From Bythopirellula goksoeyrii (GTDB lineage Bacteria; Planctomycetota; Planctomycetia; Pirellulales; Lacipirellulaceae): DNA of 64,000 bases. Location of the stretch: NCBI RefSeq assembly GCF_008065115.1, contig NZ_CP042913.1:5281257-5345256 (forward strand), in the 5' to 3' direction. Shown here in pieces: positions 1 to 64,000 of the stretch (position 1 is the stretch's first letter; the number at the start of each line of letters is the position of its first letter). Under the pieces are notes generated by a model. That model worked only from the letters and a program-made list of their open reading frames with translations. It was not told the DNA's origin and made no database searches. Position numbers and translations under genes: made by a program.

Positions 1-627
1 AGTGAGGTATCCCATGTTCTCGTTTATGGCGAATCCCAATCCGACGCATCCCGACAGGATGAGCGCTGCCGCCTCATCTCGTTTCCGCACTATCAGTGCC
101 AGCAGCGGAAGTAGACAGAGTAGCTTGGCCAATTCCTCGCGGAGTCCCACACCCAACACAAAGAAGCGCAGACCCGGCAACATTTCGGGGCTGAATTCGA
201 GATGCCAGCGATATTCCTGCCACAATGAAAAGAATCGCGTCGGCCAAACGCTCAAGCCCCCCAGAGCGATTGCAACCAAAGCTCCCCAAACCCGCCAATC
301 GCGCAGAGTGTCCGAACGTAACGCCTGCAACAGAAACACGAGCCAGCAGCAACCTGCCAACAAGGCCAATGCGATCACGCCGGGACTGAAATCGACAAAC
401 ATCCGTTGCGGGATCTCCCACCAAACTTGCCACCATTGGCCGCCACTGGCCAGTTCTTCGAGCCGGTCGCGGCCGGCACGAAGTGCAGGTCCGCTAAACC
501 CTAGCCCACCAGTCAACTGATGAGCTAGCCAGCCAAGCACCACGCCGGCCGCGATGATTCCAATCACCATCCGCCAGAGATAAGCGGGATCACGAGATTT
601 TACACGCAAATAATGCTGCCATGTCAT
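1..627 (-). CDS. PrsW-family intramembrane metalloprotease, 3' part missing
   Basis: The frame opens at an ATG at 627 and stays open for 209 codons to the window edge, so the C-terminus is missing. The translation begins MTWQHYLRVKSRD and has several hydrophobic segments (about residues 20-36, 80-100 and 113-125). The segment LREELAKLLCLLPLL followed by GLGFAINENMGY matches the EExxK and FAxxEN signatures of the PrsW family, which are polytopic membrane proteases; Bacillus PrsW cleaves an anti-sigma factor. The two Glu residues of EELAK and the Glu-Asn pair are the expected active-site elements. The gene is divergent from ruvB with a repeat-containing gap between them. The substrate is unknown. 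Family assignment is fairly secure despite the truncation. Confidence 0.8.
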   Translation of the reverse strand, partial: MTWQHYLRVKSRDPAYLWRMVIGIIAAGVVLGWLAHQLTGGLGFSGPALRAGRDRLEELASGGQWWQVWWEIPQRMFVDFSPGVIALALLAGCCWLVFLLQALRSDTLRDWRVWGALVAIALGGLSVWPTRFFSLWQEYRWHLEFSPEMLPGLRFFVLGVGLREELAKLLCLLPLLALIVRKRDEAAALILSGCVGLGFAINENMGYLT

Positions 628-659
628 GGGTGAGATTATCGCATTTCGCGAGCCAAACG

Positions 660-749
660 GCGAGCCGGGTCGTCCCCGACCCCGGTACTTCTGCCTTTGA
701 ACCAGTGCTGCTCCACCGATAGTCGGGGGTCGGGGACGACTCGGCTCGC
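660..749. repeat. Imperfect inverted repeat, 24-bp arms
   Basis: Arms at 660-683 and 726-749 are reverse complements with one mismatch, sharing the core TCGTCCCCGACCCC, around a 42-bp spacer. It lies between the divergent PrsW-like and ruvB genes. It could be a REP/MITE-like palindrome or a transcribed hairpin. No coding potential is seen. Confidence 0.7.
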
Positions 750-837
750 TGGAATTCGCGGTTTCATCGATATCACACGATTTGTTATATTGGCGCACTA
801 ATAGCATACATGTGTTCACACTCCAGATTGAGATCCT

Positions 838-1926
838 ATGGCCCGCGAACCGATTCTCTCCGCCGAAGATACTGCTCCCCCGACTGTCGCTCCTGTCATT
901 GATCCTGAGCAACGCGAGGAGGATGTCGCCCTACGGCCGAAGCGGATGGAGGACATGGTCGGGCAGCGCGAAGTCTACGAGCGTCTCAAGATTGCCGTCG
1001 ACGCGGCGCTGATTCGCGGTGAACCACTAGGCCACGTTCTCTTGGATGGTCCGCCCGGATTGGGCAAAACGACCTTCGCCACCTGCATTCCCCGGGCGCT
1101 GAATGTTCCGCTACAAATCGCTAGTGGGGCCACGCTGATGGCACCAAAGGATTTGTTGCCCTATCTGACCAATGCCGAGGAAGGTTCGATCCTGTTCATC
1201 GACGAGATTCATCGCCTCCCCAAATCGGTTGAGGAATTCATGTATCCAGCCATGGAAGATTTCCGTGTCGATATCACGCTGGGGGAAGGAGTCTCGGCAC
1301 GCACGGTGAATATGTCACTACGGCCGTTCACGATCATCGGCGCAACCACACGTAGCGGCCTGCTCTCGGCACCTTTGCGGGATCGTTTCCAAGTCCGGGA
1401 GCATTTAGAGTTTTACAGCGACGAGGAATTGACCGAGATCGTCCGTCGCAACGCCGCCAAGCTTCGCATCGAGATCGACGATGCGGCCGCTGAAAAGATT
1501 GCTTCATGCAGTCGAGGCACTCCCCGGGTGGCCAACAATCGACTCCGCTGGGTCCGCGACTATGCCACGAGCCGGGCCGACGGCAAGATCACCCTCGACG
1601 TTGCCAAGACCGCCCTGAAGATGCTCGGCATCGACCAGATGGGTCTCGATGTGCAAGACCGCAAATATCTGGAAACAATCTTGCGGGTATTCCACGGTGG
1701 ACCGGTCGGAGTGGAAGCCGTTGCCCACACCCTCAACACGGCCACCGACACCCTCACCGACGAGGTCGAGCCGTTTCTCCTGCGAGCTGAATTGGTAGTC
1801 CGTTCCCCCCGCGGCCGCAAACTAACCACCGCCGGCTATCATCATCTGGGCGTCACCCCGCCAGCCGACTTCCGCAGCAGCTATGCCGAGCCGCTCGATG
1901 CGGAGCAAGATCGATTGTTCGAGTGA
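838..1926 (+). CDS. ruvB: Holliday junction branch-migration helicase RuvB
   Basis: RuvB is the AAA+ motor that drives RuvA-bound Holliday junctions during recombinational repair. The 362-residue protein has Walker A GPPGLGKT at 71-78, Walker B with the RuvB-typical DEIHR at 122-126, sensor GATT at 168-171 and an APLRDRF arginine-finger region near 179. The winged-helix C-terminal part carries the family segment GTPRVAN and a C-terminal GRKLTTAGYHHLG. Length is slightly above the usual 330-350 because of an N-terminal extension. Substitutions such as CSRGTPRVANNRLRW where most RuvB have RLLRR are lineage variation. ruvA and ruvC are not adjacent. The ATG has only a weak GAG upstream. Confidence 0.95.
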   Translation: MAREPILSAEDTAPPTVAPVIDPEQREEDVALRPKRMEDMVGQREVYERLKIAVDAALIRGEPLGHVLLDGPPGLGKTTFATCIPRALNVPLQIASGATLMAPKDLLPYLTNAEEGSILFIDEIHRLPKSVEEFMYPAMEDFRVDITLGEGVSARTVNMSLRPFTIIGATTRSGLLSAPLRDRFQVREHLEFYSDEELTEIVRRNAAKLRIEIDDAAAEKIASCSRGTPRVANNRLRWVRDYATSRADGKITLDVAKTALKMLGIDQMGLDVQDRKYLETILRVFHGGPVGVEAVAHTLNTATDTLTDEVEPFLLRAELVVRSPRGRKLTTAGYHHLGVTPPADFRSSYAEPLDAEQDRLFE

Positions 1927-2096
1927 TTGCTGCCCAGGTATTGCGGCTTTCCGCTTAGCGTAAAATGGACGAAGCATCAGCGTCCAATTGATTAAGTACC
2001 TCGAAAAACTTACTAAGCACTAAAACGGGGCCGCAGCACATCGGTTTGACGATTTGACACCCCTATAGCCAATCCTTGCGGAGTCCATCAACTATT

Positions 2097-3788
2097 CTAG
2101 TCGGTCTTTGAAAAAGCCTGCTTGACCTGTTGGTGATTTCTGACAGTGAAGCCGGTGCGAGCCTTGAATAGCAAGACACTAGCTACTCCCGCCAATATGA
2201 GGAATGTTGTCGGCTCCGGGATTACTGAGAAGAATACGTTGTCGGGAATTTCCAGCACGCCCGTGTTACGGCGAATGATGTCGGCCAATGTGGTCCGCTG
2301 CAAGACGTCCAATTCTTCGGGCGTGAAATCCGGATCGTTCTGATACCAGAATCGGTCTCCGTCTCTTAGACGTCTAAATTGTTCCGCATAGACGGCTGCC
2401 ACGAGTGGTCCCACACTCGCATCTGATAGGTGAGCTTCTGCAAGAGCCCCGACGATCGGGTCGATCGAATCGACGTTACCATAGATGGCTTCTAATGTTT
2501 GCTGAATAGCCACATCGGGAGTTATGTCTGTAAACGACGTAACACGCGGAAGTTGATAAGCCTCGCGAAATGTGTTGTAGTCCGGCAGGCCGTGGTCACG
2601 TGCCCGCTGGATATCGATTGCTCCTAATAGTGCTGCCCGAATCCCAAACACCATCTCCAGATCAGTTTCTTCCTGGATCTCGAAAGTTAATCCTTTGAGA
2701 AACAACTCCAGTTCACGAGAAGTAGCCAAAGCAGAGGGATTGAAGAAGGCATCTTCTAGTGGAATTGGCCCCTCGGAGGCGGGTTGCCCGTCATTCTCAA
2801 TCCGCAAAAATGAATCCGTAAGCATTGAATGGCCAATGCGGAGAAAAACGGCAGGGAATTCGTTAATAATCGAAGGGTCAATATTAGGGTCGTAGATCCC
2901 GTGAGGGCTTGGCGCAAGAGGCCCAAGTAAAGCGGGTAGGAATTCGTTGTAAGTGATTGCCTGTAGCTGGGCACCCACCATCCTCCGAGCACGCTGATAC
3001 AAATCCTCCTCGGACCAGTCGGGATGCTCAATGGCCAAGCCGTCCACTAATCGATTGTGCTCACGCATGAATAGTGTGTGTAGACTGGAGAGCACGACGT
3101 TGTCATTAACACGACTATCACCTGCTACGAAATCTGCGTCGGGCCGCGGGCCGAAGGCATCGCGGGGCAAGAGATTCTGGCCATCTCCGTTGATGTCATT
3201 ACTGGTCCTCAGTCTGGCCCCGGGATTCACTGGTCCGCCTCGAAGAACCGACGCACTTGCCTCGTCGGCTCCATAAACTACGGAAGCATCAATGAACGAA
3301 GTTGAGAAATTCACCTGCTGCTGAGGATTGTCTGGTCCGGTGCCCGTTAAGGGATCGAAGACTGATCTGGTCAAAGCTACCGTCTGATTGGGGAAAAATA
3401 TGTCGTCATTGGAGGGAATACGAAACGAAATGAATTCGTCTTGCCCAGTCTGCGTCAATTGCATGTCGTGGCTCAGAAATTGACCAAAGGCATAAACATA
3501 GCCTGAGAGCCGCCGCGCGTTTGGATGGGGCTCTGTCTGCTGAAAAAGGGCCACACTCACACTGCGGGGATTCGGTCGACCAGCGATATCAGGAACCGAA
3601 GTTTGGTCCACATAAGCAACCGGAGCAACTCTCACGAAATTTGATCCGACTGATCCCCATTCGGGGTGAGCCAAGTTGTTGTTTGTTCCGTCGAAAGAGC
3701 GGAGCGTAGTCGCCCAAGAAGCGACGTTAAATCCCAAACAGCTGGGAATGAGGATAATAACTAATACATAGCGATAAAATAGGCCCAT
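2097..3788 (-). CDS. Secreted animal-type haem peroxidase with PEP-CTERM anchor
   Basis: The protein belongs to the animal (myeloperoxidase-like) haem peroxidase family. I chose the ATG at 3788 because a CGGAG lies 9 nt before it and the protein then starts with a signal peptide (MGLFYRYVLVIILIPSCLGF); an upstream in-frame start would add 26 residues. With this start the protein has 563 residues. Distal His107-Asp108 lie in GQFLSHDMQLT, FMREHNRL at about 240 is family-typical, proximal His320 lies in FLRIGHSML, and IQRARDHGLPDYN occurs further on. The C-terminus carries VIPEPTTFLILAG, a hydrophobic stretch and Lys/Arg, a PEP-CTERM sorting signal processed by an exosortase. It probably acts at the cell surface as an oxidant producer; the substrate is unknown. 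Confidence 0.92.
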   Translation of the reverse strand: MGLFYRYVLVIILIPSCLGFNVASWATTLRSFDGTNNNLAHPEWGSVGSNFVRVAPVAYVDQTSVPDIAGRPNPRSVSVALFQQTEPHPNARRLSGYVYAFGQFLSHDMQLTQTGQDEFISFRIPSNDDIFFPNQTVALTRSVFDPLTGTGPDNPQQQVNFSTSFIDASVVYGADEASASVLRGGPVNPGARLRTSNDINGDGQNLLPRDAFGPRPDADFVAGDSRVNDNVVLSSLHTLFMREHNRLVDGLAIEHPDWSEEDLYQRARRMVGAQLQAITYNEFLPALLGPLAPSPHGIYDPNIDPSIINEFPAVFLRIGHSMLTDSFLRIENDGQPASEGPIPLEDAFFNPSALATSRELELFLKGLTFEIQEETDLEMVFGIRAALLGAIDIQRARDHGLPDYNTFREAYQLPRVTSFTDITPDVAIQQTLEAIYGNVDSIDPIVGALAEAHLSDASVGPLVAAVYAEQFRRLRDGDRFWYQNDPDFTPEELDVLQRTTLADIIRRNTGVLEIPDNVFFSVIPEPTTFLILAGVASVLLFKARTGFTVRNHQQVKQAFSKTD

Positions 3789-4320
3789 GATAAAATCTCC
3801 GAACAGGAATGATAGAAAAAATTGATTACGATTTGCAGCCGTTAGAACTGGCGAGACTATCGCCAACAGCCTACGGCTACGATTCCTTGCGTTGGCACAC
3901 GCGTGGACTATTCACTGCCAGATCAAAAAAGAGATGAACGGAATAAATGAACGTAATAAATAAAGATCTGACTGGCGACAAATTACTAGTCCAGCTGGGA
4001 AATTAGAGCCAAACTGAAAACTTTGTTTTTGTGGCCAACTACTGCGCAACTCAAGCAGCAGAAAGTCTCATCTGCGACATGCACCAAAGAGAACGGGTGA
4101 ATTGATCATTAGTCGCAACTCTGGGCCACAAACCACTCAAGCCTGTGGTATTGCAAGAAACCAACTAGAGTGAATATTGACTCAGCCGCAAATAGGAGTG
4201 CACGGCAAGCACCTCATGGACCACCAACCATGAGGTCAGATGATCTCGATTGGATTGTAAAGACTTTGCAAAACATTCGCAAACTATTTATCGGAATTCT
4301 TGCGAGTTTCGTTGAGAAGC
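3789..4320. other. Gene-free stretch
   Basis: About 530 bases, AT-richer than its surroundings, between the 5' end of the peroxidase gene and the 3' end of the TauE gene. The part next to 3788 must hold the peroxidase promoter, but I cannot assign boxes with confidence. No credible gene or repeat is seen. Confidence 0.6.
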
Positions 4321-5136
4321 CTAGAAAAACGTGCGATATGCCATGTAACTGCTAATCACGACGAGCAGTGCAACGTAGATCCATTTGAGTACGCGATCCG
4401 GTGCTTTGGACGCCACTCTTGAACCGAGCGGGGCGAAGGTCATCACAAGCGGAGCAATCATGACGAACGCTAACAGGTTGATGTAGCCGAGTGAAAATTT
4501 CGCCAGCCCGGGTTCGCCCCATCCGTGAACTGCTGCTCCAATTGCGCCGCCCAAACCAATGACGAGCCCTGTTGCGGAGGCGATGGCGATGGATTTCTTG
4601 ATTGGGTAGTGAAATGCCCGAAGGTAGGGAACCGCAAACGTGCCCCCCCCAAGGCCGAGCCAAACGGACAACATGCCGATCACGAAGCCACCACCAGCCT
4701 TGGCAACAGTTGGCGGCTCTCCCTCGTCACCCGTTTCGGAGGCACCTTTGAGAGCCACATAGATGGCACTCGTGAACAAGTAGAGTGTGAAGAGGACCTT
4801 GAGATCGTGCGTGCGAAGCAGTTGAATCGTAAGCGTCCCGGCCACTGTTCCGAGCAGAATCCAAGGGATCCAGGTCTTAAGCATGTGAGCTTCGAGATTG
4901 CCAAGTTTATGTTGCGTCTTCGTGGCCATGATCGCCGCAGGGACGACGAGCGCCAGGCAAGTCCCCACTGCCGAGTGCATCACCACTTCTTGCCCCACAC
5001 CCATAAGTGGAAACAGTGAAAGAAAGGTAGGAACGAGGATGGCTCCCCCGCCGATCCCAAAAAGTCCCCCAGCAAACCCTGCCACCAACCCGGCTACTAC
5101 CAAGACTAGGAGGTGCACAATCATTTGTTCTGTCAC
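4321..5136 (-). CDS. Sulfite exporter TauE/SafE family permease
   Basis: A 271-residue polytopic membrane protein of the TauE/SafE (DUF81) family, whose members export small organic or sulfur anions such as sulfite or sulfoacetate. The N-terminal half has the family-typical GFAGGLFGIGGGAILVP (about residues 20-36), and the second half repeats the pattern with GMLSVWLGLGGGTFAVPYLR, consistent with two homologous halves of about four helices each. Length is typical. A nuclease gene transcribed in the same direction lies 39 bp upstream, but nothing suggests a shared function. The substrate cannot be predicted from sequence. Confidence 0.88.
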   Translation of the reverse strand: MTEQMIVHLLVLVVAGLVAGFAGGLFGIGGGAILVPTFLSLFPLMGVGQEVVMHSAVGTCLALVVPAAIMATKTQHKLGNLEAHMLKTWIPWILLGTVAGTLTIQLLRTHDLKVLFTLYLFTSAIYVALKGASETGDEGEPPTVAKAGGGFVIGMLSVWLGLGGGTFAVPYLRAFHYPIKKSIAIASATGLVIGLGGAIGAAVHGWGEPGLAKFSLGYINLLAFVMIAPLVMTFAPLGSRVASKAPDRVLKWIYVALLVVISSYMAYRTFF

Positions 5137-5175
5137 GACAGCCTCACTGACTACATTGAGTTACGCTTGCCTACT

Positions 5176-6060
5176 TCACTGAAACATCTCTAGGTTACTC
5201 CCCATCACGAATGCAGGGAATTCTTGCTCGCCGATGAGAAAACACGAATGGCCCAATGCGATCGATCGGGCAGGCGCAGAGAAGCGGCTATTCGTTATTA
5301 CCGCGGCACGATCGCAACCATAGTGTGCTTTGCCGGCAACGACTTGTTGAATGGCTTCTTTATCGACGCTGCCGACAAACCCTTTTGCTTGAACGGCGAT
5401 CATCATTTCGCCGAAGCGAACGAGGAGATCGACTCCTTCGTCACCTGTGGTACGTGCCATTTGGGCACTTGCCCCAAGGGCTTCAAATACCTTTACGAGG
5501 AATTCTTGCCATTCGGTACCCTGCATCGTCTTCCAGTTTTCTTTGAGAAGTTGCTCTCGTTCGATGCGGTTTGAGTCGGCCAGTTCGTTGATTGTGCTTT
5601 TGGTGGTTTCGATTCGCCGCCGACGATCCTCAGACTCGCCTTCCCACTGAATAAGGTCTTGTCGTAGTTGTGCCTTAATTGTTTGCTGCTCGGCGATGAG
5701 CTTCGCTAGAGTAGACGTAGCTGGAGAGATAATTGCTCTGGTCAAGAAGCCGAGCATGGCAACGGCGGCGAGGCTTGTGCCAATCGCAAGACTGGTCGCG
5801 GAGAGGCCTAAGAGAAACAACAAGACAAACGCAATGGCGGCACCGAGGAACGACCCTACGATTAGAACCCCTGGAAACCAGAGCGAGTACTCCTTCGCAG
5901 GAGCACGCAGGGCTTGAGCGAAACGGAGATAGAGAGCCCGCAGCTTCGCCTTTCGCAGCAATTTCCGCGCGACGCGAGAATGCTGTTCAGCCTCAGCGAG
6001 CTGCGACGAAAGCTGAACCACTTCTTGTTTCAAAGCTTCGATTTGAGCGAGGATGTTCAT
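5176..6060 (-). CDS. Membrane-anchored coiled-coil protein with Mrr-like restriction endonuclease domain
   Basis: From the ATG at 6060 the protein has 294 residues; a GTG 51 bases upstream is less likely. Residues 1-45 are a heptad-rich coiled coil, about 60-110 form two transmembrane helices, 115-175 are again helical and charged, and 180-285 are an Mrr_cat nuclease domain. The PD-(D/E)xK core is visible as GDEGVDLLV with Asp211 and IAVQAKGF with Gln224-x-Lys226, followed by QQVVAGKAHYGCD and AAVITNS. Mrr-type nucleases cleave methylated or foreign DNA; membrane-anchored versions are common and of unclear role. No methyltransferase or specificity gene is nearby, so this is not a classical restriction-modification system. 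Confidence 0.85.
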   Translation of the reverse strand: MNILAQIEALKQEVVQLSSQLAEAEQHSRVARKLLRKAKLRALYLRFAQALRAPAKEYSLWFPGVLIVGSFLGAAIAFVLLFLLGLSATSLAIGTSLAAVAMLGFLTRAIISPATSTLAKLIAEQQTIKAQLRQDLIQWEGESEDRRRRIETTKSTINELADSNRIEREQLLKENWKTMQGTEWQEFLVKVFEALGASAQMARTTGDEGVDLLVRFGEMMIAVQAKGFVGSVDKEAIQQVVAGKAHYGCDRAAVITNSRFSAPARSIALGHSCFLIGEQEFPAFVMGSNLEMFQ

Positions 6061-6223
6061 GAAAATCGATCTGACGGGAAGGTGGTCGCCACAAAAAGCA
6101 CAATAATGCACAAGAAGCGTTGGATACCGAAAAGTGCTTGTTACTTATCTTTTTCGCGACTTTTTGTGTTCTTCGTGGCTAATAAATCATGACAGCCAAA
6201 ATGGCTGCCCCACGGTCTGGCGA

Positions 6224-6760
6224 TCAATCCGACTCGACATGCGTATCTCGCAAAACCGCGAACAACTTGCAGTCATGCGGCTGGTCTTGAACAAACAAAC
6301 GTTCTCGTAAGGTGCCCTCGCAGACGCCGCCAATTCTTGTGGCCACGCGTTGGCTGGGTAGGTTTTCGACGTCGACGAAAATCTCGATACGATGGAGTGA
6401 TTGCTCACGAAATGCCCATTCGCAGATTTGTCTCGCAGCCTGCGTGGCAGTTCCTTGGCCCGTGGCGGAAGTCCGAACCCAGTACCCAAGTTCGCCGACT
6501 CGATGTTTCATTGCAATGCGGTGGATCCCACAGACCCCCAACAAGCGCTCGTTTTCGTCTTCGACCACAAAGCCCCACTCTTCATTGTTGTCCCAAGCAG
6601 CTGGGCGCCCTTCCACCCATGCCCTAACATCTTCGCAAGAGTACTCGTCGTGACACCATGCCAACCAGCGAGCAAGTTCTCTTTTTGATTCCTCGACGGC
6701 CTCCCAAATCGCATCGATGTCGGAGGGCTGATAGTGGCGTAGGGAAACGACTTTGCTCAT
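6224..6760 (-). CDS. GNAT N-acetyltransferase, RimJ/RimL type
   Basis: A 178-residue single-domain acetyltransferase. The acetyl-CoA-binding core is visible as LGYWVRTSATGQGTATQAAR (about residues 92-111), matching the RimL-like Q/RxxGxG/A loop, and HRIEIFVDVENLPSQRVATRIGG (about 122-144) is the following conserved beta-alpha unit with the Asn-x-x-Ser typical of these enzymes. The family acetylates ribosomal-protein N-termini, small amines or toxins; the substrate here is unknown. It lies 46 bp downstream of the toxin gene on the same strand but is not overlapping, so co-function is not implied. Confidence 0.88.
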   Translation of the reverse strand: MSKVVSLRHYQPSDIDAIWEAVEESKRELARWLAWCHDEYSCEDVRAWVEGRPAAWDNNEEWGFVVEDENERLLGVCGIHRIAMKHRVGELGYWVRTSATGQGTATQAARQICEWAFREQSLHRIEIFVDVENLPSQRVATRIGGVCEGTLRERLFVQDQPHDCKLFAVLRDTHVESD

Positions 6761-6805
6761 AGAAGATTCACTAGTGAGTTAATTGACGAGTGTCAGGAAG
6801 ACGAC

Positions 6806-7234
6806 TCACGCGGGCAAGTCGTCCCATGGATTGACTAGTGGAATGCCTGTATCGACGAAATGCTGGGTGTTACGTGTGGAGAGAGTGCCATGTCTCGCTT
6901 CAACTATCCCCGCGATCTGAACATCTCGTATTTCAACAGAGCGTCCAATAGAACGCAGCTTGGCCGAAATAATTGCCGCCTCAAAAGCCGCAGTCGCATC
7001 GAAGTCTAAGACACGACCCTCCAGGTCCTGCTCCAATACCTTCTCAAATGCATCCTCCAATGCTCGACGCCGCTTGCCCTTTGCCATAGTTTGGAGGCCA
7101 AACATGATCTCGAATACACAAATGCTTGAAGTCCATATGGATTCGGAAGGTTGTGCATTGAGCCAGTTGACAACTCGCTCATCCGGTGTGGATCGCATCA
7201 ATGCCGAGATTACATTGGTATCCAGAACAATCAT
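6806..7234 (-). CDS. PIN-domain ribonuclease toxin, FitB/VapC type
   Basis: A 142-residue PIN-domain protein beginning MIVLDTNVISALMRSTPDE, the FitB-like N-terminus with the first catalytic Asp (Asp5). Glu43 in SSICVFEIMFGL is the second acidic residue, and RDVQIAGIVEARHGTLSTRN (about 103-122) supplies the third acidic position and the C-terminal Thr-Arg-Asn typical of FitB. Such toxins are Mg-dependent RNases that cut tRNA or other RNAs when released from their antitoxin. The start overlaps the antitoxin stop by 4 bases, so translation is coupled. All expected catalytic residues appear intact. Confidence 0.92.
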   Translation of the reverse strand: MIVLDTNVISALMRSTPDERVVNWLNAQPSESIWTSSICVFEIMFGLQTMAKGKRRRALEDAFEKVLEQDLEGRVLDFDATAAFEAAIISAKLRSIGRSVEIRDVQIAGIVEARHGTLSTRNTQHFVDTGIPLVNPWDDLPA

Positions 7235-7479
7235 CGATCAAAGTTCTCTGGCTGGATTGGCTGACCACGCAGTTCTTCAATGTCCTGTTCCAGCCCAACC
7301 CCCTCAAAACGCTTGGCAATCCGCGATCCGAGATGGGGCTGAGAAGCATGTTGTTTCATGACAGCCCTCCGCAGAATCTCGCGGACCGTTTCTTCCATGC
7401 TTTGACCATGGCTACGAGCCAATTCTCGCAGTTTGTCTCGGACATCATCTTCCAAATTGCGAACGATAAATTGTGCCAC
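7231..7479 (-). CDS. FitA/VapB-type ribbon-helix-helix antitoxin
   Basis: An 82-residue protein starting at GTG 7479 with GAGG about 7 nt upstream. The N-terminal part (MAQFIVRNLEDDVRDKLREL followed by ARSHGQSMEETVREILRRAV) is a ribbon-helix-helix DNA-binding domain of the FitA kind. The C-terminal tail, rich in acidic residues and Gly, is the usual toxin-wrapping segment. It is the first gene of the pair and overlaps the toxin start by 4 bases. A palindrome upstream is the likely autoregulatory site. Confidence 0.9.
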   Translation of the reverse strand: MAQFIVRNLEDDVRDKLRELARSHGQSMEETVREILRRAVMKQHASQPHLGSRIAKRFEGVGLEQDIEELRGQPIQPENFDR

Positions 7480-7494
7480 AATAACCTCACTTTC

Positions 7495-7508
7495 GATATC
7501 ATGATATC
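7495..7508. promoter_or_regulatory. Palindromic operator of the toxin-antitoxin pair
   Basis: The 14-bp perfect palindrome GATATCATGATATC ends 15 bases before the antitoxin start codon, exactly where a FitA/VapB RHH protein would bind to repress its own operon. The palindrome is seen directly; its role is inferred. Confidence 0.6.
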
Positions 7509-7812
7509 ACCATTAGCCTTTAAAGTCTAGCAGACTTTCTGGGCCAACTGGGGAGCTAAACTTCCCCCCTCAAGAGAACTGCAAAGTACGTCGGCATTGA
7601 TGGACTAATGACCAATTTTTGGCAGGGATCTCAACTGCTTTGGTCATTGGTCCTTGGAAATTGGGCATTTGTTATTCCGTGTATCTCGACATTGCCGTTC
7701 TCCCGACTGCCCCCAGCCGACCATTGCATAACGCCCCGCAAGCCTGTATTCTGGGGGGCTTCCCAAATAGTGATCCCCGTCAGTAATAACAGGTTCGTTG
7801 GAGCCGTGAGTC
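7509..7812. repeat. Gene-free gap with TTGGTCATTGG-type repeat
   Basis: About 300 bases between the divergent toxin-antitoxin and rpmF genes. Positions 7607-7680 hold AATGACCAATTTT and then TTGGTCATTGGTCCTTGGAA, the same motif family as 62575-62630 near the other end of the window. This is a dispersed low-complexity repeat. The rpmF promoter should lie here but I cannot place it. Confidence 0.5.
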
Positions 7813-7992
7813 ATGGCCGTTCCCAAGCGTAAACATTCCAATTCTCGAAGTGGCAAGCGTCGTTCACACGATCGGCTGACAGCCCGGCAGTTGCAGTCCT
7901 GTCCCAAGTGCGGCACGCCAGGTCCCACGCACACCGTCTGTGCCAACTGTGGGCAGTACATGGGCCGGGTGATGGTCGAAACCGAGGAATAG
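7813..7992 (+). CDS. rpmF: 50S ribosomal protein bL32, zinc-binding form
   Basis: A 59-codon gene from ATG 7813 to TAG 7992. The product begins MAVPKRKHSNSRSGKRRSHD, the bL32 signature, and contains CPKC and CANC motifs that bind one zinc, so this is the C+ (zinc) form of the protein. bL32 is a structural protein of the large ribosomal subunit. The gene precedes the fatty-acid cluster, as rpmF does in many bacteria, although here fabD follows directly instead of plsX-fabH. Confidence 0.95.
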   Translation: MAVPKRKHSNSRSGKRRSHDRLTARQLQSCPKCGTPGPTHTVCANCGQYMGRVMVETEE

Positions 7993-8058
7993 CCCTCGCG
8001 TTTCCCTTCGACTCGTGCGACTCTCCCTGTTGCGCGAAAACACTCAGAGAGTGCCGTC

Positions 8059-8970
8059 GTGACAAAATCTGCGTTTCTATTTCCTGGCCAAGGCGCCCAG
8101 TCGGTTGGCATGGGTGCAGCGCTGGCCGATTCACTGTCCAAGGCTCGGGAACTCTTCGATCGCGCTGCGGATATCCTGGGCTACGACCTCTTGGACCTTT
8201 GCACCTCGGGTCCTGCTGAGAAACTCAATTCCACGGTTCATAGTCAGCCTGCACTGTTCGTCTGCAGCCTGGCAGCTTTGGAAAAATTGAAACAAGACTC
8301 GCCAGATGTCGTCGAAAGTTGTGCGGCAACGGCTGGCTTGAGCTTGGGTGAATACACAGCATTGGTCTTTGCGGGGGCGATGAAGTTTGATGCGGCCTTG
8401 CGCGTTGTGCAAGTGCGAGGTCAGGCGATGCAAGATGCCGCGGATGCTGTCCAGAGCGGTATGGTCAGTGTGCTGGGGCTCGAGCGCGGAAAAGTCGAAG
8501 AACTAGTGATACAAGCGAGAGAGGAAGACGTCTTGCAGTTGGCAAACTTCCTCTGCCCGGGCAACATTGTCGTTTCTGGCGGCAAGGCGGCCTGTGAGCG
8601 GATAGCACCCCTCGCCGAGACCGCTGGGGCAATGAAAGTGATACCTCTCACGGTAGCTGGTGCGTTTCACACTCCACTTATGCAGCCAGCGGTGGAACGA
8701 TTGAAGGCGGCTCTGGCGGATGTGGAGATCGTCGCTCCCCGAATCCCTGTGGTTTCCAATGTTGATGCCCGCCCTCACGACGACCCGGCAGAAATCCGCA
8801 GCTTGCTCGAGAGACAGGTGGTTGAACCTGTGCTGTGGGAAGATACCATGCAATGGCTCATCGGCGAGTTCGGCATCGAGAGCTGCTACGAAATCGGCCC
8901 CGGGCGCGTGTTGCGAGGATTGCTAAAACGAATCTCACGCAAGTTGCCGTGTGAGAATATTGAAGCGTAA
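8059..8970 (+). CDS. fabD: Malonyl-CoA:ACP transacylase
   Basis: FabD moves malonyl groups from CoA to acyl carrier protein, feeding chain elongation. The 303-residue protein starts at GTG 8059 and has the N-terminal LFPGQGAQSVGMG, the nucleophile Ser95 in GLSLGEYTALV, and the partner His204 in GAFHTPLM. The C-terminal CYEIGPGRVLRGLLKR is also family-typical. The length is normal. It is the second gene of an rpmF-fabD-fabG-acpP-fabF run on the same strand; the 66-bp gap after rpmF suggests co-transcription. Confidence 0.96.
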   Translation: MTKSAFLFPGQGAQSVGMGAALADSLSKARELFDRAADILGYDLLDLCTSGPAEKLNSTVHSQPALFVCSLAALEKLKQDSPDVVESCAATAGLSLGEYTALVFAGAMKFDAALRVVQVRGQAMQDAADAVQSGMVSVLGLERGKVEELVIQAREEDVLQLANFLCPGNIVVSGGKAACERIAPLAETAGAMKVIPLTVAGAFHTPLMQPAVERLKAALADVEIVAPRIPVVSNVDARPHDDPAEIRSLLERQVVEPVLWEDTMQWLIGEFGIESCYEIGPGRVLRGLLKRISRKLPCENIEA

Positions 8971-8980
8971 GAAGAAGTCA

Positions 8981-9124
8981 TGTCATCCCGATGGGAACTC
9001 CGCGACCAGAGGGATCTGGCATACAGCACTAACACGTATGGTAGGTGAGCGAAGGGGCGAACTAGATTCCTCAGTCGCCTAGGCTCATTCGGAATGACAG
9101 ATACGCGACTCCTTCGGGATGACA
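8981..9124. repeat. Dispersed-type inverted repeat between fabD and fabG
   Basis: Outer arms TGTCATCCCG (8981-8990) and CGGGATGACA (9115-9124) are perfect inverses, with imperfect extension inward to GCG/CGC. Inside are GGGATCTGGCATAC and CTAGATTCCTC, elements typical of interspersed palindromes found in many bacterial genomes. It fills nearly the whole 176-bp gap and would form a long hairpin in the fab transcript. Confidence 0.65.
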
Positions 9125-9146
9125 AGAAAGAAACGAGTAACAAATT

Positions 9147-9938
9147 ATGAGTGAATCAAACGATCGTAGAATTCAAGTCGATCTCTCTGGCCAGTCGGCC
9201 ATCGTCACAGGTGCCTCACGCGGTATTGGCAAAGCGATTGCCATCACGCTGGGTGCCGCCGGTGCGAAGGTTGCTTGCGTAGCTCGCAGTGAAGACAAAC
9301 TTGCCGAGACGGCTAAAGCGATTACCGACGCGGGGGGAACTGCCGCCGTCTATGCCTGCGATGTGGCCGACTCGGCAGCTGTACAGAAAGTGGTCGACGC
9401 AGTCGTCGCCGAGTGGGGCCAGCTCGACATTATGGTCAACAACGCCGGTATCACCCGCGACACCTTGATCCCGCGGATGAGCGACGAGGAATGGGACGAC
9501 GTGATTGCCACGAATCTGCGGAGCGTATTCCTGTTCACACGTGGGGCAGCAGGCGCAATGATGCGATCCAAGTCTGGCCGGATCATCAATATCTCCAGCA
9601 CCTCAGGTATTATGGGCAACCCTGCACAAAGCAACTACTCCGCGTCGAAAGCGGGCGTGATCGGCTTCACGCAGACCGTGGCCCGCGAACTTGCCAGCAA
9701 GCGTCGGAAAATCACCGTGAATGCGATTTGCCCCGGCTTTATCGCTACCGATATGACAGCTGCCCTGATGGAAGCTGCGGGAGAAGAGGCGGTCATGGAG
9801 CGAATCAAGGCGGCTGTACCTCTGCAGCGACAGGGGGAAGCCGAGGAAGTTGCCGACGCGGTGCTCTTCCTTGCTAGTTCGTCAGCCGCCTACATAACGG
9901 GCCAGACCCTGGTGGTCGATGGAGGCCTAACTGCTTAG
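9147..9938 (+). CDS. fabG: 3-oxoacyl-ACP reductase
   Basis: FabG is the NADPH-dependent short-chain reductase that performs the first reduction of each fatty-acid elongation cycle. The 263-residue sequence has the cofactor loop TGASRGIG (21-28), NNAG (98-101) and the catalytic Ser151, Tyr164 and Lys168 (NYSASKAG). The C-terminal QTLVVDGGLTA is typical. A short N-terminal extension (MSESNDRRIQVDLSGQ) precedes the Rossmann fold. Its position between fabD and acpP supports fatty-acid synthesis over other SDR roles. Confidence 0.95.
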   Translation: MSESNDRRIQVDLSGQSAIVTGASRGIGKAIAITLGAAGAKVACVARSEDKLAETAKAITDAGGTAAVYACDVADSAAVQKVVDAVVAEWGQLDIMVNNAGITRDTLIPRMSDEEWDDVIATNLRSVFLFTRGAAGAMMRSKSGRIINISSTSGIMGNPAQSNYSASKAGVIGFTQTVARELASKRRKITVNAICPGFIATDMTAALMEAAGEEAVMERIKAAVPLQRQGEAEEVADAVLFLASSSAAYITGQTLVVDGGLTA

Positions 9939-10052
9939 CCTGTCAGAGGTTGCCGCCGCTGGAATCGTCCAGAGCGACCTAGACAACCACCTGGAGAAAC
10001 GGTATATCTTGACCAACTTCGCAGGGACGGTCTATTGTGAACCTGCGACGAT

Positions 10053-10112
10053 AGTAGCACGACTCTCCGAGTCGTATGTTTCTTGAATGGCGACTCGGAG
10101 ATTTGTGCTACT
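10053..10112. repeat. Inverted repeat upstream of acpP
   Basis: Arms at 10053-10074 and 10091-10112 are reverse complements apart from about three mismatches, sharing AGTAGCAC and CTCCGAGTCG, around a 16-base loop. This is another member of the CGACTC/GAGTCG palindrome type seen at 56658 and 58514. It sits in the 287-bp fabG-acpP gap. Confidence 0.65.
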
Positions 10113-10225
10113 CTAGGCAAAACTACATAGTTGTTGTCGCATGAACAGAACGTGAGCAAATGCTTCACCACGGTTCTTGCGACACATGGGCATATTTTTT
10201 ACAGAGACAATGGAGGACCATTCAA

Positions 10226-10459
10226 GTGGCCTCAGTACTGGAACGTGTGACAGACATCGTGGCGGAGCAACTCGGAGTTGATAAAGACAAGATCACTCCC
10301 GAAACCTCTTTTGTGAACGACTTAGGTGCCGATTCGCTCGACACGGTTGAATTGGTCATGGAGTTGGAAGAAGAGTTCGACGTCAACATTCCTGACGACG
10401 CTGCCGAAAAGATTCAAACCGTCGGACAGGCGGTTGAGTTTATTGAGCAGAATAAATAG
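10226..10459 (+). CDS. acpP: Acyl carrier protein
   Basis: ACP carries growing acyl chains on a 4'-phosphopantetheine arm. I take the GTG at 10226 as the start because GGAGG (10212-10216) lies 9 nt upstream and the resulting 77-residue protein has the normal ACP length; an upstream in-frame start would add 22 unrelated residues. The prosthetic group attaches to Ser37 in [19 protein letters not shown]. The protein is strongly acidic, as expected. It lies between fabG and fabF in the usual order. Confidence 0.96.
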
Positions 10460-10462
10460 ATA

Positions 10463-10487
10463 GGGAGCCTTTTGGGCGGCTTCTTTT
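10463..10487 (+). terminator. Possible weak rho-independent terminator after acpP
   Basis: GGGAGCC TTTTGGGC GGCTTC followed by TTTT just after the acpP stop can form a short stem with one bulge and a U tract. It may attenuate read-through to fabF and explain the 150-bp gap. The stem is short. Confidence 0.3.
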
Positions 10488-10611
10488 AGCGGAATTGCTC
10501 GGATGGAAATAGCAACTCGTTTTTTCCTGCGCTGAGTTTTTCAGTGGTGGCAGTTCGATTGGTCTTCTTTGAATCCATTTTTCTCGACATCTCAGCGGCC
10601 GGACAAGAGAC

Positions 10612-11847
10612 ATGAATCGACGTGTAGTCGTAACAGGGATGGGCGTCGTTACGTCGCTCTCTTGCAAGGTTGACGATTTCTGGAGCAAGATTCTCGATAG
10701 CCAGAGTGGCATCCACGCTCTTACTCACTTCGATGTGACCGACTACAAGGTCAAGTTTGGTGGTGATATCTCGGATTGGTCGGTCGACGGCTACATCGAT
10801 TCCAAAGAGGAAAAACGGCTCGACCGATTTACCCAGTTCGCCATGGTGGCTGCCGTCGATGCGGTGAAAGACGCAGGCATCGACTTCGCTAAGTACGACC
10901 CGTTCCGTTTAGGGGCAATCGTCGGTTCAGGAATCGGTGGACTCAACGAAATCGAAGAACAGGAAGCCCGCCTGATCAAGAAGGGGCCGGACAAGGTCTC
11001 CGTTTTCACGATCCCCAAACTCATGCTCAACGCCGCCAGCGGGCATATCTCGATCCGCTTTGGACTGCGCGGCCCAAACCATGCCGTTGCTACGGCTTGT
11101 GCCAGCGCCACCAATGCCATGGGAGATGCGTTCAAAGCGATCCGCTACGGCGAAGCCGAGGTGATGGTCACCGGCGGTGCCGAAGCTGCGGTCTCACCAA
11201 TGGGGCTCGCCGGGTTTTCCAACATGAAGGCCCTCTCCATGCGGAACGACGACCCCCAAGCAGCCAGCCGCCCTTTCGACGCCGACCGCGATGGCTTTGT
11301 CCTCGCCGAGGGAGCCGGAATCCTGGTCTTCGAAGAGCTGGAATTTGCCAAGGCGCGCGGAGCCAATATCTATGGCGAGGTCCTCGGTTTCGGTGCCAGC
11401 GCCGATGCGGGACACATCACCCAGCCTGATGCTGAAGGAACTGGCGCCGCCCGGGCCATGAGCAATGCCCTGGAGTTTGCAGGCATCGACCCCACGGAAG
11501 TCGACTACATCAGTGCCCACGGCACCAGCACGCCGTTGGGCGACAAGGCCGAAACAATCGCCATCAAGCGGGTCTTCGAGGATCACGCTTACAAACTAAA
11601 CGTCTCCAGCACCAAGAGCCAATTGGGCCACACCCTCGGAGCCAGCGGCGGCGTGGAGATGGTGGCATGCCTGTTGGCGCTGCGCGACCAGATCGCCCCG
11701 CCAACAATCAATCTCGACACGCCCGACCCAGCCTGCGATCTCAACTACACCCCCAACACCCCCCAAGAACGCCCCATCCGCCGCGCGATGAACAACAGCT
11801 TCGGGTTTGGTGGGCATAATGCTTCGATTTTGGTGGGGAAGCTGTAG
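10612..11847 (+). CDS. fabF: 3-oxoacyl-ACP synthase II
   Basis: FabF condenses malonyl-ACP with acyl-ACP in fatty-acid elongation. The 411-residue sequence has the complete catalytic triad at canonical positions: Cys163 (ATACASATNA), His303 (SAHGTSTPLGD) and His340 (KSQLGHTLGAS). The N-terminal RRVVVTGMGVVTSL and the C-terminal NNSFGFGGHNASILV are family-typical. It closes the fab cluster. It is the active counterpart of the degenerate homologue at 43310. Confidence 0.97.
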   Translation: MNRRVVVTGMGVVTSLSCKVDDFWSKILDSQSGIHALTHFDVTDYKVKFGGDISDWSVDGYIDSKEEKRLDRFTQFAMVAAVDAVKDAGIDFAKYDPFRLGAIVGSGIGGLNEIEEQEARLIKKGPDKVSVFTIPKLMLNAASGHISIRFGLRGPNHAVATACASATNAMGDAFKAIRYGEAEVMVTGGAEAAVSPMGLAGFSNMKALSMRNDDPQAASRPFDADRDGFVLAEGAGILVFEELEFAKARGANIYGEVLGFGASADAGHITQPDAEGTGAARAMSNALEFAGIDPTEVDYISAHGTSTPLGDKAETIAIKRVFEDHAYKLNVSSTKSQLGHTLGASGGVEMVACLLALRDQIAPPTINLDTPDPACDLNYTPNTPQERPIRRAMNNSFGFGGHNASILVGKL

Positions 11848-11880
11848 GAGAGAACAATATAAGGTTGTACTCCAACGCAA

Positions 11881-12324
11881 GTGAATGCAAGTAAAGAAAT
11901 CTCGATTCACGACAACACTCTCGTATCTTACGAGGTACTCTGTAATCGACGCGAGATTCGCTTGCACACCGAATTCCGAGACCGAGGCGAGCCATACGAA
12001 TTCACCGACATTATGTTTACCGGTGTAGTCGCCTACGACTTTAGGTACGACTCAGAAATCGGCACTATCATCTTCGAGATTACCGACGTTCCAGCTTCTG
12101 ATATCTACGAGCAACAGGTGGATCAATTCCAAGCCGGTATTCGATACGGTTGGCCTGGTGAGTGGGCCAAATCAAGCCAGGACGCAGCAGACTATTTCGC
12201 AAAGAACTCGGTTTGCGGCTACATCCTGTCTTCTTCCTGCGGAATGAATGGTTGGATTCTCGCTCGCAGCAAGGAGATTCGTCCCACAACCAATCGAAAT
12301 GATTGGTCGGAAAACCTTTCGTAG
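11881..12324 (+). CDS. Conserved hypothetical protein
   Basis: A 147-residue soluble protein that I do not recognise by function. It starts at GTG 11881, 33 bases after fabF, without a clear ribosome-binding site. The N-terminal half (ISIHDNTLVSYEV, REIRLHTEFRDRG, FTDIMFTGVVAYDF) alternates hydrophobic and polar residues, suggesting a beta-rich fold. The C-terminal half is helical with three Cys residues in NSVCGYILSSSCGMNGW. The style resembles small orphan immunity-like or accessory proteins, but no function can be claimed. Confidence 0.6.
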   Translation: MNASKEISIHDNTLVSYEVLCNRREIRLHTEFRDRGEPYEFTDIMFTGVVAYDFRYDSEIGTIIFEITDVPASDIYEQQVDQFQAGIRYGWPGEWAKSSQDAADYFAKNSVCGYILSSSCGMNGWILARSKEIRPTTNRNDWSENLS

Positions 12325-12381
12325 TGTAGAATCTATCAGGTAGTTCGTATCCGACGCTTTACCTATTTGGATTGCTTTAGA

Positions 12382-12621
12382 ATGCCGACTATCCCGGATA
12401 TCCCTGGACCTCATCGATTGTTCTTTTACAGTTTCGATTGCAATGAGCCAAAACATGTCCATGTCCGTCGTGAGTCGATGACTTGCAAATTCTGGATTGA
12501 ACCAGTTACTCTCGGCTACAATAAGGGATTCAAAGCAAACGAACTCAACCGCATTCGAAACTTGATTTTCGATAACTTGGATAGGATTGTGGAGGCTTGG
12601 AATGAGCACTGTGGTGAATAG
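12382..12621 (+). CDS. DUF4160 family protein
   Basis: A 79-residue protein starting at ATG 12382 (MPTIPDIPGPHRLFFYSFD). The pattern MPTI..I.G.R.FFYS.D..EP.HVHV....KFW is the DUF4160 signature, with conserved His residues in PKHVHVRRES and a C-terminal EAWNEH. DUF4160 proteins are small, of unknown biochemical role, and are often encoded directly before a DUF2442 gene. Here the next gene starts 20 bases before the DUF4160 stop, so the two are translationally coupled. The pairing is reminiscent of toxin-antitoxin architecture, but that is inference. Confidence 0.82.
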   Translation: MPTIPDIPGPHRLFFYSFDCNEPKHVHVRRESMTCKFWIEPVTLGYNKGFKANELNRIRNLIFDNLDRIVEAWNEHCGE

Positions 12622-12871
12622 CGAATCGCGAATGATGACGGTCAAAGTCACGGAAGATCTAATCGTCGCTGAGCTTGAGGATGGACGTATTATTAGCGTG
12701 CCACTCGCTTGGTCATGGCGACTCTCAGAGGCAACCCCTCAGCAACGCAACAACTTTGAGCTCATCGGTAATGGCGTAGGGGCTCACTGGCCTGACGTCG
12801 ATGAGGATATCAGTGTGCATGGAATGCTTCATGGCATGCCTGCAGTTCCTCCGAAAAAGCAAGCCTCCTAA
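12602..12871 (+). CDS. DUF2442 family protein
   Basis: An 89-residue protein starting at ATG 12602 inside the end of the DUF4160 gene. DGRIISVPLAWSWRL, ATPQQRNNFELIGNG and GAHWPDVDEDISVHGML are the DUF2442 signature blocks. The domain is small and beta-rich, of unknown biochemical function, and commonly encoded next to DUF4160. The C-terminus has a short unrelated tail (PPKKQAS). A co-transcribed two-protein module is the likely unit. Confidence 0.85.
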   Translation: MSTVVNSESRMMTVKVTEDLIVAELEDGRIISVPLAWSWRLSEATPQQRNNFELIGNGVGAHWPDVDEDISVHGMLHGMPAVPPKKQAS

Positions 12872-12936
12872 TGGCATCTGGCGTATCTTCGATTGCAGGG
12901 ATGGACTCCGATCCTGACTGCCAAGATGAAATTCCT

Positions 12937-14181
12937 CTACCGCCGCATCCCCACCCTCCCCTCCGAAAACAAATCCTTCTGAAAAATCCGGTACGTCTTA
13001 TACCGCCGACCGCCGACGCGCTCAATCATGCGGTTCACCAACGTGTTGTCTTCCAAAGTCCAGCTTAGCTCCGCCCCGTGGTAGTCGAGCTTCTTGAAGC
13101 TGCTGAGGAAAGTCTGCTGAATCAGCGATTCGGCGACACCCCGTTTGCGATAGCCGGGAATCACGCCCAGGACTGCGAGCCGACCTGTGCGAATCTTGCG
13201 TAGTCGTCTGGCCAATCGCATGAGGCCAATCGGCACACCTGCGGTGGTGAGACGACCACCCAACGGCTGAATCGCTTCGTTGAGGTTCGGCAGCATGATT
13301 GACACCCCGACAGGCCGACCATCAACTTCGGCGAGTTGCACCAACTCGGGGACTGCCAGCCGCTTCAGGTCGCGTGCCAGGTGATCAAACTCCGCGTCAC
13401 TCATTCGTACAAAACCCCAGTTCTGTTCGAGCGATTCGTGATAGATCGTCTTGCAACGAGCAATCTCGGCGTCGAAATCTGCAAAGTTCATTGGACGCAC
13501 GGCCACGCCATAGCGTTCTGATAGTCGCCGTACCCGACCATTCCAACGGGCATCCATATTGTTCTGGCGATCGAACCACCAGGCGTACAGGTCCTTGGCC
13601 TTTGCGAGTCCATACCGAGCGAACAGTCGTTCGTAGTAGTGCGGCTGATGGTTCATCATCACGGCGGGTGGAGTGTCGAAGCCGTCGACAAGCAGCCCAC
13701 AGGGATAGTTGGTGGAAAAATCGATCGGACCCATCAGTTGATTTCGTCCCCGCGATCGCAGCCAGGCACTGGCCCTGTCCAATAGTGCCCGACTGGTGCG
13801 GAAGTCGTCGATCGACTCAAACATACCGAAGCAACCGACGTTCGTACCATGTGCCCGATTGTAGGCAGGATCGTCGCTCACAACGATGCGACCTACTGTT
13901 TTTCCCTCGCGTTGGGCGAGGAAAGCTTGTGCTCGGCCGTGGCGAAAAAAAGGATGGCGACGCGGGTCAAGAAACTCACGGACCTGCATGTCGAGTGGCG
14001 CAACCCAGTTGGCATCGTCTTGGTAAATCCGCTTCGGAAGATCGATAAACTCGGCCACATCGCGCCGCGTGGTGACGGCATGAATACTCGCCGCCGAAGG
14101 AGCAACGGTCAACTGCGACCAGGTGAAACGCGGGCTAGTAGTTGGCAAAAACGGCGAACTGAGTACGGCAGAAAGATTCAT
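12937..14181 (-). CDS. GNAT-fold N-acetyltransferase-like protein, 414 aa
   Basis: A large acetyltransferase-like protein with AGGAG about 7 nt before the ATG at 14181. The N-terminal half (residues 40-190) contains FIDLPKRIYQDDANWVAPL, HPFFRHGRAQAFLA, GRIVVSDDPAYN and GPIDFSTNYPCGLLVDGFD, a widespread pattern in bacterial proteins annotated only as N-acetyltransferase (compare E. coli YghO, from memory). The C-terminal half has AVLGVIPGYRKRGVAESLI, a GNAT acetyl-CoA loop, and LSWTLEDNTLVNRMIE. It may be a two-lobed GNAT acting on an acyl or amino acceptor. The substrate is unknown. It stands alone, convergent with the DUF2442 gene. Confidence 0.8.
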   Translation of the reverse strand: MNLSAVLSSPFLPTTSPRFTWSQLTVAPSAASIHAVTTRRDVAEFIDLPKRIYQDDANWVAPLDMQVREFLDPRRHPFFRHGRAQAFLAQREGKTVGRIVVSDDPAYNRAHGTNVGCFGMFESIDDFRTSRALLDRASAWLRSRGRNQLMGPIDFSTNYPCGLLVDGFDTPPAVMMNHQPHYYERLFARYGLAKAKDLYAWWFDRQNNMDARWNGRVRRLSERYGVAVRPMNFADFDAEIARCKTIYHESLEQNWGFVRMSDAEFDHLARDLKRLAVPELVQLAEVDGRPVGVSIMLPNLNEAIQPLGGRLTTAGVPIGLMRLARRLRKIRTGRLAVLGVIPGYRKRGVAESLIQQTFLSSFKKLDYHGAELSWTLEDNTLVNRMIERVGGRRYKTYRIFQKDLFSEGRVGMRR

Positions 14182-14739
14182 CGGGATTTCTCCTGAAATG
14201 GGGCGTGTTAGTAAGTTTCTACCCGATGAAGCGGAGAAATCGCTGGAGTGTTACAGATTCCTTTCAAGCTTTCCTTACCTGAGGTTAAAGCCCGTACGTC
14301 TGGTGATAGTACGACACTTTGACGCTTTGGAAGACAAAAATGGGATGCGGTTAAAATCTACCCAAGCTGGCTGATTACTGACCTGCTCAATAATAAAGTT
14401 GAAGCTTCAATGATTGCTTCAAGCGCGTGCGATACGTTACAGGTCTCTTTTAGCGGATGCGCGTTGAAGCATTGAGCCAACCGGCATGCCGTTTGCAAAA
14501 CTTGCCTGTTGGAGTGACGCGTATCTTCCGGACGCTCTTGTGGAGTTGGTTTTCGGTAGTGTACTGCCGCTCTTCAGTGCCACACATTTCTGTGGCCATT
14601 TTATAGCAGTCAATCCAGATGACATGCCTGCTACTTGTTCATTTTTTGCCATCTACTGGCGCTTTTGGAGAGCGTACAGAAGTCGATGGCTTGGAAATTG
14701 TGACTCGGAAGTTTCACAACCAGCAATTAGGATCTAATC
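14182..14739. other. Gene-free stretch
   Basis: About 560 bases between divergent genes, presumably holding both promoters. No convincing coding frame, repeat or RNA was found. The last part (AGGATCTAATC before the ATG at 14740) contains a weak ribosome-binding site for the next gene. Confidence 0.5.
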
Positions 14740-15942
14740 ATGTTAAAACACATCCCTTTCTTGAATTCCCTCTTAGCAGTAGCCCCAGTGGCTGCACTTT
14801 GCTTCCTGCAACCCGCTACGGTCGCAGAGGAGTGGGAACAACAAACCCCTTATTACGAGGACGACGCCTGGTATGACGTCAGCGAATGGCTTGACGGGAA
14901 CGACTATAATCCCACCGATGAGACCATAGGAGAGTGGGATGATGAGACCTACAACTGGGACACGAGCGATAGCGATGCAAACAACGACCAATATGGATAC
15001 GACAACGCCAATAGTTCCGACGACTGGTTTTATGACTATTCCGACGACAATTCCCATGCCGATTACGGCACGGCTGACGAAAGTGGTCGCTATAGTCACT
15101 CCAATCAATACTACGACTATGACAAAGATGGTTACTACGATGCTACATCGTCTCAATACTCTAACAGAGAGCAGGGTCTGTCGGACGGTTATGTACTGTA
15201 TTTATTCACCGTAACTCCCGCGGGTTCAGATTCGAACAGTCAGAACGCAAAGAATTACTCGAACGCTAGGGATTCCCAATCCGATGATCGCTCAAATAAG
15301 CAAGCTCGCAATCAAAAAAGCGATTCAGATATGAAGAAGCATCAGATTAAAGGTCAGGTCCAAAAGACCAAGAAATTGCAAGTTCGCAAGGGTCCCGAAC
15401 GATTGATTGCCCAAGTTTCTGCAGACCAGGGAAAGACCTATGTTGTCGATCTAGGTCGAGCTGACCAGTTTCACCAACAGGGCCAGAGTAACGACCAGCA
15501 GAGCCAGGATTCTGGCGAAACGAAGCTGCAAGTGAAAGAAGGAGATCAGATCTCATCCAGCGGTCCGATGATGAAGGTCGGAGACAAGCATGTGCTGGTC
15601 GCTCAAACCGCTAAGATCGGTAATCAGAACGAGAATGAAATTGACCGTTCGTCCTTAAAGCTCAAAGGAGAAGTCTCCAAAGTCAAGACGACAAAGATAC
15701 GGGGTCATGAATGCCAGTTGGCAATCCTGAAAACGGATTCCGGCAAAAAGGCATTGGTAGACCTGGGGCCGAAGGATGAGCTTGACACCGAGATTGCCGA
15801 AGGTGATCAGATCCAAGTCAGCGGTATTCCTGTCAAGGTGAAGGATCGCTCTCTCATTCTCGCCAAATCCGTCACAAAGGACGGAGAGCAGACGAAGATT
15901 GATCGGGTTGCAATGAACAAGAAATCGAAGTCCAGTTCGTAG
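14740..15942 (+). CDS. Secreted Asp/Tyr-rich protein with two repeated beta domains
   Basis: A 400-residue protein with an N-terminal signal peptide (LLAVAPVAALCFLQPATVAEE). Residues 30-150 are extremely rich in Asp, Tyr, Asn and Trp with SEWLDGNDYNPTDE near 49-62 and many DY/DD pairs, probably an extended acidic, possibly calcium-binding segment. Residues 160-200 are a polar Ser/Asn/Lys linker. Residues 203-290 and 306-390 are two copies of one domain: each opens with (I/L)KG(Q/E)VxK(T/V)K, has TYVVDLGRAD / KALVDLGPKD, then EGDQI followed by SG.P(M/V)KV and ends in an IDR motif. The repeated EGDQIxxSG block suggests an OB-fold-like barrel. Function is unknown; it may be a cell-surface or matrix protein. 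Confidence 0.75.
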   Translation: MLKHIPFLNSLLAVAPVAALCFLQPATVAEEWEQQTPYYEDDAWYDVSEWLDGNDYNPTDETIGEWDDETYNWDTSDSDANNDQYGYDNANSSDDWFYDYSDDNSHADYGTADESGRYSHSNQYYDYDKDGYYDATSSQYSNREQGLSDGYVLYLFTVTPAGSDSNSQNAKNYSNARDSQSDDRSNKQARNQKSDSDMKKHQIKGQVQKTKKLQVRKGPERLIAQVSADQGKTYVVDLGRADQFHQQGQSNDQQSQDSGETKLQVKEGDQISSSGPMMKVGDKHVLVAQTAKIGNQNENEIDRSSLKLKGEVSKVKTTKIRGHECQLAILKTDSGKKALVDLGPKDELDTEIAEGDQIQVSGIPVKVKDRSLILAKSVTKDGEQTKIDRVAMNKKSKSSS

Positions 15943-16065
15943 TCGTAACCTGACCTATCTGACAATCACGAAGTGACTTTCTCCGCGCGAGTGACAATAA
16001 AGAGCTCCCGTGGGGAAAGTCCTTCTCTTTAGTAACTTGACAGAACTTTTTTCGGAGCAAATATC

Positions 16066-16245
16066 ATGAACTTACTTTGGTGGGCAATAATCGCCGCAAT
16101 CGTTGCATTCATCGCAGGAGCCTTGGGATTCACAGGGATCGCAGCGGGCGCAGCTACGATCGCAAGAGTCCTCTTTGGCTTATTCCTTCTGATCGCGATT
16201 GTGCTTTTCGTACTGGTTGCGTTAGGAATCGGTGCCGCAGCCTAG
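16066..16245 (+). CDS. DUF1328 small membrane protein
   Basis: A 59-codon gene with GGAG about 9 nt before the ATG. The product starts MNLLWWAIIAAIVAFIAGAL and continues GFTGIAAGAATIARVLFGLF with a second hydrophobic helix, the signature of DUF1328 (UPF0391, E. coli YtjA). These are two-helix inner-membrane peptides often linked to stress responses; the mechanism is unknown. Length matches the family. It lies 120 bp downstream of the Asp/Tyr-rich protein gene and may have its own promoter. Confidence 0.88.
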   Translation: MNLLWWAIIAAIVAFIAGALGFTGIAAGAATIARVLFGLFLLIAIVLFVLVALGIGAAA

Positions 16246-16322
16246 TAAACTCAATGTGGTCGAGAGACTTTGATCTAAACTGACCCCGAGAACTTATCTT
16301 CTCAAAGTGAAATGCAAGACTA

Positions 16323-16493
16323 CGGAAACCACGGATAGCACGGATTTCTCGGATAGAGCAAGTCCCACGAAAACGGGACGAAATTCATTCGATTGTTCAA
16401 AATCACACCCACCATCTGCTCAAACCTACTCGATGAATAAATGTACGGTTCCGTCTCAACTTATCCGTGAAATTCGTGCAATCCGTGGTTCTC
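16323..16493. repeat. Inverted pair of CCACGGAT-type repeats
   Basis: The left arm 16323-16354 (GGAAACCACGGATAGCACGG and on) and the right arm 16461-16493 are reverse complements with about four mismatches. The AACCACGGAT-GCACGGATTT motif is a widely dispersed bacterial intergenic repeat. It occupies part of the 500-bp gap between the DUF1328 gene and the next leftward gene. The rest of the gap (16246-16746) shows nothing else. Confidence 0.65.
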
Positions 16494-16746
16494 CTTTTCA
16501 GTTTGAATTATCTTCGTCGCAGCGGAGAGAATTACCTCGAACAAACTTCCGCCACCGAACACGATTTCGACTGTGTATAGTCTCGCCACAATTCTTGGCT
16601 GAGGGTCTACACTCACCGTAACTTATTGAAACGCCATAGGTCGTGGTTTCAGTCACAACTTTTTTTGGCTGAAGGCCATAGTCAAGGCTTCAAACAATGA
16701 TCCCCGCTTCTCTTGTTTGCACATCTGCTGGTGCTTGTCGATGAGG

Positions 16747-17055
16747 TCAAAACCCGTTCATGACGAAAAAGAGTGCCATACCCGACATGCCTACAACTCC
16801 CAAGGTGTTCCAGACAATTAGAGCGGTGTAAATGCGTGACCCTGCAGGATGCGTTGCGTGCCACCAACTGTCTAACGCGACTTTCGAGCGTACTTGTGAA
16901 TAGAGTAGGAAGCCCATGAATAGGGGAAGCAAGCAGACTGAGGCAGAAAGTGGTTGCCCAAACGGTGCGAATGCCAAAACAACGAATACTCCCATGAATG
17001 TAAGAAACAGCCAGAGATAACTTTTGCCAATTTCAAGTCGCATACGTAGTTCCAT
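16747..17055 (-). CDS. Small three-helix membrane protein, hypothetical
   Basis: A 102-residue frame with three clear hydrophobic helices (about 13-32, 38-52 and 76-99: LWLFLTFMGVFVVLAF, CLLPLFMGFLLY, ALIVWNTLGVVGMSGMALFF) separated by a polar loop containing SWWHATHPAG. I do not recognise the family. Start could be Met1 or Met5; neither has a strong ribosome-binding site. The clean membrane topology argues for a real gene. Confidence 0.5.
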   Translation of the reverse strand: MELRMRLEIGKSYLWLFLTFMGVFVVLAFAPFGQPLSASVCLLPLFMGFLLYSQVRSKVALDSWWHATHPAGSRIYTALIVWNTLGVVGMSGMALFFVMNGF

Positions 17056-17807
17056 GATTCAACTGGATCGGAAGTCTTTCTCAACCAATGACTCCCGTTA
17101 CCTGAGATTGTTCATTCTTATAGGAACACCACGGGAGGCATGTCTGGTGATGCTCGAAACTCCGTGCCATCGTCCAAGAAGAGTTTTGTGCAAACCAGAC
17201 ACTTGGAAAAAGGTTTCTTATCCATAAAAGAATGAAAGACCTCTGGAACGGGAATATAGCTTCTGATCGGACCAAGTTCGGGTAAGTCAGCCATGAGGTT
17301 CTTTGCTATGCGAGATTAGAACGGACCGTGCCAAGGAATTCATCCTTCTATCTTCAATCTACCTAAGTACTCCCCGTTTTTGCAGTAGCCAACGCATGAA
17401 GAGATATTGAAAGTATGGCCGAGAACTGATAACTCCCTTCCAAACCGCCCCAACCGTAGGCCCAGAAAAAGGGGCGGGAAAAGGACACGCACATTTCGAA
17501 CTATCCATCAAGCTCCACTGATTCTTGTCGTAAATGCTTACGAGAATACAGGTTCTAAGCTCGCTTGGTATTTTGCTCGGAATGATGAAGGCACGTCCTT
17601 TTCCCCCATCGACGCCTCAGGACAGTTAGACATTGATTACGAACGCAAACCTTCATAGGCCGCTGGGCATCCTCAGCTTGACTGCGATTATTGTTAATAG
17701 ATGCGGCCGGTAAAGGCGACCGCTGCAGCAGCGTAGGCCTGGTTACCGCCCAAACGCGTTGAGTTCAAGTTGTTCGCAGTTACAACGCCTCTCCTCAGTG
17801 TCCTTGG
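17056..17807. other. Long gap, no convincing gene
   Basis: About 750 bases between the small membrane protein and the end of the arsenic operon. One rightward frame at 17407-17658 gives 83 residues ending FARNDEGTSFSPIDASGQ and on, but it has no family resemblance and a very basic N-terminus, so I do not call it. A hairpin at 17708-17748 is listed separately. Confidence 0.45.
17708..17748 (-). terminator. Structured hairpin downstream of the arsenic operon
   Basis: GGTAAAGGC (17709-17717) pairs with GCCT and TTACC (17737-17740, 17743-17747) around a perfect inner stem CGCTGC-A-GCAGCG (17721-17733). It lies 60 bases past the stop of the last gene of the operon. There is no U run on the minus strand, so it may be an RNA-stabilising 3' hairpin or a rho-dependent end instead of an intrinsic terminator. 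Confidence 0.35.
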
Positions 17808-18485
17808 TCATAGCAGAGACTGGATTGTCAAGAAGCACCCAACCACTAAAACCACGCCGCCAGTTCCGAGGCGAGCCCACCGCTCCGTTTTGCTAACGGC
17901 ATTGAACGCTTCCCCGAGTTTTTTGGAGCCAAGGGCGATCAGCACTGCGAAGCCGATAACGGGCAAGGCGGTTCCGATGCCATAGAGCAGTGGGAGCAGA
18001 ATCGTCGAACCGGCGGAAAGCGACGCCATCACATTGCCGAAGAACAACGCTGCCGACGTAGGGCAGAACGCCAGTGCGAATAGGACTCCCAGAGCCAGTG
18101 CACCCCAAATACCCAAGCGGTCGACCCTCTTTTTGACCGACTCGGAAACGCCACCGCCCCCGATGTTGATTTCGATCAGGCCGACCAAGAACATGCCCAC
18201 CACGATGAGCGTCGGCCCAAGCAGCAGGTGCATGTACTTCTGCAAAAACTGCGATACGCCGGGGACCGAGAGGGCCGTGCTGACCAGCAAGAACGCCAAC
18301 CCAACGTATGCTACGACTCGGCCCACCGTGTACAGCAGCCCAGCCAGCAGGACGTACCGCGTGTTATCGACTCGGCGGCCGATGTAACTGATTGCGGCGA
18401 TATTGGTCGCCAAGGGACAGGGGCTGATCGAAGTCAACAACCCTAGCCACAAGGCCGAACCGGCGGCCAGCAGAAACTCAGTCAT
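17808..18485 (-). CDS. ArsG-family permease, CcdA-like
   Basis: The start is the ATG at 18485, overlapping the stop of the preceding gene (ATGA) with GGAG 8 nt upstream; longer upstream reading is not family-like. The 225-residue protein has about six transmembrane helices and the conserved Cys-Pro motifs LLTSISPCPLATNIAAISY and FALAFCPTSAALFFG, each placing a Cys-Pro within a membrane helix as in CcdA/DsbD-type disulfide carriers. This pattern is what annotation pipelines call the ArsG family (aromatic aminobenzylarsenical efflux permease). Its coupling to the ArsF-like thiol proteins upstream suggests electron or arsenical transfer across the membrane. The exact substrate is uncertain. Confidence 0.85.
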   Translation of the reverse strand: MTEFLLAAGSALWLGLLTSISPCPLATNIAAISYIGRRVDNTRYVLLAGLLYTVGRVVAYVGLAFLLVSTALSVPGVSQFLQKYMHLLLGPTLIVVGMFLVGLIEINIGGGGVSESVKKRVDRLGIWGALALGVLFALAFCPTSAALFFGNVMASLSAGSTILLPLLYGIGTALPVIGFAVLIALGSKKLGEAFNAVSKTERWARLGTGGVVLVVGCFLTIQSLL

Positions 18486-18964
18486 TCCTTGGACTCCTTC
18501 GATTCGTCGCGTTCCTGCTCGGCGTCTTCCTTGGATTGTCTCAAGTAGCGGGCGACGCCGTCCTGAACATAGGCCCGAAAGTCGTCCGGCTTGCCGACCA
18601 ACTGCCAGACTTTCGGCATGCTCGTCAAGCACACGGTTTCACCTTCGAAGACATTGATCATCACGAGGGTGGGCGTTTCAATGCCGTACTTTTTGGCAAG
18701 TTCTGCATTCTTCTCGTCCTGAAAGTCGATGTAATGAAACTCGACGGTGCGATTCTCGACTTCCTTTTCAAAGCCTTTCGTCACTGCTTCCTCGGCCATT
18801 GCGCCGATTCGCTTGCAGGTCGGGCAGCGCTGGGTTCGATGGAAGTAGATCGCAACCACTTGATGTTCCGGGGACTTCCCTTGTTCTTTGTCACTGGTAG
18901 TTGTATCAGGTGTCACAACGCTGCAAACGGCCAGCACGGCTGCGAATATCATTGATGTCGCCAT
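18482..18964 (-). CDS. ArsF-family exported thioredoxin-like protein, copy 1
   Basis: A 160-residue protein with an N-terminal signal (MATSMIFAAVLAVCSVV) and one thioredoxin-like domain. The redox motif is in AIYFHRTQRCPTCKRIGAMA (about residues 38-57), where CPTC is the active pair. The family (ArsF, nitrophenyl compound nitroreductase subunit in annotation pipelines) is found next to ArsG permeases. The C-terminus is highly charged (KEDAEQERDESKESKE). It overlaps the permease gene by 4 bases and probably hands reducing equivalents to it on the outer face of the membrane. Confidence 0.82.
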   Translation of the reverse strand: MATSMIFAAVLAVCSVVTPDTTTSDKEQGKSPEHQVVAIYFHRTQRCPTCKRIGAMAEEAVTKGFEKEVENRTVEFHYIDFQDEKNAELAKKYGIETPTLVMINVFEGETVCLTSMPKVWQLVGKPDDFRAYVQDGVARYLRQSKEDAEQERDESKESKE

Positions 18965-19004
18965 CGTCTATTCTCCTTGTTGAGATGTACTTGTTACCGC
19001 CTGA

Positions 19005-19469
19005 TCATGATCCGAGCATGGAAAGAATCTCTTTTTGGATGTACGCGGTGAACGCGTCACGGTCGCCAATCAACTCCCAGACTCGCATCAAATTACGCCA
19101 GTCGGCCACTTCTCCATTCGCCATACTGACCAACACGACAGTGGGCGAGACGATCTCGTACTCGGTAGCGTAGTGGATGTGCTCGGGCTGTTCGTAGTTA
19201 ACGACCTTCCACTGAACCCGTTCGTCGGCCAATTCTGCAGCGAATGCCGACTTAACAGCCTCGTGTGAGTAGCTCTCGATGCTCCGACAGGTCGGGCACC
19301 GCGTGTCGCCGTGGAAGTAGTAGACGACCAGGGCGTTTTCCGGGAGTTGCTCTTCAGCAGAGTCTGAGTTGACCGTCGTTGACTCCCGCATCTCGCGTCC
19401 GAGGAGGATCGCCACGGAAGCCGCGACAAACAGTAGCAAGGCGGCGGCGATTAGGTTTTTGGCATTCAT
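19005..19469 (-). CDS. ArsF-family exported thioredoxin-like protein, copy 2
   Basis: A 154-residue paralogue of the neighbouring gene. It has a hydrophobic N-terminal anchor (LIAAALLLFVAASVAILLG) and the redox segment VVYYFHGDTRCPTCRSIESY. The pattern VYYFHG...CPTCR.IE.Y..EAV is closer to the ArsF consensus than copy 1. Both copies end with WRNLMRVWELIGDRDAF / PKVWQLVGKPDDF blocks. Two tandem copies may form a relay or heterodimer with the permease; this is inference. Confidence 0.83.
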   Translation of the reverse strand: MNAKNLIAAALLLFVAASVAILLGREMRESTTVNSDSAEEQLPENALVVYYFHGDTRCPTCRSIESYSHEAVKSAFAAELADERVQWKVVNYEQPEHIHYATEYEIVSPTVVLVSMANGEVADWRNLMRVWELIGDRDAFTAYIQKEILSMLGS

Positions 19470-19525
19470 CCGTGTACTTCCTTCCTTTATCAGGGGCTAG
19501 AACTTCCCGTTAGTCCTGTCGCTTG

Positions 19526-19762
19526 TTACTTTGATAGGACTGCTCTAATCTCTTCTGGCGTCGCGACTTTACCGACGATTTTTACTTCGCCATCGACAAC
19601 CAAGGCTGGCGTAGACATGACGCCGAATTGAACGATTTCATTGATATCTTCGATCTTCTGGACGTCGGCTTCGACGCCCAAATCTTTCAGGGCTGCTTCG
19701 ACATTCTCTTTCAGCGAGACACACTTCTTGCAGCCGGTGCCGAGAACTTGAATGGTGGTCAT
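19526..19762 (-). CDS. Mini-thioredoxin, glutaredoxin-like thiol protein
   Basis: A 78-residue single-domain protein with no signal peptide. MTTIQVLGTGCKKCVSLKEN carries a CKKC redox pair near residue 11, and MSTPALVVDGEVKIVGKV contains the cis-Pro loop. This is the small redox-active disulfide protein (thioredoxin_3) family that typically sits beside ArsP-like or DUF318 permeases. It probably supplies cytosolic thiols for arsenical handling. The stop of the permease gene is 12 bases upstream, so the two are co-transcribed. Confidence 0.9.
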   Translation of the reverse strand: MTTIQVLGTGCKKCVSLKENVEAALKDLGVEADVQKIEDINEIVQFGVMSTPALVVDGEVKIVGKVATPEEIRAVLSK

Positions 19763-19774
19763 CTTGCGAATCTC

Positions 19775-21175
19775 CTATGGATTGATTGCTGCGACGGCAG
19801 CGGTCGCGGGTTGATTAGGTGAATTGGTTGCGGATGGGTAAAATTCGCCGAATCCGATCCCAGCGATGGTCGCCATGACAACCACAAGAGCGACAAAAGC
19901 CGCAGTCTTTGTGTTGCCGACGACACTGCGAATCACCAGGATGCTGGGCAGCGACAGGGCGGGTCCCGCCAAGAGCAGCGCTAGCGCCGGTCCGTTGTGC
20001 ATGCCGTTGCGCATCAGCGCCTCCAGAATCGGGACCTCGGTGAGTGTGGCGAAGTAGAACAGGCAGCCAACCAAAGAGGCAATCAGGTTTGACAGGATGC
20101 TGTTGTCACCCACGAACGCCGCCACCTGCTTCTCTGGAATAAGGGCTCCTAGGAATCCGACGACGAAGACACCACCAAAGAGGAGCGGCACGAGCAGCTT
20201 GGAAAACTCCCAGGTATTGCCCATCCACTCGCCGAAGTCTTGACGATTGAGCCACGCCAGGCTCATCACGGCGACCAGCACGGCCATCACTCCCGCCAAG
20301 TACCAGCGGTAGTGATGGATACGGGTCACCCAGGTATCGACGTCCTCGATGCTCGTAATATCGGTTTTGGCCAGCCGTACAACCTCAGTCGCTTCATGCC
20401 CAAGCAATGCCTGTTTGAGTCGCAGGTCGTAACTGTTTTCGGTTTCATATTGCAGTGTTGCTTCAAACTGCCGGCCATCAGCCATTTGCACTATCTTGTC
20501 GCCAGGATTGAACCAGTCGCTGAACACCAGAAATGCCAGCATGGCGGCCAGCATCGAAGCGTTTTGCCAAAGCGGTCGGCTGGCAGCAGGTGGGTCGGGC
20601 TGAGCCATCGTGACTTCGCTCCGCTCGTCTTCGCTGCGACTGAACAGCATTGCCATGATGAGGCCAATGATCACGCCAAAAACCATGGCGCCAACCACGC
20701 GGGCGACACCTAACTCGAATCCCAGGACACGTGCCGTGAGAAAGATCGCAAGCACGTTAATTGCCGGACCGGCGTAGAGAAAGCAAGAGGCTGGCCCCAA
20801 CCCCGCCCCGATGCGGTAGATGCCTGCGAACATCGGCAGCACGCTACAGGAACAAACCGCCAGCACGGTGCCCGAGATCGAAGCCACCGAATAGGCTTCA
20901 ACCTTGTTGGCCTTTGGCCCTAAATGTTTGAGTACTGACTCTTTGGACAGGAAGGTCGTGATGGCTCCGGCAATGAAGAGAGCGGGAACAACGCAGGCAA
21001 GCGTGTGGTTGCGGGCGTACCACTGAAGGAGTAGGAACGCCTCGACGATGGCCCTGGTAGTCTTTGCTGCGAGAGGGTCAGCATGCGCATCGTACTGCGG
21101 TGTCGCTAGCGGCACGAAGTAGGCGAACAAGAACACGCCTAGAAACGCTGCAAATATTTTCCATTCTCGGTTCAT
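19775..21175 (-). CDS. ArsP/YraQ-type permease with soluble insertion
   Basis: A 466-residue permease of the DUF318 family, which includes the methylarsenite exporter ArsP. The family hallmark is GTVLAVCSCSVLPMFAGIYR (about 115-134), with two Cys in the CSCS motif, followed by GAGLGPASCFLYAGPAIN. The second half has FATLTEVPILEALMRNG and LLAGPALSLPSILVIR. Between the halves lies a polar region (about 200-290) with ADGRQFEATLQYETENSYDL, a soluble loop that is not a usual core feature. The 12-base gap to the mini-thioredoxin and the ArsR gene upstream support an organoarsenical or metalloid export role. Confidence 0.88.
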   Translation of the reverse strand: MNREWKIFAAFLGVFLFAYFVPLATPQYDAHADPLAAKTTRAIVEAFLLLQWYARNHTLACVVPALFIAGAITTFLSKESVLKHLGPKANKVEAYSVASISGTVLAVCSCSVLPMFAGIYRIGAGLGPASCFLYAGPAINVLAIFLTARVLGFELGVARVVGAMVFGVIIGLIMAMLFSRSEDERSEVTMAQPDPPAASRPLWQNASMLAAMLAFLVFSDWFNPGDKIVQMADGRQFEATLQYETENSYDLRLKQALLGHEATEVVRLAKTDITSIEDVDTWVTRIHHYRWYLAGVMAVLVAVMSLAWLNRQDFGEWMGNTWEFSKLLVPLLFGGVFVVGFLGALIPEKQVAAFVGDNSILSNLIASLVGCLFYFATLTEVPILEALMRNGMHNGPALALLLAGPALSLPSILVIRSVVGNTKTAAFVALVVVMATIAGIGFGEFYPSATNSPNQPATAAVAAINP

Positions 21176-21195
21176 CTTGCCACACTTTCTTGCGT

Positions 21196-21215
21196 ATTTG
21201 GTATAATGTGCAAAT
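21196..21215. promoter_or_regulatory. arsR box: Probable ArsR operator before the permease
   Basis: The dyad ATTTG-N10-CAAAT lies 20 bases upstream of the permease start. The same dyad with identical spacing occurs before arsR at 21598. ArsR-family repressors bind such AT-rich dyads and release on As(III). The sequence pattern is seen directly; binding is inferred. Confidence 0.6.
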
Positions 21216-21249
21216 ATCAGGCCAAATAAAAAGCTGCATCAGGCTGCAG

Positions 21250-21573
21250 CTACGAAAGCACCTTCAATTGTTGGTCCACGTTACACTTGACCACTGATTC
21301 GATGCAGCCGAACAAGTTCTTCAGGCACTTCACCCGCAGGCTGTAAAACACCATCTGGCCACGTTTGTCGCTTTCGACGATGCCGGCGTTCTTGAGCTGC
21401 GTCAGGTGTCGAGAAACGGTCGACATATCCATCCCGATCTCCTCGGTCAGGTCACAAACGCACACCTCGGTGTGCTCAGAGAGCACATCCACCAGTTTCA
21501 GCCGAGCCGGATGGGCCAGTGCTTTGAGCACATTGGTGCGAGTTTCGTACTTGGCTTTCTCGGCTCGATTCAT
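21250..21573 (-). CDS. arsR: ArsR-family arsenic-responsive repressor
   Basis: A 107-residue winged-helix repressor. The As(III)-binding site is visible as EVCVCDLTEEIG with Cys38 and Cys40 at the start of the recognition unit, the E. coli-type ArsR ligand pair. The HTH STVSRHLTQLKNAGIV spans about 51-66 and the wing RGQMVFYSL about 71-79. Three further Cys (83, 90, 97) lie in the C-terminal helix and could add ligands. It probably represses its own promoter and that of the permease operon through the two matching dyads. Arsenite binding should release it. Confidence 0.93.
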   Translation of the reverse strand: MNRAEKAKYETRTNVLKALAHPARLKLVDVLSEHTEVCVCDLTEEIGMDMSTVSRHLTQLKNAGIVESDKRGQMVFYSLRVKCLKNLFGCIESVVKCNVDQQLKVLS

Positions 21574-21597
21574 TGCTTATCCTATCGACTGTTGCTT

Positions 21598-21617
21598 ATT
21601 TGCAAGTTTATACAAAT
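21598..21617. promoter_or_regulatory. arsR box: Probable ArsR operator before arsR
   Basis: The dyad ATTTG-N10-CAAAT starts 25 bases upstream of the arsR start codon and has the same arms and spacing as the site at 21196. This would give autoregulation. A TATAAA-like -10 lies within the dyad on the minus strand. Confidence 0.6.
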
Positions 21618-21653
21618 ATACGATGCGGAACACCCACGGTCAAGATGCCTTGC

Positions 21654-22037
21654 TCAAGGCATTGTGCTAGCGTTTGACTGAGGCCGGGCAAACGAGGTCA
21701 GCCAGGCCGCCAACCTTTCGTCGAGTTCGTCACGAATTCGGCGGAAGGCGGACAACTGTTCCTCTTCGCTGGCTTCAACCGCGGCCGGGTCGTCGAAGGG
21801 CCAGAAGAGCCGCTGCCCCATACCAGGAAACAACCGCGGGCAGTTCTCTTCGGCGTTTTCGCAGACAACGATTAGGTAGTGGGCCGACAATCGCCCCAGG
21901 TACTCGCTCACATTCTTTGAATACTGGTCCGAGATATCGATGTCAATCTCATCCATGACGACCGGTACCATCGGATGGACGCGGTCGGGTTTGAGCCCAT
22001 TACGGAGGACTCTTTCAACGACGCCCCACCCATCTTC
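21654..22037 (-). pseudogene. arsC: 5'-truncated arsenate reductase ArsC (LMW phosphatase type)
   Basis: The open frame from 22037 to 21654 encodes the C-terminal two-thirds of a thioredoxin-linked ArsC. Visible are NGLKPDRVHPM, MDEIDIDISDQYSKNVSEYL, HYLIVVCENAEENCPRLFPG and GQRLFWPFDDPAAVEASEEE, which are the normal post-P-loop blocks including the Cys pair region (VVCENAEENC). The N-terminal CxxxxxR catalytic loop is absent: an in-frame TAG at 22040-22038 blocks upstream reading. A neighbouring frame just upstream reads LCRFGNSW, which might be a decayed LCTGNSCR, but I cannot prove it. Without the loop the product cannot reduce arsenate. It sits upstream of arsR, as in a full ars operon. 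Confidence 0.75.
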
Positions 22038-22148
22038 CTATTCCGATTCGATGAACTCAAGTCGTTGCAATTCCAAGAGTTACCAAACCGGCAGAGATGC
22101 ATGTCCCCATCCTACTTGCCGAAAAGGGAAAAAGAATTAAGGGTTCGC

Positions 22149-23072
22149 TTACCGTCTTCTCCGAACCAACAGCCCTACGGTAGCCAAAGCTCCCAGCAGC
22201 AGCGTGTTGGGCTCAGGGATACTTGCGACGCGGAAACCATTAGCACCATGCTCGAAATCTGGTGCAATATAACTACGACTTAGCGAATTCATCGGTTGAG
22301 CAACGGTGACATCCCAATTTGCCCCCCGCAAACCGCGGCAAGGCGCGCCAGCATTTTCATCGTTAATTAGATAGCAGTTGGTTTCTTCCCACTCCCAAAC
22401 GTTGCCCCCCTGTCCCATGGTTCCATAGACGCTCAGTCCCCCCGCAAGAGTTACGTCTGCCGGCTCCATCTGTCCGCCATAAACGGCAGTGCCACTGGAG
22501 GTACCACTTGCAACTGGCACAGGAGGGCTATCGCTGCCTGTAGGAAAATCGAAGTAGAGGTTCTCATTCGGATCGTAGTAAGCTGCCTTAAACCATTCGT
22601 CCGAACTGGGTAGAACGTACCTTGCCAAGCTATTGCGATAACGATTCGCTGCGTCATAGCCGTCGTCGCCGGGATCCCAAAGTTGAAAATCGCCATTCAG
22701 ATCGAACTTGTATGCAGTAACGTTGCCTGTACTAGTATTAAGCCAGTTGACAAATCTGGCTGCTTCAAACCAGCTGATGGAAGTGGCCGGCTTGTTCGCG
22801 CCTCGGCCGTCATGCGAGATATCCAGGCCAGCCAAGGCGTTGGCCTTGTTAATCATGTCCTCGGAGACTTCGTAGGTGCCTATACGATAGGCGTATTCAA
22901 CCTTTCCTGCCCGGTAGGGCTCGCCCGACGTGTCGCCTGGGTTATCAGGATCGCCGATCGTAACGAACTCGATCGCAAACTGGTTCGCACCGCTGCCGAA
23001 GATGTCGGCCTGAGCGCCGGCGGTAGAGAGGAGTCCCAAAGTGAAGAGGATCAAGGTTCCGGTGGTCTTCAT
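22149..23072 (-). CDS. Formylglycine-generating-enzyme-like (SUMF1) secreted protein with PEP-CTERM
   Basis: A 307-residue secreted protein with a signal peptide (MKTTGTLILFTLGLLSTAGAQA). The FGE-sulfatase fold is indicated by YRIGTYEVSEDMINKAN, PATSISWFEAARFVNWLN, YVLPSSDEWFKAAYYDP, GNVWEWEE and FRVASIPEP. The C-terminus IPEPNTLLLGALATVGLLVRRRR is a PEP-CTERM sorting signal. True FGE oxidises a sulfatase Cys; surface SUMF1-like domains usually lack that role and may bind ligands. Copper-binding Cys residues are not evident here. The 5' region is clean with no operon partner. Confidence 0.85.
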   Translation of the reverse strand: MKTTGTLILFTLGLLSTAGAQADIFGSGANQFAIEFVTIGDPDNPGDTSGEPYRAGKVEYAYRIGTYEVSEDMINKANALAGLDISHDGRGANKPATSISWFEAARFVNWLNTSTGNVTAYKFDLNGDFQLWDPGDDGYDAANRYRNSLARYVLPSSDEWFKAAYYDPNENLYFDFPTGSDSPPVPVASGTSSGTAVYGGQMEPADVTLAGGLSVYGTMGQGGNVWEWEETNCYLINDENAGAPCRGLRGANWDVTVAQPMNSLSRSYIAPDFEHGANGFRVASIPEPNTLLLGALATVGLLVRRRR

Positions 23073-23651
23073 TAGGCGGTTCTTTCGAGGGGAATAATCT
23101 CCGGATGAGAGCCAAGGTAGAAACTACCTACCGATTGTAACAGAATACCCCAAACTTTTAAGATTGTACCTTCAAAACAAAAGATCACAGGATCACCCTC
23201 ACGAGCCTGACGCGTGCGGTTAAACCCTAAATTATCGATCCCAACCACTCGTGGTCAGGAATCCACTGCATTGAAGCTACAGACTCAACTCCCCCCAAAC
23301 AAGCTCCCACCTGCAGAAACAGCCACGCCAATTCCGAGCGAAAGAGACACCATCTATTGAAGCGAGGTAACTCAAGCCAGCGTAGTAACTTGCATCAAAC
23401 AAGGTGAACCTCTGCAAGTGGGTGTCTCCAGATCTTCTCGACTTTTCTTCTCGTTTTTGGCCACCCATTCTGCTATGGTGAACATGTGTATATATTTTCA
23501 ATTCCCACTCAAAGCCCTCCCCGCTCGATAGCTCGCGACCCTCCCAAGGGAGGATGTAATTGAGATACCCTCCCGCTTGCGGGAGGGTCGGCCTCTTAGA
23601 GCCGGGGAGGGTATTTGGATTGTCCCCCAAACAACCCCAGGAGTTATTGCC
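23073..23651. other. Gap holding a palindromic repeat cluster
   Basis: About 580 bases between divergent genes. The last 140 bases form the palindrome cluster listed next. The rest (23073-23510) shows no convincing coding sequence. Confidence 0.5.
23514..23611. repeat. Nested palindromes, CCCTCCC type
   Basis: Outer arms CCCTCCCCGCTC (23514-23525) and GAGCCGGGGAGGG (23599-23611) enclose CCTCCC-AA-GGGAGG (23540-23553) and ACCCTCCCGC-TT-GCGGGAGGGT (23567-23588), all palindromic. It resembles a REP-like cluster and would fold into three hairpins. It ends 40 bases before the HTH gene, which supports starting that gene at 23652. Confidence 0.7.
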
Positions 23652-24335
23652 ATGAACTCACCAAACCCACCGCGATCAGTAGGTCGCCCGCGCTCCCTTG
23701 CCGATCCGTACAAACGACGCGAAGTCTGCTCGTTGATTGGAATCGGCGCAGGCTACGACGAAGCGGCGCGGCACGTCGGTTGCTCCGTAGCCACCCTGCG
23801 TCGGGAGGCGGACCGCGATCCGGCGTTTGCCGAGCAGTTGGCCTCCGCAGAAACGGCCTCGGGATTGTCCCCGCTGCGAGCCCTGCGCTCGGCCGTCAAT
23901 AACAACTGGCGGGCTGCTGCCTGGCTGCTCGAACGGACCTGCCCTCAGCGCTTCGCCCTCCGCAAACCCGAATCTCTCTCACCGAGCGACGTCCGCACAC
24001 TACTTGACGAGGTTGCCAATATCATGGCCGACGAATGTACCGACGACGCCCAACTTGAGCGGATGTGCTCTCGGCTCGACGATTTGCAGAAAGCACGCTT
24101 TGGCCAGTACCGCGCAACACTCCAAGGAGACCCCGCACCGAAGTCGGCCGACGAGCGCTATTACGACAAGCTGCAGCGCGAAATCGAAGAGGCCTTAGGT
24201 GCAGTTGATATGGACGTCAGCGCCAAGGATGTCCGGACGGCCATCGCCGGGATGGAAGCCTACGATCGCCGCGCGGCCGAGGCCAGGCGGGAGAATATTG
24301 CTTTACAAAACCCCTCTCCGCCCGAAGCGGCGTGA
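23652..24335 (+). CDS. Helix-turn-helix protein, terminase-small-subunit-like N-terminus
   Basis: From ATG 23652 (CAGGAG 9 nt upstream) the protein has 227 residues. The N-terminal domain reads AARHVGCSVATLRREADRDP, AEQLASAETASGL and NNWRAAAWLLERTCPQRFAL, the pattern of phage phBC6A51-like or terminase-small-subunit HTH domains. The rest is acidic, helical and without a recognised domain. It is bordered on both sides by palindromic repeat clusters. It may be a DNA-binding factor of a repeat or phage remnant; no phage genes are nearby. Function is not assignable. Confidence 0.7.
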   Translation: MNSPNPPRSVGRPRSLADPYKRREVCSLIGIGAGYDEAARHVGCSVATLRREADRDPAFAEQLASAETASGLSPLRALRSAVNNNWRAAAWLLERTCPQRFALRKPESLSPSDVRTLLDEVANIMADECTDDAQLERMCSRLDDLQKARFGQYRATLQGDPAPKSADERYYDKLQREIEEALGAVDMDVSAKDVRTAIAGMEAYDRRAAEARRENIALQNPSPPEAA

Positions 24336-24435
24336 TCCCCGTAAGTCTAGGCTCGTTAACGAGTTGAAACAATTTAGACCAGTCGAAAAGGATTTAGTTT
24401 TGTATTTTGTTTCTGTGTTTTCAAAGAGAATCGAG

Positions 24436-24530
24436 CCACGTAGGCCGCGAACAAACCGTGCGCAGTTCCGGTATGGGTGCGTTAGTTCGCGACACCATGT
24501 CGGAACAGTGCTACCGCTGGTTCCGGCCTA
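24436..24530. repeat. Structured repeat, copy 1
   Basis: First of two direct repeats of about 95 bp. GTAGGCCG at the left pairs with CGGCCTAC at the right, with a long imperfect stem inside. The central stem GGTATGG/CCATGTC is held by wobble pairs at positions where copy 2 has GGCATGG/CCATGCC. Confidence 0.7.
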
Positions 24531-24638
24531 CCCCGAATAAGAACGGTCTCCTTCTGGGAGCAATTGAGACCACCCAATAAGACCGCTACAATTTAGGGCC
24601 CATTGCCGAGCGAACAATCGTTCAGCAGGTCAATACAG

Positions 24639-24731
24639 CCACGTCAGCCGAAACAAGCCGTGCGCAGTTCCGGCATGGGTGCGTTGGTTCGCGACACCAT
24701 GCCAGAACAGCACTACCGCTCGTTTCGGCCT
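24639..24731. repeat. Structured repeat, copy 2
   Basis: Second copy, about 80-85% identical to copy 1. It folds into a near-continuous hairpin: GCCGAAACAAGC pairs with GCTCGTTTCGGC with one mismatch, GTGC with GCAC, GTTC with GAAC, GGCATGG with CCATGCC, closed by GCG-TTGGTT-CGC. It ends 38 bases before the sugar kinase start codon. It could be a MITE-like palindrome or a transcribed structured RNA. No transposase gene is present. Confidence 0.7.
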
Positions 24732-24769
24732 ACAAGAAGACTTGCCCCGAACAACCACGGAGAAAAAGC

Positions 24770-25867
24770 ATGCAACTTAAAGTTAGACCAGCTGAGGATT
24801 GCCACTACGATCTCGTCTCGCTCGGCGAAGTGATGCTTCGACTCGATCCGGGGGAAGGCCGTATTCGCACCACACGGCAGTTTCGCGCCTGGGAAGGGGG
24901 CGGCGAGTACAACGTCGCGCGGGGGCTGCGCAAATGCTTTGGGATGCGAACCGGGGTGGTCACGGCATTTGCCGACAACGACGTCGGGCGGTTGGTCGAG
25001 GACTTCATCCTCCAAGGGGGCGTTGATACCTCACTCATCCGCTGGGTGAAGTACGATGGCATCGGTCGCACGGTCCGTAACGGTCTCAACTTCACCGAAC
25101 GTGGATTCGGACTTCGTGGCGCGGTTGGTTGCAGCGACCGGGGCCTGACGGCAGCTAGCCAACTCAAGCCAGAGGACATTGACTGGGAGCATCTGTTCGG
25201 CAAACTCGGAGTGCGATGGTTGCACACGGGAGGGATCTTTGCCTCGCTCAGCGCGACGACACCAGAGACAGTTGTTGCGGCGGTGGAGTGTGCCAAAAAG
25301 CACGGCACGATTGTGAGTTACGATCTCAACTATCGCCCTTCTCTGTGGGAAGGCATCGGCGGGAAGAACAAGGCACAGGAAGTAAATCGAGCCATCGCCA
25401 AGTCGGTTGATGTGATGATCGGCAACGAAGAAGATTTCACTGCATGTCTTGGGCTGGAAGTTGAAGGGGTCGATGAGAACCTAGGCAACATCGATGTGGA
25501 GAACTTCAAACGGATGATCGAGAAAGCCGTAGCCGAGTTCCCCAACTTTGTGGCCACAGCGACCACCTTACGGGAGGTTCACACCGCGACCGTCAACGAT
25601 TGGAGTGCCATCGTCTGGTACGACGGCAAGTTCTATGAATCACGGTCCTACCCGAAACTAGAAATCATGGATCGAGTTGGCGGCGGAGACAGTTTTGCCA
25701 GTGGATTGATCTATGGCCTGCTTACTACGGGAGATGGCCAGAAGGCCGTGGACTATGGGGCCGCGCATGGGGCGCTGGCGATGACCACGCCGGGGGATAC
25801 CTCAATGGCGACGGTGAAAGAAGTCGAGAAGTTGATGGGCGGCGGTGGAGCGCGGGTGGTGCGGTGA
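24770..25867 (+). CDS. PfkB-family sugar kinase, probably 2-keto-3-deoxygluconate kinase-like
   Basis: A 365-residue ribokinase-family enzyme that phosphorylates a sugar or sugar acid with ATP. The N-terminal DLVSLGEVMLRLDPGEGRI and FRAWEGGGEYNVARGLRKC contain the first PfkB signature and sugar-binding GGG/NVA region. The C-terminal signature EIMDRVGGGDSFASGLIYGL carries the catalytic base Asp in GGD. SYDLNYRPSLW and MIGNEEDFTACLG are typical of KDG kinases. Acid sugar (uronate) use is common in this lineage. The 435-bp leader holds the two structured repeats. Confidence 0.85.
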   Translation: MQLKVRPAEDCHYDLVSLGEVMLRLDPGEGRIRTTRQFRAWEGGGEYNVARGLRKCFGMRTGVVTAFADNDVGRLVEDFILQGGVDTSLIRWVKYDGIGRTVRNGLNFTERGFGLRGAVGCSDRGLTAASQLKPEDIDWEHLFGKLGVRWLHTGGIFASLSATTPETVVAAVECAKKHGTIVSYDLNYRPSLWEGIGGKNKAQEVNRAIAKSVDVMIGNEEDFTACLGLEVEGVDENLGNIDVENFKRMIEKAVAEFPNFVATATTLREVHTATVNDWSAIVWYDGKFYESRSYPKLEIMDRVGGGDSFASGLIYGLLTTGDGQKAVDYGAAHGALAMTTPGDTSMATVKEVEKLMGGGGARVVR

Positions 25868-25926
25868 ATGGAGAGGTCGCGCTCTGCTGCGCTGGGGCTC
25901 CGCATCGCGGCTTACACAAAAAAACG

Positions 25927-27393
25927 CTACGCGAGCAACTCTCGCACGACTCTCGCTGGGAGGACGCCGGTTAGTTTTTGGTCGAGACCTTGGCTCTTGA
26001 ACGTGAAACGCTCGTTGTCGAACCCGAGTTGATGCAGCACTGTGGCATGGAAGTCGCGGATGTGAACCGGATCTTTGACAATGTTGTACGAAAAGTCACA
26101 CGTTTCGCCGTAAACCGTGCCGGGCTTGAAACCCCCGCCAGCCATCCACATCGTGAAACAACGAGGATGGTGGTCGCGGCCGTAGTTGTCGTGAGTGAGG
26201 CCCCCTTGGGAATAGATCGTGCGACCGAATTCGCCCCCCCAAATCACGATCGTGTCCTCCAGCATGCCGCGCTGTTTTAGATCCTGAATCAAGGCGTGGC
26301 ACGGTTGATCGACGTCGCGGCATTGGTCGGGTAGCCGACCAGCGACGTTCCCATGCGTATCCCAATTGTTGTGATAGATTTGCACGAATCGCACACCGCG
26401 CTCAACCATGCGCCGGGCCATCAACGCCGTGTAGGCAAACGTGCCTGGCTCACGAGCAGCCTCGCCGTAGAGATCGAAGGTGGACTCCGATTCAGTAGCG
26501 ATATCGGTCAGCTCCGGCACACTCGCCTGCATGCGAAAAGCCATTTCGTATTGCTGGATCCGTGTCTCGGTTTGCGGATCGCCAAGCTGCTGATAATTCA
26601 TCTCGTTGAGGGCTTCGATCCCGTCAAGCGTTGTCCGCCGTACCTCGCGCGAGACCCCGGGTGGATTATTAATGTAGAGTATCGGGTCCCCCGCCGAACG
26701 CAGGCTCACCCCAGCATGCTGTCCCGGCAAGAAACCGGAGGACCACAAGCGAGCCGAGATGGCTTGCACCTGTTCGGTGTTGGTGGGCCGTGCAACCATT
26801 ACCACGAAAGTTGGTAGGTTCTCATTGAGTGAACCCAGTCCGTAGGAACTCCAGGCCCCCAAGCAAGGGCGGCCGGTGACCTGATTGCCCGTCTGCATGA
26901 GCGTGATGGCGGGTTCGTGGTTGATCGCCTCGGTATGCATGCTGCGGACGAATGTCATGTCGTCGACCGACTGCTTAAGCCAGGGGAGCAATTCCCCCAT
27001 CCACATGCCAGCTTGTCCGACTCGCTCGAACTGGTATTTGGAAGGTGCAATAGGAAACCGCGCCTGGCCGGAGGTCATTGTCGTTAGCCGCTGTCCCATG
27101 CGGACCGATTCAGGTAGATCCTTGTCGTACCAGCCGTTCATTACGGGCTTGTAGTCGAACATGTCCATCTGCGGAGGGCCGCCAACCATGTGTAGATAGA
27201 TCACCTGTTTAGCGCGAGGTGGCAAATGAAGCTTACCAGCCAGGGAACTCGCCGACGTACTGGCTGCAGAAGCGCTGCCGCCCAGGAGGCTTCCGCCCAG
27301 GGATGCCATAGCAGCGGTACCCAAGAGGTTTGCCCCCTGCGACAAGAAATGGCGACGGGTGACCTGCGTTCGATATTCTTCGAAGGTTTCCAT
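25927..27393 (-). CDS. DUF1501 sulfatase-like protein, Tat-exported
   Basis: A 488-residue protein with a Tat signal ([20 protein letters not shown]). The DUF1501 domain is seen in [77 protein letters not shown] and [17 protein letters not shown]. This fold is related to alkaline phosphatase/sulfatase. It is very common in planctomycetes and almost always follows a PSD1 cytochrome gene; here the gap is only 15 bases, so the two form one operon. The substrate is unknown. Confidence 0.92.
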
Positions 27394-27408
27394 AGCAGTC
27401 TGATACTC

Positions 27409-30400
27409 TTATTTGTTGAGCACTTCATCAAGGTTCATCAACTGGTTGACCGTCATTGTCCACGCGGCTAATTCCTCAGTGGGCAATGATTCATCGACTG
27501 GAGACTCACCGACGGCTAACAATTCCTCGGCCTCATCGGCGTGAGACTGATAGTGTGCTGACAATTGGTCGTAGGATTCACGGATGACAGCTAATTCATC
27601 CTCACGGAAAGTACGACTGACAAGTTGCTCACCGATCCACTGCACTCGATCGGTAAACTCTTGACCAGCCTGCTCAAGGGCGTTGCTGGCCAAGTTGCGC
27701 GCCGCTTCAACAAATTGCGGGTCGTTCAAAGTCACCAACGCTTGCAGCGGCGTGTTCGTCCGCTCGCGCAATGTGGTGCATTGCTCGCGCGAGGGAGCAT
27801 TGAATATATCCATCGAAGCCGGGGGAGCGGAACGCTTCCAAAATGTGTACATACTCCGCCGATAGAGTGAGTCTCCCTCATCTTGCTCGTAATCCCGCGT
27901 ATTGCTGCCTATCATTGCCACGGCCTCCCAGACGCCTTGAGGCTGATAAGGTCGCACGCTCGGCCCGCCAATTGTATCAACCAACAAACCACTCACTTCC
28001 AAGGCATAATCTCGGACCATCTCGCCATCCATGCGGAACCGTGGCCCGCGGGATAGTAGGCGATTGTCGGGATCACGTTCGAGCTTTTCAGGTGTATTAG
28101 CTGCGCTCTGTCGATAGGTGGCGCTCATCACCAATTGTTTGAAGAATCGTTTCACATCCCAACCGGAATCTCGGAAATCTACCGCTAGCCAATCGAGCAA
28201 TTCCGGATGCGACGGAAGCGCGCCCGAAACGCCAAAGTCTCCAGAGGTTTCGACCAGTCCCGTTCCAAAAACCTCTTGCCAGAATCGATTGACGGTGACC
28301 CTTGCAGTAAGAGGATTCTCTGGCTCAAGCAACCACTTGGCCAATCCCAAACGATTGCGCGGTAAATCCTCGTCGAATGGAGGGAGCATGGCTGGTGTGC
28401 CAGGTTGAACCTCTTCGCCGCGCTGGTCGTATTCGCCTCGGTTGAGAATATAGGCTGTAGCCGGCTCGTCGCGCTCGTGCATAACATGGGCGACCGTGCC
28501 ACGGGCAACGATCTCCTGCTCCTCATGCTGGAGTGCATCATTCTGTTCTGCAAGTTGTGGGTACTGTTTGTCGCGATTCCCCAACCACCAAGCATAGAGG
28601 GCATCGAGTTCCGCAGCTGTCCGTTCACTCGCGGGCTTATCCAACACCGCGAAAATTACGCGACTGGCTAAGCTCGTCACATCCTGAGAGGACAACTCTT
28701 GTTCATAGACACGCACGTCTGTGAGGGTTACTCCAGAAATCGGTGAGCCATTCTCTCGTTGGCCAATCTTGAAAGATACGCCCGTCTTGGCCTTCTCATC
28801 GTCAACGAGTGTATCGGCCTCAACTCGCATTTCCTGAGCAAGTCCATTGAGGTAGATCTTGAAACCAGCTGCTTTCATGCTGCCATCATAAGTTAGAGCA
28901 ACATGGGTCCAGACGTCGGCAGGGAGTTGTTCCTTGGTCAAAACCTTGATGGCATTTTGCGGCCATTTCTGGATGAAATGCGATCCCAAGCGACGCCCTT
29001 GGACCCATAAATCCCAGCCCTGATGTTTATCCGTGTCCTTCATGCGGGCGAGCAATGCCGCAGAACTATCATTAGCGGGAAGTTTGACCCAAACCGAGAC
29101 ACTAAAAGGCTGCTCGTTATTGAATCTTCCGACGTCGTCGACCTCCAGGATTTGCCCTCCTTCGAGGTAGGCAGCCTGATTACCCGCGGGGCCTTCGCGC
29201 CAAATGAGGTTGGGGGGGGTCACAGCCTCGCGCTTCGTTCCGTTCACGAAATAGTCGAACTTCTCACTCCCCTCGTCAAGAGGGGCGTGAAACTGGAGCC
29301 CTTTTCGAGGCATTTCGCCCTCTGCCTCAATCTTCTGCCCCGAGGCAACCCAAGCGTCAAATTCTGGTCGTGCTGCCTGACGACGAGATTCTAATTTCTT
29401 GCGAATATCGGCGAGTGACTCGTGTACCACATCCCAGCGATCGAGATCTTCGTCCTGCGGCACAACGACCACAGGGGGCGTGTCTTTGATATTGCCATCC
29501 ATGGCAGCTTGTGTCGTGTTATTAAAAAATGCCGAGAGTTCGTAGAACTCCTTTTGTGTCAGAGGGTCAAATTTGTGATCGTGACAGACGGCACAACCGG
29601 CAGTCAGTCCCAGCCAGGTAACGGACGTCGTCTCAGTACGATCGCGGGCATAGAGCACATTGTATTCTTCAGCAATTGCTCCTCCTTCGTTGGTCGTTAT
29701 GTTGCACCGATTGAAACCCGAGCCGATCTTCTGTTCGAGTGTGGCATTGGGGAGCAAATCCCCAGCGAGATTCTCGATTGTAAATTCGTCGAAGGGCATG
29801 TTCTGGTTGAATGCATCGATCACCCATTCGCGGTAAGACCAGATTTCGCGGAAGTTGTCGAAATGGATCCCATGCGTGTCTGCATAACGGGCGACATCAA
29901 GCCAGTAGCGACCACGGTGCTCTCCCCAATGCGGTGACTCCAGCAACCGATCTACTAGTTTCTCGTAGGCGTTGGCAGAAGTATCGTCGACGAAGTCTTG
30001 GACTACCTCAGTCGCGGGCGGTAGTCCAGTCAGATCAAGACTCAACCGGCGGGCAAGCGTCCGGCGATCTGCCTCAGGAGCCGGCGCGAGATCCGCGTCT
30101 TCTAGTTTGCCGGCGACAAATCGATCAATCTCATTTCGCACCCACCAGGAATTCTTGACCTCGGGTAGCGGAGGATTTGCTGGTGGGATGAAGGACCAGT
30201 GAGGCTCGTATTCTGCCCCCTCATTTATCCAACGAGAGAGCGTATCCAACTGCTCCTCGGTAAGCGTCTTCTTCGTCTCCACCGGAGGCATCCGCTCGTC
30301 ATCCTCAGCATGAATCCTGCGAATAAGCTCGCTCGACTCGGGATCACCGGGCACTATTGCGCCTGCATCGATCGCTGCATCACGGACATCAAGTCGCAAA

Positions 30401-30582
30401 TCAGCTTCACGAGACGCACTATCGGGACCGTGGCAAGAAATACAACTGTCGAAAAGAATTGGGCGGATGTCGCGGTTGTATTGCAGAGGCTCATTGGCAT
30501 GGCTCCGTGAAAAGGCCACCAAGAGTGCAATGCAGCAACCGGCACAAAATCTGTTTCTTTGTGAAATGAGCATGCTGGTCAT
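27409..30582 (-). CDS. PSD1 protein: planctomycete cytochrome C, DUF1549, LamG and DUF1553
   Basis: A large exported protein. I place the start at the ATG at 30582, giving a signal peptide ending in SRSHA and 1057 residues; an upstream start adds 32. Residues 35-100 are a planctomycete cytochrome C domain with CISCH at 47-51 and RMPP at 97-100. DUF1549 follows (WWVRNEIDRFVAGKLED, LSLDLTGLPPATEV, YADTHGIHFDNFREIW). A concanavalin/LamG-like insertion is visible around KLPANDSSAALLARMK and WTHVALTYDGSMKAAGFKIY. DUF1553 follows with RVTVNRFWQEVFGTGLVETS, FFKQLVMSATYRQSA and TPLQALVTLNDPQFVEAA. Such proteins are thought to degrade polymers with the following DUF1501 partner. Confidence 0.9.
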   Translation of the reverse strand: MTSMLISQRNRFCAGCCIALLVAFSRSHANEPLQYNRDIRPILFDSCISCHGPDSASREADLRLDVRDAAIDAGAIVPGDPESSELIRRIHAEDDERMPPVETKKTLTEEQLDTLSRWINEGAEYEPHWSFIPPANPPLPEVKNSWWVRNEIDRFVAGKLEDADLAPAPEADRRTLARRLSLDLTGLPPATEVVQDFVDDTSANAYEKLVDRLLESPHWGEHRGRYWLDVARYADTHGIHFDNFREIWSYREWVIDAFNQNMPFDEFTIENLAGDLLPNATLEQKIGSGFNRCNITTNEGGAIAEEYNVLYARDRTETTSVTWLGLTAGCAVCHDHKFDPLTQKEFYELSAFFNNTTQAAMDGNIKDTPPVVVVPQDEDLDRWDVVHESLADIRKKLESRRQAARPEFDAWVASGQKIEAEGEMPRKGLQFHAPLDEGSEKFDYFVNGTKREAVTPPNLIWREGPAGNQAAYLEGGQILEVDDVGRFNNEQPFSVSVWVKLPANDSSAALLARMKDTDKHQGWDLWVQGRRLGSHFIQKWPQNAIKVLTKEQLPADVWTHVALTYDGSMKAAGFKIYLNGLAQEMRVEADTLVDDEKAKTGVSFKIGQRENGSPISGVTLTDVRVYEQELSSQDVTSLASRVIFAVLDKPASERTAAELDALYAWWLGNRDKQYPQLAEQNDALQHEEQEIVARGTVAHVMHERDEPATAYILNRGEYDQRGEEVQPGTPAMLPPFDEDLPRNRLGLAKWLLEPENPLTARVTVNRFWQEVFGTGLVETSGDFGVSGALPSHPELLDWLAVDFRDSGWDVKRFFKQLVMSATYRQSAANTPEKLERDPDNRLLSRGPRFRMDGEMVRDYALEVSGLLVDTIGGPSVRPYQPQGVWEAVAMIGSNTRDYEQDEGDSLYRRSMYTFWKRSAPPASMDIFNAPSREQCTTLRERTNTPLQALVTLNDPQFVEAARNLASNALEQAGQEFTDRVQWIGEQLVSRTFREDELAVIRESYDQLSAHYQSHADEAEELLAVGESPVDESLPTEELAAWTMTVNQLMNLDEVLNK

Positions 30583-30787
30583 GGCTACTAGCAAAACATT
30601 AACTGTAGAAAGAGAGCCTATAAGCGAAGAAGTTGCAGGCAGGAGCAGCGAACTCTCTTCCCTGAGGATAGCAAGCAAAGGCCGTTTCGTCCAATGAGAG
30701 CTTCCCTATGCGGAGTTCGAAAACGCCCTCTAGCCCTGCTGAATACTCAAATTCAGACGATTATTAGTCTGGAAATAGAGAGAGACA

Positions 30788-32581
30788 TTACTCTTCAATT
30801 GGCTGGGCCGGCAACGCGATTTCCTCGGCTTCCATGGTTTCAGACGCCAAAGTATCAGAAAAACCGAGAGAGGCCTGATATTCAGCCAAAGCGACAAAGT
30901 AGTCTAGTTTGGCGGTCACCAATTCTGCTGCGGCGTCGGCTGCTTGTTGTTCGCGGAGATTGACATTCAACAACGTACTTGACCCAAGCTCGAACGCTTT
31001 TTGCTCGGCTAGCTCCATGCGAACCGCCAAATCAGCGCTTTCCTGAATCTTGCCGACGCGCTCATAAGCCGCTTGCAGGGCAGCACGGGTGTACCGAATC
31101 TCGTTAGAAATTTTATCAGAAGTGAACTGACGTTTGGCAGTCACTTGGGCGATTTTGGAACGCGTAGCACGAATCTTGCCAAGCGCCTTGTTGCGCTGCA
31201 AGGGAACATCCACAAACATTGCCGCGGTGAGTTCGAAAGGGGACTTATCTCGTTTGAAGCTGGTCGGAGCACCAACATCCTGAGAGGCTATCACTGCACC
31301 GTTAACCTCAGGAAGATAAAGGTTTTCGGCTTGGTCGAGATCGACGATAAGCTGCCTGCGGATAATATCGAGCTCACGAGTTTCCGGTCTGTTCTGCTGA
31401 GCCACCGCGATATCTTCAACAATCGGCTGTTCAATCTTATTGATCGAGTCAGGAAACCCGCCAGGCATCCAGGAATCATCAGGAATCAATGGCGCACCAT
31501 CAGCAGAACGCAAGAAGAGCGAAAGTTTAATACCCGCTTGTTGCAGCTTTCGGTCGGCTTCTATGAGTTTGGATTCTCGCGAGACAATCAGTCGCTGATT
31601 GTCCACAAGTTCGATCTCGGCGCGGTCACCTGCCTGGACCTGACGTTTAAGGGCCGAGTTTCTCGTGAGCGCGAAGTCTAGCAGGTTCTGTACAACGGTA
31701 CGATTCTCTGCTGCTGCAATCCAATGCCAGTAGGCAACTTTGGCGTCGAGAATACTCGCGATTATTTCTGCTTGAATGGCTGGCTCCACACGTCGGCGTT
31801 CCAGCTGAGCGCGCCAAAGTTGAGCCCGATTCTCATCGATCCAGCGGTTCTGTGCCAGAGGCACAACCACTCCGGACTTGAACTCTCCCCCTGCATTGGT
31901 TTGGCGCTCTAAGTACCAAGGCTCGAAATCTCCTCGGCCGATTCGGTAGCCGCCGAAAACTTCTCCCCCCCAATAAGTCTGCCGCTTGACGTAGAGTTCC
32001 TGGCGATAGTTCTCGTAGAATCCCAAGGCCTGGTTCTCTGAGCCGCTGTCTAGTTTGTGGTCGAAGGCGCCTCTCGCAGCTTGAGTTTCTCCTGCAGCAA
32101 TTCCCCTTGCCGCTTGAGCGGCGCGGATCAGCGGAAAATGCAGATAGACCGCTTGAATTACCATTTCCAAATCGACTTGCTTCAATACCTCGTCAGATAA
32201 CTCGATTTCCTCATCGAACTCGGGTAGTGGAGGTAAGTCCTCGACGGCGGAGGTAAGCGTGATTGTGGAAACCTCTGGCGCAGATTGCTCTTGCGAAGGA
32301 GGTTCGGGAGGAACAATCTCTTCTGATCCGAGGACACGCAGGTCAGCATTTTGTGCAAGGCTCTCAGATTCAGTGGGATCGATTGAGGCATTGGGAAATG
32401 TCTCTTGGAGCGCAGCCCCATCCTTGTCCTTGGAGCGGGAGGTAGCGCATCCAGGAGCAGACAGCAAGAGTGCTGTCAGCGACATCAATAGTAAGAGACG
32501 CAATGACAAGTCCGAATCCCAAAAGAGAGGCTGCAAGAAAAGTGCGGCAAATCGCACTATTGCAAGTCGATACCGCTTCAC
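30788..32581 (-). CDS. TolC-family outer-membrane efflux protein
   Basis: A 597-residue protein of the TolC family, which forms the outer-membrane channel of tripartite exporters. The start is uncertain: GTG at 32581 gives an N-terminus rich in hydrophobic residues, and a lipobox LLLSAPGC follows about 45 residues in. The long alternating helical pattern (AQAARGIAAGETQAARGAFD, WHWIAAAENRTVVQNLLDFA, VQAGDRAEIELVDNQRLIVS, AEQKAFELGSSTLLNVNLRE) is typical of the two TolC repeats. The gene is third in an operon with HlyD and ABC partners, so it is the exit duct of that secretion system. Confidence 0.87.
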   Translation of the reverse strand: MKRYRLAIVRFAALFLQPLFWDSDLSLRLLLLMSLTALLLSAPGCATSRSKDKDGAALQETFPNASIDPTESESLAQNADLRVLGSEEIVPPEPPSQEQSAPEVSTITLTSAVEDLPPLPEFDEEIELSDEVLKQVDLEMVIQAVYLHFPLIRAAQAARGIAAGETQAARGAFDHKLDSGSENQALGFYENYRQELYVKRQTYWGGEVFGGYRIGRGDFEPWYLERQTNAGGEFKSGVVVPLAQNRWIDENRAQLWRAQLERRRVEPAIQAEIIASILDAKVAYWHWIAAAENRTVVQNLLDFALTRNSALKRQVQAGDRAEIELVDNQRLIVSRESKLIEADRKLQQAGIKLSLFLRSADGAPLIPDDSWMPGGFPDSINKIEQPIVEDIAVAQQNRPETRELDIIRRQLIVDLDQAENLYLPEVNGAVIASQDVGAPTSFKRDKSPFELTAAMFVDVPLQRNKALGKIRATRSKIAQVTAKRQFTSDKISNEIRYTRAALQAAYERVGKIQESADLAVRMELAEQKAFELGSSTLLNVNLREQQAADAAAELVTAKLDYFVALAEYQASLGFSDTLASETMEAEEIALPAQPIEE

Positions 32582-32641
32582 ATCAGACTAGATCGGCAAG
32601 CCGAAAGAGACGACTGCACTACAAAGAGTTTACCGCTGGCA

Positions 32642-34108
32642 TCAAATCTTGATTTTCGGTGCCTTGCTATCACTCTTCCCCTCCTGCTGGCTCTGCTTGC
32701 TTTTAAGCGAAGGAGGAAATCCGTTCATTCGCCGCCAGATTTCGTACCCTAATCTGACTTGATCGAGCAAAATCCAGGCATTGGTACGAACGCCTTGTCG
32801 GAGATAGGGATACTCGGGCCAGGGAGGTTCATTTTCGTCAGGTAGTACTACGACCCGAAATTTTCCGTCCATCGTATCCGTCGAGTCGATCAAGGCTATC
32901 TTCCCTCCGAATGTACCCACGGCAACTGACGGCCAACCAGAAAACTGCACCGCAGGCCAACCTTCAAACTGCAGGCGGACGAGTCGGCCTTCGGACAAAA
33001 GGGGAACATCATTGCCATCAACCCAAATTTGTGCTGCCAGCTTTTCGGCTCTGGGAACGATTTCGAAGAGAGCTTGTCCTTCCTTGATCACACCGCTCCC
33101 TTCATTGGCGACCAAACGGACTATGTAGCCGTCGCGGGGAGCACGCACAATCTGGCTGCGTTGACGCGAAAGTTTGATCTGGGCCTCGGAGAGTTCCTTT
33201 TGTGCCTTTGATAATTCTGAATTGGCCTTGGCTACATCGCTCTCTCCCTTTGCTATATCTCCACGAGCTTTTCGCAGTTCGGCATTCGCCGAATCGATCT
33301 TCGCTTGGGCCTCACGTTCTTTTGCATCGCGCTCACGGCGCTTAGCGGAGACGTCGCTCATCGCCGCCTCGACGTAGGACCTTGCTTGTTCCACTTTCGC
33401 TTCGGCTTCACGGTATTTGCGCTCTGCCAATTGCATTTTGAGCTGGGAGGCCAAGCCTTCTTCGTGGAGTTCCTTTTGTCTCAAAAAATCGGCCTCAGCT
33501 TGCCTATAGGCAGCTTCGGCAGCAGTCAGGTTGTTGCGTTCCGCAGCAACCTTGCTTTCGGCCATGCTAATATACTCCTCAGCAGCACCTACTGTTTCGG
33601 TCCTGACCGACTCAAATGCTTTCACTTTTGATTCATAGGATTCCACAATCGTGCCAGTAGCTTCCAATTGTCTCTTGGAGGCATTGATATGATCCTCTGC
33701 TGCCTGGACATTCCGTTCGCTTTGCTGCAATTGGGACTCCAGTCGAGCCGTGAGATTGGGATCAATGTCCTGCAGTTCGAGAATCATCTCTCCTTCTTTG
33801 ACAAAGGTATTTTCTTGAATTCCCTCACCGATGCGGATGACTCTTCCTTTGACCGGGGCTTCCACAGTTTGCCTACGATCCATCGGATTGTATGCCGTTA
33901 CATCTCCACTACCGGTGACCGTTTGTTGCCAGGGAGCGAAAAACATCGCAGCTATTCCCAGGCAAAGGAGAAGAAATAACACCTTGGACAATACTCGGAC
34001 ACCCCTAGAGAGCCGCACCAGTTGCAACGTGGGGAACATGTCCTCGGCAATGTCGAAGGGTTCGTCGTCTACATTGGTTCCGATCAAGTTTCTGGGAACA
34101 GTACTCAT
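32642..34108 (-). CDS. HlyD-family periplasmic adaptor
   Basis: A 488-residue adaptor linking an inner-membrane ABC exporter to TolC. A single transmembrane helix (LSKVLFLLLCLGIAAMFFAP, about 40-60) is followed by a lipoyl-like hybrid motif GRVIRIGEGIQENTFVKEGE, then an unusually long Ala/Glu/Lys coiled coil (about 120-320) with repeated blocks such as AAEAAYRQAEADFLRQKELH. The second lipoyl half is IVRAPRDGYIVRLVANEGSG. The C-terminal part is beta-rich. The gene follows the ABC gene with a 42-bp gap. Coiled-coil length suggests a long periplasmic reach. Confidence 0.87.
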   Translation of the reverse strand: MSTVPRNLIGTNVDDEPFDIAEDMFPTLQLVRLSRGVRVLSKVLFLLLCLGIAAMFFAPWQQTVTGSGDVTAYNPMDRRQTVEAPVKGRVIRIGEGIQENTFVKEGEMILELQDIDPNLTARLESQLQQSERNVQAAEDHINASKRQLEATGTIVESYESKVKAFESVRTETVGAAEEYISMAESKVAAERNNLTAAEAAYRQAEADFLRQKELHEEGLASQLKMQLAERKYREAEAKVEQARSYVEAAMSDVSAKRRERDAKEREAQAKIDSANAELRKARGDIAKGESDVAKANSELSKAQKELSEAQIKLSRQRSQIVRAPRDGYIVRLVANEGSGVIKEGQALFEIVPRAEKLAAQIWVDGNDVPLLSEGRLVRLQFEGWPAVQFSGWPSVAVGTFGGKIALIDSTDTMDGKFRVVVLPDENEPPWPEYPYLRQGVRTNAWILLDQVRLGYEIWRRMNGFPPSLKSKQSQQEGKSDSKAPKIKI

Positions 34109-34150
34109 TAACCTGTCTCTTCGGGGGGGATGTCGGGACGACTCGGCGAC

Positions 34151-36295
34151 TCAAAAACTGAGCGCCGGCTGCAACTTCAACCTGTCTTCACAAAGCGTGA
34201 TCACATCCGGTCGGTTTGTGGCCACAAGCACGGTCATGTCTTTATCTTTCAACATACCCATGATCTGGACAACCTTTTCTGCTGGCAAGAGATCTAGGGA
34301 GCCATCGATGAGAAGTAAGCTAGGTTCTCCAGCCAGGGCCCTGGCGAGCAAGATCTGCTGTTGCTGAGATGTCGTGAGCGGGACTCCTTGCTGGGTAATG
34401 TGCGTGTTGTACCCCTCGGGAAGGAGTCTCATTTCTTCTACCATCCCAACATCCGACAGCGCCTCACGTACTTGGCTTGTACCAACTTCGGGCCGATGCA
34501 GATGGACATTCTCTGCGACAGAACCAGTCAAGAAATTGTCAGATCGTACGAGAGCGACTTTTTCGCGCAACGTTTCGGGGCGAACTTCCCGAGGCTCGAA
34601 ACCGGCCAGGTCGATGTGTCCTGCAGACGGTTTACGAAGACCGTAAAGCAAATCAAGCAAGATACTCTTGCCGCTACCAGAGACACCGGTGATGGCCGTG
34701 ATCCCGCCAGGACGAAATTTGAAGTTGACCGGCGCTGAGAATACTCTCTTCTCTCGCATCTCGTAGTTCATGTCCGACACATCGACTGGCATCGCACCCG
34801 GCGCCCAGGTTTGAATCAGGCCAGAGTTTGATTCGAGTGGTAAATCAAAAAGGTATCCCAGCTTGTCCACGGCCGCGAGGGCATCGTAGAACCCCTCTAG
34901 ATGTTTACCCAGTTTTGTCAGCGAGCTAAGAATCGCCGAGACGATAATCTCCGCAGCGACGAGCTGACCCAGAGACAACTGACCTTGAATTACCAGCCAC
35001 CCACCAAGTCCCAACAGAACAGTCGCAGCGATTGCCTGCAGAAAAAGCACGAACAAAATCTGACGCAGGAGAATTCGAAAATGCTTCTGGCGAGCCCCTA
35101 AATAGGCATTGGTCCAGTGGTTGGATCGTTCTGAGGCAAAATCGGAAGCGCCACCGAGTTTGAGTGCCAACTGGGAATGAATGATGTCCTCGAACCAAGA
35201 GACAACATGGTATTTGTATTTCGATTCTTCAACTGCCGAGCGGACTACTCCGCGGCCGAGAAGGATGATACCCGAGATGACCATAAACAGCAGCATGATG
35301 CTAAATACCATCAACAATGGATGGTAAAACGCGAGCACCGCCATGCCGATGAGGGTTCCCATCACTATCGCGACTCCATCAAGCAACAGATTAGCCATGA
35401 CTTTTTGGACGGTGACAATATCCAGAAATCGATTGACCAGCTCGGGACCATCCGTGGAGTCGAGTGCCTCGTGATCGACTCTCGGCAGGCGATAGCTGAG
35501 AGCCGAAGTCATCCGCGCGAACATCCGCCTTTGAATGATTTCCACGGCATAGGTCTGCAGACCTTGCATCGCTCCTCTGAAGGTCAAGAAACCAAAGAGC
35601 AAGAGGGAAAGCACGATCACAGGCTGCAAGAGTCGGCCAAAGGAGACCGTGTTGACCAAGGACTCGACCGCGATTGGTGTGGCAAGGCTCAATAAGCCTA
35701 CCAAGAAGGCAAATAAGATGACGATCCAAATGTCGCTGGCTTCGGCGCTGAATACGGCCAGCAAGCGCTTCCAAGGTTTTCCCTTGGGCAACAGATTGGT
35801 TCGATAGTCAACGGCATTGGAGACTAGCCAGCGATTTTTGCCGTCTTGCTCTGCTTCACGCAACAGGCCATCAACTGCCGCTTCGTCGAGGAGCTTGTTG
35901 CCAGTAATTGTGGAGTAGCTTGCTGTCAGCTTCTTTTTCTTGTTAACAAGTTGAACTGCCGCCAATTCTCCCTTTTGCTTCACAACGGTGACGAGTCCTA
36001 TTCCATTGTCCACCAGACCGAAGACCTGTTGCCGGGGCAACTCCACGACGCGAACGTTCAATCCCGTGCTTGCAGCAGCGATCCTCAACCAATGCCACCA
36101 CTGGGATTCAACATCGCCAGGAAAGCTAGCACGCGCCTCCCGAATCCACTGCCGCACGAGCAGTTCATCGACCGTCTGCCCTGCAGCCAGGGCCATGCGA
36201 GTCAGCGCAGCGGAGAGCACCGATTCAAATTTCTGAACTTGAACGGAGTCCGCCCCTGGTTCTCGGGGGGATTCAAGTCCAATCGAGGTTGCCAT
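34151..36295 (-). CDS. Type I secretion-like ABC exporter with degenerate ATPase motifs
   Basis: A 714-residue half transporter: an N-terminal domain (about 20-150) resembling the inactive C39-like domain of HlyB, a six-helix ABC membrane domain (about 185-460), and an ATPase domain (about 515-714). Walker A GVSGSGKS (537-544) is intact. Four other motifs are changed: the Q-loop has VRSDN with Ser585 where Gln is expected, the signature is LTTSQ (640-644) instead of LSGGQ, the Walker B ends LLLIDG with Gly665 in place of the catalytic Glu, and the switch position in VATNRP has Asn694 in place of His. It is the first gene of an operon with the HlyD and TolC genes. ATP may be bound but not hydrolysed normally; a homodimer would have no consensus site. 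Confidence 0.85.
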   Translation of the reverse strand: MATSIGLESPREPGADSVQVQKFESVLSAALTRMALAAGQTVDELLVRQWIREARASFPGDVESQWWHWLRIAAASTGLNVRVVELPRQQVFGLVDNGIGLVTVVKQKGELAAVQLVNKKKKLTASYSTITGNKLLDEAAVDGLLREAEQDGKNRWLVSNAVDYRTNLLPKGKPWKRLLAVFSAEASDIWIVILFAFLVGLLSLATPIAVESLVNTVSFGRLLQPVIVLSLLLFGFLTFRGAMQGLQTYAVEIIQRRMFARMTSALSYRLPRVDHEALDSTDGPELVNRFLDIVTVQKVMANLLLDGVAIVMGTLIGMAVLAFYHPLLMVFSIMLLFMVISGIILLGRGVVRSAVEESKYKYHVVSWFEDIIHSQLALKLGGASDFASERSNHWTNAYLGARQKHFRILLRQILFVLFLQAIAATVLLGLGGWLVIQGQLSLGQLVAAEIIVSAILSSLTKLGKHLEGFYDALAAVDKLGYLFDLPLESNSGLIQTWAPGAMPVDVSDMNYEMREKRVFSAPVNFKFRPGGITAITGVSGSGKSILLDLLYGLRKPSAGHIDLAGFEPREVRPETLREKVALVRSDNFLTGSVAENVHLHRPEVGTSQVREALSDVGMVEEMRLLPEGYNTHITQQGVPLTTSQQQQILLARALAGEPSLLLIDGSLDLLPAEKVVQIMGMLKDKDMTVLVATNRPDVITLCEDRLKLQPALSF

Positions 36296-36539
36296 TGAAC
36301 TTACCTATCTGAACGGAATATCGCGCTAGCATTTGCCTCAAGTCTAGAATAATCCAACAAGAGTGACAATCGCGGCATCTTGCTGTCACTGCAATACGGT
36401 GGGAGGGTGGGAACTGGAAACTGGCACCTTTACTTGGTTTGCTAGCGGCCTTGGCAGGGACGTGGACTTGTGACCGCTGGCGCACGTTTCTATACTCCCC
36501 GCCCGCTTCTAGTCGCCCGTTTTGCTTAGGAGGTCACCG

Positions 36540-37787
36540 ATGCTCATTCGCATCGCGTTTGTCGCACTCATCGCTATCCATGGTTCTCAACTGGGAACCG
36601 CACAAACCTATGATTCCGAGCGACTCGGCGCAACAGGCTGGCAAGCTTCCAACTCTGAAGCGCAAGCGACGCCGCTCAATTCGGTCATGCCCGCCGGCGT
36701 CGAGGAAAGTCCCGTCACACCAGGCAGTAGTGTTCCTCTCGGTGGTGCGGCTCAAGTTAGCCATGCCCAGGTTTCCAAGGGGAGCGGGACGTTGCCTAAT
36801 GATGATGGTCAAGTTTGGCGAGAGTACGATATCAGCCCCTACACGTTGCGAGTTCAAAACACGACCGCTCCCGAACAGGCAATTGTCGATTGGATCCTGC
36901 GCGAAACGGGCTATGAAGCGTGGCATTCCAAACCCGTTGGCCTGCTGAGCGCCGACCAGAAGACCCTACGTGTCTACCATACGCCTCAAATGCAAGCGAT
37001 TGTCGCAGACATCGTTGATCGATTCGTCAATAGCATCGCGGAACAGCATGGGTTTGGCTTACGCATCCTCACGATCGATAGTCCTAACTGGCGGGCGAGA
37101 GCATTGCCGCTGATGAAATCGATTCCAGTCCAATCGCCAGGGGTACAGGGTTGGATCCTGGCGAAAGAAGACGCCGCTTTGCTTCTTTCAGATCTGAAAC
37201 GTCGTAGCGACTATCACGAACACACAGCCCCCCATCAGATGGTGCAGAACGGATCATCGTTGGTGATCTCTACGATGCGCCCCGTGAACTACACCAAAGG
37301 AATTATTCGTACAGATCAAACCTGGCCTGGCTATCAACCCGAGATGGGGCAGTTTGACGAGGGGTTCAGTTTGGAATTTAGCCCACTGTTGGCCCTGGAT
37401 ACCCGCACCGTGGATGCGGTAATCAAACTGAAACTCACCCAGGTAGAGAAGATGTTGCCAGTTCCGCTCGATGTCCCTACTCAGGTAGCTCAAAACCAAC
37501 GCACTGAGTGCCAGGTGCCCCAGTTGACCATGGTGCAATTGCATGAGCGATTCCGCTGGCCAACCGATCAGGTGCTGGTCTTGAGCATCGGTGTGGTCGC
37601 CAAGCCCGGTCCTTCGAAACCAAATTTCATCACCGACAACATCCCCATCTTAAAATCAGCCCCGCGAGCCGACGCGCTGCTTGTCGTGGAAAGCCGCGGC
37701 CCGAATACTTCGGTGCCAACCGACGGATCGACTCCCCCCCCTCAGACGGCCAGTCGAGCAAGCTCGACTTTTCATGGGCGATACTAA
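36540..37787 (+). CDS. Secreted planctomycete protein, secretin-N-domain-like, unknown function
   Basis: The ATG at 36540 has AGGAGG about 7 nt upstream and gives 415 residues with a signal peptide (MLIRIAFVALIAIHGSQLGTA). About 100-160 reads REYDISPYTLRVQNTTAPEQ, DWILRETGYEAWHSK and LRVYHTPQMQAIVADIVDRF, a pattern like the short N-domains of secretin proteins (NO/N1). The remainder is beta-rich with DQVLVLSIGVVAKPG. A Pro/Thr-rich tail closes the protein. It diverges from the exporter operon, so shared regulation is possible. I do not claim a function. Confidence 0.65.
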   Translation: MLIRIAFVALIAIHGSQLGTAQTYDSERLGATGWQASNSEAQATPLNSVMPAGVEESPVTPGSSVPLGGAAQVSHAQVSKGSGTLPNDDGQVWREYDISPYTLRVQNTTAPEQAIVDWILRETGYEAWHSKPVGLLSADQKTLRVYHTPQMQAIVADIVDRFVNSIAEQHGFGLRILTIDSPNWRARALPLMKSIPVQSPGVQGWILAKEDAALLLSDLKRRSDYHEHTAPHQMVQNGSSLVISTMRPVNYTKGIIRTDQTWPGYQPEMGQFDEGFSLEFSPLLALDTRTVDAVIKLKLTQVEKMLPVPLDVPTQVAQNQRTECQVPQLTMVQLHERFRWPTDQVLVLSIGVVAKPGPSKPNFITDNIPILKSAPRADALLVVESRGPNTSVPTDGSTPPPQTASRASSTFHGRY

Positions 37788-38118
37788 GGCAGGAGCTTCG
37801 ACGCACGATGCGTCCGTCTGCGGCTACCTGGCGCAGCTCGCTTAACAGTTGGTCTGTTGATGCGTCGAGCTAAAACAAATTTTCATGCCGGACGTTCTCA
37901 CGCACTCGAACCAACTCGATACTAGGGTTTCTTCGCAGTCTCAAGAATTTAACTTCTCAACTCGTCTCAAATTCATTGATCTTGCGAACATCGCGTGATA
38001 GCCTGTTTAGATAGAGGCATTCTGATCGCATTTTTCCTTGTTCATCCTTTTACCGTTTCGGCATTTCGCGGGGATAGGGTGTAGCGGTACCCACAAGCAT
38101 TTTCCCGAGACAGAGTAG
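37788..38118. other. Gene-free stretch with short inverted repeat
   Basis: About 330 bases. AGCTTCGACGCA at 37795-37806 and TGCGTCGAGCT at 37861-37871 are approximate inverses and could form a hairpin after the preceding gene. The promoter of the CotH gene should lie near the right end. Confidence 0.45.
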
Positions 38119-41100
38119 ATGGCAAATAGATCGCGTCGTAAGCTGACCTCACGTCTGAAGAGTCGATCCGCGCGCTTTGAGACTCTTGAATCGCGTAACA
38201 TGCTCGCAGCCCAACCGATCTTGTCCGAGTTTCTGGCAAGTAATGATTCGTCGCTGAACGATGGATACGGCCAAGACAATGATTGGATCGAGATCTACAA
38301 CGCTGGCGATGCAGCCGTCGATCTCCAGGGTTATTACCTCACAGATAATGCAGACAACTCTACCAAGTGGGAATTCACTGCTGAAACTATTCTTGGCTCG
38401 AGGGAGTATCTCGTTGTGTTTGCATCCGACCTGGATACGGTCGATCCTGCAGGTTATTGGCACACCAACTTCAAGCTCAGTGCGGGAGGAGAATACCTTG
38501 GGCTGGCCGACCCCAACGGCACCATCATCAGCGACCTCGGAATAAGTCTTTCAGGTGGAGAATACCCTCCTCAAGTAACCGATATCTCCTATGGATTGGC
38601 AGGGCCGGTTTCCCAATCGTTGCTCGCAGGAAACTATGGTCTGACCTATTTGGTTCCCACGAGTAATACTCTAGGCACCAGTTGGACGATGGTCGGATTC
38701 AATGCAACTTCGAACGGGTTTTCCAATGGAATCAATGGCGTTGGCTATGAACTCGCCGCGAGCAATGATTACGATCCTTACCTCAACACACATCTGATCA
38801 ATTCCGATTCAGACCCTAAACCCACGACCGTATATATCCGCAATGAATTCAACGTTAATTCGGCAACCGATATCGAAGAATTGGTACTTTCACTTCGTTA
38901 TGACGATGGTTTTGCGGTCTACCTGAACGGCACCTACTTGTTCGGAGAGAATGAACCGGCGACTCCGTTAGCCTATGATTCGATTGCAGTAGGAAGTCGA
39001 GCCGACAGCGAAGTTATTGAACCAGTCGCTTTTTCACTGAACAATTACCTCGACCTGTTGCAAAATGGCACGAACGTGCTTGCTATTCACGCGTTGAACA
39101 ATTCCAACAGCAGCGACATGCTTATCACCGCCGAACTCACGGCTAAGGAAAGTAGTGTCGCAGAGGGCTCCATAGGCTACCTGACTCCTACACCGGGCTC
39201 ATCGAATTCTCAAACGATCGATTTGGGACCAATTATCGATGATGTTGAATTCACTCCCACAAGTGGCACAGGAAACGACAATATCATCGTCACTGCTTCC
39301 ATATCCCAGTCGGTCCATCCGGTAAATCTCGCTTCCCCCAAGTTCTATTACCGGATTGGGTTTGGCACCGAAGTGCAGGCAGCGTTCACGGACGATGGCC
39401 AAGGAAGTGACTTGCAGGCGGGTGACGGGGTTTATACAAGTCAGATTCCTGCTTCATCATTTTCCGAAGGCGACATGGTCCGCTGGTATATCACCGCCAG
39501 TGATACCCATGGAACAGAAACCCGCGCACCTCGCTTTAATGACCCCCTCGATTCGGCCGAATTTTTTGGAACCGTGATCCTCGATCCTACGGCCTCGACA
39601 GACATACCGGTACTGTACTGGTTTTTAGAAGACGAAGCAGCAGCGGAAACACGTGCCGGGACTCGCGCGTCCTTGTTCTTTGGTGGAGAGTTCTACGACA
39701 ATATACAAGTTGACTTGCATGGGCAGTCGACAGCTGCTCCCGAGTTCCTGAAGCACTCTTTTGATTTCGACGCCAACTCAGGCGAGAAATTCGACATTGG
39801 TGATGACACCGGAAGGCATAGTGATTTCAACTTGCTCACCAACTATGCCGACCAGTCGAAGCTTCGTAACACACTGGCTTATGCTTCCTTTGCTGAAGCT
39901 GGTGGAGCCACCCATCTAGCCCAACCAGTATCAGTTCATCGCAATGGGCAGTTTTACGCCTTGTACGACCTCGTTGAAGAAGGTGACTCCGAATACCTAG
40001 AGAGATTAGGTCTCGATCCCCACGGAGCACTCTACAAAGTGAATAACGGGCTTACAAGTGCCTTGAATGAAGTCGACAAGATTACTCGCAACTATGAAAA
40101 CCGCAGCGACTTTCAGGACGTATTAGACGCCAACTCACTTTCCGGTACGCAAGCTCGAACATGGTACTATGACAATTTAGATATTGCCGACATCGTCAAC
40201 TATCTTGCTGTCCAAAATGTGATGGCGAACAGCGATTATGGCCACAAGAACATGTATTGGTATCGAGATTCGAACAATACAGAGCTCTGGCAAATCTTAC
40301 CTTGGGACGTCGATCTCAGCTTTGGACACCGATGGGGAAATGCCAATCCACCATATTTCAATAACACCCTATTCACCAATATAGCACTGGATTTCAATTT
40401 TTCCGAGCAAGCCAACATTGTCCGGAACTTTGTCAACAACGATCTCGATCCTCGACTCACCGAGATGTATTTGCGTCGGGTTCTCAGTGTCTCTGATCAG
40501 TTATTAGGATCGACAGGCACTTCGGCTGCGTCGAGTTGGGCCTACCAACAGCTTGAACATTGGGACACTCTCACTGCCGATGAAGCGATCAATGACATGA
40601 ACGAGTGGGGCATCCATCCAAACTACACCCACACACCAGCCCAAGCCGTCGATCAAATCCAGAACGACTTTATCGTTTCTCGCCGAAATCTTATCAATAG
40701 TTCTGTCGGGTCGCAAAGTAACGTGCAGGACATTTCGATTGGAGCGATCGAGTATGCCCCCGGTTCAGGGAACCAGGACGAAGAGTACATCGTCCTTACC
40801 AACAACAACCAAACCTATGCCACAGACCTTTCTGACTGGACGATCACAGGTGCGATCGAACATACTTTCAAACCTGGCACGGTGATTCCTGCCGGCGAAT
40901 CTTTGTATCTAGTGGCAGACGTGCAAGGCTTCCAGGCCCGCAGTACGGGACCAAGGGGTGGTCAACAGCTCTTTACCCAGGGCAATTACACGGGAAGATT
41001 GGCCAACGGTGGCGGTGCTTTGGTACTTGCTAATTCGGCGGGGGCTCAAATCGACTCAGCCAGCTACATTGGCACGACCAACAACGGTGACTTTGATGGA

Positions 41101-41559
41101 GACGGCGACATTGATGGACGTGACTTCCTCGCTTGGCAACGCGGCTATGGAATCCAAAGCGGAGCCACACCAGCGGACGGCGATGCCGACGAAGACGGCA
41201 AAGTCGACAACCTCGACTTAGATCTCTGGGCAACGAACTACGGCACAACGCCTCTCTTAGCCACGGTCCAAACTTATAGCGGCATTTCTGAAAGCGTTGA
41301 TCTTTCGGCTAGCGAACTTGCTTCCCTAGCCGCCTGGAATGTATCTCAGATGGACAATAACATGACAGATCCCATTGCCATCGAGGTAGCGTTGGAATCA
41401 CTAGCAATCAGGCGAGAACCAATTCCTGCAAATCAACTTTTTCTGTCAACGAGTAGCACATCCGCACCTACCCACGAAGCACAATCTTCTAATAGCAGTG
41501 AAGATTCCTCTCTCTCCGCAGAATTGGTGGAATCCGCCTGGGATGATCTATTTGGCTAG
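38119..41559 (+). CDS. Secreted lamin-tail / CotH-kinase-like / dockerin protein
   Basis: A 1146-residue surface protein. The basic N-terminus with FETLESRNMLAA is the planctomycete-type extracellular export signature. A lamin-tail-like domain (about 30-140) reads WIEIYNAGDAAVDLQGYYLT. Residues about 500-830 match the CotH kinase family: EFLKHSFDFDANSGEKFDIG, NLLTNYADQSKLRNTLAY, VSVHRNGQFYALYDLVEEGD and LWQILPWDVDLSFGHRW. A second lamin-tail-like segment follows (about 870-970, YIVLTNNNQTYATDLSDWTI). A dockerin type I pair closes it: NGDFDGDGDIDGRDFLAWQ and DADEDGKVDNLDLDLWATN, with Asp-rich calcium loops. CotH proteins phosphorylate secreted proteins in Bacillus. Confidence 0.88.
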   Translation: MANRSRRKLTSRLKSRSARFETLESRNMLAAQPILSEFLASNDSSLNDGYGQDNDWIEIYNAGDAAVDLQGYYLTDNADNSTKWEFTAETILGSREYLVVFASDLDTVDPAGYWHTNFKLSAGGEYLGLADPNGTIISDLGISLSGGEYPPQVTDISYGLAGPVSQSLLAGNYGLTYLVPTSNTLGTSWTMVGFNATSNGFSNGINGVGYELAASNDYDPYLNTHLINSDSDPKPTTVYIRNEFNVNSATDIEELVLSLRYDDGFAVYLNGTYLFGENEPATPLAYDSIAVGSRADSEVIEPVAFSLNNYLDLLQNGTNVLAIHALNNSNSSDMLITAELTAKESSVAEGSIGYLTPTPGSSNSQTIDLGPIIDDVEFTPTSGTGNDNIIVTASISQSVHPVNLASPKFYYRIGFGTEVQAAFTDDGQGSDLQAGDGVYTSQIPASSFSEGDMVRWYITASDTHGTETRAPRFNDPLDSAEFFGTVILDPTASTDIPVLYWFLEDEAAAETRAGTRASLFFGGEFYDNIQVDLHGQSTAAPEFLKHSFDFDANSGEKFDIGDDTGRHSDFNLLTNYADQSKLRNTLAYASFAEAGGATHLAQPVSVHRNGQFYALYDLVEEGDSEYLERLGLDPHGALYKVNNGLTSALNEVDKITRNYENRSDFQDVLDANSLSGTQARTWYYDNLDIADIVNYLAVQNVMANSDYGHKNMYWYRDSNNTELWQILPWDVDLSFGHRWGNANPPYFNNTLFTNIALDFNFSEQANIVRNFVNNDLDPRLTEMYLRRVLSVSDQLLGSTGTSAASSWAYQQLEHWDTLTADEAINDMNEWGIHPNYTHTPAQAVDQIQNDFIVSRRNLINSSVGSQSNVQDISIGAIEYAPGSGNQDEEYIVLTNNNQTYATDLSDWTITGAIEHTFKPGTVIPAGESLYLVADVQGFQARSTGPRGGQQLFTQGNYTGRLANGGGALVLANSAGAQIDSASYIGTTNNGDFDGDGDIDGRDFLAWQRGYGIQSGATPADGDADEDGKVDNLDLDLWATNYGTTPLLATVQTYSGISESVDLSASELASLAAWNVSQMDNNMTDPIAIEVALESLAIRREPIPANQLFLSTSSTSAPTHEAQSSNSSEDSSLSAELVESAWDDLFG

Positions 41560-41918
41560 TCCCACGCTTCTCAATATTCAACTACATGTGAAACATTCCT
41601 AGCGGAATATTGGCGGAGGCAAAAGCTGTCCCACTGCCGGGAACCCTATTATTGTTCTTAGTCGAGAGTCGTTGCCACTCGCCCTGATCCTGCAGTGTCT
41701 ATGCCAGCAGAAGTAAATGCTCGATTATTGGACACTTTGGCCGAATAACGCATCTACCGTTGCACCCAGGTCACCCTGTTGAATAAAATGCAAGCATACG
41801 CAAAATTTCCGTGCTGGCGGGGCAAAACTTTTCCCCGCATGCCGGGTTGTAATGCCAGAGCCCCCGATCGCGTAATAGATGTCGTAGAGGGTCATTGGAC
41901 GGAGAGACTTTGCAAGGT
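41560..41918. other. Gene-free stretch
   Basis: About 360 bases before the pseudopilin gene. I found no convincing gene, repeat or RNA in it. GGAGAG at 41901-41906 and AAGG near 41914 precede the ATG at 41919. Confidence 0.5.
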
Positions 41919-42518
41919 ATGAAACACAGATTCGGCTTTACGCTCGTTGAACTTTTGGTGGTGATAGCCATCATCAGTGTGTTGGTAGGTTTGCTTCTTC
42001 CGGCAGTGCAAGCAGCGCGGGGCGCGGCGCGCAATACGCATTGCAAAAACAACCTCCGCCAGATTGGCTTGGCACTCACCCAATACTTGGACCGCAAAGG
42101 GGAACGGGGCAAGTTTCCTGAGGTGGCCAAGTTGCCTCGTACGCTGAACCCAACTGGTCTCCCCTCACTCTACGACGTGTTGGCCGATTTTTGCGAGCAG
42201 AACCGAGAGATTTTCCACTGCCCCAGCGATTATTTCCAGCACGATCCCGAATCTTCCGACACCGACGACGACGCCCTGCTCTCGCAGTATAATACCTACT
42301 TCGACCGCGAAGGTTTGAGCTACGAATATCCTTCCTTTGGCTTAGCCGGCAAGACACGTCCTGAAGTGCTCGATAGCAAGCTAGCTTATGGGGGAAGTAG
42401 CACGGTTTGGGTCGTTTATGATTTTGGTGCGTTTCATGGTTCGCCAGGCGAGGACGGCGCACGGAACTATGCCTATTTGGATGGTCATGTAGACGCGGTT
42501 GTCGTGCCCGAAGAATAG
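41919..42518 (+). CDS. DUF1559-type pseudopilin-like protein
   Basis: From ATG 41919 (a TTG 24 bases earlier is less likely) the protein has 199 residues. The N-terminus [20 protein letters not shown] is a type IV pilin/pseudopilin signal, cleaved before the Phe with the Glu five residues on. Downstream are [20 protein letters not shown] and [12 protein letters not shown], the planctomycete DUF1559 pattern, and a C-terminal [12 protein letters not shown] matching the DGH tail motif. These proteins are abundant in planctomycetes and probably form short fibres. The protein is shorter than the usual 300, without a large central beta domain. Confidence 0.85.
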
Positions 42519-42549
42519 TTGTCCTCAAGAAATGACAGGGAGCATTGCG

Positions 42550-43116
42550 ATGAACAAGAAACACGCGTTGATTGGTGCAGCGATATTCTTGGTGTTAGCT
42601 GCGATTGGATGGGGATTCTATAGTGCCAAAGATCCTGCTCTTGTTGAGTTAGAACAACTCCGGGATGAACAGTTTGCTATGCGGCGCGAACTCACAGAGG
42701 AACAACAGGAAGCCAACCGCCAGGTGTTTGGCGAAAAGATGAAAGGTCTGTCAGAAGAACAACGTCGCTCCTTTTTCGAGAGCAGCGCCCCGATCTTCAT
42801 GAAGATGATGGAAGCGCGACTCGACCAATTCCTGGCAAAGACTCCGGAAGAGCAAAAAGCCGAACTGGACAAGAGAATCGATGAGATGCTGGCTCGCCAG
42901 AAGAGCGGAGGAGGCCAAGGTCGCAGTGGTCCTCCAGGTGTAGGCGATGGTAATAGTCCACCCACGCCTCAACAAATTGACCAATTCCGCAAGGGAATGC
43001 TCGATAAGACGACTCCCGAACAACGAGCCAAGTTCCAAACGACGATGCAAATGTACCAGAATCGGATGAAAGAACGCGGTATCGACCCCAAACAGGGCGG
43101 CGGCCGATTTTTCTAG
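42550..43116 (+). CDS. Hypothetical membrane-anchored helical protein
   Basis: From ATG 42550 (AGGGAG upstream) the protein has 188 residues: one N-terminal transmembrane helix (HALIGAAIFLVLAAIGWGFY), then a charged helical region rich in Glu, Gln, Arg and Met (ELTEEQQEANRQVFGEKMKG, RRSFFESSAPIFMKMMEARL) and a low-complexity Gly/Pro linker GGGQGRSGPPGVGDGNSPP. The C-terminal GGGRFF is a short tail. It follows the pseudopilin by 31 bp and is probably co-transcribed with it. The pattern of Met-rich helices resembles Spy/CpxP-like periplasmic chaperones in style only. Confidence 0.6.
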   Translation: MNKKHALIGAAIFLVLAAIGWGFYSAKDPALVELEQLRDEQFAMRRELTEEQQEANRQVFGEKMKGLSEEQRRSFFESSAPIFMKMMEARLDQFLAKTPEEQKAELDKRIDEMLARQKSGGGQGRSGPPGVGDGNSPPTPQQIDQFRKGMLDKTTPEQRAKFQTTMQMYQNRMKERGIDPKQGGGRFF

Positions 43117-43145
43117 AATCGCTTTGCCCGACGCTGCCTACCACA

Positions 43146-43182
43146 CCCTCCCTAGCCGGACCCGCCACGCGGTCCGGGAGGG
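43146..43182. terminator. Strong hairpin between the pseudopilin pair and the ketosynthase gene
   Basis: CCCTCCC and CCGGACC (43146-43152, 43156-43162) pair with GGTCCGG and GAGGG (43171-43182) around a CGCCACGC loop. No U run follows, so it may act as an RNA hairpin or belong to the CCCTCCC palindrome family also seen at 23514. Confidence 0.45.
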
Positions 43183-43309
43183 AACAAGACGCCGCGACAC
43201 CCATACTATCCCGCAGAACGCGTGCCGGGGCCGGGTAGCCCTGACGACGTGAGACGGCTATCCTGGAGGATCGTTGTTTCTGCTTTCTCACCCGCTTTCT
43301 TTCGCTTGA

Positions 43310-44623
43310 ATGAATTCCTCTGACTCACCACGTCGCGTTGTTATCACCGGTCTGGGACTGATCTCGCCACTGGGAAATACCGTCGACCAGATGCAGGGAT
43401 CCCTTGCAAGCGGTCGCAGTGGCGTCGAACCACTCACGCTCTTGCCCCCCATCGAGGACCTTGTCACATTTGCGGGCGAATGCCGCGAATTTACTGGGGA
43501 CATCGACAACTTTGGTCCGCTGGAAAAGGATGTCAAGAAAGCGATCCGCAAGGCCCTCAAAGTCATGTGCCGTGAAACGATGATGGCCATCGCCTCGGCA
43601 CAGCAGGCGCTGGCCGATGCAAAGGTTTCTGATGTCGAACCTGAGCGGAGCGGCGTCTTGTTTGGTAGCGACTACATGCTGAGCCCGCCGGATGATTTTG
43701 TCGATGGCATGGTCAAGTGCGGTGCCCGAGAAGGAGAATTCCGCTATTCCGATTGGGGCAGCATGGGGTTGGAGCAAATGAGCCCGCTCTGGATGCTTAA
43801 GTTTCTGCCGAATATGCCGGGAAGCCACATTGCAATCATCAATGATCTGCGTGGGCCAAACAACTCCCTCACGATGCGCGAGACTTCGAGCCTGATGGCC
43901 GTGCGCGAAGCGGTGCATACGATCCAGCGCGGCCACGCCGATCTCATGCTTGCTGGGGCAACGGGTACACGAGTTCACTCTTTCAAAACGATCCACGCCA
44001 TCCAGACTGAGCAACTGGCAAACAGCGAGTGTCCACCAGCCGAGGCCTCTCGCCCCTTCGATGCGAAGCGGAGCGGGATGGTGGTCGGCGAAGGTGCTGG
44101 GTCGATTGTGTTGGAAGAACTCGAGTCCGCTCGACAGCGTGGTGCCACGATTTACGGCGAGGTCCTCGGGACGGGCAGCAGTATCGTGACGGACACCCAC
44201 TTGAAAGGCAACCGCTCCCAAGCTCTCGCCAACGCCATGCGCTCGGCGTTCGAATCGGCCAATCTCACGGCCGACCAATGTGGGCACATCAACGCCCATG
44301 GCTTAGCGACCACCGCAGCTGATGCCGAAGAAGCTACCGCCATCGGCGAGGTTTTCGGCAAGGCAGCAGAATCTGTCCCTGTCGTAGCAGCCAAGAGCTA
44401 CTTCGGCAATCTGGGGGCTGGCAGTGGCATGGTGGAACTGATCGCCAGCACACTTGCCCTCACGAGCGGCAGACTGTTTGCCACACTCAACTATACCAAC
44501 CCCGATCCGGCCTGCCCGCTAAATTTATCGGCAGACGGTGATCGCCCCGCGGGGAGCAGTTTCTTAAAGCTCAGCGTTACCCCGCAGGCACAAGCCGCGG
44601 CAGTGCTAATAGCGCGGGTGTAG
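43310..44623 (+). CDS. Beta-ketoacyl-synthase homologue lacking the Cys-His-His triad
   Basis: A 437-residue thiolase-fold protein with FabF-like ends (RRVVITGLGLISPLGNTVD, IHAIQTEQLAN, SRPFDAKRSGMVVGEGAGSI). The active-site Cys is replaced by Glu191 (GPNNSLTMRETSSLMAV against GPNHAVATACASATNA in the fabF product), the first His is kept (His330 in INAHGLATTAAD), and the second His is replaced by Asn367 (KSYFGNLGAGSG). It therefore cannot condense normally. Such proteins pair with an active ketosynthase as a chain-length factor (which usually has Gln), or act as decarboxylases. The fab cluster is 32 kb away, and no PKS partner is adjacent. Confidence 0.85.
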   Translation: MNSSDSPRRVVITGLGLISPLGNTVDQMQGSLASGRSGVEPLTLLPPIEDLVTFAGECREFTGDIDNFGPLEKDVKKAIRKALKVMCRETMMAIASAQQALADAKVSDVEPERSGVLFGSDYMLSPPDDFVDGMVKCGAREGEFRYSDWGSMGLEQMSPLWMLKFLPNMPGSHIAIINDLRGPNNSLTMRETSSLMAVREAVHTIQRGHADLMLAGATGTRVHSFKTIHAIQTEQLANSECPPAEASRPFDAKRSGMVVGEGAGSIVLEELESARQRGATIYGEVLGTGSSIVTDTHLKGNRSQALANAMRSAFESANLTADQCGHINAHGLATTAADAEEATAIGEVFGKAAESVPVVAAKSYFGNLGAGSGMVELIASTLALTSGRLFATLNYTNPDPACPLNLSADGDRPAGSSFLKLSVTPQAQAAAVLIARV

Positions 44624-44650
44624 TTCCTGAAGAGACAGCTAGAATGGCTG

Positions 44651-44741
44651 CCGCAGGTAATACTCGTCGCGGTAAAAGACTCCTGCGGTTCCCAGTTGAC
44701 CCGTTTCAGCCGGTTGACACTGCATTTGGGTAGGTTATCAT
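44651..44741 (+). promoter_or_regulatory. Hairpin and sigma-70 promoter before nusA
   Basis: CCGCAGG (44651-44657) and CCTGCGG (44682-44688) form a 7-bp stem that may end the upstream transcript. TTGACA at 44714-44719 and TATCAT at 44736-44741 are separated by 16 bases, a good sigma-70 match. It would drive the nusA-infB-rbfA operon with a leader of about 200 bases. Confidence 0.5.
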
Positions 44742-44943
44742 TACGGGATTACAAACTGCGCTAAGTCCCTTTGGTAAAAGGGTTTTGGTCAAGCCGACTG
44801 CTCACCGACAGGCGGCGCCGCTTGAAGTGCGGCCAGTCTGGGCTGGGTTATTCCCAAGCTAGACTTGCCCAATAAATCGAAAACAATCCGAACAACCTGG
44901 TTGCCTGGCGGTGGGCGAAATACGCCGCGGAGAATGAACAAAC

Positions 44944-46359
44944 ATGAATGCTGGCGAAGTACTGAGAATTGTCGATGCGATCCATCGAGACAAAAACATT
45001 GAGAAAAATATTGTCTTCGAGGGGATCGAGGCCGCACTCGTATCGGCAGCGAAAAAATATTACGGAGAAGAAGCGGATGTCATAGTGCAAATCGACCGCG
45101 AAAGCGGTGCGATCTCTGCGACTTGCGATGGCGAACCCCTCGATTCTGAGGAAACTGTTGGCCGAATTGGGGCCCAAACTGCCAAGCAGGTGATGATCCA
45201 GAAGATCCGCGAAGCCGAACGGGATGCCCTCTTCGATGAGTACAGCGATCTGATTGGCGAGATGGTCAGCGGAGTTGTGCAGCGTTATGAAGGGGGTGCC
45301 GCAACCGTCACGCTCACGAACGTCGAGGCGATCCTCCCCCGTAGCGAACAGATTCCCGGCGAAACCCACCATGTGAACGAACGTGTGCGGGCCACCGTCT
45401 TTGAGGTTCGCAAGAGTGGCAGCCGCATCAAAGTGATTCTCAGTCGCGCTCGGCCCCATTTGGTGCAACGGTTGTTCGAACAAGAAATTCCCGAGATTAT
45501 CGACAGTGTGATTGAGATTCGTGCGATCTCACGTGAACCGGGCTATCGTTCAAAAGTTGCCGTGTCGAGCAGCGACCAGCGGGTCGATTGCGTCGGAGCC
45601 TGTGTCGGCGTGCGAGGCAACCGCATCAAGAACATTGTCGATGAACTGGGTGGAGAACGCATCGACATCGTCCGCTGGGACGACAACCTCGAAGTGCTGA
45701 TCCCCAACGCCCTTCAGCCAGCGGAAGTCGAGCAGGTGATTCTCTGCCGCATGTTAGGCCGGGCGATTGTCTTGGTCCGTGAAGACCAATTGTCGCTGGC
45801 GATTGGTCGCCGAGGTCAGAATGTACGCTTGGCAAGCAAGCTCTCGGGCTGGGACATTGAAATCATGACTCAAGATGAGCTGGCTGAGTCCATTGACCGT
45901 GCCGTCCAGGGATACAGTTCCATCGAGGGGGTCACACAAGAGTTGGCCGAACGTTTGGTGGAAGAGGGCTTCTTGAGCTACGACGACCTTTCGATCATCG
46001 AACCCGATGCCTTGATGGAAATGGGGGGAATGACCGAAGAACAAGTCGACGTGATTGTCGAACAAGCCGAAGCACGGGCTGAAGAAGCCGAAGCAGCGGC
46101 AGCGGCAGCGAGACGGCAAAAACGTGAAGAAGACCGCATCGCAGCAGCAACCGCTATGGAAGAAGAAGCCGAAGCAGCTCGCAAAGAAGAGGAAGCCAAG
46201 GCTGAAACTGAGGCCACGGAGGAGTCGGAGCCCGTCTCGGTAGAGTCTGGCTCGATAGAACCTGCCGGGGAAGAAAGTGACGCCGACATTGAGGAGGCAG
46301 CTCCCGTCGAGAATGCCTCAAACGACGAATCTCCCGAACCCGCAAAAGGTCCGGAGTAG
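44944..46359 (+). CDS. nusA: Transcription termination/antitermination factor NusA
   Basis: NusA binds RNA polymerase and nascent RNA and modulates pausing, termination and antitermination. The 471-residue protein has the N-terminal polymerase-binding domain (1-105), an S1 domain (about 106-170, [17 protein letters not shown]), KH1 with GVRG at about 222-225 and KH2 with IGRRGQN (about 284-290). A helix-hairpin-helix-like region ([17 protein letters not shown]) follows. The C-terminus is a low-complexity acidic/Ala stretch (about 360-471), longer than in most NusA. rimP, usually immediately upstream, is absent. The infB gene follows 170 bp downstream. Confidence 0.96.
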
Positions 46360-46532
46360 TTTTATTTCCCTGATGGTCTGAATGACTACCCATAGTCAGC
46401 GGCCTGATGGAAGTCACGGTATGAGGAGGAAAATACTCATGGTTTCCTAAGTTTTTTTACATTAACCGCGAGCGTTGAAAAAATGCAATCACAGAAACTG
46501 CAACCCACTGAGCTCGCACGGAGAAATTGATT

Positions 46533-49298
46533 TTGGCGGTCCGCATTTATTCATTAGCGAAGGAATTGAAATTAGACAGCAAGGAGCTCGTCGATGTTTG
46601 CGCACGACTAGGCATCCGAGGAAAAGGCTCCGCGCTGGCTAGCCTGTCAGACGAGGAAGTCTCCAAACTTAAGGAGCACTTCCAAGGCTCTGGCACCCCG
46701 TCTGCACCGCAAGGGACTCCAACAGCACCCGCACCTGAACGGCCCAAGGAACCGGTGCGTGAAGGCAAAATGCCTGTTCTCAATACTCCCCGACCAGCAT
46801 CCCCTTTGGCGGGCTTGCGCAAAAAACGTGAAGAGGCAGCGGCCTCGGTGGAAGAGCCCTCCGCCACCTCCAACGAACCTCACGCTGAACCTGCCGCAGC
46901 GCCGATGGAGATGTCCGAAGAAGGCCATGGGCCACTGGCCAACGTGATGCGGCGAGACGACTACATTGGTCCCGGGAATGTCGGAGGGAAGCTTCCCACG
47001 ATTGCTCCTGGCGGAAAAGACAAAGAACGGAGCCGTGATTCGAAGCAAACGGGATCCACTCCCCAACGCGGCCGACCTGCCATCAAACTTGCTCCAATAC
47101 CAATCACTGAGAAGCCTCCCAGTAGTGCGACCAAGAAGGATGAGGCGATTCAGAAGCCAGACCTTCGGCTGCCGGCCGAAGCCCTGCGGCCTGGAAAAAC
47201 AAGTGGAAAGCCCCTATCGGCTCACTTGAAGCGGCATGAAGATACCTTGGATGCCAAGAAACGCGGCAAAGACAAGGAAATGCTCATTCCTGGTGAAGAA
47301 ATACCTGCTTCCGGCAAGGGTCGTCGAGGCAAGGCCAAGGGTGGTGCAGACAAAGATGATGCTCCCATGCTCGGAGGACGTGAGCAACGTCAACTCAGTC
47401 GGCAACGTCATACTTTGAGGGATCGCGAAGGAAGCGACGAGTATCGACCCCGCCGCTCTTTGCGCCGGCCACGCCGCACCGGCGTGAGTACCGCGGCCCC
47501 TCGTAAGGACAAAGTCTCCTTGCAACTACCTTGCACCGTGCGTGAATTCTCAGAAGCAGCCGGTGTTCCCGCCAGTCAAGTTTTGCGAATCCTCATGGAA
47601 GAAGGAGTCATGGCTACGATGAACGCCTTGATCGACGACGATTTGACGGAGTTGATCGCCGCCGAACTCGGAGTCAATCTCGAATTGAAAGAAGCGGTCA
47701 GCGTCGAAGACGAATTGCTGGCCAGTATTCGCGACCGACAAGACGACGAAGCCGATCTGGTTTCGCGCCCACCGGTCATTACCTTCCTGGGCCACGTCGA
47801 CCACGGCAAGACCTCACTGCTGGACCGCATTATCGATATTGATGTGGTCAGCGGAGAAAGTGGTGGCATCACGCAACACATTCGGGCCTACACAATCGAA
47901 AAAGACGGCCGACGAATTTCGTTCGTCGATACTCCAGGCCATGAAGCATTTACGGAAATGCGTGCTCGTGGAGCCAATGTGACCGATATCGCCGTATTAG
48001 TCGTTGCAGCGGACGATGGTGTGATGCCTCAGACAGAGGAGGCTATCAGCCACGCCCAAGCAGCTGAGGTGCCGATTGTCGTCGCCCTAAACAAGACGGA
48101 TCTTCCTGGGGTGGACCTCAACCGCGCCATGCAGGGCCTTTCTACGAATGGCTTGCTCCCCAGTGAATGGGGCGGAGATGTGGAAGTAGTTAAGACTAGC
48201 GCGATTACTGGAGATGGACTCGACGAACTCCTAGACACGGTACTCACGGTTGCCGAACTGCACGAATACAAAGCCAATCCAAATCGCCAAGCGATGGGCA
48301 CATGCCTTGAAGCCCAACAGGAACCTGGTCGGGGTGTCGTCGCAAAAATTATTGTTCAGAATGGCACTCTTAGGGTGGGCGATGTCATCGTCTGTGGGCA
48401 ATCCTACGGTCGCGTCAAAGCCATGTACGATACCTTGCTACCCAATCAACGCTATGAAGAGGCGGGGCCCAGCACGCCGGTGAACGTCACTGGATTCGAC
48501 ACGGCTCCTGGTGCCGGCGAGCATTTTTATGTTCTCGACGATATTGCCGATGCGCGTACCATCGCCGAATCACGTTCCGATTCGCATCGTAAGACCGCCT
48601 TGAGCGGAGGGGTTCAACACGTCACCCTCGAAACCCTGTTTGATCGCCTCGAAGGAGCTAACGAAGTCCAAACGCTCAATATCATACTGCGGGCAGACGT
48701 CCGCGGGTCGATCGAAGCGATTCAGAAAGAACTCGGCAAACTGGATCATCCGGAAGTAAAAATCAAATTGCTTCAAGCCTCCGTGGGAGGGGTCACTGAA
48801 GCCGACGTCACTCTGGCCGATGCCTCCGATGCGATTATTATCGGTTTCAATGTGATCGCGGACGAAAACGCTCGGGCTTTGGCCGAACAACGTGGTGTTC
48901 AGGTTCGACGGTACGAAATCATTTATAAAATCACCGAAGATATCAAGGCAGCCCTTGAGGGTCTTCTCAAACCGGAAGAACGGGAAGTTGACCTGGGCCG
49001 GGCTTTAGTTCAGCAGACCTACAAGATCAGCCGCGTCGGCACGATTGCAGGTTGCCGTGTTTTGTCAGGCTCAATTGCCCGCAATGGGCGAGCGCGAATC
49101 ATCCGCGACAATACCATCATCGGCGACTACCCCATCGATACGCTCAAACGTGAGAAGTCCGATGCGAAAGAAGTGCGTGAGGGCTTGGAATGTGGCATTA
49201 AGTTGTCAGGTTTCAACGACGTCAAGGAAGGCGATCTCTTCGAAGTCTATAAGGTCGAAGAAGTGGGCCGTACCTTCGAGGAGTCGTTAGAATCGTAG
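46533..49298 (+). CDS. infB: Translation initiation factor IF-2
   Basis: IF-2 is the GTPase that places initiator tRNA on the ribosome. I prefer TTG 46533 because a GGAG lies 9 bases upstream and gives an N-terminus [20 protein letters not shown], typical for IF-2; a TTG at 46527 would be too close. The 921-residue protein has a basic, Pro/Ala/Lys-rich N-terminal region (about 55-310), then the IF2_N module ([20 protein letters not shown]). The GTPase G1 is GHVDHGKT at 420-427, G3 DTPGHEAF, G4 NKTD. Domains II to IV follow. It is co-transcribed with nusA and rbfA. Confidence 0.97.
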
Positions 49299-49337
49299 TC
49301 AGCGAGTGCGAAAGAAACTGATACGAAAGAAACTTGC

Positions 49338-49745
49338 ATGACTTCCAGACGAGTATTGAAAGCGGCGGAGGCTGTCCGAGAGGTGGTCAGTATGGCGATC
49401 CTGACCGATCTGCACGATCCTCGGATCCAAGGTGTGACGGTGACGTTTGTCGAGGTATCTCCAGATATGCGGGTTGCCAAGGTCCATGTATCGGTGATGG
49501 GTGATGAAGCGGCCCAGAATCTCTGCCTCAAAGGTCTGCAAAGTTCAGCAGGATATTTGCAGCAGAAAGTATCGAAAAGAATCGATACTCGGTACACACC
49601 TGTCATTCGCTTTGAGCTAGATATGGGAGTAAAGAAATCGATTGCCCTTGCCAAGATGCTTGGCGATGTGCTCCCCAAGGATGATGCTCCTGAATCAGAT
49701 GACACAGCTGGTCAAGATGACGATTCACTTCACGAAGACATTTAA
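49338..49745 (+). CDS. rbfA: Ribosome-binding factor A
   Basis: RbfA helps mature the 3' and 5' ends of 16S rRNA on the 30S subunit, especially in the cold. The 135-residue protein carries the KH-like signature (LTDLHDPRIQGVTVTFVEVS, PDMRVAKVHVSVMG, IDTRYTPVIRFELDMGVKKS). A short acidic tail (DAPESDDTAGQDDDSLHED) extends it. The position 39 bp after infB matches the classical nusA-infB-rbfA order. Confidence 0.95.
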   Translation: MTSRRVLKAAEAVREVVSMAILTDLHDPRIQGVTVTFVEVSPDMRVAKVHVSVMGDEAAQNLCLKGLQSSAGYLQQKVSKRIDTRYTPVIRFELDMGVKKSIALAKMLGDVLPKDDAPESDDTAGQDDDSLHEDI

Positions 49746-49803
49746 ACATTTTTTGGCAATTCTAACTAACATCCTTTCCTTTTTTGGCTAAGAAACGCAA
49801 TCA

Positions 49804-50715
49804 ATGGCAAGCAATAATCGCGCAGCACAAATCAATAAAGTCTTGAAGGTCGTCAAGAAGACCTATAAACCCGTCGAGCCCGTCGCTGATCGAACGGTAT
49901 TGGAGCATCTCGTATTCGCGTGCTGCTTGGAAAACTCGCTGCACGAAGACGCAGAAAAAGTATTTGCAGCGCTCAAGAACGATTACTTCGACTGGAACGA
50001 GGTGCGTGTTTCTTCCGTGCGAGAATTGAGCGAACTCGTCAAACCACTCAACGATGCCGAAGAAGCTGCTACTCGCCTGAAGCGGGTCTTGCAGAGTGTA
50101 TTCGAAACGCTCTATTCCTATGACTTGGAACCTCTTAAAAAGCAAAACATCGGGCAATCCATCAAGCAATTAGAGAACTTCCATGGGACGACTCCCTTCA
50201 CAGTCTCCTATGTGACACAAAACGGGCTGGGGGGTCATTCGATTCCCATCAATCAAGGTTTGCTTGAAGCCATGCATGTCGTGGAAGTCATTTCCGATGC
50301 GGAAGCAGCCAAGAGATCCGTTCCCGGTTTGGAACGAGCGATCCCCAAGACAAAGGGAACGGAGGTCGGGACGCTGCTACATCAGTTGGGGGTGGAACTC
50401 CACCGCAGTCCTTATGGCCCCACGATTCGCAAGATTCTCTTAGAAATCGACCCGAGTTGCAAAGACCGACTTCCCAAACGCCAGACGAAAAAGGCTGAAG
50501 CAGCGAACGAGAAAAAGTCCGCTGGCAATTCAAAGGATGAGAGAAAAAAGAAGTCTTCCTCCAAAGAACCGGCTGCCGAACCAGTTAAGAAAAAGAAGTC
50601 TAGCAAGAAAGCGAGCATTGCCAAGAAGGCTGCTCCAAAGAAGAAAAAGAAGACCGCGGGCAGGGTTGCCAAGAAAACCTCGAACAAAAAGCTCACGAAG
50701 AAGAAACCTCGGTAG
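49804..50715 (+). CDS. Endonuclease III-fold protein with histone-like lysine tail, catalytic residues missing
   Basis: A 303-residue protein. Residues 25-225 resemble the HhH-GPD fold: two helical lobes and an HhH-like block KQLENFHGTTPFTVSYVTQN followed by GLGGHSIPINQGLLEAM. In endonuclease III the equivalent positions hold the catalytic Lys (PGVGRKTA) and Asp (VDTH); here they read Thr-Pro and IPIN, so base excision is not expected. The rest of the protein (226-303) is a Lys/Ala/Ser tail with repeated KKKSSKK / AKKAAPKKKKK motifs, like eukaryotic histone H1 tails. It probably binds DNA without cutting. It lies between rbfA and yebC. The fold assignment is inference from pattern. Confidence 0.6.
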   Translation: MASNNRAAQINKVLKVVKKTYKPVEPVADRTVLEHLVFACCLENSLHEDAEKVFAALKNDYFDWNEVRVSSVRELSELVKPLNDAEEAATRLKRVLQSVFETLYSYDLEPLKKQNIGQSIKQLENFHGTTPFTVSYVTQNGLGGHSIPINQGLLEAMHVVEVISDAEAAKRSVPGLERAIPKTKGTEVGTLLHQLGVELHRSPYGPTIRKILLEIDPSCKDRLPKRQTKKAEAANEKKSAGNSKDERKKKSSSKEPAAEPVKKKKSSKKASIAKKAAPKKKKKTAGRVAKKTSNKKLTKKKPR

Positions 50716-50777
50716 AAGATATTCCGTCTGATGCGTTGCATCACGGCTGCAAGTCCCACCTCGAAACCTGACTGACT

Positions 50778-51527
50778 ATGGCTGGCCATTCTCATTGGGC
50801 GAATATCGCCCACAAAAAATCGGTCATCGACGCCAAGCGTGGCAAAGTTTGGAGCAAGCTCTCCAAGGCAATCATTGTCGCAGCCCGTGACGGGGGCGGA
50901 GACCCAGGGATGAATCTGCGTTTGCGTTATGCGATCAATGATGCCAAAGCCATTAGCATGCCCAAGGACAATATCGAACGGGCCATCAAGAAAGGCACCG
51001 GCGAGCTGGAAGGGGGCAGCCTCGACTCGGTGTTGTACGAGGGTTACGGTCCCGGCGGGGTAGCTGTCCTTTGCGAGATCCTCACCGACAACCGCAATCG
51101 CACCGCCCCCGAAGTACGAAAGATTTTTGAGGTAGCCGGTGGCAAGTTGGGTGCAACCGGTTGCGTGGCCTGGATGTTCGATCGTAAAGGACTGCTGGTA
51201 ATTGAAAGAGATCAAACCGACGAAGAATCACTCCTGGAGCTTGCCATCGAGGCAGGAGCCGAAGATGTGAAAATCTTTGACGACAGCTACGAAGTGATCT
51301 CCGATCCCGATGCTTTCGGTGCGGTGTGCGAAGCCATCGACACGGCAGACATTGCCACGCAATCCCGCGAGATTACACGCATCCCTCAAGACACAGTCGA
51401 TCTAGATGTGGAGACAGCCCGCTCGGTATTGAAAATGATGGAAGCGCTCGACGATCACGATGACGTGCAAAACGTTTCCGCGAATTTTAACATCCCTGAC
51501 GAAGCGATGGCGCAGTTGGAGGAGTAG
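50778..51527 (+). CDS. yebC: YebC/PmpR-family protein
   Basis: A 249-residue protein with the family N-terminus MAGHSHWANIAHKKSVIDAK and conserved KPDNIERAIKKGTGE-type segments (MPKDNIERAIKKGTGELEGG), VLYEGYGPGGVAVLCEILTD, NRNRTAPEVRKIFEVAGGKL and GCVAWMFDRKGLLVI. YebC proteins act in translation, relieving ribosome stalling, and were earlier described as DNA-binding regulators. The length is normal. It often sits near ruvC, but here it follows the lysine-tailed protein. Confidence 0.95.
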   Translation: MAGHSHWANIAHKKSVIDAKRGKVWSKLSKAIIVAARDGGGDPGMNLRLRYAINDAKAISMPKDNIERAIKKGTGELEGGSLDSVLYEGYGPGGVAVLCEILTDNRNRTAPEVRKIFEVAGGKLGATGCVAWMFDRKGLLVIERDQTDEESLLELAIEAGAEDVKIFDDSYEVISDPDAFGAVCEAIDTADIATQSREITRIPQDTVDLDVETARSVLKMMEALDDHDDVQNVSANFNIPDEAMAQLEE

Positions 51528-51567
51528 GTCCCACTGGTCGCTGAAACGACTAGTCCATCGGGGGAGT

Positions 51568-53139
51568 TCATTCTTTTCCGTAGTGCTCGACCTGAGGCCA
51601 GTATTCTTGGAAGTCAAAGTCAGGGCTATTGTCCAGGTCATGACATTCGAGGCACTTATTGACAACCGCACCAACAACTTGCGGTGGTGTCTGACCGCTG
51701 ATATTCCCTTCATTTTCGACAATCTTCATCCTCAGTGCGGCTCGTAAGCTTTCAATCTCTTCGTCACTGAGTGTCTCCTCGCCCGACTCCGCCGCTACAT
51801 GTGCTGCAGCGGGGCCGTGGCAGTTCTCACAGCCATTGCCTGTCATCAACGGCGTTTGTTTGAGTCCCACAAAACCCGATTCGTAAGGGAAATACTCCTG
51901 CGGATTCCAGCCAGTAACGTGACAACTCAGACACTCCGGATCAAATTGCCGGGGAGGATCCAGATTCACCAGTGTCTCGGTCGCATGAGCATGAGGTGTA
52001 TTGAGAAACACCTCCGTCGCTTCCGTATGACAATCTGCACAGGCCGCACTCCCAGCAAAAGAATCTTCCGGGTGGCGGATGCCGGTGAGCCCCAAACCAG
52101 CAAGCGTGGTCGTTTCCAATTCTTTTTGATACTCCACGAGTAATTCTTGCATGGCGGGCGAGTCTTCAAAGCGGTGATCGAGGGGTACGCGCTGGTATCG
52201 TAGCGGGTACTCAGGATCGTCGTAGACTCCCAGAGCGATCACATATTGCCCTTTCTGGCCAGTTTCAATCAAGTAAGAATTCGCTCCTTCTATCGGACGT
52301 GAACGGGGAGGAGGAGTTTCAGCTCCCCCAGTGGTGCCGACCAGATCGAACACCGGAAACTGGCGGGCCAATTCAGTCGCCTCGTCTGGTTCGCCATGCA
52401 CCAAGAGAACATTCAAATCACAGTTTTGAGCTTCCAGTTGGGGGATCACATCCCGAAGCGATTCAACGGGGTCAAGTATGGCAATTTCTTCATTCCCCTC
52501 GAGAAGTGTTCGGGCTTTGGCTCCCAAGACGGCTGTTACTCCAATTTTTTTCCCTCCTGCATCCACTATCTTGAATGGCTGCGCCATCCCGAATAAATCG
52601 ACGTTGGCCGAGACCAGTGGATTGTTATCTGGATCCAAATTGGCGAGCACAAAGAGTATCGCTTCGCTCGACAGCTGCAAGTCTTTGAGGCCGAATGTTA
52701 CAACGGCATAGCCCATATCAATCAGCGAGCGAAGTGCATAGCGGTACTTCATCTCCGCTTGGGAGCCCGTGCGGCGAACTTCCCCCCCCATGTCCAGGGC
52801 CACCGGATTCCAACCATCGGCGGCAAGCTGCTTGAGAAACGTGTGCCTGCGCTTCATGCCACCTTTCTGATTGTCGAGTCCTGCACAACCACAGGGTTCC
52901 AGATAACCGTCCGTATCACCCGAGAATACCAGCGTGAATTCTGGCTTAGGCCAATCGACAAATATCCGATCGTTCTTTTTAATGGCATCGGCAATCTCTG
53001 CCGCCCGATCTGGGAATTTCCCGTGTTCTGCAGACCGGATTCCGCTGGAAAAAGCAATCCCTATTACCACCGCTAAAACGAGAACAGAGAGACCGAGAAA
53101 TGGGTGCCTCTTCCGAAAATGTTCCGCCATGAACTCCAT
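51568..53139 (-). CDS. Metallophosphoesterase-like / tetrahaem cytochrome c fusion
   Basis: A 523-residue exported protein with an N-terminal signal anchor (LGLSVLVLAVVIGIAFSSG). Residues about 50-330 resemble 5'-nucleotidase-type metallophosphoesterases (FTLVFSGDTDGYLEP, LDMGGEVRR, LLVHGEPDEATELAR) with a CGCAG insertion after the first motif. Residues about 365-523 are a cytochrome c554-like domain with four CxxCH motifs (CADCH, CLSCH, CENCH, CLECH at about 367, 403, 437 and 496) for covalent haem. A GTG six bases upstream is an alternative start. The gene is probably co-oriented with the DUF1573 gene upstream. Electron transfer to a phosphoesterase-like lobe is unusual. Confidence 0.82.
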   Translation of the reverse strand: MEFMAEHFRKRHPFLGLSVLVLAVVIGIAFSSGIRSAEHGKFPDRAAEIADAIKKNDRIFVDWPKPEFTLVFSGDTDGYLEPCGCAGLDNQKGGMKRRHTFLKQLAADGWNPVALDMGGEVRRTGSQAEMKYRYALRSLIDMGYAVVTFGLKDLQLSSEAILFVLANLDPDNNPLVSANVDLFGMAQPFKIVDAGGKKIGVTAVLGAKARTLLEGNEEIAILDPVESLRDVIPQLEAQNCDLNVLLVHGEPDEATELARQFPVFDLVGTTGGAETPPPRSRPIEGANSYLIETGQKGQYVIALGVYDDPEYPLRYQRVPLDHRFEDSPAMQELLVEYQKELETTTLAGLGLTGIRHPEDSFAGSAACADCHTEATEVFLNTPHAHATETLVNLDPPRQFDPECLSCHVTGWNPQEYFPYESGFVGLKQTPLMTGNGCENCHGPAAAHVAAESGEETLSDEEIESLRAALRMKIVENEGNISGQTPPQVVGAVVNKCLECHDLDNSPDFDFQEYWPQVEHYGKE

Positions 53140-53244
53140 GATCACTCACTGCCTGCTCGGTAAATTGTCCAAAAACCAAAGGTCGTAGAAAATCGTAGCC
53201 TCTAAACACTCCAAAGGCCAGAACAGTTACGCGCCACGAACGAA

Positions 53245-54426
53245 TTACTCGACCGAAAACCGTACTTTTAGTCGTACTTCGGAGGTGGCGGGGTGGGTGG
53301 AATCGAGCACGATGAGCCCATCGCCGTGGCCCGACTCCTCGTCTTCGCCGACTTTACTCATCCGTACCATGGGACGCGTGCCACGTGGGATTTCGACGAA
53401 CAGCGGAAAATGGACCAGTTTCTCACCCATTTGCTTAGCATCACCAAGCGTCACCTTTAGCTCCTCGGGATCGACGCTAGCAACAGAAAGCTGCGTATCA
53501 CGAGCATGGTCACCACGAACTGCCACGAGCAGTCGGATCTTCTTTCCTGTCTTGCCATCAACCGAGCCGAACTGCAGGAGGTTCTGAGTAGCGATCCAAC
53601 CAGGTCCGAAAACCGAGATATCGCCCACGACGTTGCCTGTGAGGGGGACAGTAAGTTTCTCCGCTCGCGGAAGATTTGTCTCCAATGTGAGCCAATCAAA
53701 AAATGGCCCTTGAGTCTTTCCCGCTCGGAAAGCAGCAGTTATTTCCACAGCACTCAGCGCCGAGAGCGCCTTCAATTCTGCTTCGTCAACGGGGGAGACG
53801 CTAATGCTAACGTGTTTGGCTATCTCAGGATTGCTCAACTCGTGCTGAAGCACCTGGGCATCCTCCTCAATGCTGGATACCAAGTAGCAGAATACCTCCT
53901 TCGATTCGCCTGCCTGGATTGTACCGAACAGCAATTCAGGAGGCTGAAGTGCGGTCGACTCAACAACTTCTCCTTCGACAACAAGTTCTATTCGAGAGTG
54001 ACGTGGATCATTCGTTTCAAGTGTCGCACCATGGCGAAATGGTCCCGGGGGCGTTTTAGCGGTCCACTCCAGGACGATATCGGTTTCCTCTCCCGGTGGT
54101 ATGTCGTTCTCAGACAGATCGCCGACGGTACACTTGCAGGTCGTGCTGGCAACCTCCACATGAAGTGGCTTGTCCCCAGTATTCTTAATCTTGAACGCAT
54201 GACTCATCGAAGAGGCACGTTCCATGCGATTGAAATTAAAAGTAGTTTCGGGAACTTCGGCGACTGGCCCCTTCAAAGAGGATGGCGACTCAGGTTGCTC
54301 GGCACCAACAGTGGACGGGTTCTTGGAAGGACCCTCAGGAAGCCGACCCTCGAGATATCCAAGCGCAGCTCCTAACCCGATTCCGCTTACAACGGCAAAC
54401 AAGACTACGCCAAAAACGCTTTTCAT
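53245..54426 (-). CDS. DUF1573 exported protein
   Basis: A 393-residue protein with a signal anchor (MKSVFGVVLFAVVSGIGLGA). The DUF1573 immunoglobulin-like module is clear: FNFNRMERASSMSHAFKIKN, VASTTCKCTVGDLSENDIPP and WTAKTPPGPFRHGATLETND. The Cys pair in CKC is a known family feature. The rest is beta-rich with repeated sandwich-like segments (NLLQFGSVDGKTGKKIRLLV). DUF1573 proteins are common exported planctomycete and Bacteroidetes proteins of unknown function. It lies 99 bp upstream of the cytochrome fusion gene. Confidence 0.85.
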   Translation of the reverse strand: MKSVFGVVLFAVVSGIGLGAALGYLEGRLPEGPSKNPSTVGAEQPESPSSLKGPVAEVPETTFNFNRMERASSMSHAFKIKNTGDKPLHVEVASTTCKCTVGDLSENDIPPGEETDIVLEWTAKTPPGPFRHGATLETNDPRHSRIELVVEGEVVESTALQPPELLFGTIQAGESKEVFCYLVSSIEEDAQVLQHELSNPEIAKHVSISVSPVDEAELKALSALSAVEITAAFRAGKTQGPFFDWLTLETNLPRAEKLTVPLTGNVVGDISVFGPGWIATQNLLQFGSVDGKTGKKIRLLVAVRGDHARDTQLSVASVDPEELKVTLGDAKQMGEKLVHFPLFVEIPRGTRPMVRMSKVGEDEESGHGDGLIVLDSTHPATSEVRLKVRFSVE

Positions 54427-54494
54427 ATTCGGCCCCTACAATTTGGCATCCCTATTCAACTTGACTCCATTGTAGGGCGGAACAAAGGACGTCG

Positions 54495-55037
54495 TCAATT
54501 TCCAGTCAACGGATTCTCTCGCAACAAATTGCGACTCTCTGTAAAGAACTCCTGAAAGTCATCGCGTTGATAGTCGGGGTAGGTCCAGTCGAATGCATGC
54601 CAGGACTTCGCACGAAAACTCAGTGTCACTTCAGCATAGATCCCATCGGCAAGATAGATGCGATGGGCGTGGTCTTTGGTCGAGGCAAGCACCAGTTTGG
54701 CGAGGGTGAGATAACCAGGATCGAGATTGAGAGGCCTCGGCTCAGGATGTCCAGCCGATGCGGTATATTCAGCTTCCCATTCGTTCGTGAGTCTCTTGAT
54801 CGCCGACAAATCGCCAGGATCGATGGGCGCGGCGGATACGATAAACTGCTTTTTCAGTTCGGTCCCCATCGTGGAAGTATAGTAATCCGTCTCTGTGAAA
54901 TCGAATGCAGGGCTCGTCGCACCGGCAGGACCGAACGCGGTCGTGATTTTCTCGCGAGCCCATTCAAGGGCCGCATCGTAGCGACTGCTGATCGCTATGA
55001 GTAACAGAACCGGCTTGGGGGAGGAGATGTTGCCCAT
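54495..55037 (-). CDS. DUF4416 family protein
   Basis: A 180-residue protein with MGNISSPKPVLLLIAISSRY, AFDFTETDYYTSTMGTELKK, RPLNLDPGYLTLAKLVLAST, RIYLADGIYAEVTLSF and WTYPDYQRDDFQEFF, which match DUF4416. The function is unknown; the family is found mainly in thermophilic and planctomycete-type bacteria. The length is typical. It lies between DUF1573 and proS on the same strand without overlap. Confidence 0.88.
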   Translation of the reverse strand: MGNISSPKPVLLLIAISSRYDAALEWAREKITTAFGPAGATSPAFDFTETDYYTSTMGTELKKQFIVSAAPIDPGDLSAIKRLTNEWEAEYTASAGHPEPRPLNLDPGYLTLAKLVLASTKDHAHRIYLADGIYAEVTLSFRAKSWHAFDWTYPDYQRDDFQEFFTESRNLLRENPLTGN

Positions 55038-55120
55038 GTAATAATTTTCTCGAATCGCGTAACGGTTCGGCTAAGGGGATAGGAATAAGCCTCAGCCGGA
55101 GGGCCACTGCCCTCCGAAAT

Positions 55121-56626
55121 TCAATATGCTCTAGCAAATACCCCCCGACGCTCACTCGCCTCTCCAGTGAAGATACACTTCCCCGATTCCGTTTGCGCAT
55201 CAAGTGGCACGCACCGTACCGTGCATTTGAGTTCTTTCAGTTTCGCTTCCATCGTGGGGCTATCGACAAAATGGCAATGCGCCAATCCACCTGGAGCTCT
55301 CTCAGCGAAGTACTCCTCAAATTCTTCGAGTGAATCAATCTCAACGGTCGCCTCATTCCTCAAAGCTACTGCACGATCGAAGAGTGCCTGCTGGATTTCG
55401 GCAAGACGGTTGGCCACGGTGCCCACAACCTCGTCACGCGGGATAGCCTCACCCTTGCCTTCGATATCGCGGCGTTTGACGAATACCTTATCGTCAGCAA
55501 TATCTCGGGGGCCAATCTCCATAATCAGTGGTACACCCCGTTTAATCCACTGCCACCGCTTGTCACCACCACGCAGGTCACGATCGTCAATCCGCACTCG
55601 AACCGTCTCAAAAGCATATTGCTGGGAAGCCAACTCCTCTTTCAGAGTCTCGCAATACGGCATGACATTGGCACGCTCCTCGTCGTTACGATACACTGGC
55701 AGAATCACTACCTGGGCGGGGGCCAGTTTTGGCGGCAACACTAACCCATCATCGTCGGAGTGGGTCATAATCAACCCACCCACAAGCCGGGTCGACACAC
55801 CCCATGAAGTTGTCCAAGCGAACTGCAACTCGCCGTCCACGTTCTGAAATTTGATCTCCTGAGCCTTCGCAAAATTCTGTCCTAAGAAATGCGACGTCCC
55901 CGCCTGCAGGGCTTTTCGGTCTTGCATCAGGGCCTCAATGCTGTAGGTGGCCACCGCACCGGGGAACCGTTCACCGGCAGTTTTCTCACCTTTAATCACC
56001 GGCATCGCCATCACCCCTTCGGCAAATTCCGCGTACACCTCAAGCATCTGCCGAGTTTCGGCGAGAGCCTCATCCTCGCTTGCATGCACCGTATGCCCCT
56101 CCTGCCAGAGAAACTCGGTGGTGCGGAGGAACATCCGAGTGCGCAATTCCCAGCGGACGACATTGGCCCATTGATTGATAAGAATCGGCAAGTCGCGATA
56201 CGACTGCACCCAACGGGCAAAAGTGGCACCGATGATCGTCTCACTTGTTGGCCGGACGATCAACGGCTCTTCTAGCTTGGCGCTTGGTGCCGGTTGAAGC
56301 CCACCCTGGCCGTCGGGCTCCAGACGGTGGTGCGTCACGACCGCGCATTCTTTGGCAAAGCCCTCGACGTGCTCAGCTTCTTTCTCCAAAAAACTCATCG
56401 GGATAAACAAGGGGAAATAGGCATTCTCATGGCCGGTGGCCTTGAACATCGCATCGAGCTGCCGTTGGATGTTTTCCCATATGGCATAACCCCAAGGCTT
56501 GATGACCATGCAGCCACGAACGTCGGAGTTCTCGGCAAGATCGGCCGCCTTGACGACTTGCTGATACCACTCGGGGTAATTCTCAGCGCGGGTGGGTGTA
56601 ATCGCAGTTTTCGGTGCTTTGGGCAT
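55121..56626 (-). CDS. proS: Proline--tRNA ligase, type 3 (archaeal/eukaryote-like)
   Basis: Prolyl-tRNA synthetase charges tRNA-Pro. The 501-residue sequence is the short type 3 form without the bacterial INS editing domain: YPEWYQQVVKAADLAENSDV, RGCMVIKPWGYAIWENIQ, LIVRPTSETIIGATFARWVQ and MFLRTTEFLWQEGHTVHA (motif 2). The C-terminal zinc-like domain typical of type 3 is present (CTVRCVPLDAQTESGKC, ending FARAY). Bacteria with this form are scattered, and planctomycetes commonly have it. The gene seems single and intact. Confidence 0.95.
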   Translation of the reverse strand: MPKAPKTAITPTRAENYPEWYQQVVKAADLAENSDVRGCMVIKPWGYAIWENIQRQLDAMFKATGHENAYFPLFIPMSFLEKEAEHVEGFAKECAVVTHHRLEPDGQGGLQPAPSAKLEEPLIVRPTSETIIGATFARWVQSYRDLPILINQWANVVRWELRTRMFLRTTEFLWQEGHTVHASEDEALAETRQMLEVYAEFAEGVMAMPVIKGEKTAGERFPGAVATYSIEALMQDRKALQAGTSHFLGQNFAKAQEIKFQNVDGELQFAWTTSWGVSTRLVGGLIMTHSDDDGLVLPPKLAPAQVVILPVYRNDEERANVMPYCETLKEELASQQYAFETVRVRIDDRDLRGGDKRWQWIKRGVPLIMEIGPRDIADDKVFVKRRDIEGKGEAIPRDEVVGTVANRLAEIQQALFDRAVALRNEATVEIDSLEEFEEYFAERAPGGLAHCHFVDSPTMEAKLKELKCTVRCVPLDAQTESGKCIFTGEASERRGVFARAY

Positions 56627-56657
56627 AGTGTTAAGTAGAACTTGTGTCTAAGAAATA

Positions 56658-56679
56658 GCCGCGACTCAACGAGTCGCAG
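56658..56679. repeat. CGACTC palindrome, left copy
   Basis: GCGACTC-AAC-GAGTCGC (56663-56679) is a perfect 7-bp stem with a 3-base loop. The 22 bases at 56658-56679 are the exact reverse complement of 58514-58535. It lies just upstream of proS. Confidence 0.7.
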
Positions 56680-56868
56680 GGAAAACATCAACAAATCAGG
56701 GTCACATTCTAGTCGAATCCCCACTGGGAGAGAATCGCAGCAGAAATATTGCGGATCTGATGGCACCAGCGAGTCGGGCGAAAATGTGCTAAGATGTTGC
56801 GTTTGGCCAGGCGATGCGTTGCATCATCGGCTATTCACGAACCACTTGCCACAAGCAACCACTCACCT

Positions 56869-57849
56869 ATGTCCTCAGATTCTCGACGCTTTGTCAGCCA
56901 GCTTGCTCACAACGAGCCAGTCAGTCAGGTATTTCTGGCTTCCGACAAGCAACTTCGACCTAACCGCAATGGCAACCTCTATCTACAAGTGGATCTCTCC
57001 GACCGTAGCGGTTCAGTCAACACCCGCATGTGGAATGCCACAGACAACGACTACAAGGCATTCGACAATGGCGATTACGTTCACGTGGAGGGTGCAACGC
57101 AGTTGTTTCAGGGCAACATGCAGCTCATCGCCACGCGCATCCGCAAGGCCCGGCCAGATGAACTCGATGAAGGAGATTTCATCACCCTTCAATCGGCCGA
57201 TATAGAGAAGATGCGCACGCGTCTCACCGAGATCCTGGAACAGATTCAATCGACGCCACTAACGAGGCTCGCCAAGGGTTTTCTCAAAGACGATGCCTTT
57301 ATGGACAAGTTCTGCCGCGCGCCAGCCGGCATGAAAAACCACCATGCTTACCAAGGTGGTCTGTTAGAACATGTGTTGAGTTTGATGGAACTGGTACTGG
57401 CGGTCGCACCCAAGTATCCCCAGCTCTCGCAAGACAAACTTCTAATGGGCGCGTTTCTCCATGACGCCGCCAAGACGGACGAGCTTTTCTACGATCGCGA
57501 TATTGGCTACACCGATGCCGGACAACTGCTAGGCCACATGGTGATCGGCGTTTCGATGCTCGACGAAAAAGTGCGGCAAATCGTTCAGCAGGACGGCCAG
57601 CCATTTCCCGAGCGACTGCTCATCGAACTCAAGCACCTAATTATCAGCCACCATGGGGAATACGAATACGGCAGTCCAAAACTACCTATGACCCTTGAGG
57701 CGATCGTGCTTCACCTCTTGGACAACCTCGATGCGAAGGTGGCAAGTTTCAGTCAACTGATGGCCGACTGCCCCAACAGCGAAAGTAACTGGACGCAATA
57801 CTTCTCACAGATCGGCCGGAAGCTGTTCAAGCCGGAAAAGGAGGATTGA
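56869..57849 (+). CDS. OB-fold / HD-domain protein, YhaM-like 3'-5' exoribonuclease
   Basis: From ATG 56869 the protein has 326 residues; upstream in-frame codons add a non-family N-terminus. An OB-fold (about 20-95: LYLQVDLSDRSGSVNTRMWN, DYVHVEGATQLFQ) precedes an HD domain: KNHHAYQGGLLEHVLSLMEL, LLMGAFLHDAAKTDELF and LKHLIISHHGEYEYGSP. The HD residues fit a metal-dependent phosphohydrolase. Bacillus YhaM is a 3'-5' exoribonuclease with this architecture, and rnr lies 700 bp further on. The gene diverges from proS. Confidence 0.85.
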   Translation: MSSDSRRFVSQLAHNEPVSQVFLASDKQLRPNRNGNLYLQVDLSDRSGSVNTRMWNATDNDYKAFDNGDYVHVEGATQLFQGNMQLIATRIRKARPDELDEGDFITLQSADIEKMRTRLTEILEQIQSTPLTRLAKGFLKDDAFMDKFCRAPAGMKNHHAYQGGLLEHVLSLMELVLAVAPKYPQLSQDKLLMGAFLHDAAKTDELFYDRDIGYTDAGQLLGHMVIGVSMLDEKVRQIVQQDGQPFPERLLIELKHLIISHHGEYEYGSPKLPMTLEAIVLHLLDNLDAKVASFSQLMADCPNSESNWTQYFSQIGRKLFKPEKED

Positions 57850-57953
57850 GGGCAGAATGCTCGTAGCTAGATAAGTCAGAATAGACCTAGCTTGAATATG
57901 AGGTAAAATAGAGAGGCGTTAGATCATACTTTCAATCATAGTTTCTTGAACTC

Positions 57954-58169
57954 ATGGACAAACATCGTCTCGACAAGACTGCTATTCGACTAGTACCTCT
58001 GGAAGAAGAGGGAGACGACCGCGCCTTCTGGGCCACCAAGACTCCGACGGAACGTTTGGCCGCCTTGGAGTGTCTTAGAAGAGCTGTTTACGGAAACGAA
58101 TTGTGTGAGGCAAAAATGCTGAGGGTGATTCGGGTTATTGACTGCCCATGGAGTACGAGCACTTCCTGA
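57954..58169 (+). CDS. Small hypothetical protein, possible antitoxin-like remnant
   Basis: A 71-residue frame reading RLVPLEEEGDDRAFWATKT, TERLAALECLRRAVYG and ending RVIDCPWSTSTS. The DRAFW....ERLAALE.LRR pattern is seen in small proteins encoded before nucleotidyltransferase-like toxins. The end looks frame-shifted: another frame starting at ATG 58148 reads MEYEHFLSDF and stops at about 58210, like the beginning of such a partner (FEHFL-type), but the body is gone. I take it as an intact or partly decayed member of a lost module. Confidence 0.45.
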   Translation: MDKHRLDKTAIRLVPLEEEGDDRAFWATKTPTERLAALECLRRAVYGNELCEAKMLRVIRVIDCPWSTSTS

Positions 58170-58222
58170 GCGATTTCCGAAACTACACGTTATCGATCCA
58201 CATGATGTGAAGTAATCAATAG

Positions 58223-58507
58223 ATGCCGAACAGAATATTATTATTGTTCGTCTTCCTTTTTTGGACGGGTCTGTGGCTGTTCTGCAAACTCGACAATCTT
58301 AGAAAAGGCAAATCATTTTCCGACGGACCTTCACTGATCCTAATTGTCCTTATTTGCTCTATAGTGGCAATTGCATTGGGTATCAGTTTGAACTACTTCA
58401 TGCCTTGGCTAGGAACGATGGCCATCGCTGTGATTCATTTAATCTGGGTTATTTTATCTATGTATTTAATAAGGAAGCCTGATCAAAATGGCAAATTAAG
58501 CAGATGA
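58223..58507 (+). CDS. Small three-helix membrane protein, hypothetical
   Basis: A 94-residue protein with three hydrophobic helices (ILLLFVFLFWTGLWLFC, SLILIVLICSIVAIALGISL, AIAVIHLIWVILSMYLI). AT content is higher than that of the neighbours, suggesting recent acquisition. The family is not recognised. It is bounded on the right by a CGACTC palindrome. Confidence 0.6.
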   Translation: MPNRILLLFVFLFWTGLWLFCKLDNLRKGKSFSDGPSLILIVLICSIVAIALGISLNYFMPWLGTMAIAVIHLIWVILSMYLIRKPDQNGKLSR

Positions 58508-58513
58508 CCTTCC

Positions 58514-58535
58514 AGCGACTCGTTGAGTCGCGGCT
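58514..58535. repeat. CGACTC palindrome, right copy
   Basis: The inverted copy of 56658-56679; the two 22-bp sequences are exact reverse complements. Each copy is itself a hairpin (GCGACTC-GTT-GAGTCGC here). Confidence 0.7.
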
Positions 58536-58586
58536 AACTCGTATTCTAACTTGACCTTCCACCAGATACTCACCCCCCTCCCCTTT

Positions 58587-60848
58587 ATGCCTGACATCCA
58601 AGACGCCATACTCCGTTATGTGACCGACCCCAAGTATCGTCCCATCAAGCCGGCGACCATTGCCAAGCGACTGGGTCTGGAAGGAGATGATGTTGCGCGT
58701 ACCAAAAAAATCGTTAAGCAACTCGTAAAGCAGGGCAAGCTTGCTTATGGCCCGAGCCACTTGGTCTTCGCCGCCGAGAATGGAGATCTGCAACTGCCGG
58801 ACAAGAATAAGAAATCCGAGAAAAACCTCGTCGGTACGTTTCGGCGAGCTGAAGGGGGATTTGGCTTTGTCCGGCCCGAAGGTACCCCCGCCGGCACCGG
58901 TCGTGATGCCGACATCTTTGTCCCCGCCAATGGAGCGGGCGACGCTGCCAACGGCGACATCGTCCGATTGCGGCTAAGCGGCAAAGTAGGTCGCCAAGGC
59001 AAAAGCGAAGGCCGAGTGATCGATGTTGTCGAACGGGCGACCAATCGATTCGTAGGGACCTATCTCGTCGAAGGAGGCATGGGTCTGGTGCAGATCGACG
59101 GGAAAGTGTTTTCAAAACCCGTCTTCGTAGGCGACCCCGGTGCGAAGGGTGCCCAACCCGAGGACAAAGTCGTAGTGGAAATGGTCCGCTTCCCCTCGCA
59201 TGTTCGGGATGGCGAAGGGGTGATAATCGAAATCCTTGGTCAGAGAGGTCAACCCGGGGTCGATACGCTTTCGATTGTTCGTGAGTACAACCTGCCCGGG
59301 GAGTTCTCTGAAGCTGCCTTGGAAGATGCCAGGGAACAAGCGGAGTTGTTTGACGAAAACAATCACAAGCACCGCCAGGACATTACTGCCGAGACGGTCA
59401 TCACCATTGATCCTGCTACGGCTCGCGATTTCGATGACGCAATTTCGCTCACGCGATTGGACAACGGGCACTGGCTTTTAGGGGTTCACATTGCCGACGT
59501 GTCGCATTTTGTACGGCCGAAATCGCCCCTGGATCAGGAGGCGCGGGAACGAGCCACCAGCGTCTATCTGCCGGACCAGGTGATCCCCATGCTACCAGAG
59601 ATCATCTCGAATAACCTCGCCAGCTTGCAGCCCGACAAGGTCCGGTTTGCACTTACGGCACGAATCGAGTTCAGTCCCGAAGGAGTGCGTGTTGGCACCG
59701 AAGTGTTCAAGAGTGCGATCAAGAGCTGTCGACGATTTACTTATGAAGAGGTCGACAGCTTCCTTGCGGATCGTACCCTATGGAAAACTAAGCTCACTCC
59801 GGAAGTTCATGGCCTCCTCAGCCGCATGCACGAGTTGGCCATGATGCAGAGAGAGAGACGGATGAAGCGAGGTTCTCTCGAACTGAACATGCCTGAATTG
59901 GAAATCGATCTCGACAAAGATGGTACCGTGGCGGGTGCTCATGTAGCAGAAAATACGGAGAGCCACCAGATTATCGAAGAGTTCATGCTGGCGGCCAATG
60001 AAGCGGTAGCAGAGATGTTGGCCGACAAGGGTTTACATTTCCTTCGCCGTGTGCACGGAGCCCCGGAGCCACGCAAACTTAAGTCGCTCACCGATTTCGT
60101 GGGTGAACTAGGCCTCAAGACGGAAAGTCTAGAAAGTCGGTTTGCGCTGCAAGATTTGCTCAACGCTGTGAAGGGAGATTCCCGCGAGCATGCCGTCAAC
60201 TATGCCGTCCTGCGGTCGATGCAGCGGGCAGTGTACAGTCCCGACGAAGAGGGCCATTTTGCCTTGGCAAGCAAATGCTATTGCCACTTCACCTCACCGA
60301 TCCGTCGCTACCCTGACTTGACGATCCATCGTCTCGTCGAAGCCGTGAGCCGCGGGAAGAGTCCTGAACAACATCTTGGCGAGTTACTCACACTTGGTGA
60401 TCATTGTAGCGACCGTGAACAACGGGCAACCGAGGCCGAACGTGAGCTTAAAAAGGTAAAACTTCTGCTCTATCTGCAAGATAAAGTGGGAATGAAGATG
60501 GACGGAATTGTCACCGGAGTGGAAAACTTTGGGCTTTTCATTATGGGAACGCATCTCCCCGCCGAAGGCTTCGTCCATATCACGTCCCTAGCCGATGACT
60601 ATTACAAATTCGATCGCGCCGGACACGTCCTCCGCGGATTCCGCTCAGGCAACACCTATCGACTTGGCGACCCAGTGAAGGTGGCAGTCGCAGCGGTAGA
60701 CGTCGAGCGGCGAGAACTCGACATGCGACTCTTGGAGAAAACGGGGGGCAGCGCCGCTGGCAGCGCCGCGAAGCACAAGCCCGATAAGAAAACTCGCCAG
60801 CAAAAGCCCCGCAAGGGCAAGGGGAAAGCAAAGCGAAAGCGAAAGTAG
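58587..60848 (+). CDS. rnr: Ribonuclease R
   Basis: RNase R is a 3'-5' exoribonuclease of the RNB family that degrades structured RNA. From ATG 58587 the protein has 753 residues. An N-terminal winged-helix-like region (IKPATIAKRLGLEGDDVART) is followed by a cold-shock domain (NLVGTFRRAEGGFGFVRPEG). The RNB catalytic core has ETVITIDPATARDFDDAISL, with the conserved Asp residues, and SPIRRYPDLTIHRLVEAVSR. A C-terminal S1 domain (MDGIVTGVENFGLFIMGTHL) precedes a Lys-rich tail (KTRQQKPRKGKGKAKRKRK). Alternative starts upstream are not family-like. Confidence 0.95.
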   Translation: MPDIQDAILRYVTDPKYRPIKPATIAKRLGLEGDDVARTKKIVKQLVKQGKLAYGPSHLVFAAENGDLQLPDKNKKSEKNLVGTFRRAEGGFGFVRPEGTPAGTGRDADIFVPANGAGDAANGDIVRLRLSGKVGRQGKSEGRVIDVVERATNRFVGTYLVEGGMGLVQIDGKVFSKPVFVGDPGAKGAQPEDKVVVEMVRFPSHVRDGEGVIIEILGQRGQPGVDTLSIVREYNLPGEFSEAALEDAREQAELFDENNHKHRQDITAETVITIDPATARDFDDAISLTRLDNGHWLLGVHIADVSHFVRPKSPLDQEARERATSVYLPDQVIPMLPEIISNNLASLQPDKVRFALTARIEFSPEGVRVGTEVFKSAIKSCRRFTYEEVDSFLADRTLWKTKLTPEVHGLLSRMHELAMMQRERRMKRGSLELNMPELEIDLDKDGTVAGAHVAENTESHQIIEEFMLAANEAVAEMLADKGLHFLRRVHGAPEPRKLKSLTDFVGELGLKTESLESRFALQDLLNAVKGDSREHAVNYAVLRSMQRAVYSPDEEGHFALASKCYCHFTSPIRRYPDLTIHRLVEAVSRGKSPEQHLGELLTLGDHCSDREQRATEAERELKKVKLLLYLQDKVGMKMDGIVTGVENFGLFIMGTHLPAEGFVHITSLADDYYKFDRAGHVLRGFRSGNTYRLGDPVKVAVAAVDVERRELDMRLLEKTGGSAAGSAAKHKPDKKTRQQKPRKGKGKAKRKRK

Positions 60849-60938
60849 CCACGAGTACTTCCCTGCCTCGCCCCCTGGCAGGTCCGTGATAAACCGGTAG
60901 AATACGGCTTCCCACCGGACTCTTGAACGGATTTTGTC

Positions 60939-62060
60939 ATGTCTACGAACAATCAACTGGCTCACACTCCCCTCTTTGATTGGCACAGTGCGCATGGTGG
61001 GCGCATGGTCGAGTTCTCGGGCTGGTCAATGCCCGTGCAATACACCAGCATCGTGGAGGAACACCAGGCAACCCGTACTGCCGTCGGCCTATTCGACATT
61101 TCGCATATGGGCCGCGTGCTGGTCAATGGGCCTGATGCCGCGAAATATCTCGACCACTTGTTAACGCGGTCGGTCGTGGATATGAAGCCCCACCAGATTC
61201 GCTACTCGCTCGTTTGCAATGAAGCGGGAGGAATTCTCGATGATGTGCTTTGCTATCGGGTGACGCTAGAGAATGGCGAGCATTCGGGCTATGGCCTTGT
61301 CGTGAATGCAGGCAACCGCCAGAAAATACTCGCCTGGATGGAAAACCAACAAGCCGACTTCGATGTCAAACTCGAAGACATTACTACAGCCTACGGCATG
61401 TTTGCCATGCAAGGTCCGCGGGCGATCGAGATTTTTGATCCACACACTTCCTGTGAACTGACCTCCATGCGTTATTACACAGGGCAAGTGGCCCAAGTCT
61501 GCGGCGTCGAATGTTTTGTGAGCCGCACGGGCTACACGGGTGAAGACGGTTGCGAGATCGTTTGCCCTTCGGAGCAGCTTCCGGCGGTGTGGGAACAACT
61601 GATCACCTCAGCCTCTGCCGTGGGGGGCCGTGCTGTCGGATTGGGGGCGCGCGACACGTTGCGTCTCGAAGCGGGGATGCCCCTTTATGGACATGAGCTC
61701 GACGAGTCAACCAACCCGATTCAGGCGGGACTCGATTTTGCGGTTAACCTACGCGACCGAGAATTCATTGGCCGCGAAGCGATTGTTGGATTCCAGCGTG
61801 ACCACAAACAATCGGTTCGCGTTGGAATCCAAATGGAGGGCAAGCGAGTCGCCCGCGAGGGGGCGACTGTACTGCTCGGGGACCAACAAGCAGGGAATGT
61901 CACCAGCGGGACGTTCTCTCCAACCTTTAATCATCCCATCGCGATGGCGTATGTATGCACCTCGGCAGCCGCACCAGGAACGCCGTTGGCTGTCGATATA
62001 CGTGGTCAAGAGCATCCCGCACAGGTTGTTCCCCTACCCTTCTATGAGCGAGGGAAGTAG
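60939..62060 (+). CDS. gcvT: Aminomethyltransferase, glycine cleavage T protein
   Basis: GcvT transfers the methylene group of lipoamide-bound aminomethyl to tetrahydrofolate, releasing ammonia. The 373-residue sequence has TPLFDWHSAHGGRMVEFSGW, GLFDISHMGRVLVNGPDA, LGARDTLRLEAGMPLYGHEL and SGTFSPTFNHPIAMAYV. The length matches the family. It begins the gcvT-gcvH-gcvPA operon. I looked for a glycine riboswitch in the 90-bp upstream gap and found none. Confidence 0.96.
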   Translation: MSTNNQLAHTPLFDWHSAHGGRMVEFSGWSMPVQYTSIVEEHQATRTAVGLFDISHMGRVLVNGPDAAKYLDHLLTRSVVDMKPHQIRYSLVCNEAGGILDDVLCYRVTLENGEHSGYGLVVNAGNRQKILAWMENQQADFDVKLEDITTAYGMFAMQGPRAIEIFDPHTSCELTSMRYYTGQVAQVCGVECFVSRTGYTGEDGCEIVCPSEQLPAVWEQLITSASAVGGRAVGLGARDTLRLEAGMPLYGHELDESTNPIQAGLDFAVNLRDREFIGREAIVGFQRDHKQSVRVGIQMEGKRVAREGATVLLGDQQAGNVTSGTFSPTFNHPIAMAYVCTSAAAPGTPLAVDIRGQEHPAQVVPLPFYERGK

Positions 62061-62102
62061 GTGAAGATTGAGAGTTGAGAGTAAAAAAAAGATGACGGCG
62101 GC

Positions 62103-62118
62103 ACGCACTTCAGTGCGT
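62103..62118. repeat. Small hairpin between gcvT and gcvH
   Basis: ACGCACT-TC-AGTGCGT is a perfect 7-bp inverted repeat with a 2-base loop in the 110-bp gcvT-gcvH gap. No U run follows. It may stabilise the mRNA. Confidence 0.5.
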
Positions 62119-62170
62119 CTGCGAACCAACTACAACATCAGTATTTATTAGCGTCTGGGGAGACAGTATT

Positions 62171-62566
62171 GTGAAGCAAGAAGAATTGCACTACGCGAAG
62201 ACCCACGAATGGGTTGCCGTTGCCGAAGAAGGGGGCGCTCAAATCGCCACGGTCGGAATCTCAGCGTTTGCCGTCGAAGCACTCACCGACTTGGTGTTCA
62301 TCGAACTGCCTGCCGTCGGCAAACAGGTAGAAGCCGAACAACCCTTTTGTGAGGTGGAATCCGTCAAGGCCGTTAGCGATATCTATGCCCCCGTCGATGG
62401 CGAAGTGGTCGCAGTGAACACAGCCCTGCCCGATGCGCTAGAAACGCTAAGCAGCGATCCCTATGGCGCAGGTTGGATCGCCAAGATCAAAATTACTAAC
62501 GATGCAGGCTTGGCTAACCTACTCGACTACGCCGCGTATCAGAAACAATGCGAAGAGGAGAATTAA
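62171..62566 (+). CDS. gcvH: Glycine cleavage system H protein
   Basis: GcvH carries the lipoyl arm that shuttles aminomethyl between the P, T and L proteins. The 131-residue protein starts at GTG 62171. Lys66 in VESVKAVSDIYAP is the lipoylation site, and the family motifs YAKTHEWVAV and FIELPAVGKQVEAEQPFCEV are present. Position after gcvT supports the operon. Confidence 0.97.
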   Translation: MKQEELHYAKTHEWVAVAEEGGAQIATVGISAFAVEALTDLVFIELPAVGKQVEAEQPFCEVESVKAVSDIYAPVDGEVVAVNTALPDALETLSSDPYGAGWIAKIKITNDAGLANLLDYAAYQKQCEEEN

Positions 62567-62574
62567 GTGAACAA

Positions 62575-62630
62575 TGTTCAATGACCAATGCTCAATGGGA
62601 ATTCCTTGGTCATTGGTCATTGCAAATTGG
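62575..62630. repeat. TTGGTCATTGG-type repeat before gcvPA
   Basis: AATGACCAATGCTCAATGGG is followed by TTGGTCATTGGTCATTGCAA; the two halves are approximately inverse. The motif family also occurs at 7607-7680. It fills the 78-bp gcvH-gcvPA gap. Confidence 0.55.
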
Positions 62631-62644
62631 TTCTTCCCCCAATT

Positions 62645-64000
62645 ATGCCCTACCACTACAACACTCCTGAAGACAAGCAGGCCATGCTCGCGGCAATTGG
62701 TGCCGAGTCCGTGGACGTACTGTTTGATGCGATTCCCTCCGAGCTAAAGCTCGACCGCCCTCTGGATCTGCCTCCTGCTTTGTCGGAGATGGAACTTGAT
62801 CAGCACATGCGTGAATTGGCTTCGCACAACACACCGGCTGGCGAAGCGGTCTGCTTCCTTGGTGCGGGGAGCTACGACCATTTTATCCCTGCAGTGGTTG
62901 ACACGATCGGCTCACGAAGCGAGTTCTACACTTCCTACACCCCCTATCAGGCCGAAGCGAGCCAGGGCAACTTGCAGGTGATGTTCGAATATCAATCGCT
63001 CATTTCCGAATTGACTGGTCTCGACGTCTCCAATGCCAGCCTCTACGACGGTGCGAGCGCCGCGGCTGAAGCAGTGCTGATGGCCATCAGCGCGACCGGT
63101 CGGCATGGCAAAGTTATCGTGCCTGAGTCTCTGCACCCCGAATACCGCGCCACCATTGCAACCTACTTAGAAAATCTCGAAACCGACCTGGTCACGATTC
63201 CCACTCCAGGAGGCGTCGTCGATCCGGAAACTCTGGCCGAGGCCATCGATGAAGCCACCGCTGCAGTCGTCCTCCAACAACCCAACTTCTTTGGCTGTGT
63301 CGAAGATCCGGATGCCGTGAGCAAGATTGCCAAGGGTGCGGGGGCACTCCTAATCGCTGCTTTCGATCCGTTGAGTCTCGGCGTCCTCAAACGTCCGGGG
63401 GACTATGGCGCAAACATCGCCGTTGCAGAGGGCCACACGCTTGGCTCGCCGATGGCATACGGCGGTCCTTACTTGGGGATCATGGCCTGTGAAAAAAGCC
63501 TGGTTCGTCGCATGCCGGGTCGCATTGCCGGACAAACGGTCGACCGCCGCGGCAACACTTGCTATGTACTCACCATGCAGACACGCGAGCAGCACATCCG
63601 CCGCGAGAAAGCCACGAGCAACGTTTGCACGAATCAGGGGCTGTTCGCTCTGCGGGCAACTGTCTATCTTGCCCAGCTAGGACCGCAAGGCCTGCGCGAA
63701 ACAGCAAGCCTCTGCTTGCAGAAGTCCCGCTATGCTGCAGAGCAACTTTGTCTGCTCGAACGATTTTCTTTGGCGTTTGACGAACCGACTTTCAAAGAAT
63801 TCGTTATTCGCGATACGGAGAATCGTGTGGAAGAGTTATTGAATTTTGGACTCGACAAGGGATACTTGGCTGGCCTGCCGCTGGGAAGATGGTACCCAGA
63901 ACTTGCGGACTGCTTCCTCGTCGCGGTAACAGAGAAACGAACGAAGGCGGAAATCGATGGATTAGTTACAACGCTCGCAAATGCATCTACGCTCACTTCG
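62645..64000 (+). CDS. gcvPA: Glycine dehydrogenase (decarboxylating) subunit 1, 3' end missing
   Basis: The P protein removes CO2 from glycine with pyridoxal phosphate and loads the residue on GcvH. This lineage uses the split form; the frame from ATG 62645 encodes the N-terminal subunit and stays open for 452 codons to the window edge. Visible blocks are FLGAGSYDHFIPAVVD, FYTSYTPYQAEASQGNLQVM, LYDGASAAAEAVLMAI, ANIAVAEGHTLGSPMAYGGP, MPGRIAGQTVDRRGNTCYVL and TREQHIRREKATSNVCTNQG. About 450 residues is the normal length, so the stop should be just outside. gcvPB should follow. Confidence 0.95.
   Translation, partial: MPYHYNTPEDKQAMLAAIGAESVDVLFDAIPSELKLDRPLDLPPALSEMELDQHMRELASHNTPAGEAVCFLGAGSYDHFIPAVVDTIGSRSEFYTSYTPYQAEASQGNLQVMFEYQSLISELTGLDVSNASLYDGASAAAEAVLMAISATGRHGKVIVPESLHPEYRATIATYLENLETDLVTIPTPGGVVDPETLAEAIDEATAAVVLQQPNFFGCVEDPDAVSKIAKGAGALLIAAFDPLSLGVLKRPGDYGANIAVAEGHTLGSPMAYGGPYLGIMACEKSLVRRMPGRIAGQTVDRRGNTCYVLTMQTREQHIRREKATSNVCTNQGLFALRATVYLAQLGPQGLRETASLCLQKSRYAAEQLCLLERFSLAFDEPTFKEFVIRDTENRVEELLNFGLDKGYLAGLPLGRWYPELADCFLVAVTEKRTKAEIDGLVTTLANASTLTS

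Follow-up and report, generated by a model that had tools for sequence, protein, structure and literature searches.

The gene at 43310–44623 (+ strand) of the window, a 64,000-nucleotide stretch of Bythopirellula goksoeyrii contig NZ_CP042913.1, encodes an acidic ketosynthase-fold protein of 437 amino acids, here called KS-A. We read KS-A, with a probability of about 0.6, as a chain-length-factor-like, non-condensing ketosynthase subunit with an evolutionary origin separate from that of the polyketide chain-length factors in our sample. This reading draws on sequence, conservation, fold prediction, gene pairing and phylogeny, from which we infer the heterodimer, the role in the pocket, the partner, the product and the order of events.

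In the history that we propose, a ketosynthase gene belonging to a second planctomycete gene set, of type II fatty-acid type, would have been duplicated in tandem; one copy, KS^C, would have retained Cys-His-His and the other would have lost its Cys, mostly to Glu or Asp. The acidic copy, with its fold and ACP-facing surface retained, would dimerise with a Cys-ketosynthase and form part of the acyl pocket, setting which chains or lengths are made, and condensation would be done by the Cys subunit. In the class to which B. goksoeyrii belongs, a further duplication would then have split the acidic gene into A and B, and it would have left the neighbourhood of KS^C.

Active site and fold of KS-A

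Residue positions were taken from an alignment in which KS-A was set against several ketosynthases, among them the FabF of the window and both FabF and FabB of E. coli. The position of the catalytic Cys is occupied by Glu191 (codon 43880–43882, + strand, as for all codons here). The first catalytic His (His330, 44297–44299) and the catalytic Lys (Lys362, 44393–44395) are retained, and the second catalytic His is replaced by Asn367 (44408–44410). SVTPQAQ (residues 422–428; 44573–44593) stands in place of the GFGG loop, and segment-length comparison showed that the GS...GPN segment (residues 119–180; 43664–43849), which we take to adjoin the dimer interface and the acyl pocket, is 62 residues long, 14 longer than in FabF. 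Because the Cys, the second His and the GFGG loop are all lost, condensation by KS-A alone is not expected.

Pfam matched the KAS I/II N- and C-terminal domains alone (PF00109 and PF02801), with no KAS III (FabH) domains. The NCBIfam fabF model TIGR03150 scored 263.5 bits, under its curated cut-off of 493.75, and neither NCBIfam nor Pfam offered a finer family. FabF enzymes were the best sequence matches in the PDB; 9s5h, an entry with two different ketosynthase chains, was also among the matches in our searches. An AlphaFold2 monomer model built on a 45-row alignment (pLDDT 91.5, pTM 0.90) had FabF structures as its nearest folds in Foldseek (best TM 0.87 by query length), and the first four rows of the VIA-align comparison with FabF structures gave Z scores of 58.7–59.1 and an rmsd of 1.7–1.9 over ~400 residues.

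By its domains and by the likeness of its model to FabF, KS-A has the thiolase-type KAS fold. It shares this fold (Z about 59), the Lys and the first His with FabF (KAS II), but lacks the nucleophilic Cys, second catalytic His, GFGG loop and above-cut-off NCBIfam score of that family. The combination of a ketosynthase fold and a missing nucleophile Cys is that of a chain-length factor; a KSQ decarboxylase has Gln at the Cys place and both His retained, where KS-A has Glu191 and Asn367. The first-pass annotation of a ketosynthase homologue with Glu-His-Asn was thus borne out by the alignment and the intact 437-aa ORF; it missed the loss of the GFGG loop.

The residue observation is not new, as the Glu/His/Lys/Asn pattern of a Rhodopirellula baltica protein has been in print since 2009. 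The available part of Rattray et al. 2009 (PMC2649909) gives Glu163, His298, Leu300, Asp302, Lys328 and Asn333 for NP_866153 (RB4527) and Asp163 for NP_865682 (RB3714). RB4527, a FabF paralogue, has the same active-site residues as KS-A, and from residues and lineage we infer that the two are orthologous. In that part of the paper the R. baltica paralogues come up incidentally, in work on ladderanes, and are suggested to differ in substrate and function; pairing with a Cys-ketosynthase does not appear there. The open-access literature searched held no other relevant account of Glu replacing Cys in ketosynthases, and none of pairing, single origin or a chain-length-factor reading for planctomycete fatty acid genes.

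Conservation and origin of the acidic clade

Matches to KS-A at E <= 1e-60 were present in 39 of 39 genomes searched, its own included. The nearest orthologue, at 81%, is from Bythopirellula polymerisocia (L008/L057), in the same Pirellulales genus as the window's organism. Against the L008 sequence, dN/dS was 0.07, a rough value as dS is about 1.7, and roughly points to purifying selection. In the 38 own-order orthologues read (one partial; genome G011, where the orthologue is a fragment, was left out), Glu occupies the Cys place in 38/38 and Asn the second His place in 36/38, with one His and one Ser.

The same pattern extended across a wider sample. In a FastTree phylogeny of 283 distinct ketosynthases, all 184 Glu/Asp-bearing sequences fell in one clade of 187 (support 0.978), in which the Cys place holds Glu (163), Asp (21), Gly (2) or Ser (1). 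The KS-A clade within this sample (n = 147) has Glu in 139, Asp in 6 and Gly in 2; the Gly-bearing pair, its sole non-acidic members, are related KS-A proteins at L218 4426–5787 and L221 3981–5342. The own-order group, defined as the 116 KS-A clade sequences with locus numbers below L153, has Glu in 116, Lys in 115, Asn in 113 and His in 107. With Glu or Asp in 184/187 clade members and Glu in every own-order sequence, the loss of Cys is not recent. The first-pass annotation had proposed a phylogeny with planctomycete homologues and a check of Glu and Asn conservation; the acidic ketosynthases form one clade with both FastTree and IQ-TREE, and the two residues are conserved at the frequencies just given. 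A lineage-specific mutation or misalignment is out, as the acidic residue is clade-wide and was reproduced by a fresh alignment, and so is pseudogene decay, given intact ORFs and the low dN/dS.

To place the clade among other ketosynthases, we used an IQ-TREE phylogeny built from 424 columns of 104 sequences under LG+F+G4, with E. coli FabB as the root. In it the acidic clade plus its Cys sister group is sister to the KS^C clade (88 sequences in all, support 93), with FabF apart. The Cys sister group comprises the first genes of four loci of family f32 (L187–L190) and one gene at L204. All four f32 loci read FabZ-ACP-FabZ-KS-KS with Cys in both KS genes, of which one falls in each group of the tree; the pair is therefore probably older than the loss of Cys, as far as these sequences tell. 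Relatives with Cys and His at these positions, which the first-pass annotation would have taken as evidence against itself, thus do exist (L187–L190 and L204) but look ancestral. The L204 gene (4064–5470) is an unpaired Cys-type gene of an f20 genome, G266, that also has an acidic/Cys pair (L177), so the two states do not divide neatly along lineages.

At L203 (family f78), two further paralogues, whose Cys place is taken by Ala in one and Phe in the other, branch outside the acidic and KS^C clades, which suggests separate losses of Cys. The L203 region (2170–6807) holds three ketosynthase genes, whose nucleophile positions read Phe, Ala and Cys, and FabZ-like, ACP, FabG and FabD genes. One Streptomyces chain-length factor and one Apilactobacillus Cys-less ketosynthase fell outside the 88-sequence planctomycete clade (support 93), a weak test of separate origin given this thin sample. 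The GS...GPN segment has a median length of 62 in the 147 KS-A clade sequences and 63 in 18 KS^C sequences, and of 48 in FabF (52/52); the similar length in the KS-A clade and KS^C may reflect common descent and does not prove pairing. That KS-A arose by duplication of the neighbouring fabF is rejected, because in the tree it groups with the ketosynthases of the second set, which it also matches in the length of this segment.

Gene neighbourhoods and the Cys-less/Cys pair

In its own genome KS-A lies next to nusA (44944–46359), which is followed by infB (46527–49298). The cluster fabD (8059–8970), fabG (9147–9938), acpP (10214–10453; PP-binding, PF00550) and fabF (10612–11847; normal Cys-His-Lys-His), all on the + strand at 8059–11847, is ~31 kb away, so that KS-A here is separated from a neighbourhood that relatives keep together. 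The large protein encoded upstream of KS-A (38119–41559) contains CotH kinase and lamin-tail domains and matches dockerin weakly. The order that recurs in the named loci is fabD-fabG-(acpP)-fabF-(one gene)-KS-A-nusA-infB, where acpP was identified by a profile match in the window and by visual reading in L044.

Neighbourhoods were counted in the best 80 of 582 loci. A same-strand fabF lay within 6 kb upstream in 33 and was absent from an upstream flank of at least 4 kb in another 33, 14 flanks being too short; the figure is thus 33/66 testable loci. Downstream, nusA lay within 5 kb in 44/70 usable flanks and was absent from a flank of at least 4 kb in 26/70 (10 too short). Family f19, of the same class, has fabF just upstream at L153, L154, L158, L160, L162, L163, L165 and L166, and also at L208, L210, L215, L216, L218, L221, L223 and L224. 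The statement in the first-pass annotation that the gene is far from the fab genes therefore describes its own genome and not half of the testable relatives. Many relatives have KS-A beside fabF, so that FabF may be its present partner; KS^C, the neighbour of the deep forms, is the other candidate.

The deep loci, by which we mean planctomycete loci outside the own order and family f19 (n = 54; 16 + 38), have a different neighbour. In the first 16, a same-strand ketosynthase is next after the Cys-less gene in 16/16; 15 partners are Cys-His-Lys-His and one, at L192, ends before its Cys. The Cys-less genes themselves carry Glu (10), Asp (5) or Asn (1) at the Cys place. A second search of the phylum, with a profile of the deep Cys-less genes, matched 281/294 genomes at 1e-85, and many best scores, near 1e-90 to 1e-115, were taken for general FabF-type matches. 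It yielded 40 further loci, picked by score and not by neighbours, of which 38 were readable.

In these 38 proteins two alignments agree on Glu in 36 and Gln in 2 at the Cys place. Only 6 of the proteins retain the first His and 15 the Lys, and nine different residues, including Asn, His, Leu, Glu and Asp, occupy the second His place. A Cys-His-Lys-His ketosynthase is next after the Cys-less gene in 35/38. Across all deep loci, a ketosynthase is next on the same strand in 51/54, with Cys-His-Lys-His read in 50 and no partner ketosynthase detected at L301, L302 and L310 (3/54); the gap between the aligned regions of the pair is under 150 bases in 37/51. Adjacency to a Cys-ketosynthase thus runs from 51/54 deep loci, through the fabF counts of the named loci, to none in the own genome. 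The first-pass annotation, which described the gene as without PKS partners, overlooked this pairing, and its suggestion of a structural partner is the option favoured by the evidence as a whole. The two Gln-bearing proteins, L294 4680–5975 and L308 4854–6164, have pairs that are otherwise typical and the residue seen in polyketide chain-length factors; the claim of Glu and not Gln holds for nearly all relatives and fails for these.

FabZ-ACP-FabZ genes were detected beside the deep pair in only 12/54 loci (L177, L183, L185, L191–L194, L198, L201 and L313–L315) and beside none of the remaining deep pairs at the cut-off used; the cluster is not universal, and that it is ancestral can only be supposed. 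The rhizobial cluster acpXL-fabZXL-fabF2XL-fabF1XL likewise combines a dedicated ACP and a FabZ with two ketosynthase genes in tandem, a likeness of gene content alone to a system for very-long-chain fatty acids, as the available part of the source describes it (PMC11901934). At L177 (278–3113) and L185 (7284–9999), a GH3-family gene and an alpha/beta hydrolase gene lie 3' of the ketosynthase pair, a hint as to the product; the L177 GH3-family gene weakly matches the lyso-ornithine lipid synthetase OlsH (100 bits vs a cut-off of 620).

The own genome (6.47 Mb, one contig, C1) encodes another four ketosynthases of FabF type, and one long type I frame in it matches KS twice. A second fatty-acid-type set, FabZ1-ACP2-FabZ2-KS^C, at L038 5487–8563 (C1:~6323.5–6326.6 kb), encodes a PP-binding protein (ACP2, 128 aa long) along with two FabA-like proteins (PF07977), and no acidic ketosynthase; its KS^C (C1:6323573) is about 1 Mb from KS-A. 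The second Cys-less ketosynthase, KS-B (L037 4496–7221; C1:~993.5–996.2 kb), has Asp at the Cys place and is divergent from an adjoining fatty acid desaturase gene (PF00487); a desaturase of this kind is beside KS-B also at L049, L052, L054 and L180. An open frame of ~3700 aa with two ketosynthase matches lies at L040 (C1:2884000–2900000), with another FabF-type KS (L005) and a FabH-like gene ~100 kb from it.

Partner subunit or enzyme

Heterodimers of this logic are described in the available parts of several papers. KS/CLF complexes are obligate heterodimers in which an 'inactive' KS, with an active one, shapes the tunnel (PMC12664062), ApeO-ApeC is a precedent with the same logic (PMC8358021), and a catalogue of type II PKS KS-CLF pairs includes Planctomycetes among its 14 phyla (PMC10132072). 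AmcF-AmcG of cispentacin biosynthesis, a heterodimer on co-expression, likewise joins a Cys-ketosynthase to a partner without functional motifs (AmcG being compared by description), but serves one elongation and a cyclisation in a specialised pathway (PMC10698177). The KS-A group resembles type II polyketide chain-length factors (KS-beta) in its KS fold, its replaced Cys and, in deep relatives, its Cys-ketosynthase neighbour. It differs in having Glu/Asp and not Gln in nearly all members, in gene order (Cys-less then Cys, against KS then CLF in one Streptomyces cluster) and in falling in a separate clade.

Besides the loss of the condensing residues, the 51/54 deep pairings, the tree with its Cys/Cys f32 pairs, the fabF neighbour in 33/66 testable named loci, the purifying selection and the precedents, three further lines speak for KS-A as a partner subunit. 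In deep lineages the acidic residue outlasts the first His, the Lys and the second His; all 35 partners read in the second search are Cys-His-Lys-His; and by analogy the constant deep features, Glu (rarely Asp, Gln or Asn) with an adjoining Cys-ketosynthase, resemble those of chain-length factors. Against it stand the distances in the own genome from both fabF and KS^C, the testable named loci with no fabF upstream, the three deep loci with no detected partner, the low share of deep pairs with FabZ-ACP-FabZ genes beside them (12/54), and the failure of the two sampled sequences of chain-length-factor type to group with this clade. His330, Lys362 and Asn367 are, moreover, near-invariant in the own order, which would seem beyond the need of a purely structural subunit. 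This extra constraint, possibly reflecting catalysis, is why we hold our confidence in the partner reading at its present level.

KS-A may instead catalyse another reaction, for example cyclisation, hydrolysis or transfer on acyl-ACP at a Glu-His-Lys-Asn site. The available part of Rattray et al. 2009 proposes that aberrant FabF paralogues in anammox bacteria may recruit non-FASII groups (PMC2649909), and AmcG has been proposed, in the part available, as a cyclisation factor (PMC10698177). The four near-invariant positions of the own-order group fit this alternative, but the deep paired members have lost most of the residues of the site; we consider it improbable.

Slightly less probable again is a malonyl-ACP decarboxylase, the catalytic role named as one option in the first-pass annotation, in which Glu191 would replace the Gln of KSQ, and His330, Lys362 and Asn367 would bind and decarboxylate malonyl-ACP to give an acetyl-ACP starter. 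The retention of these residues in the own-order group, the Gln in 2/38 deep relatives and the closeness to fab genes in many relatives fit it. Yet the second His and the GFGG loop are lost, FabF cannot decarboxylate malonyl groups unless it has both His, according to the available part of Rattray et al. 2009 (PMC2649909), and the Glu and the gene pair persist in deep lineages that are mostly without the first His and the Lys. There is also no initiation gap for such an enzyme to fill, which makes it less likely: FabH was matched in 37/37 relatives, and 34 of these matches pass the curated cut-off, among them that of the own genome, a separate FabH at C1:5802546. A MadB-family (YiiD_C) gene was matched in 22/37, own included. 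The least probable alternative, a homodimer without catalysis that binds or senses acyl-ACP to regulate fatty acid synthesis and is perhaps tied to the nusA-infB position, would suit the frequent nusA neighbour and the distance of the own KS-A from any ketosynthase partner, but nusA is missing from 26 of the 70 usable flanks among the best 80 of 582 loci and deep relatives adjoin another ketosynthase.

The partner reading has an extension that we put forward tentatively and think unlikely as it stands, namely that some planctomycetes carry out their primary fatty acid elongation with a heterodimer of FabF and the acidic KS-A. The chain-length-factor principle is known from polyketide-type systems. 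That extension would place it in core membrane lipid synthesis, independent of polyketide chain-length factors, with a Cys/Cys intermediate living in the sister lineage.

If the partner reading is true, the split of a ketosynthase into catalytic and shaping subunits arose outside polyketide systems. A ketosynthase pair of this kind would be spread through several planctomycete families. The Cys/Cys state before, the Cys/Glu state after and the rarer Gln form would all be present in living lineages, and the origin of chain-length factors would become testable.
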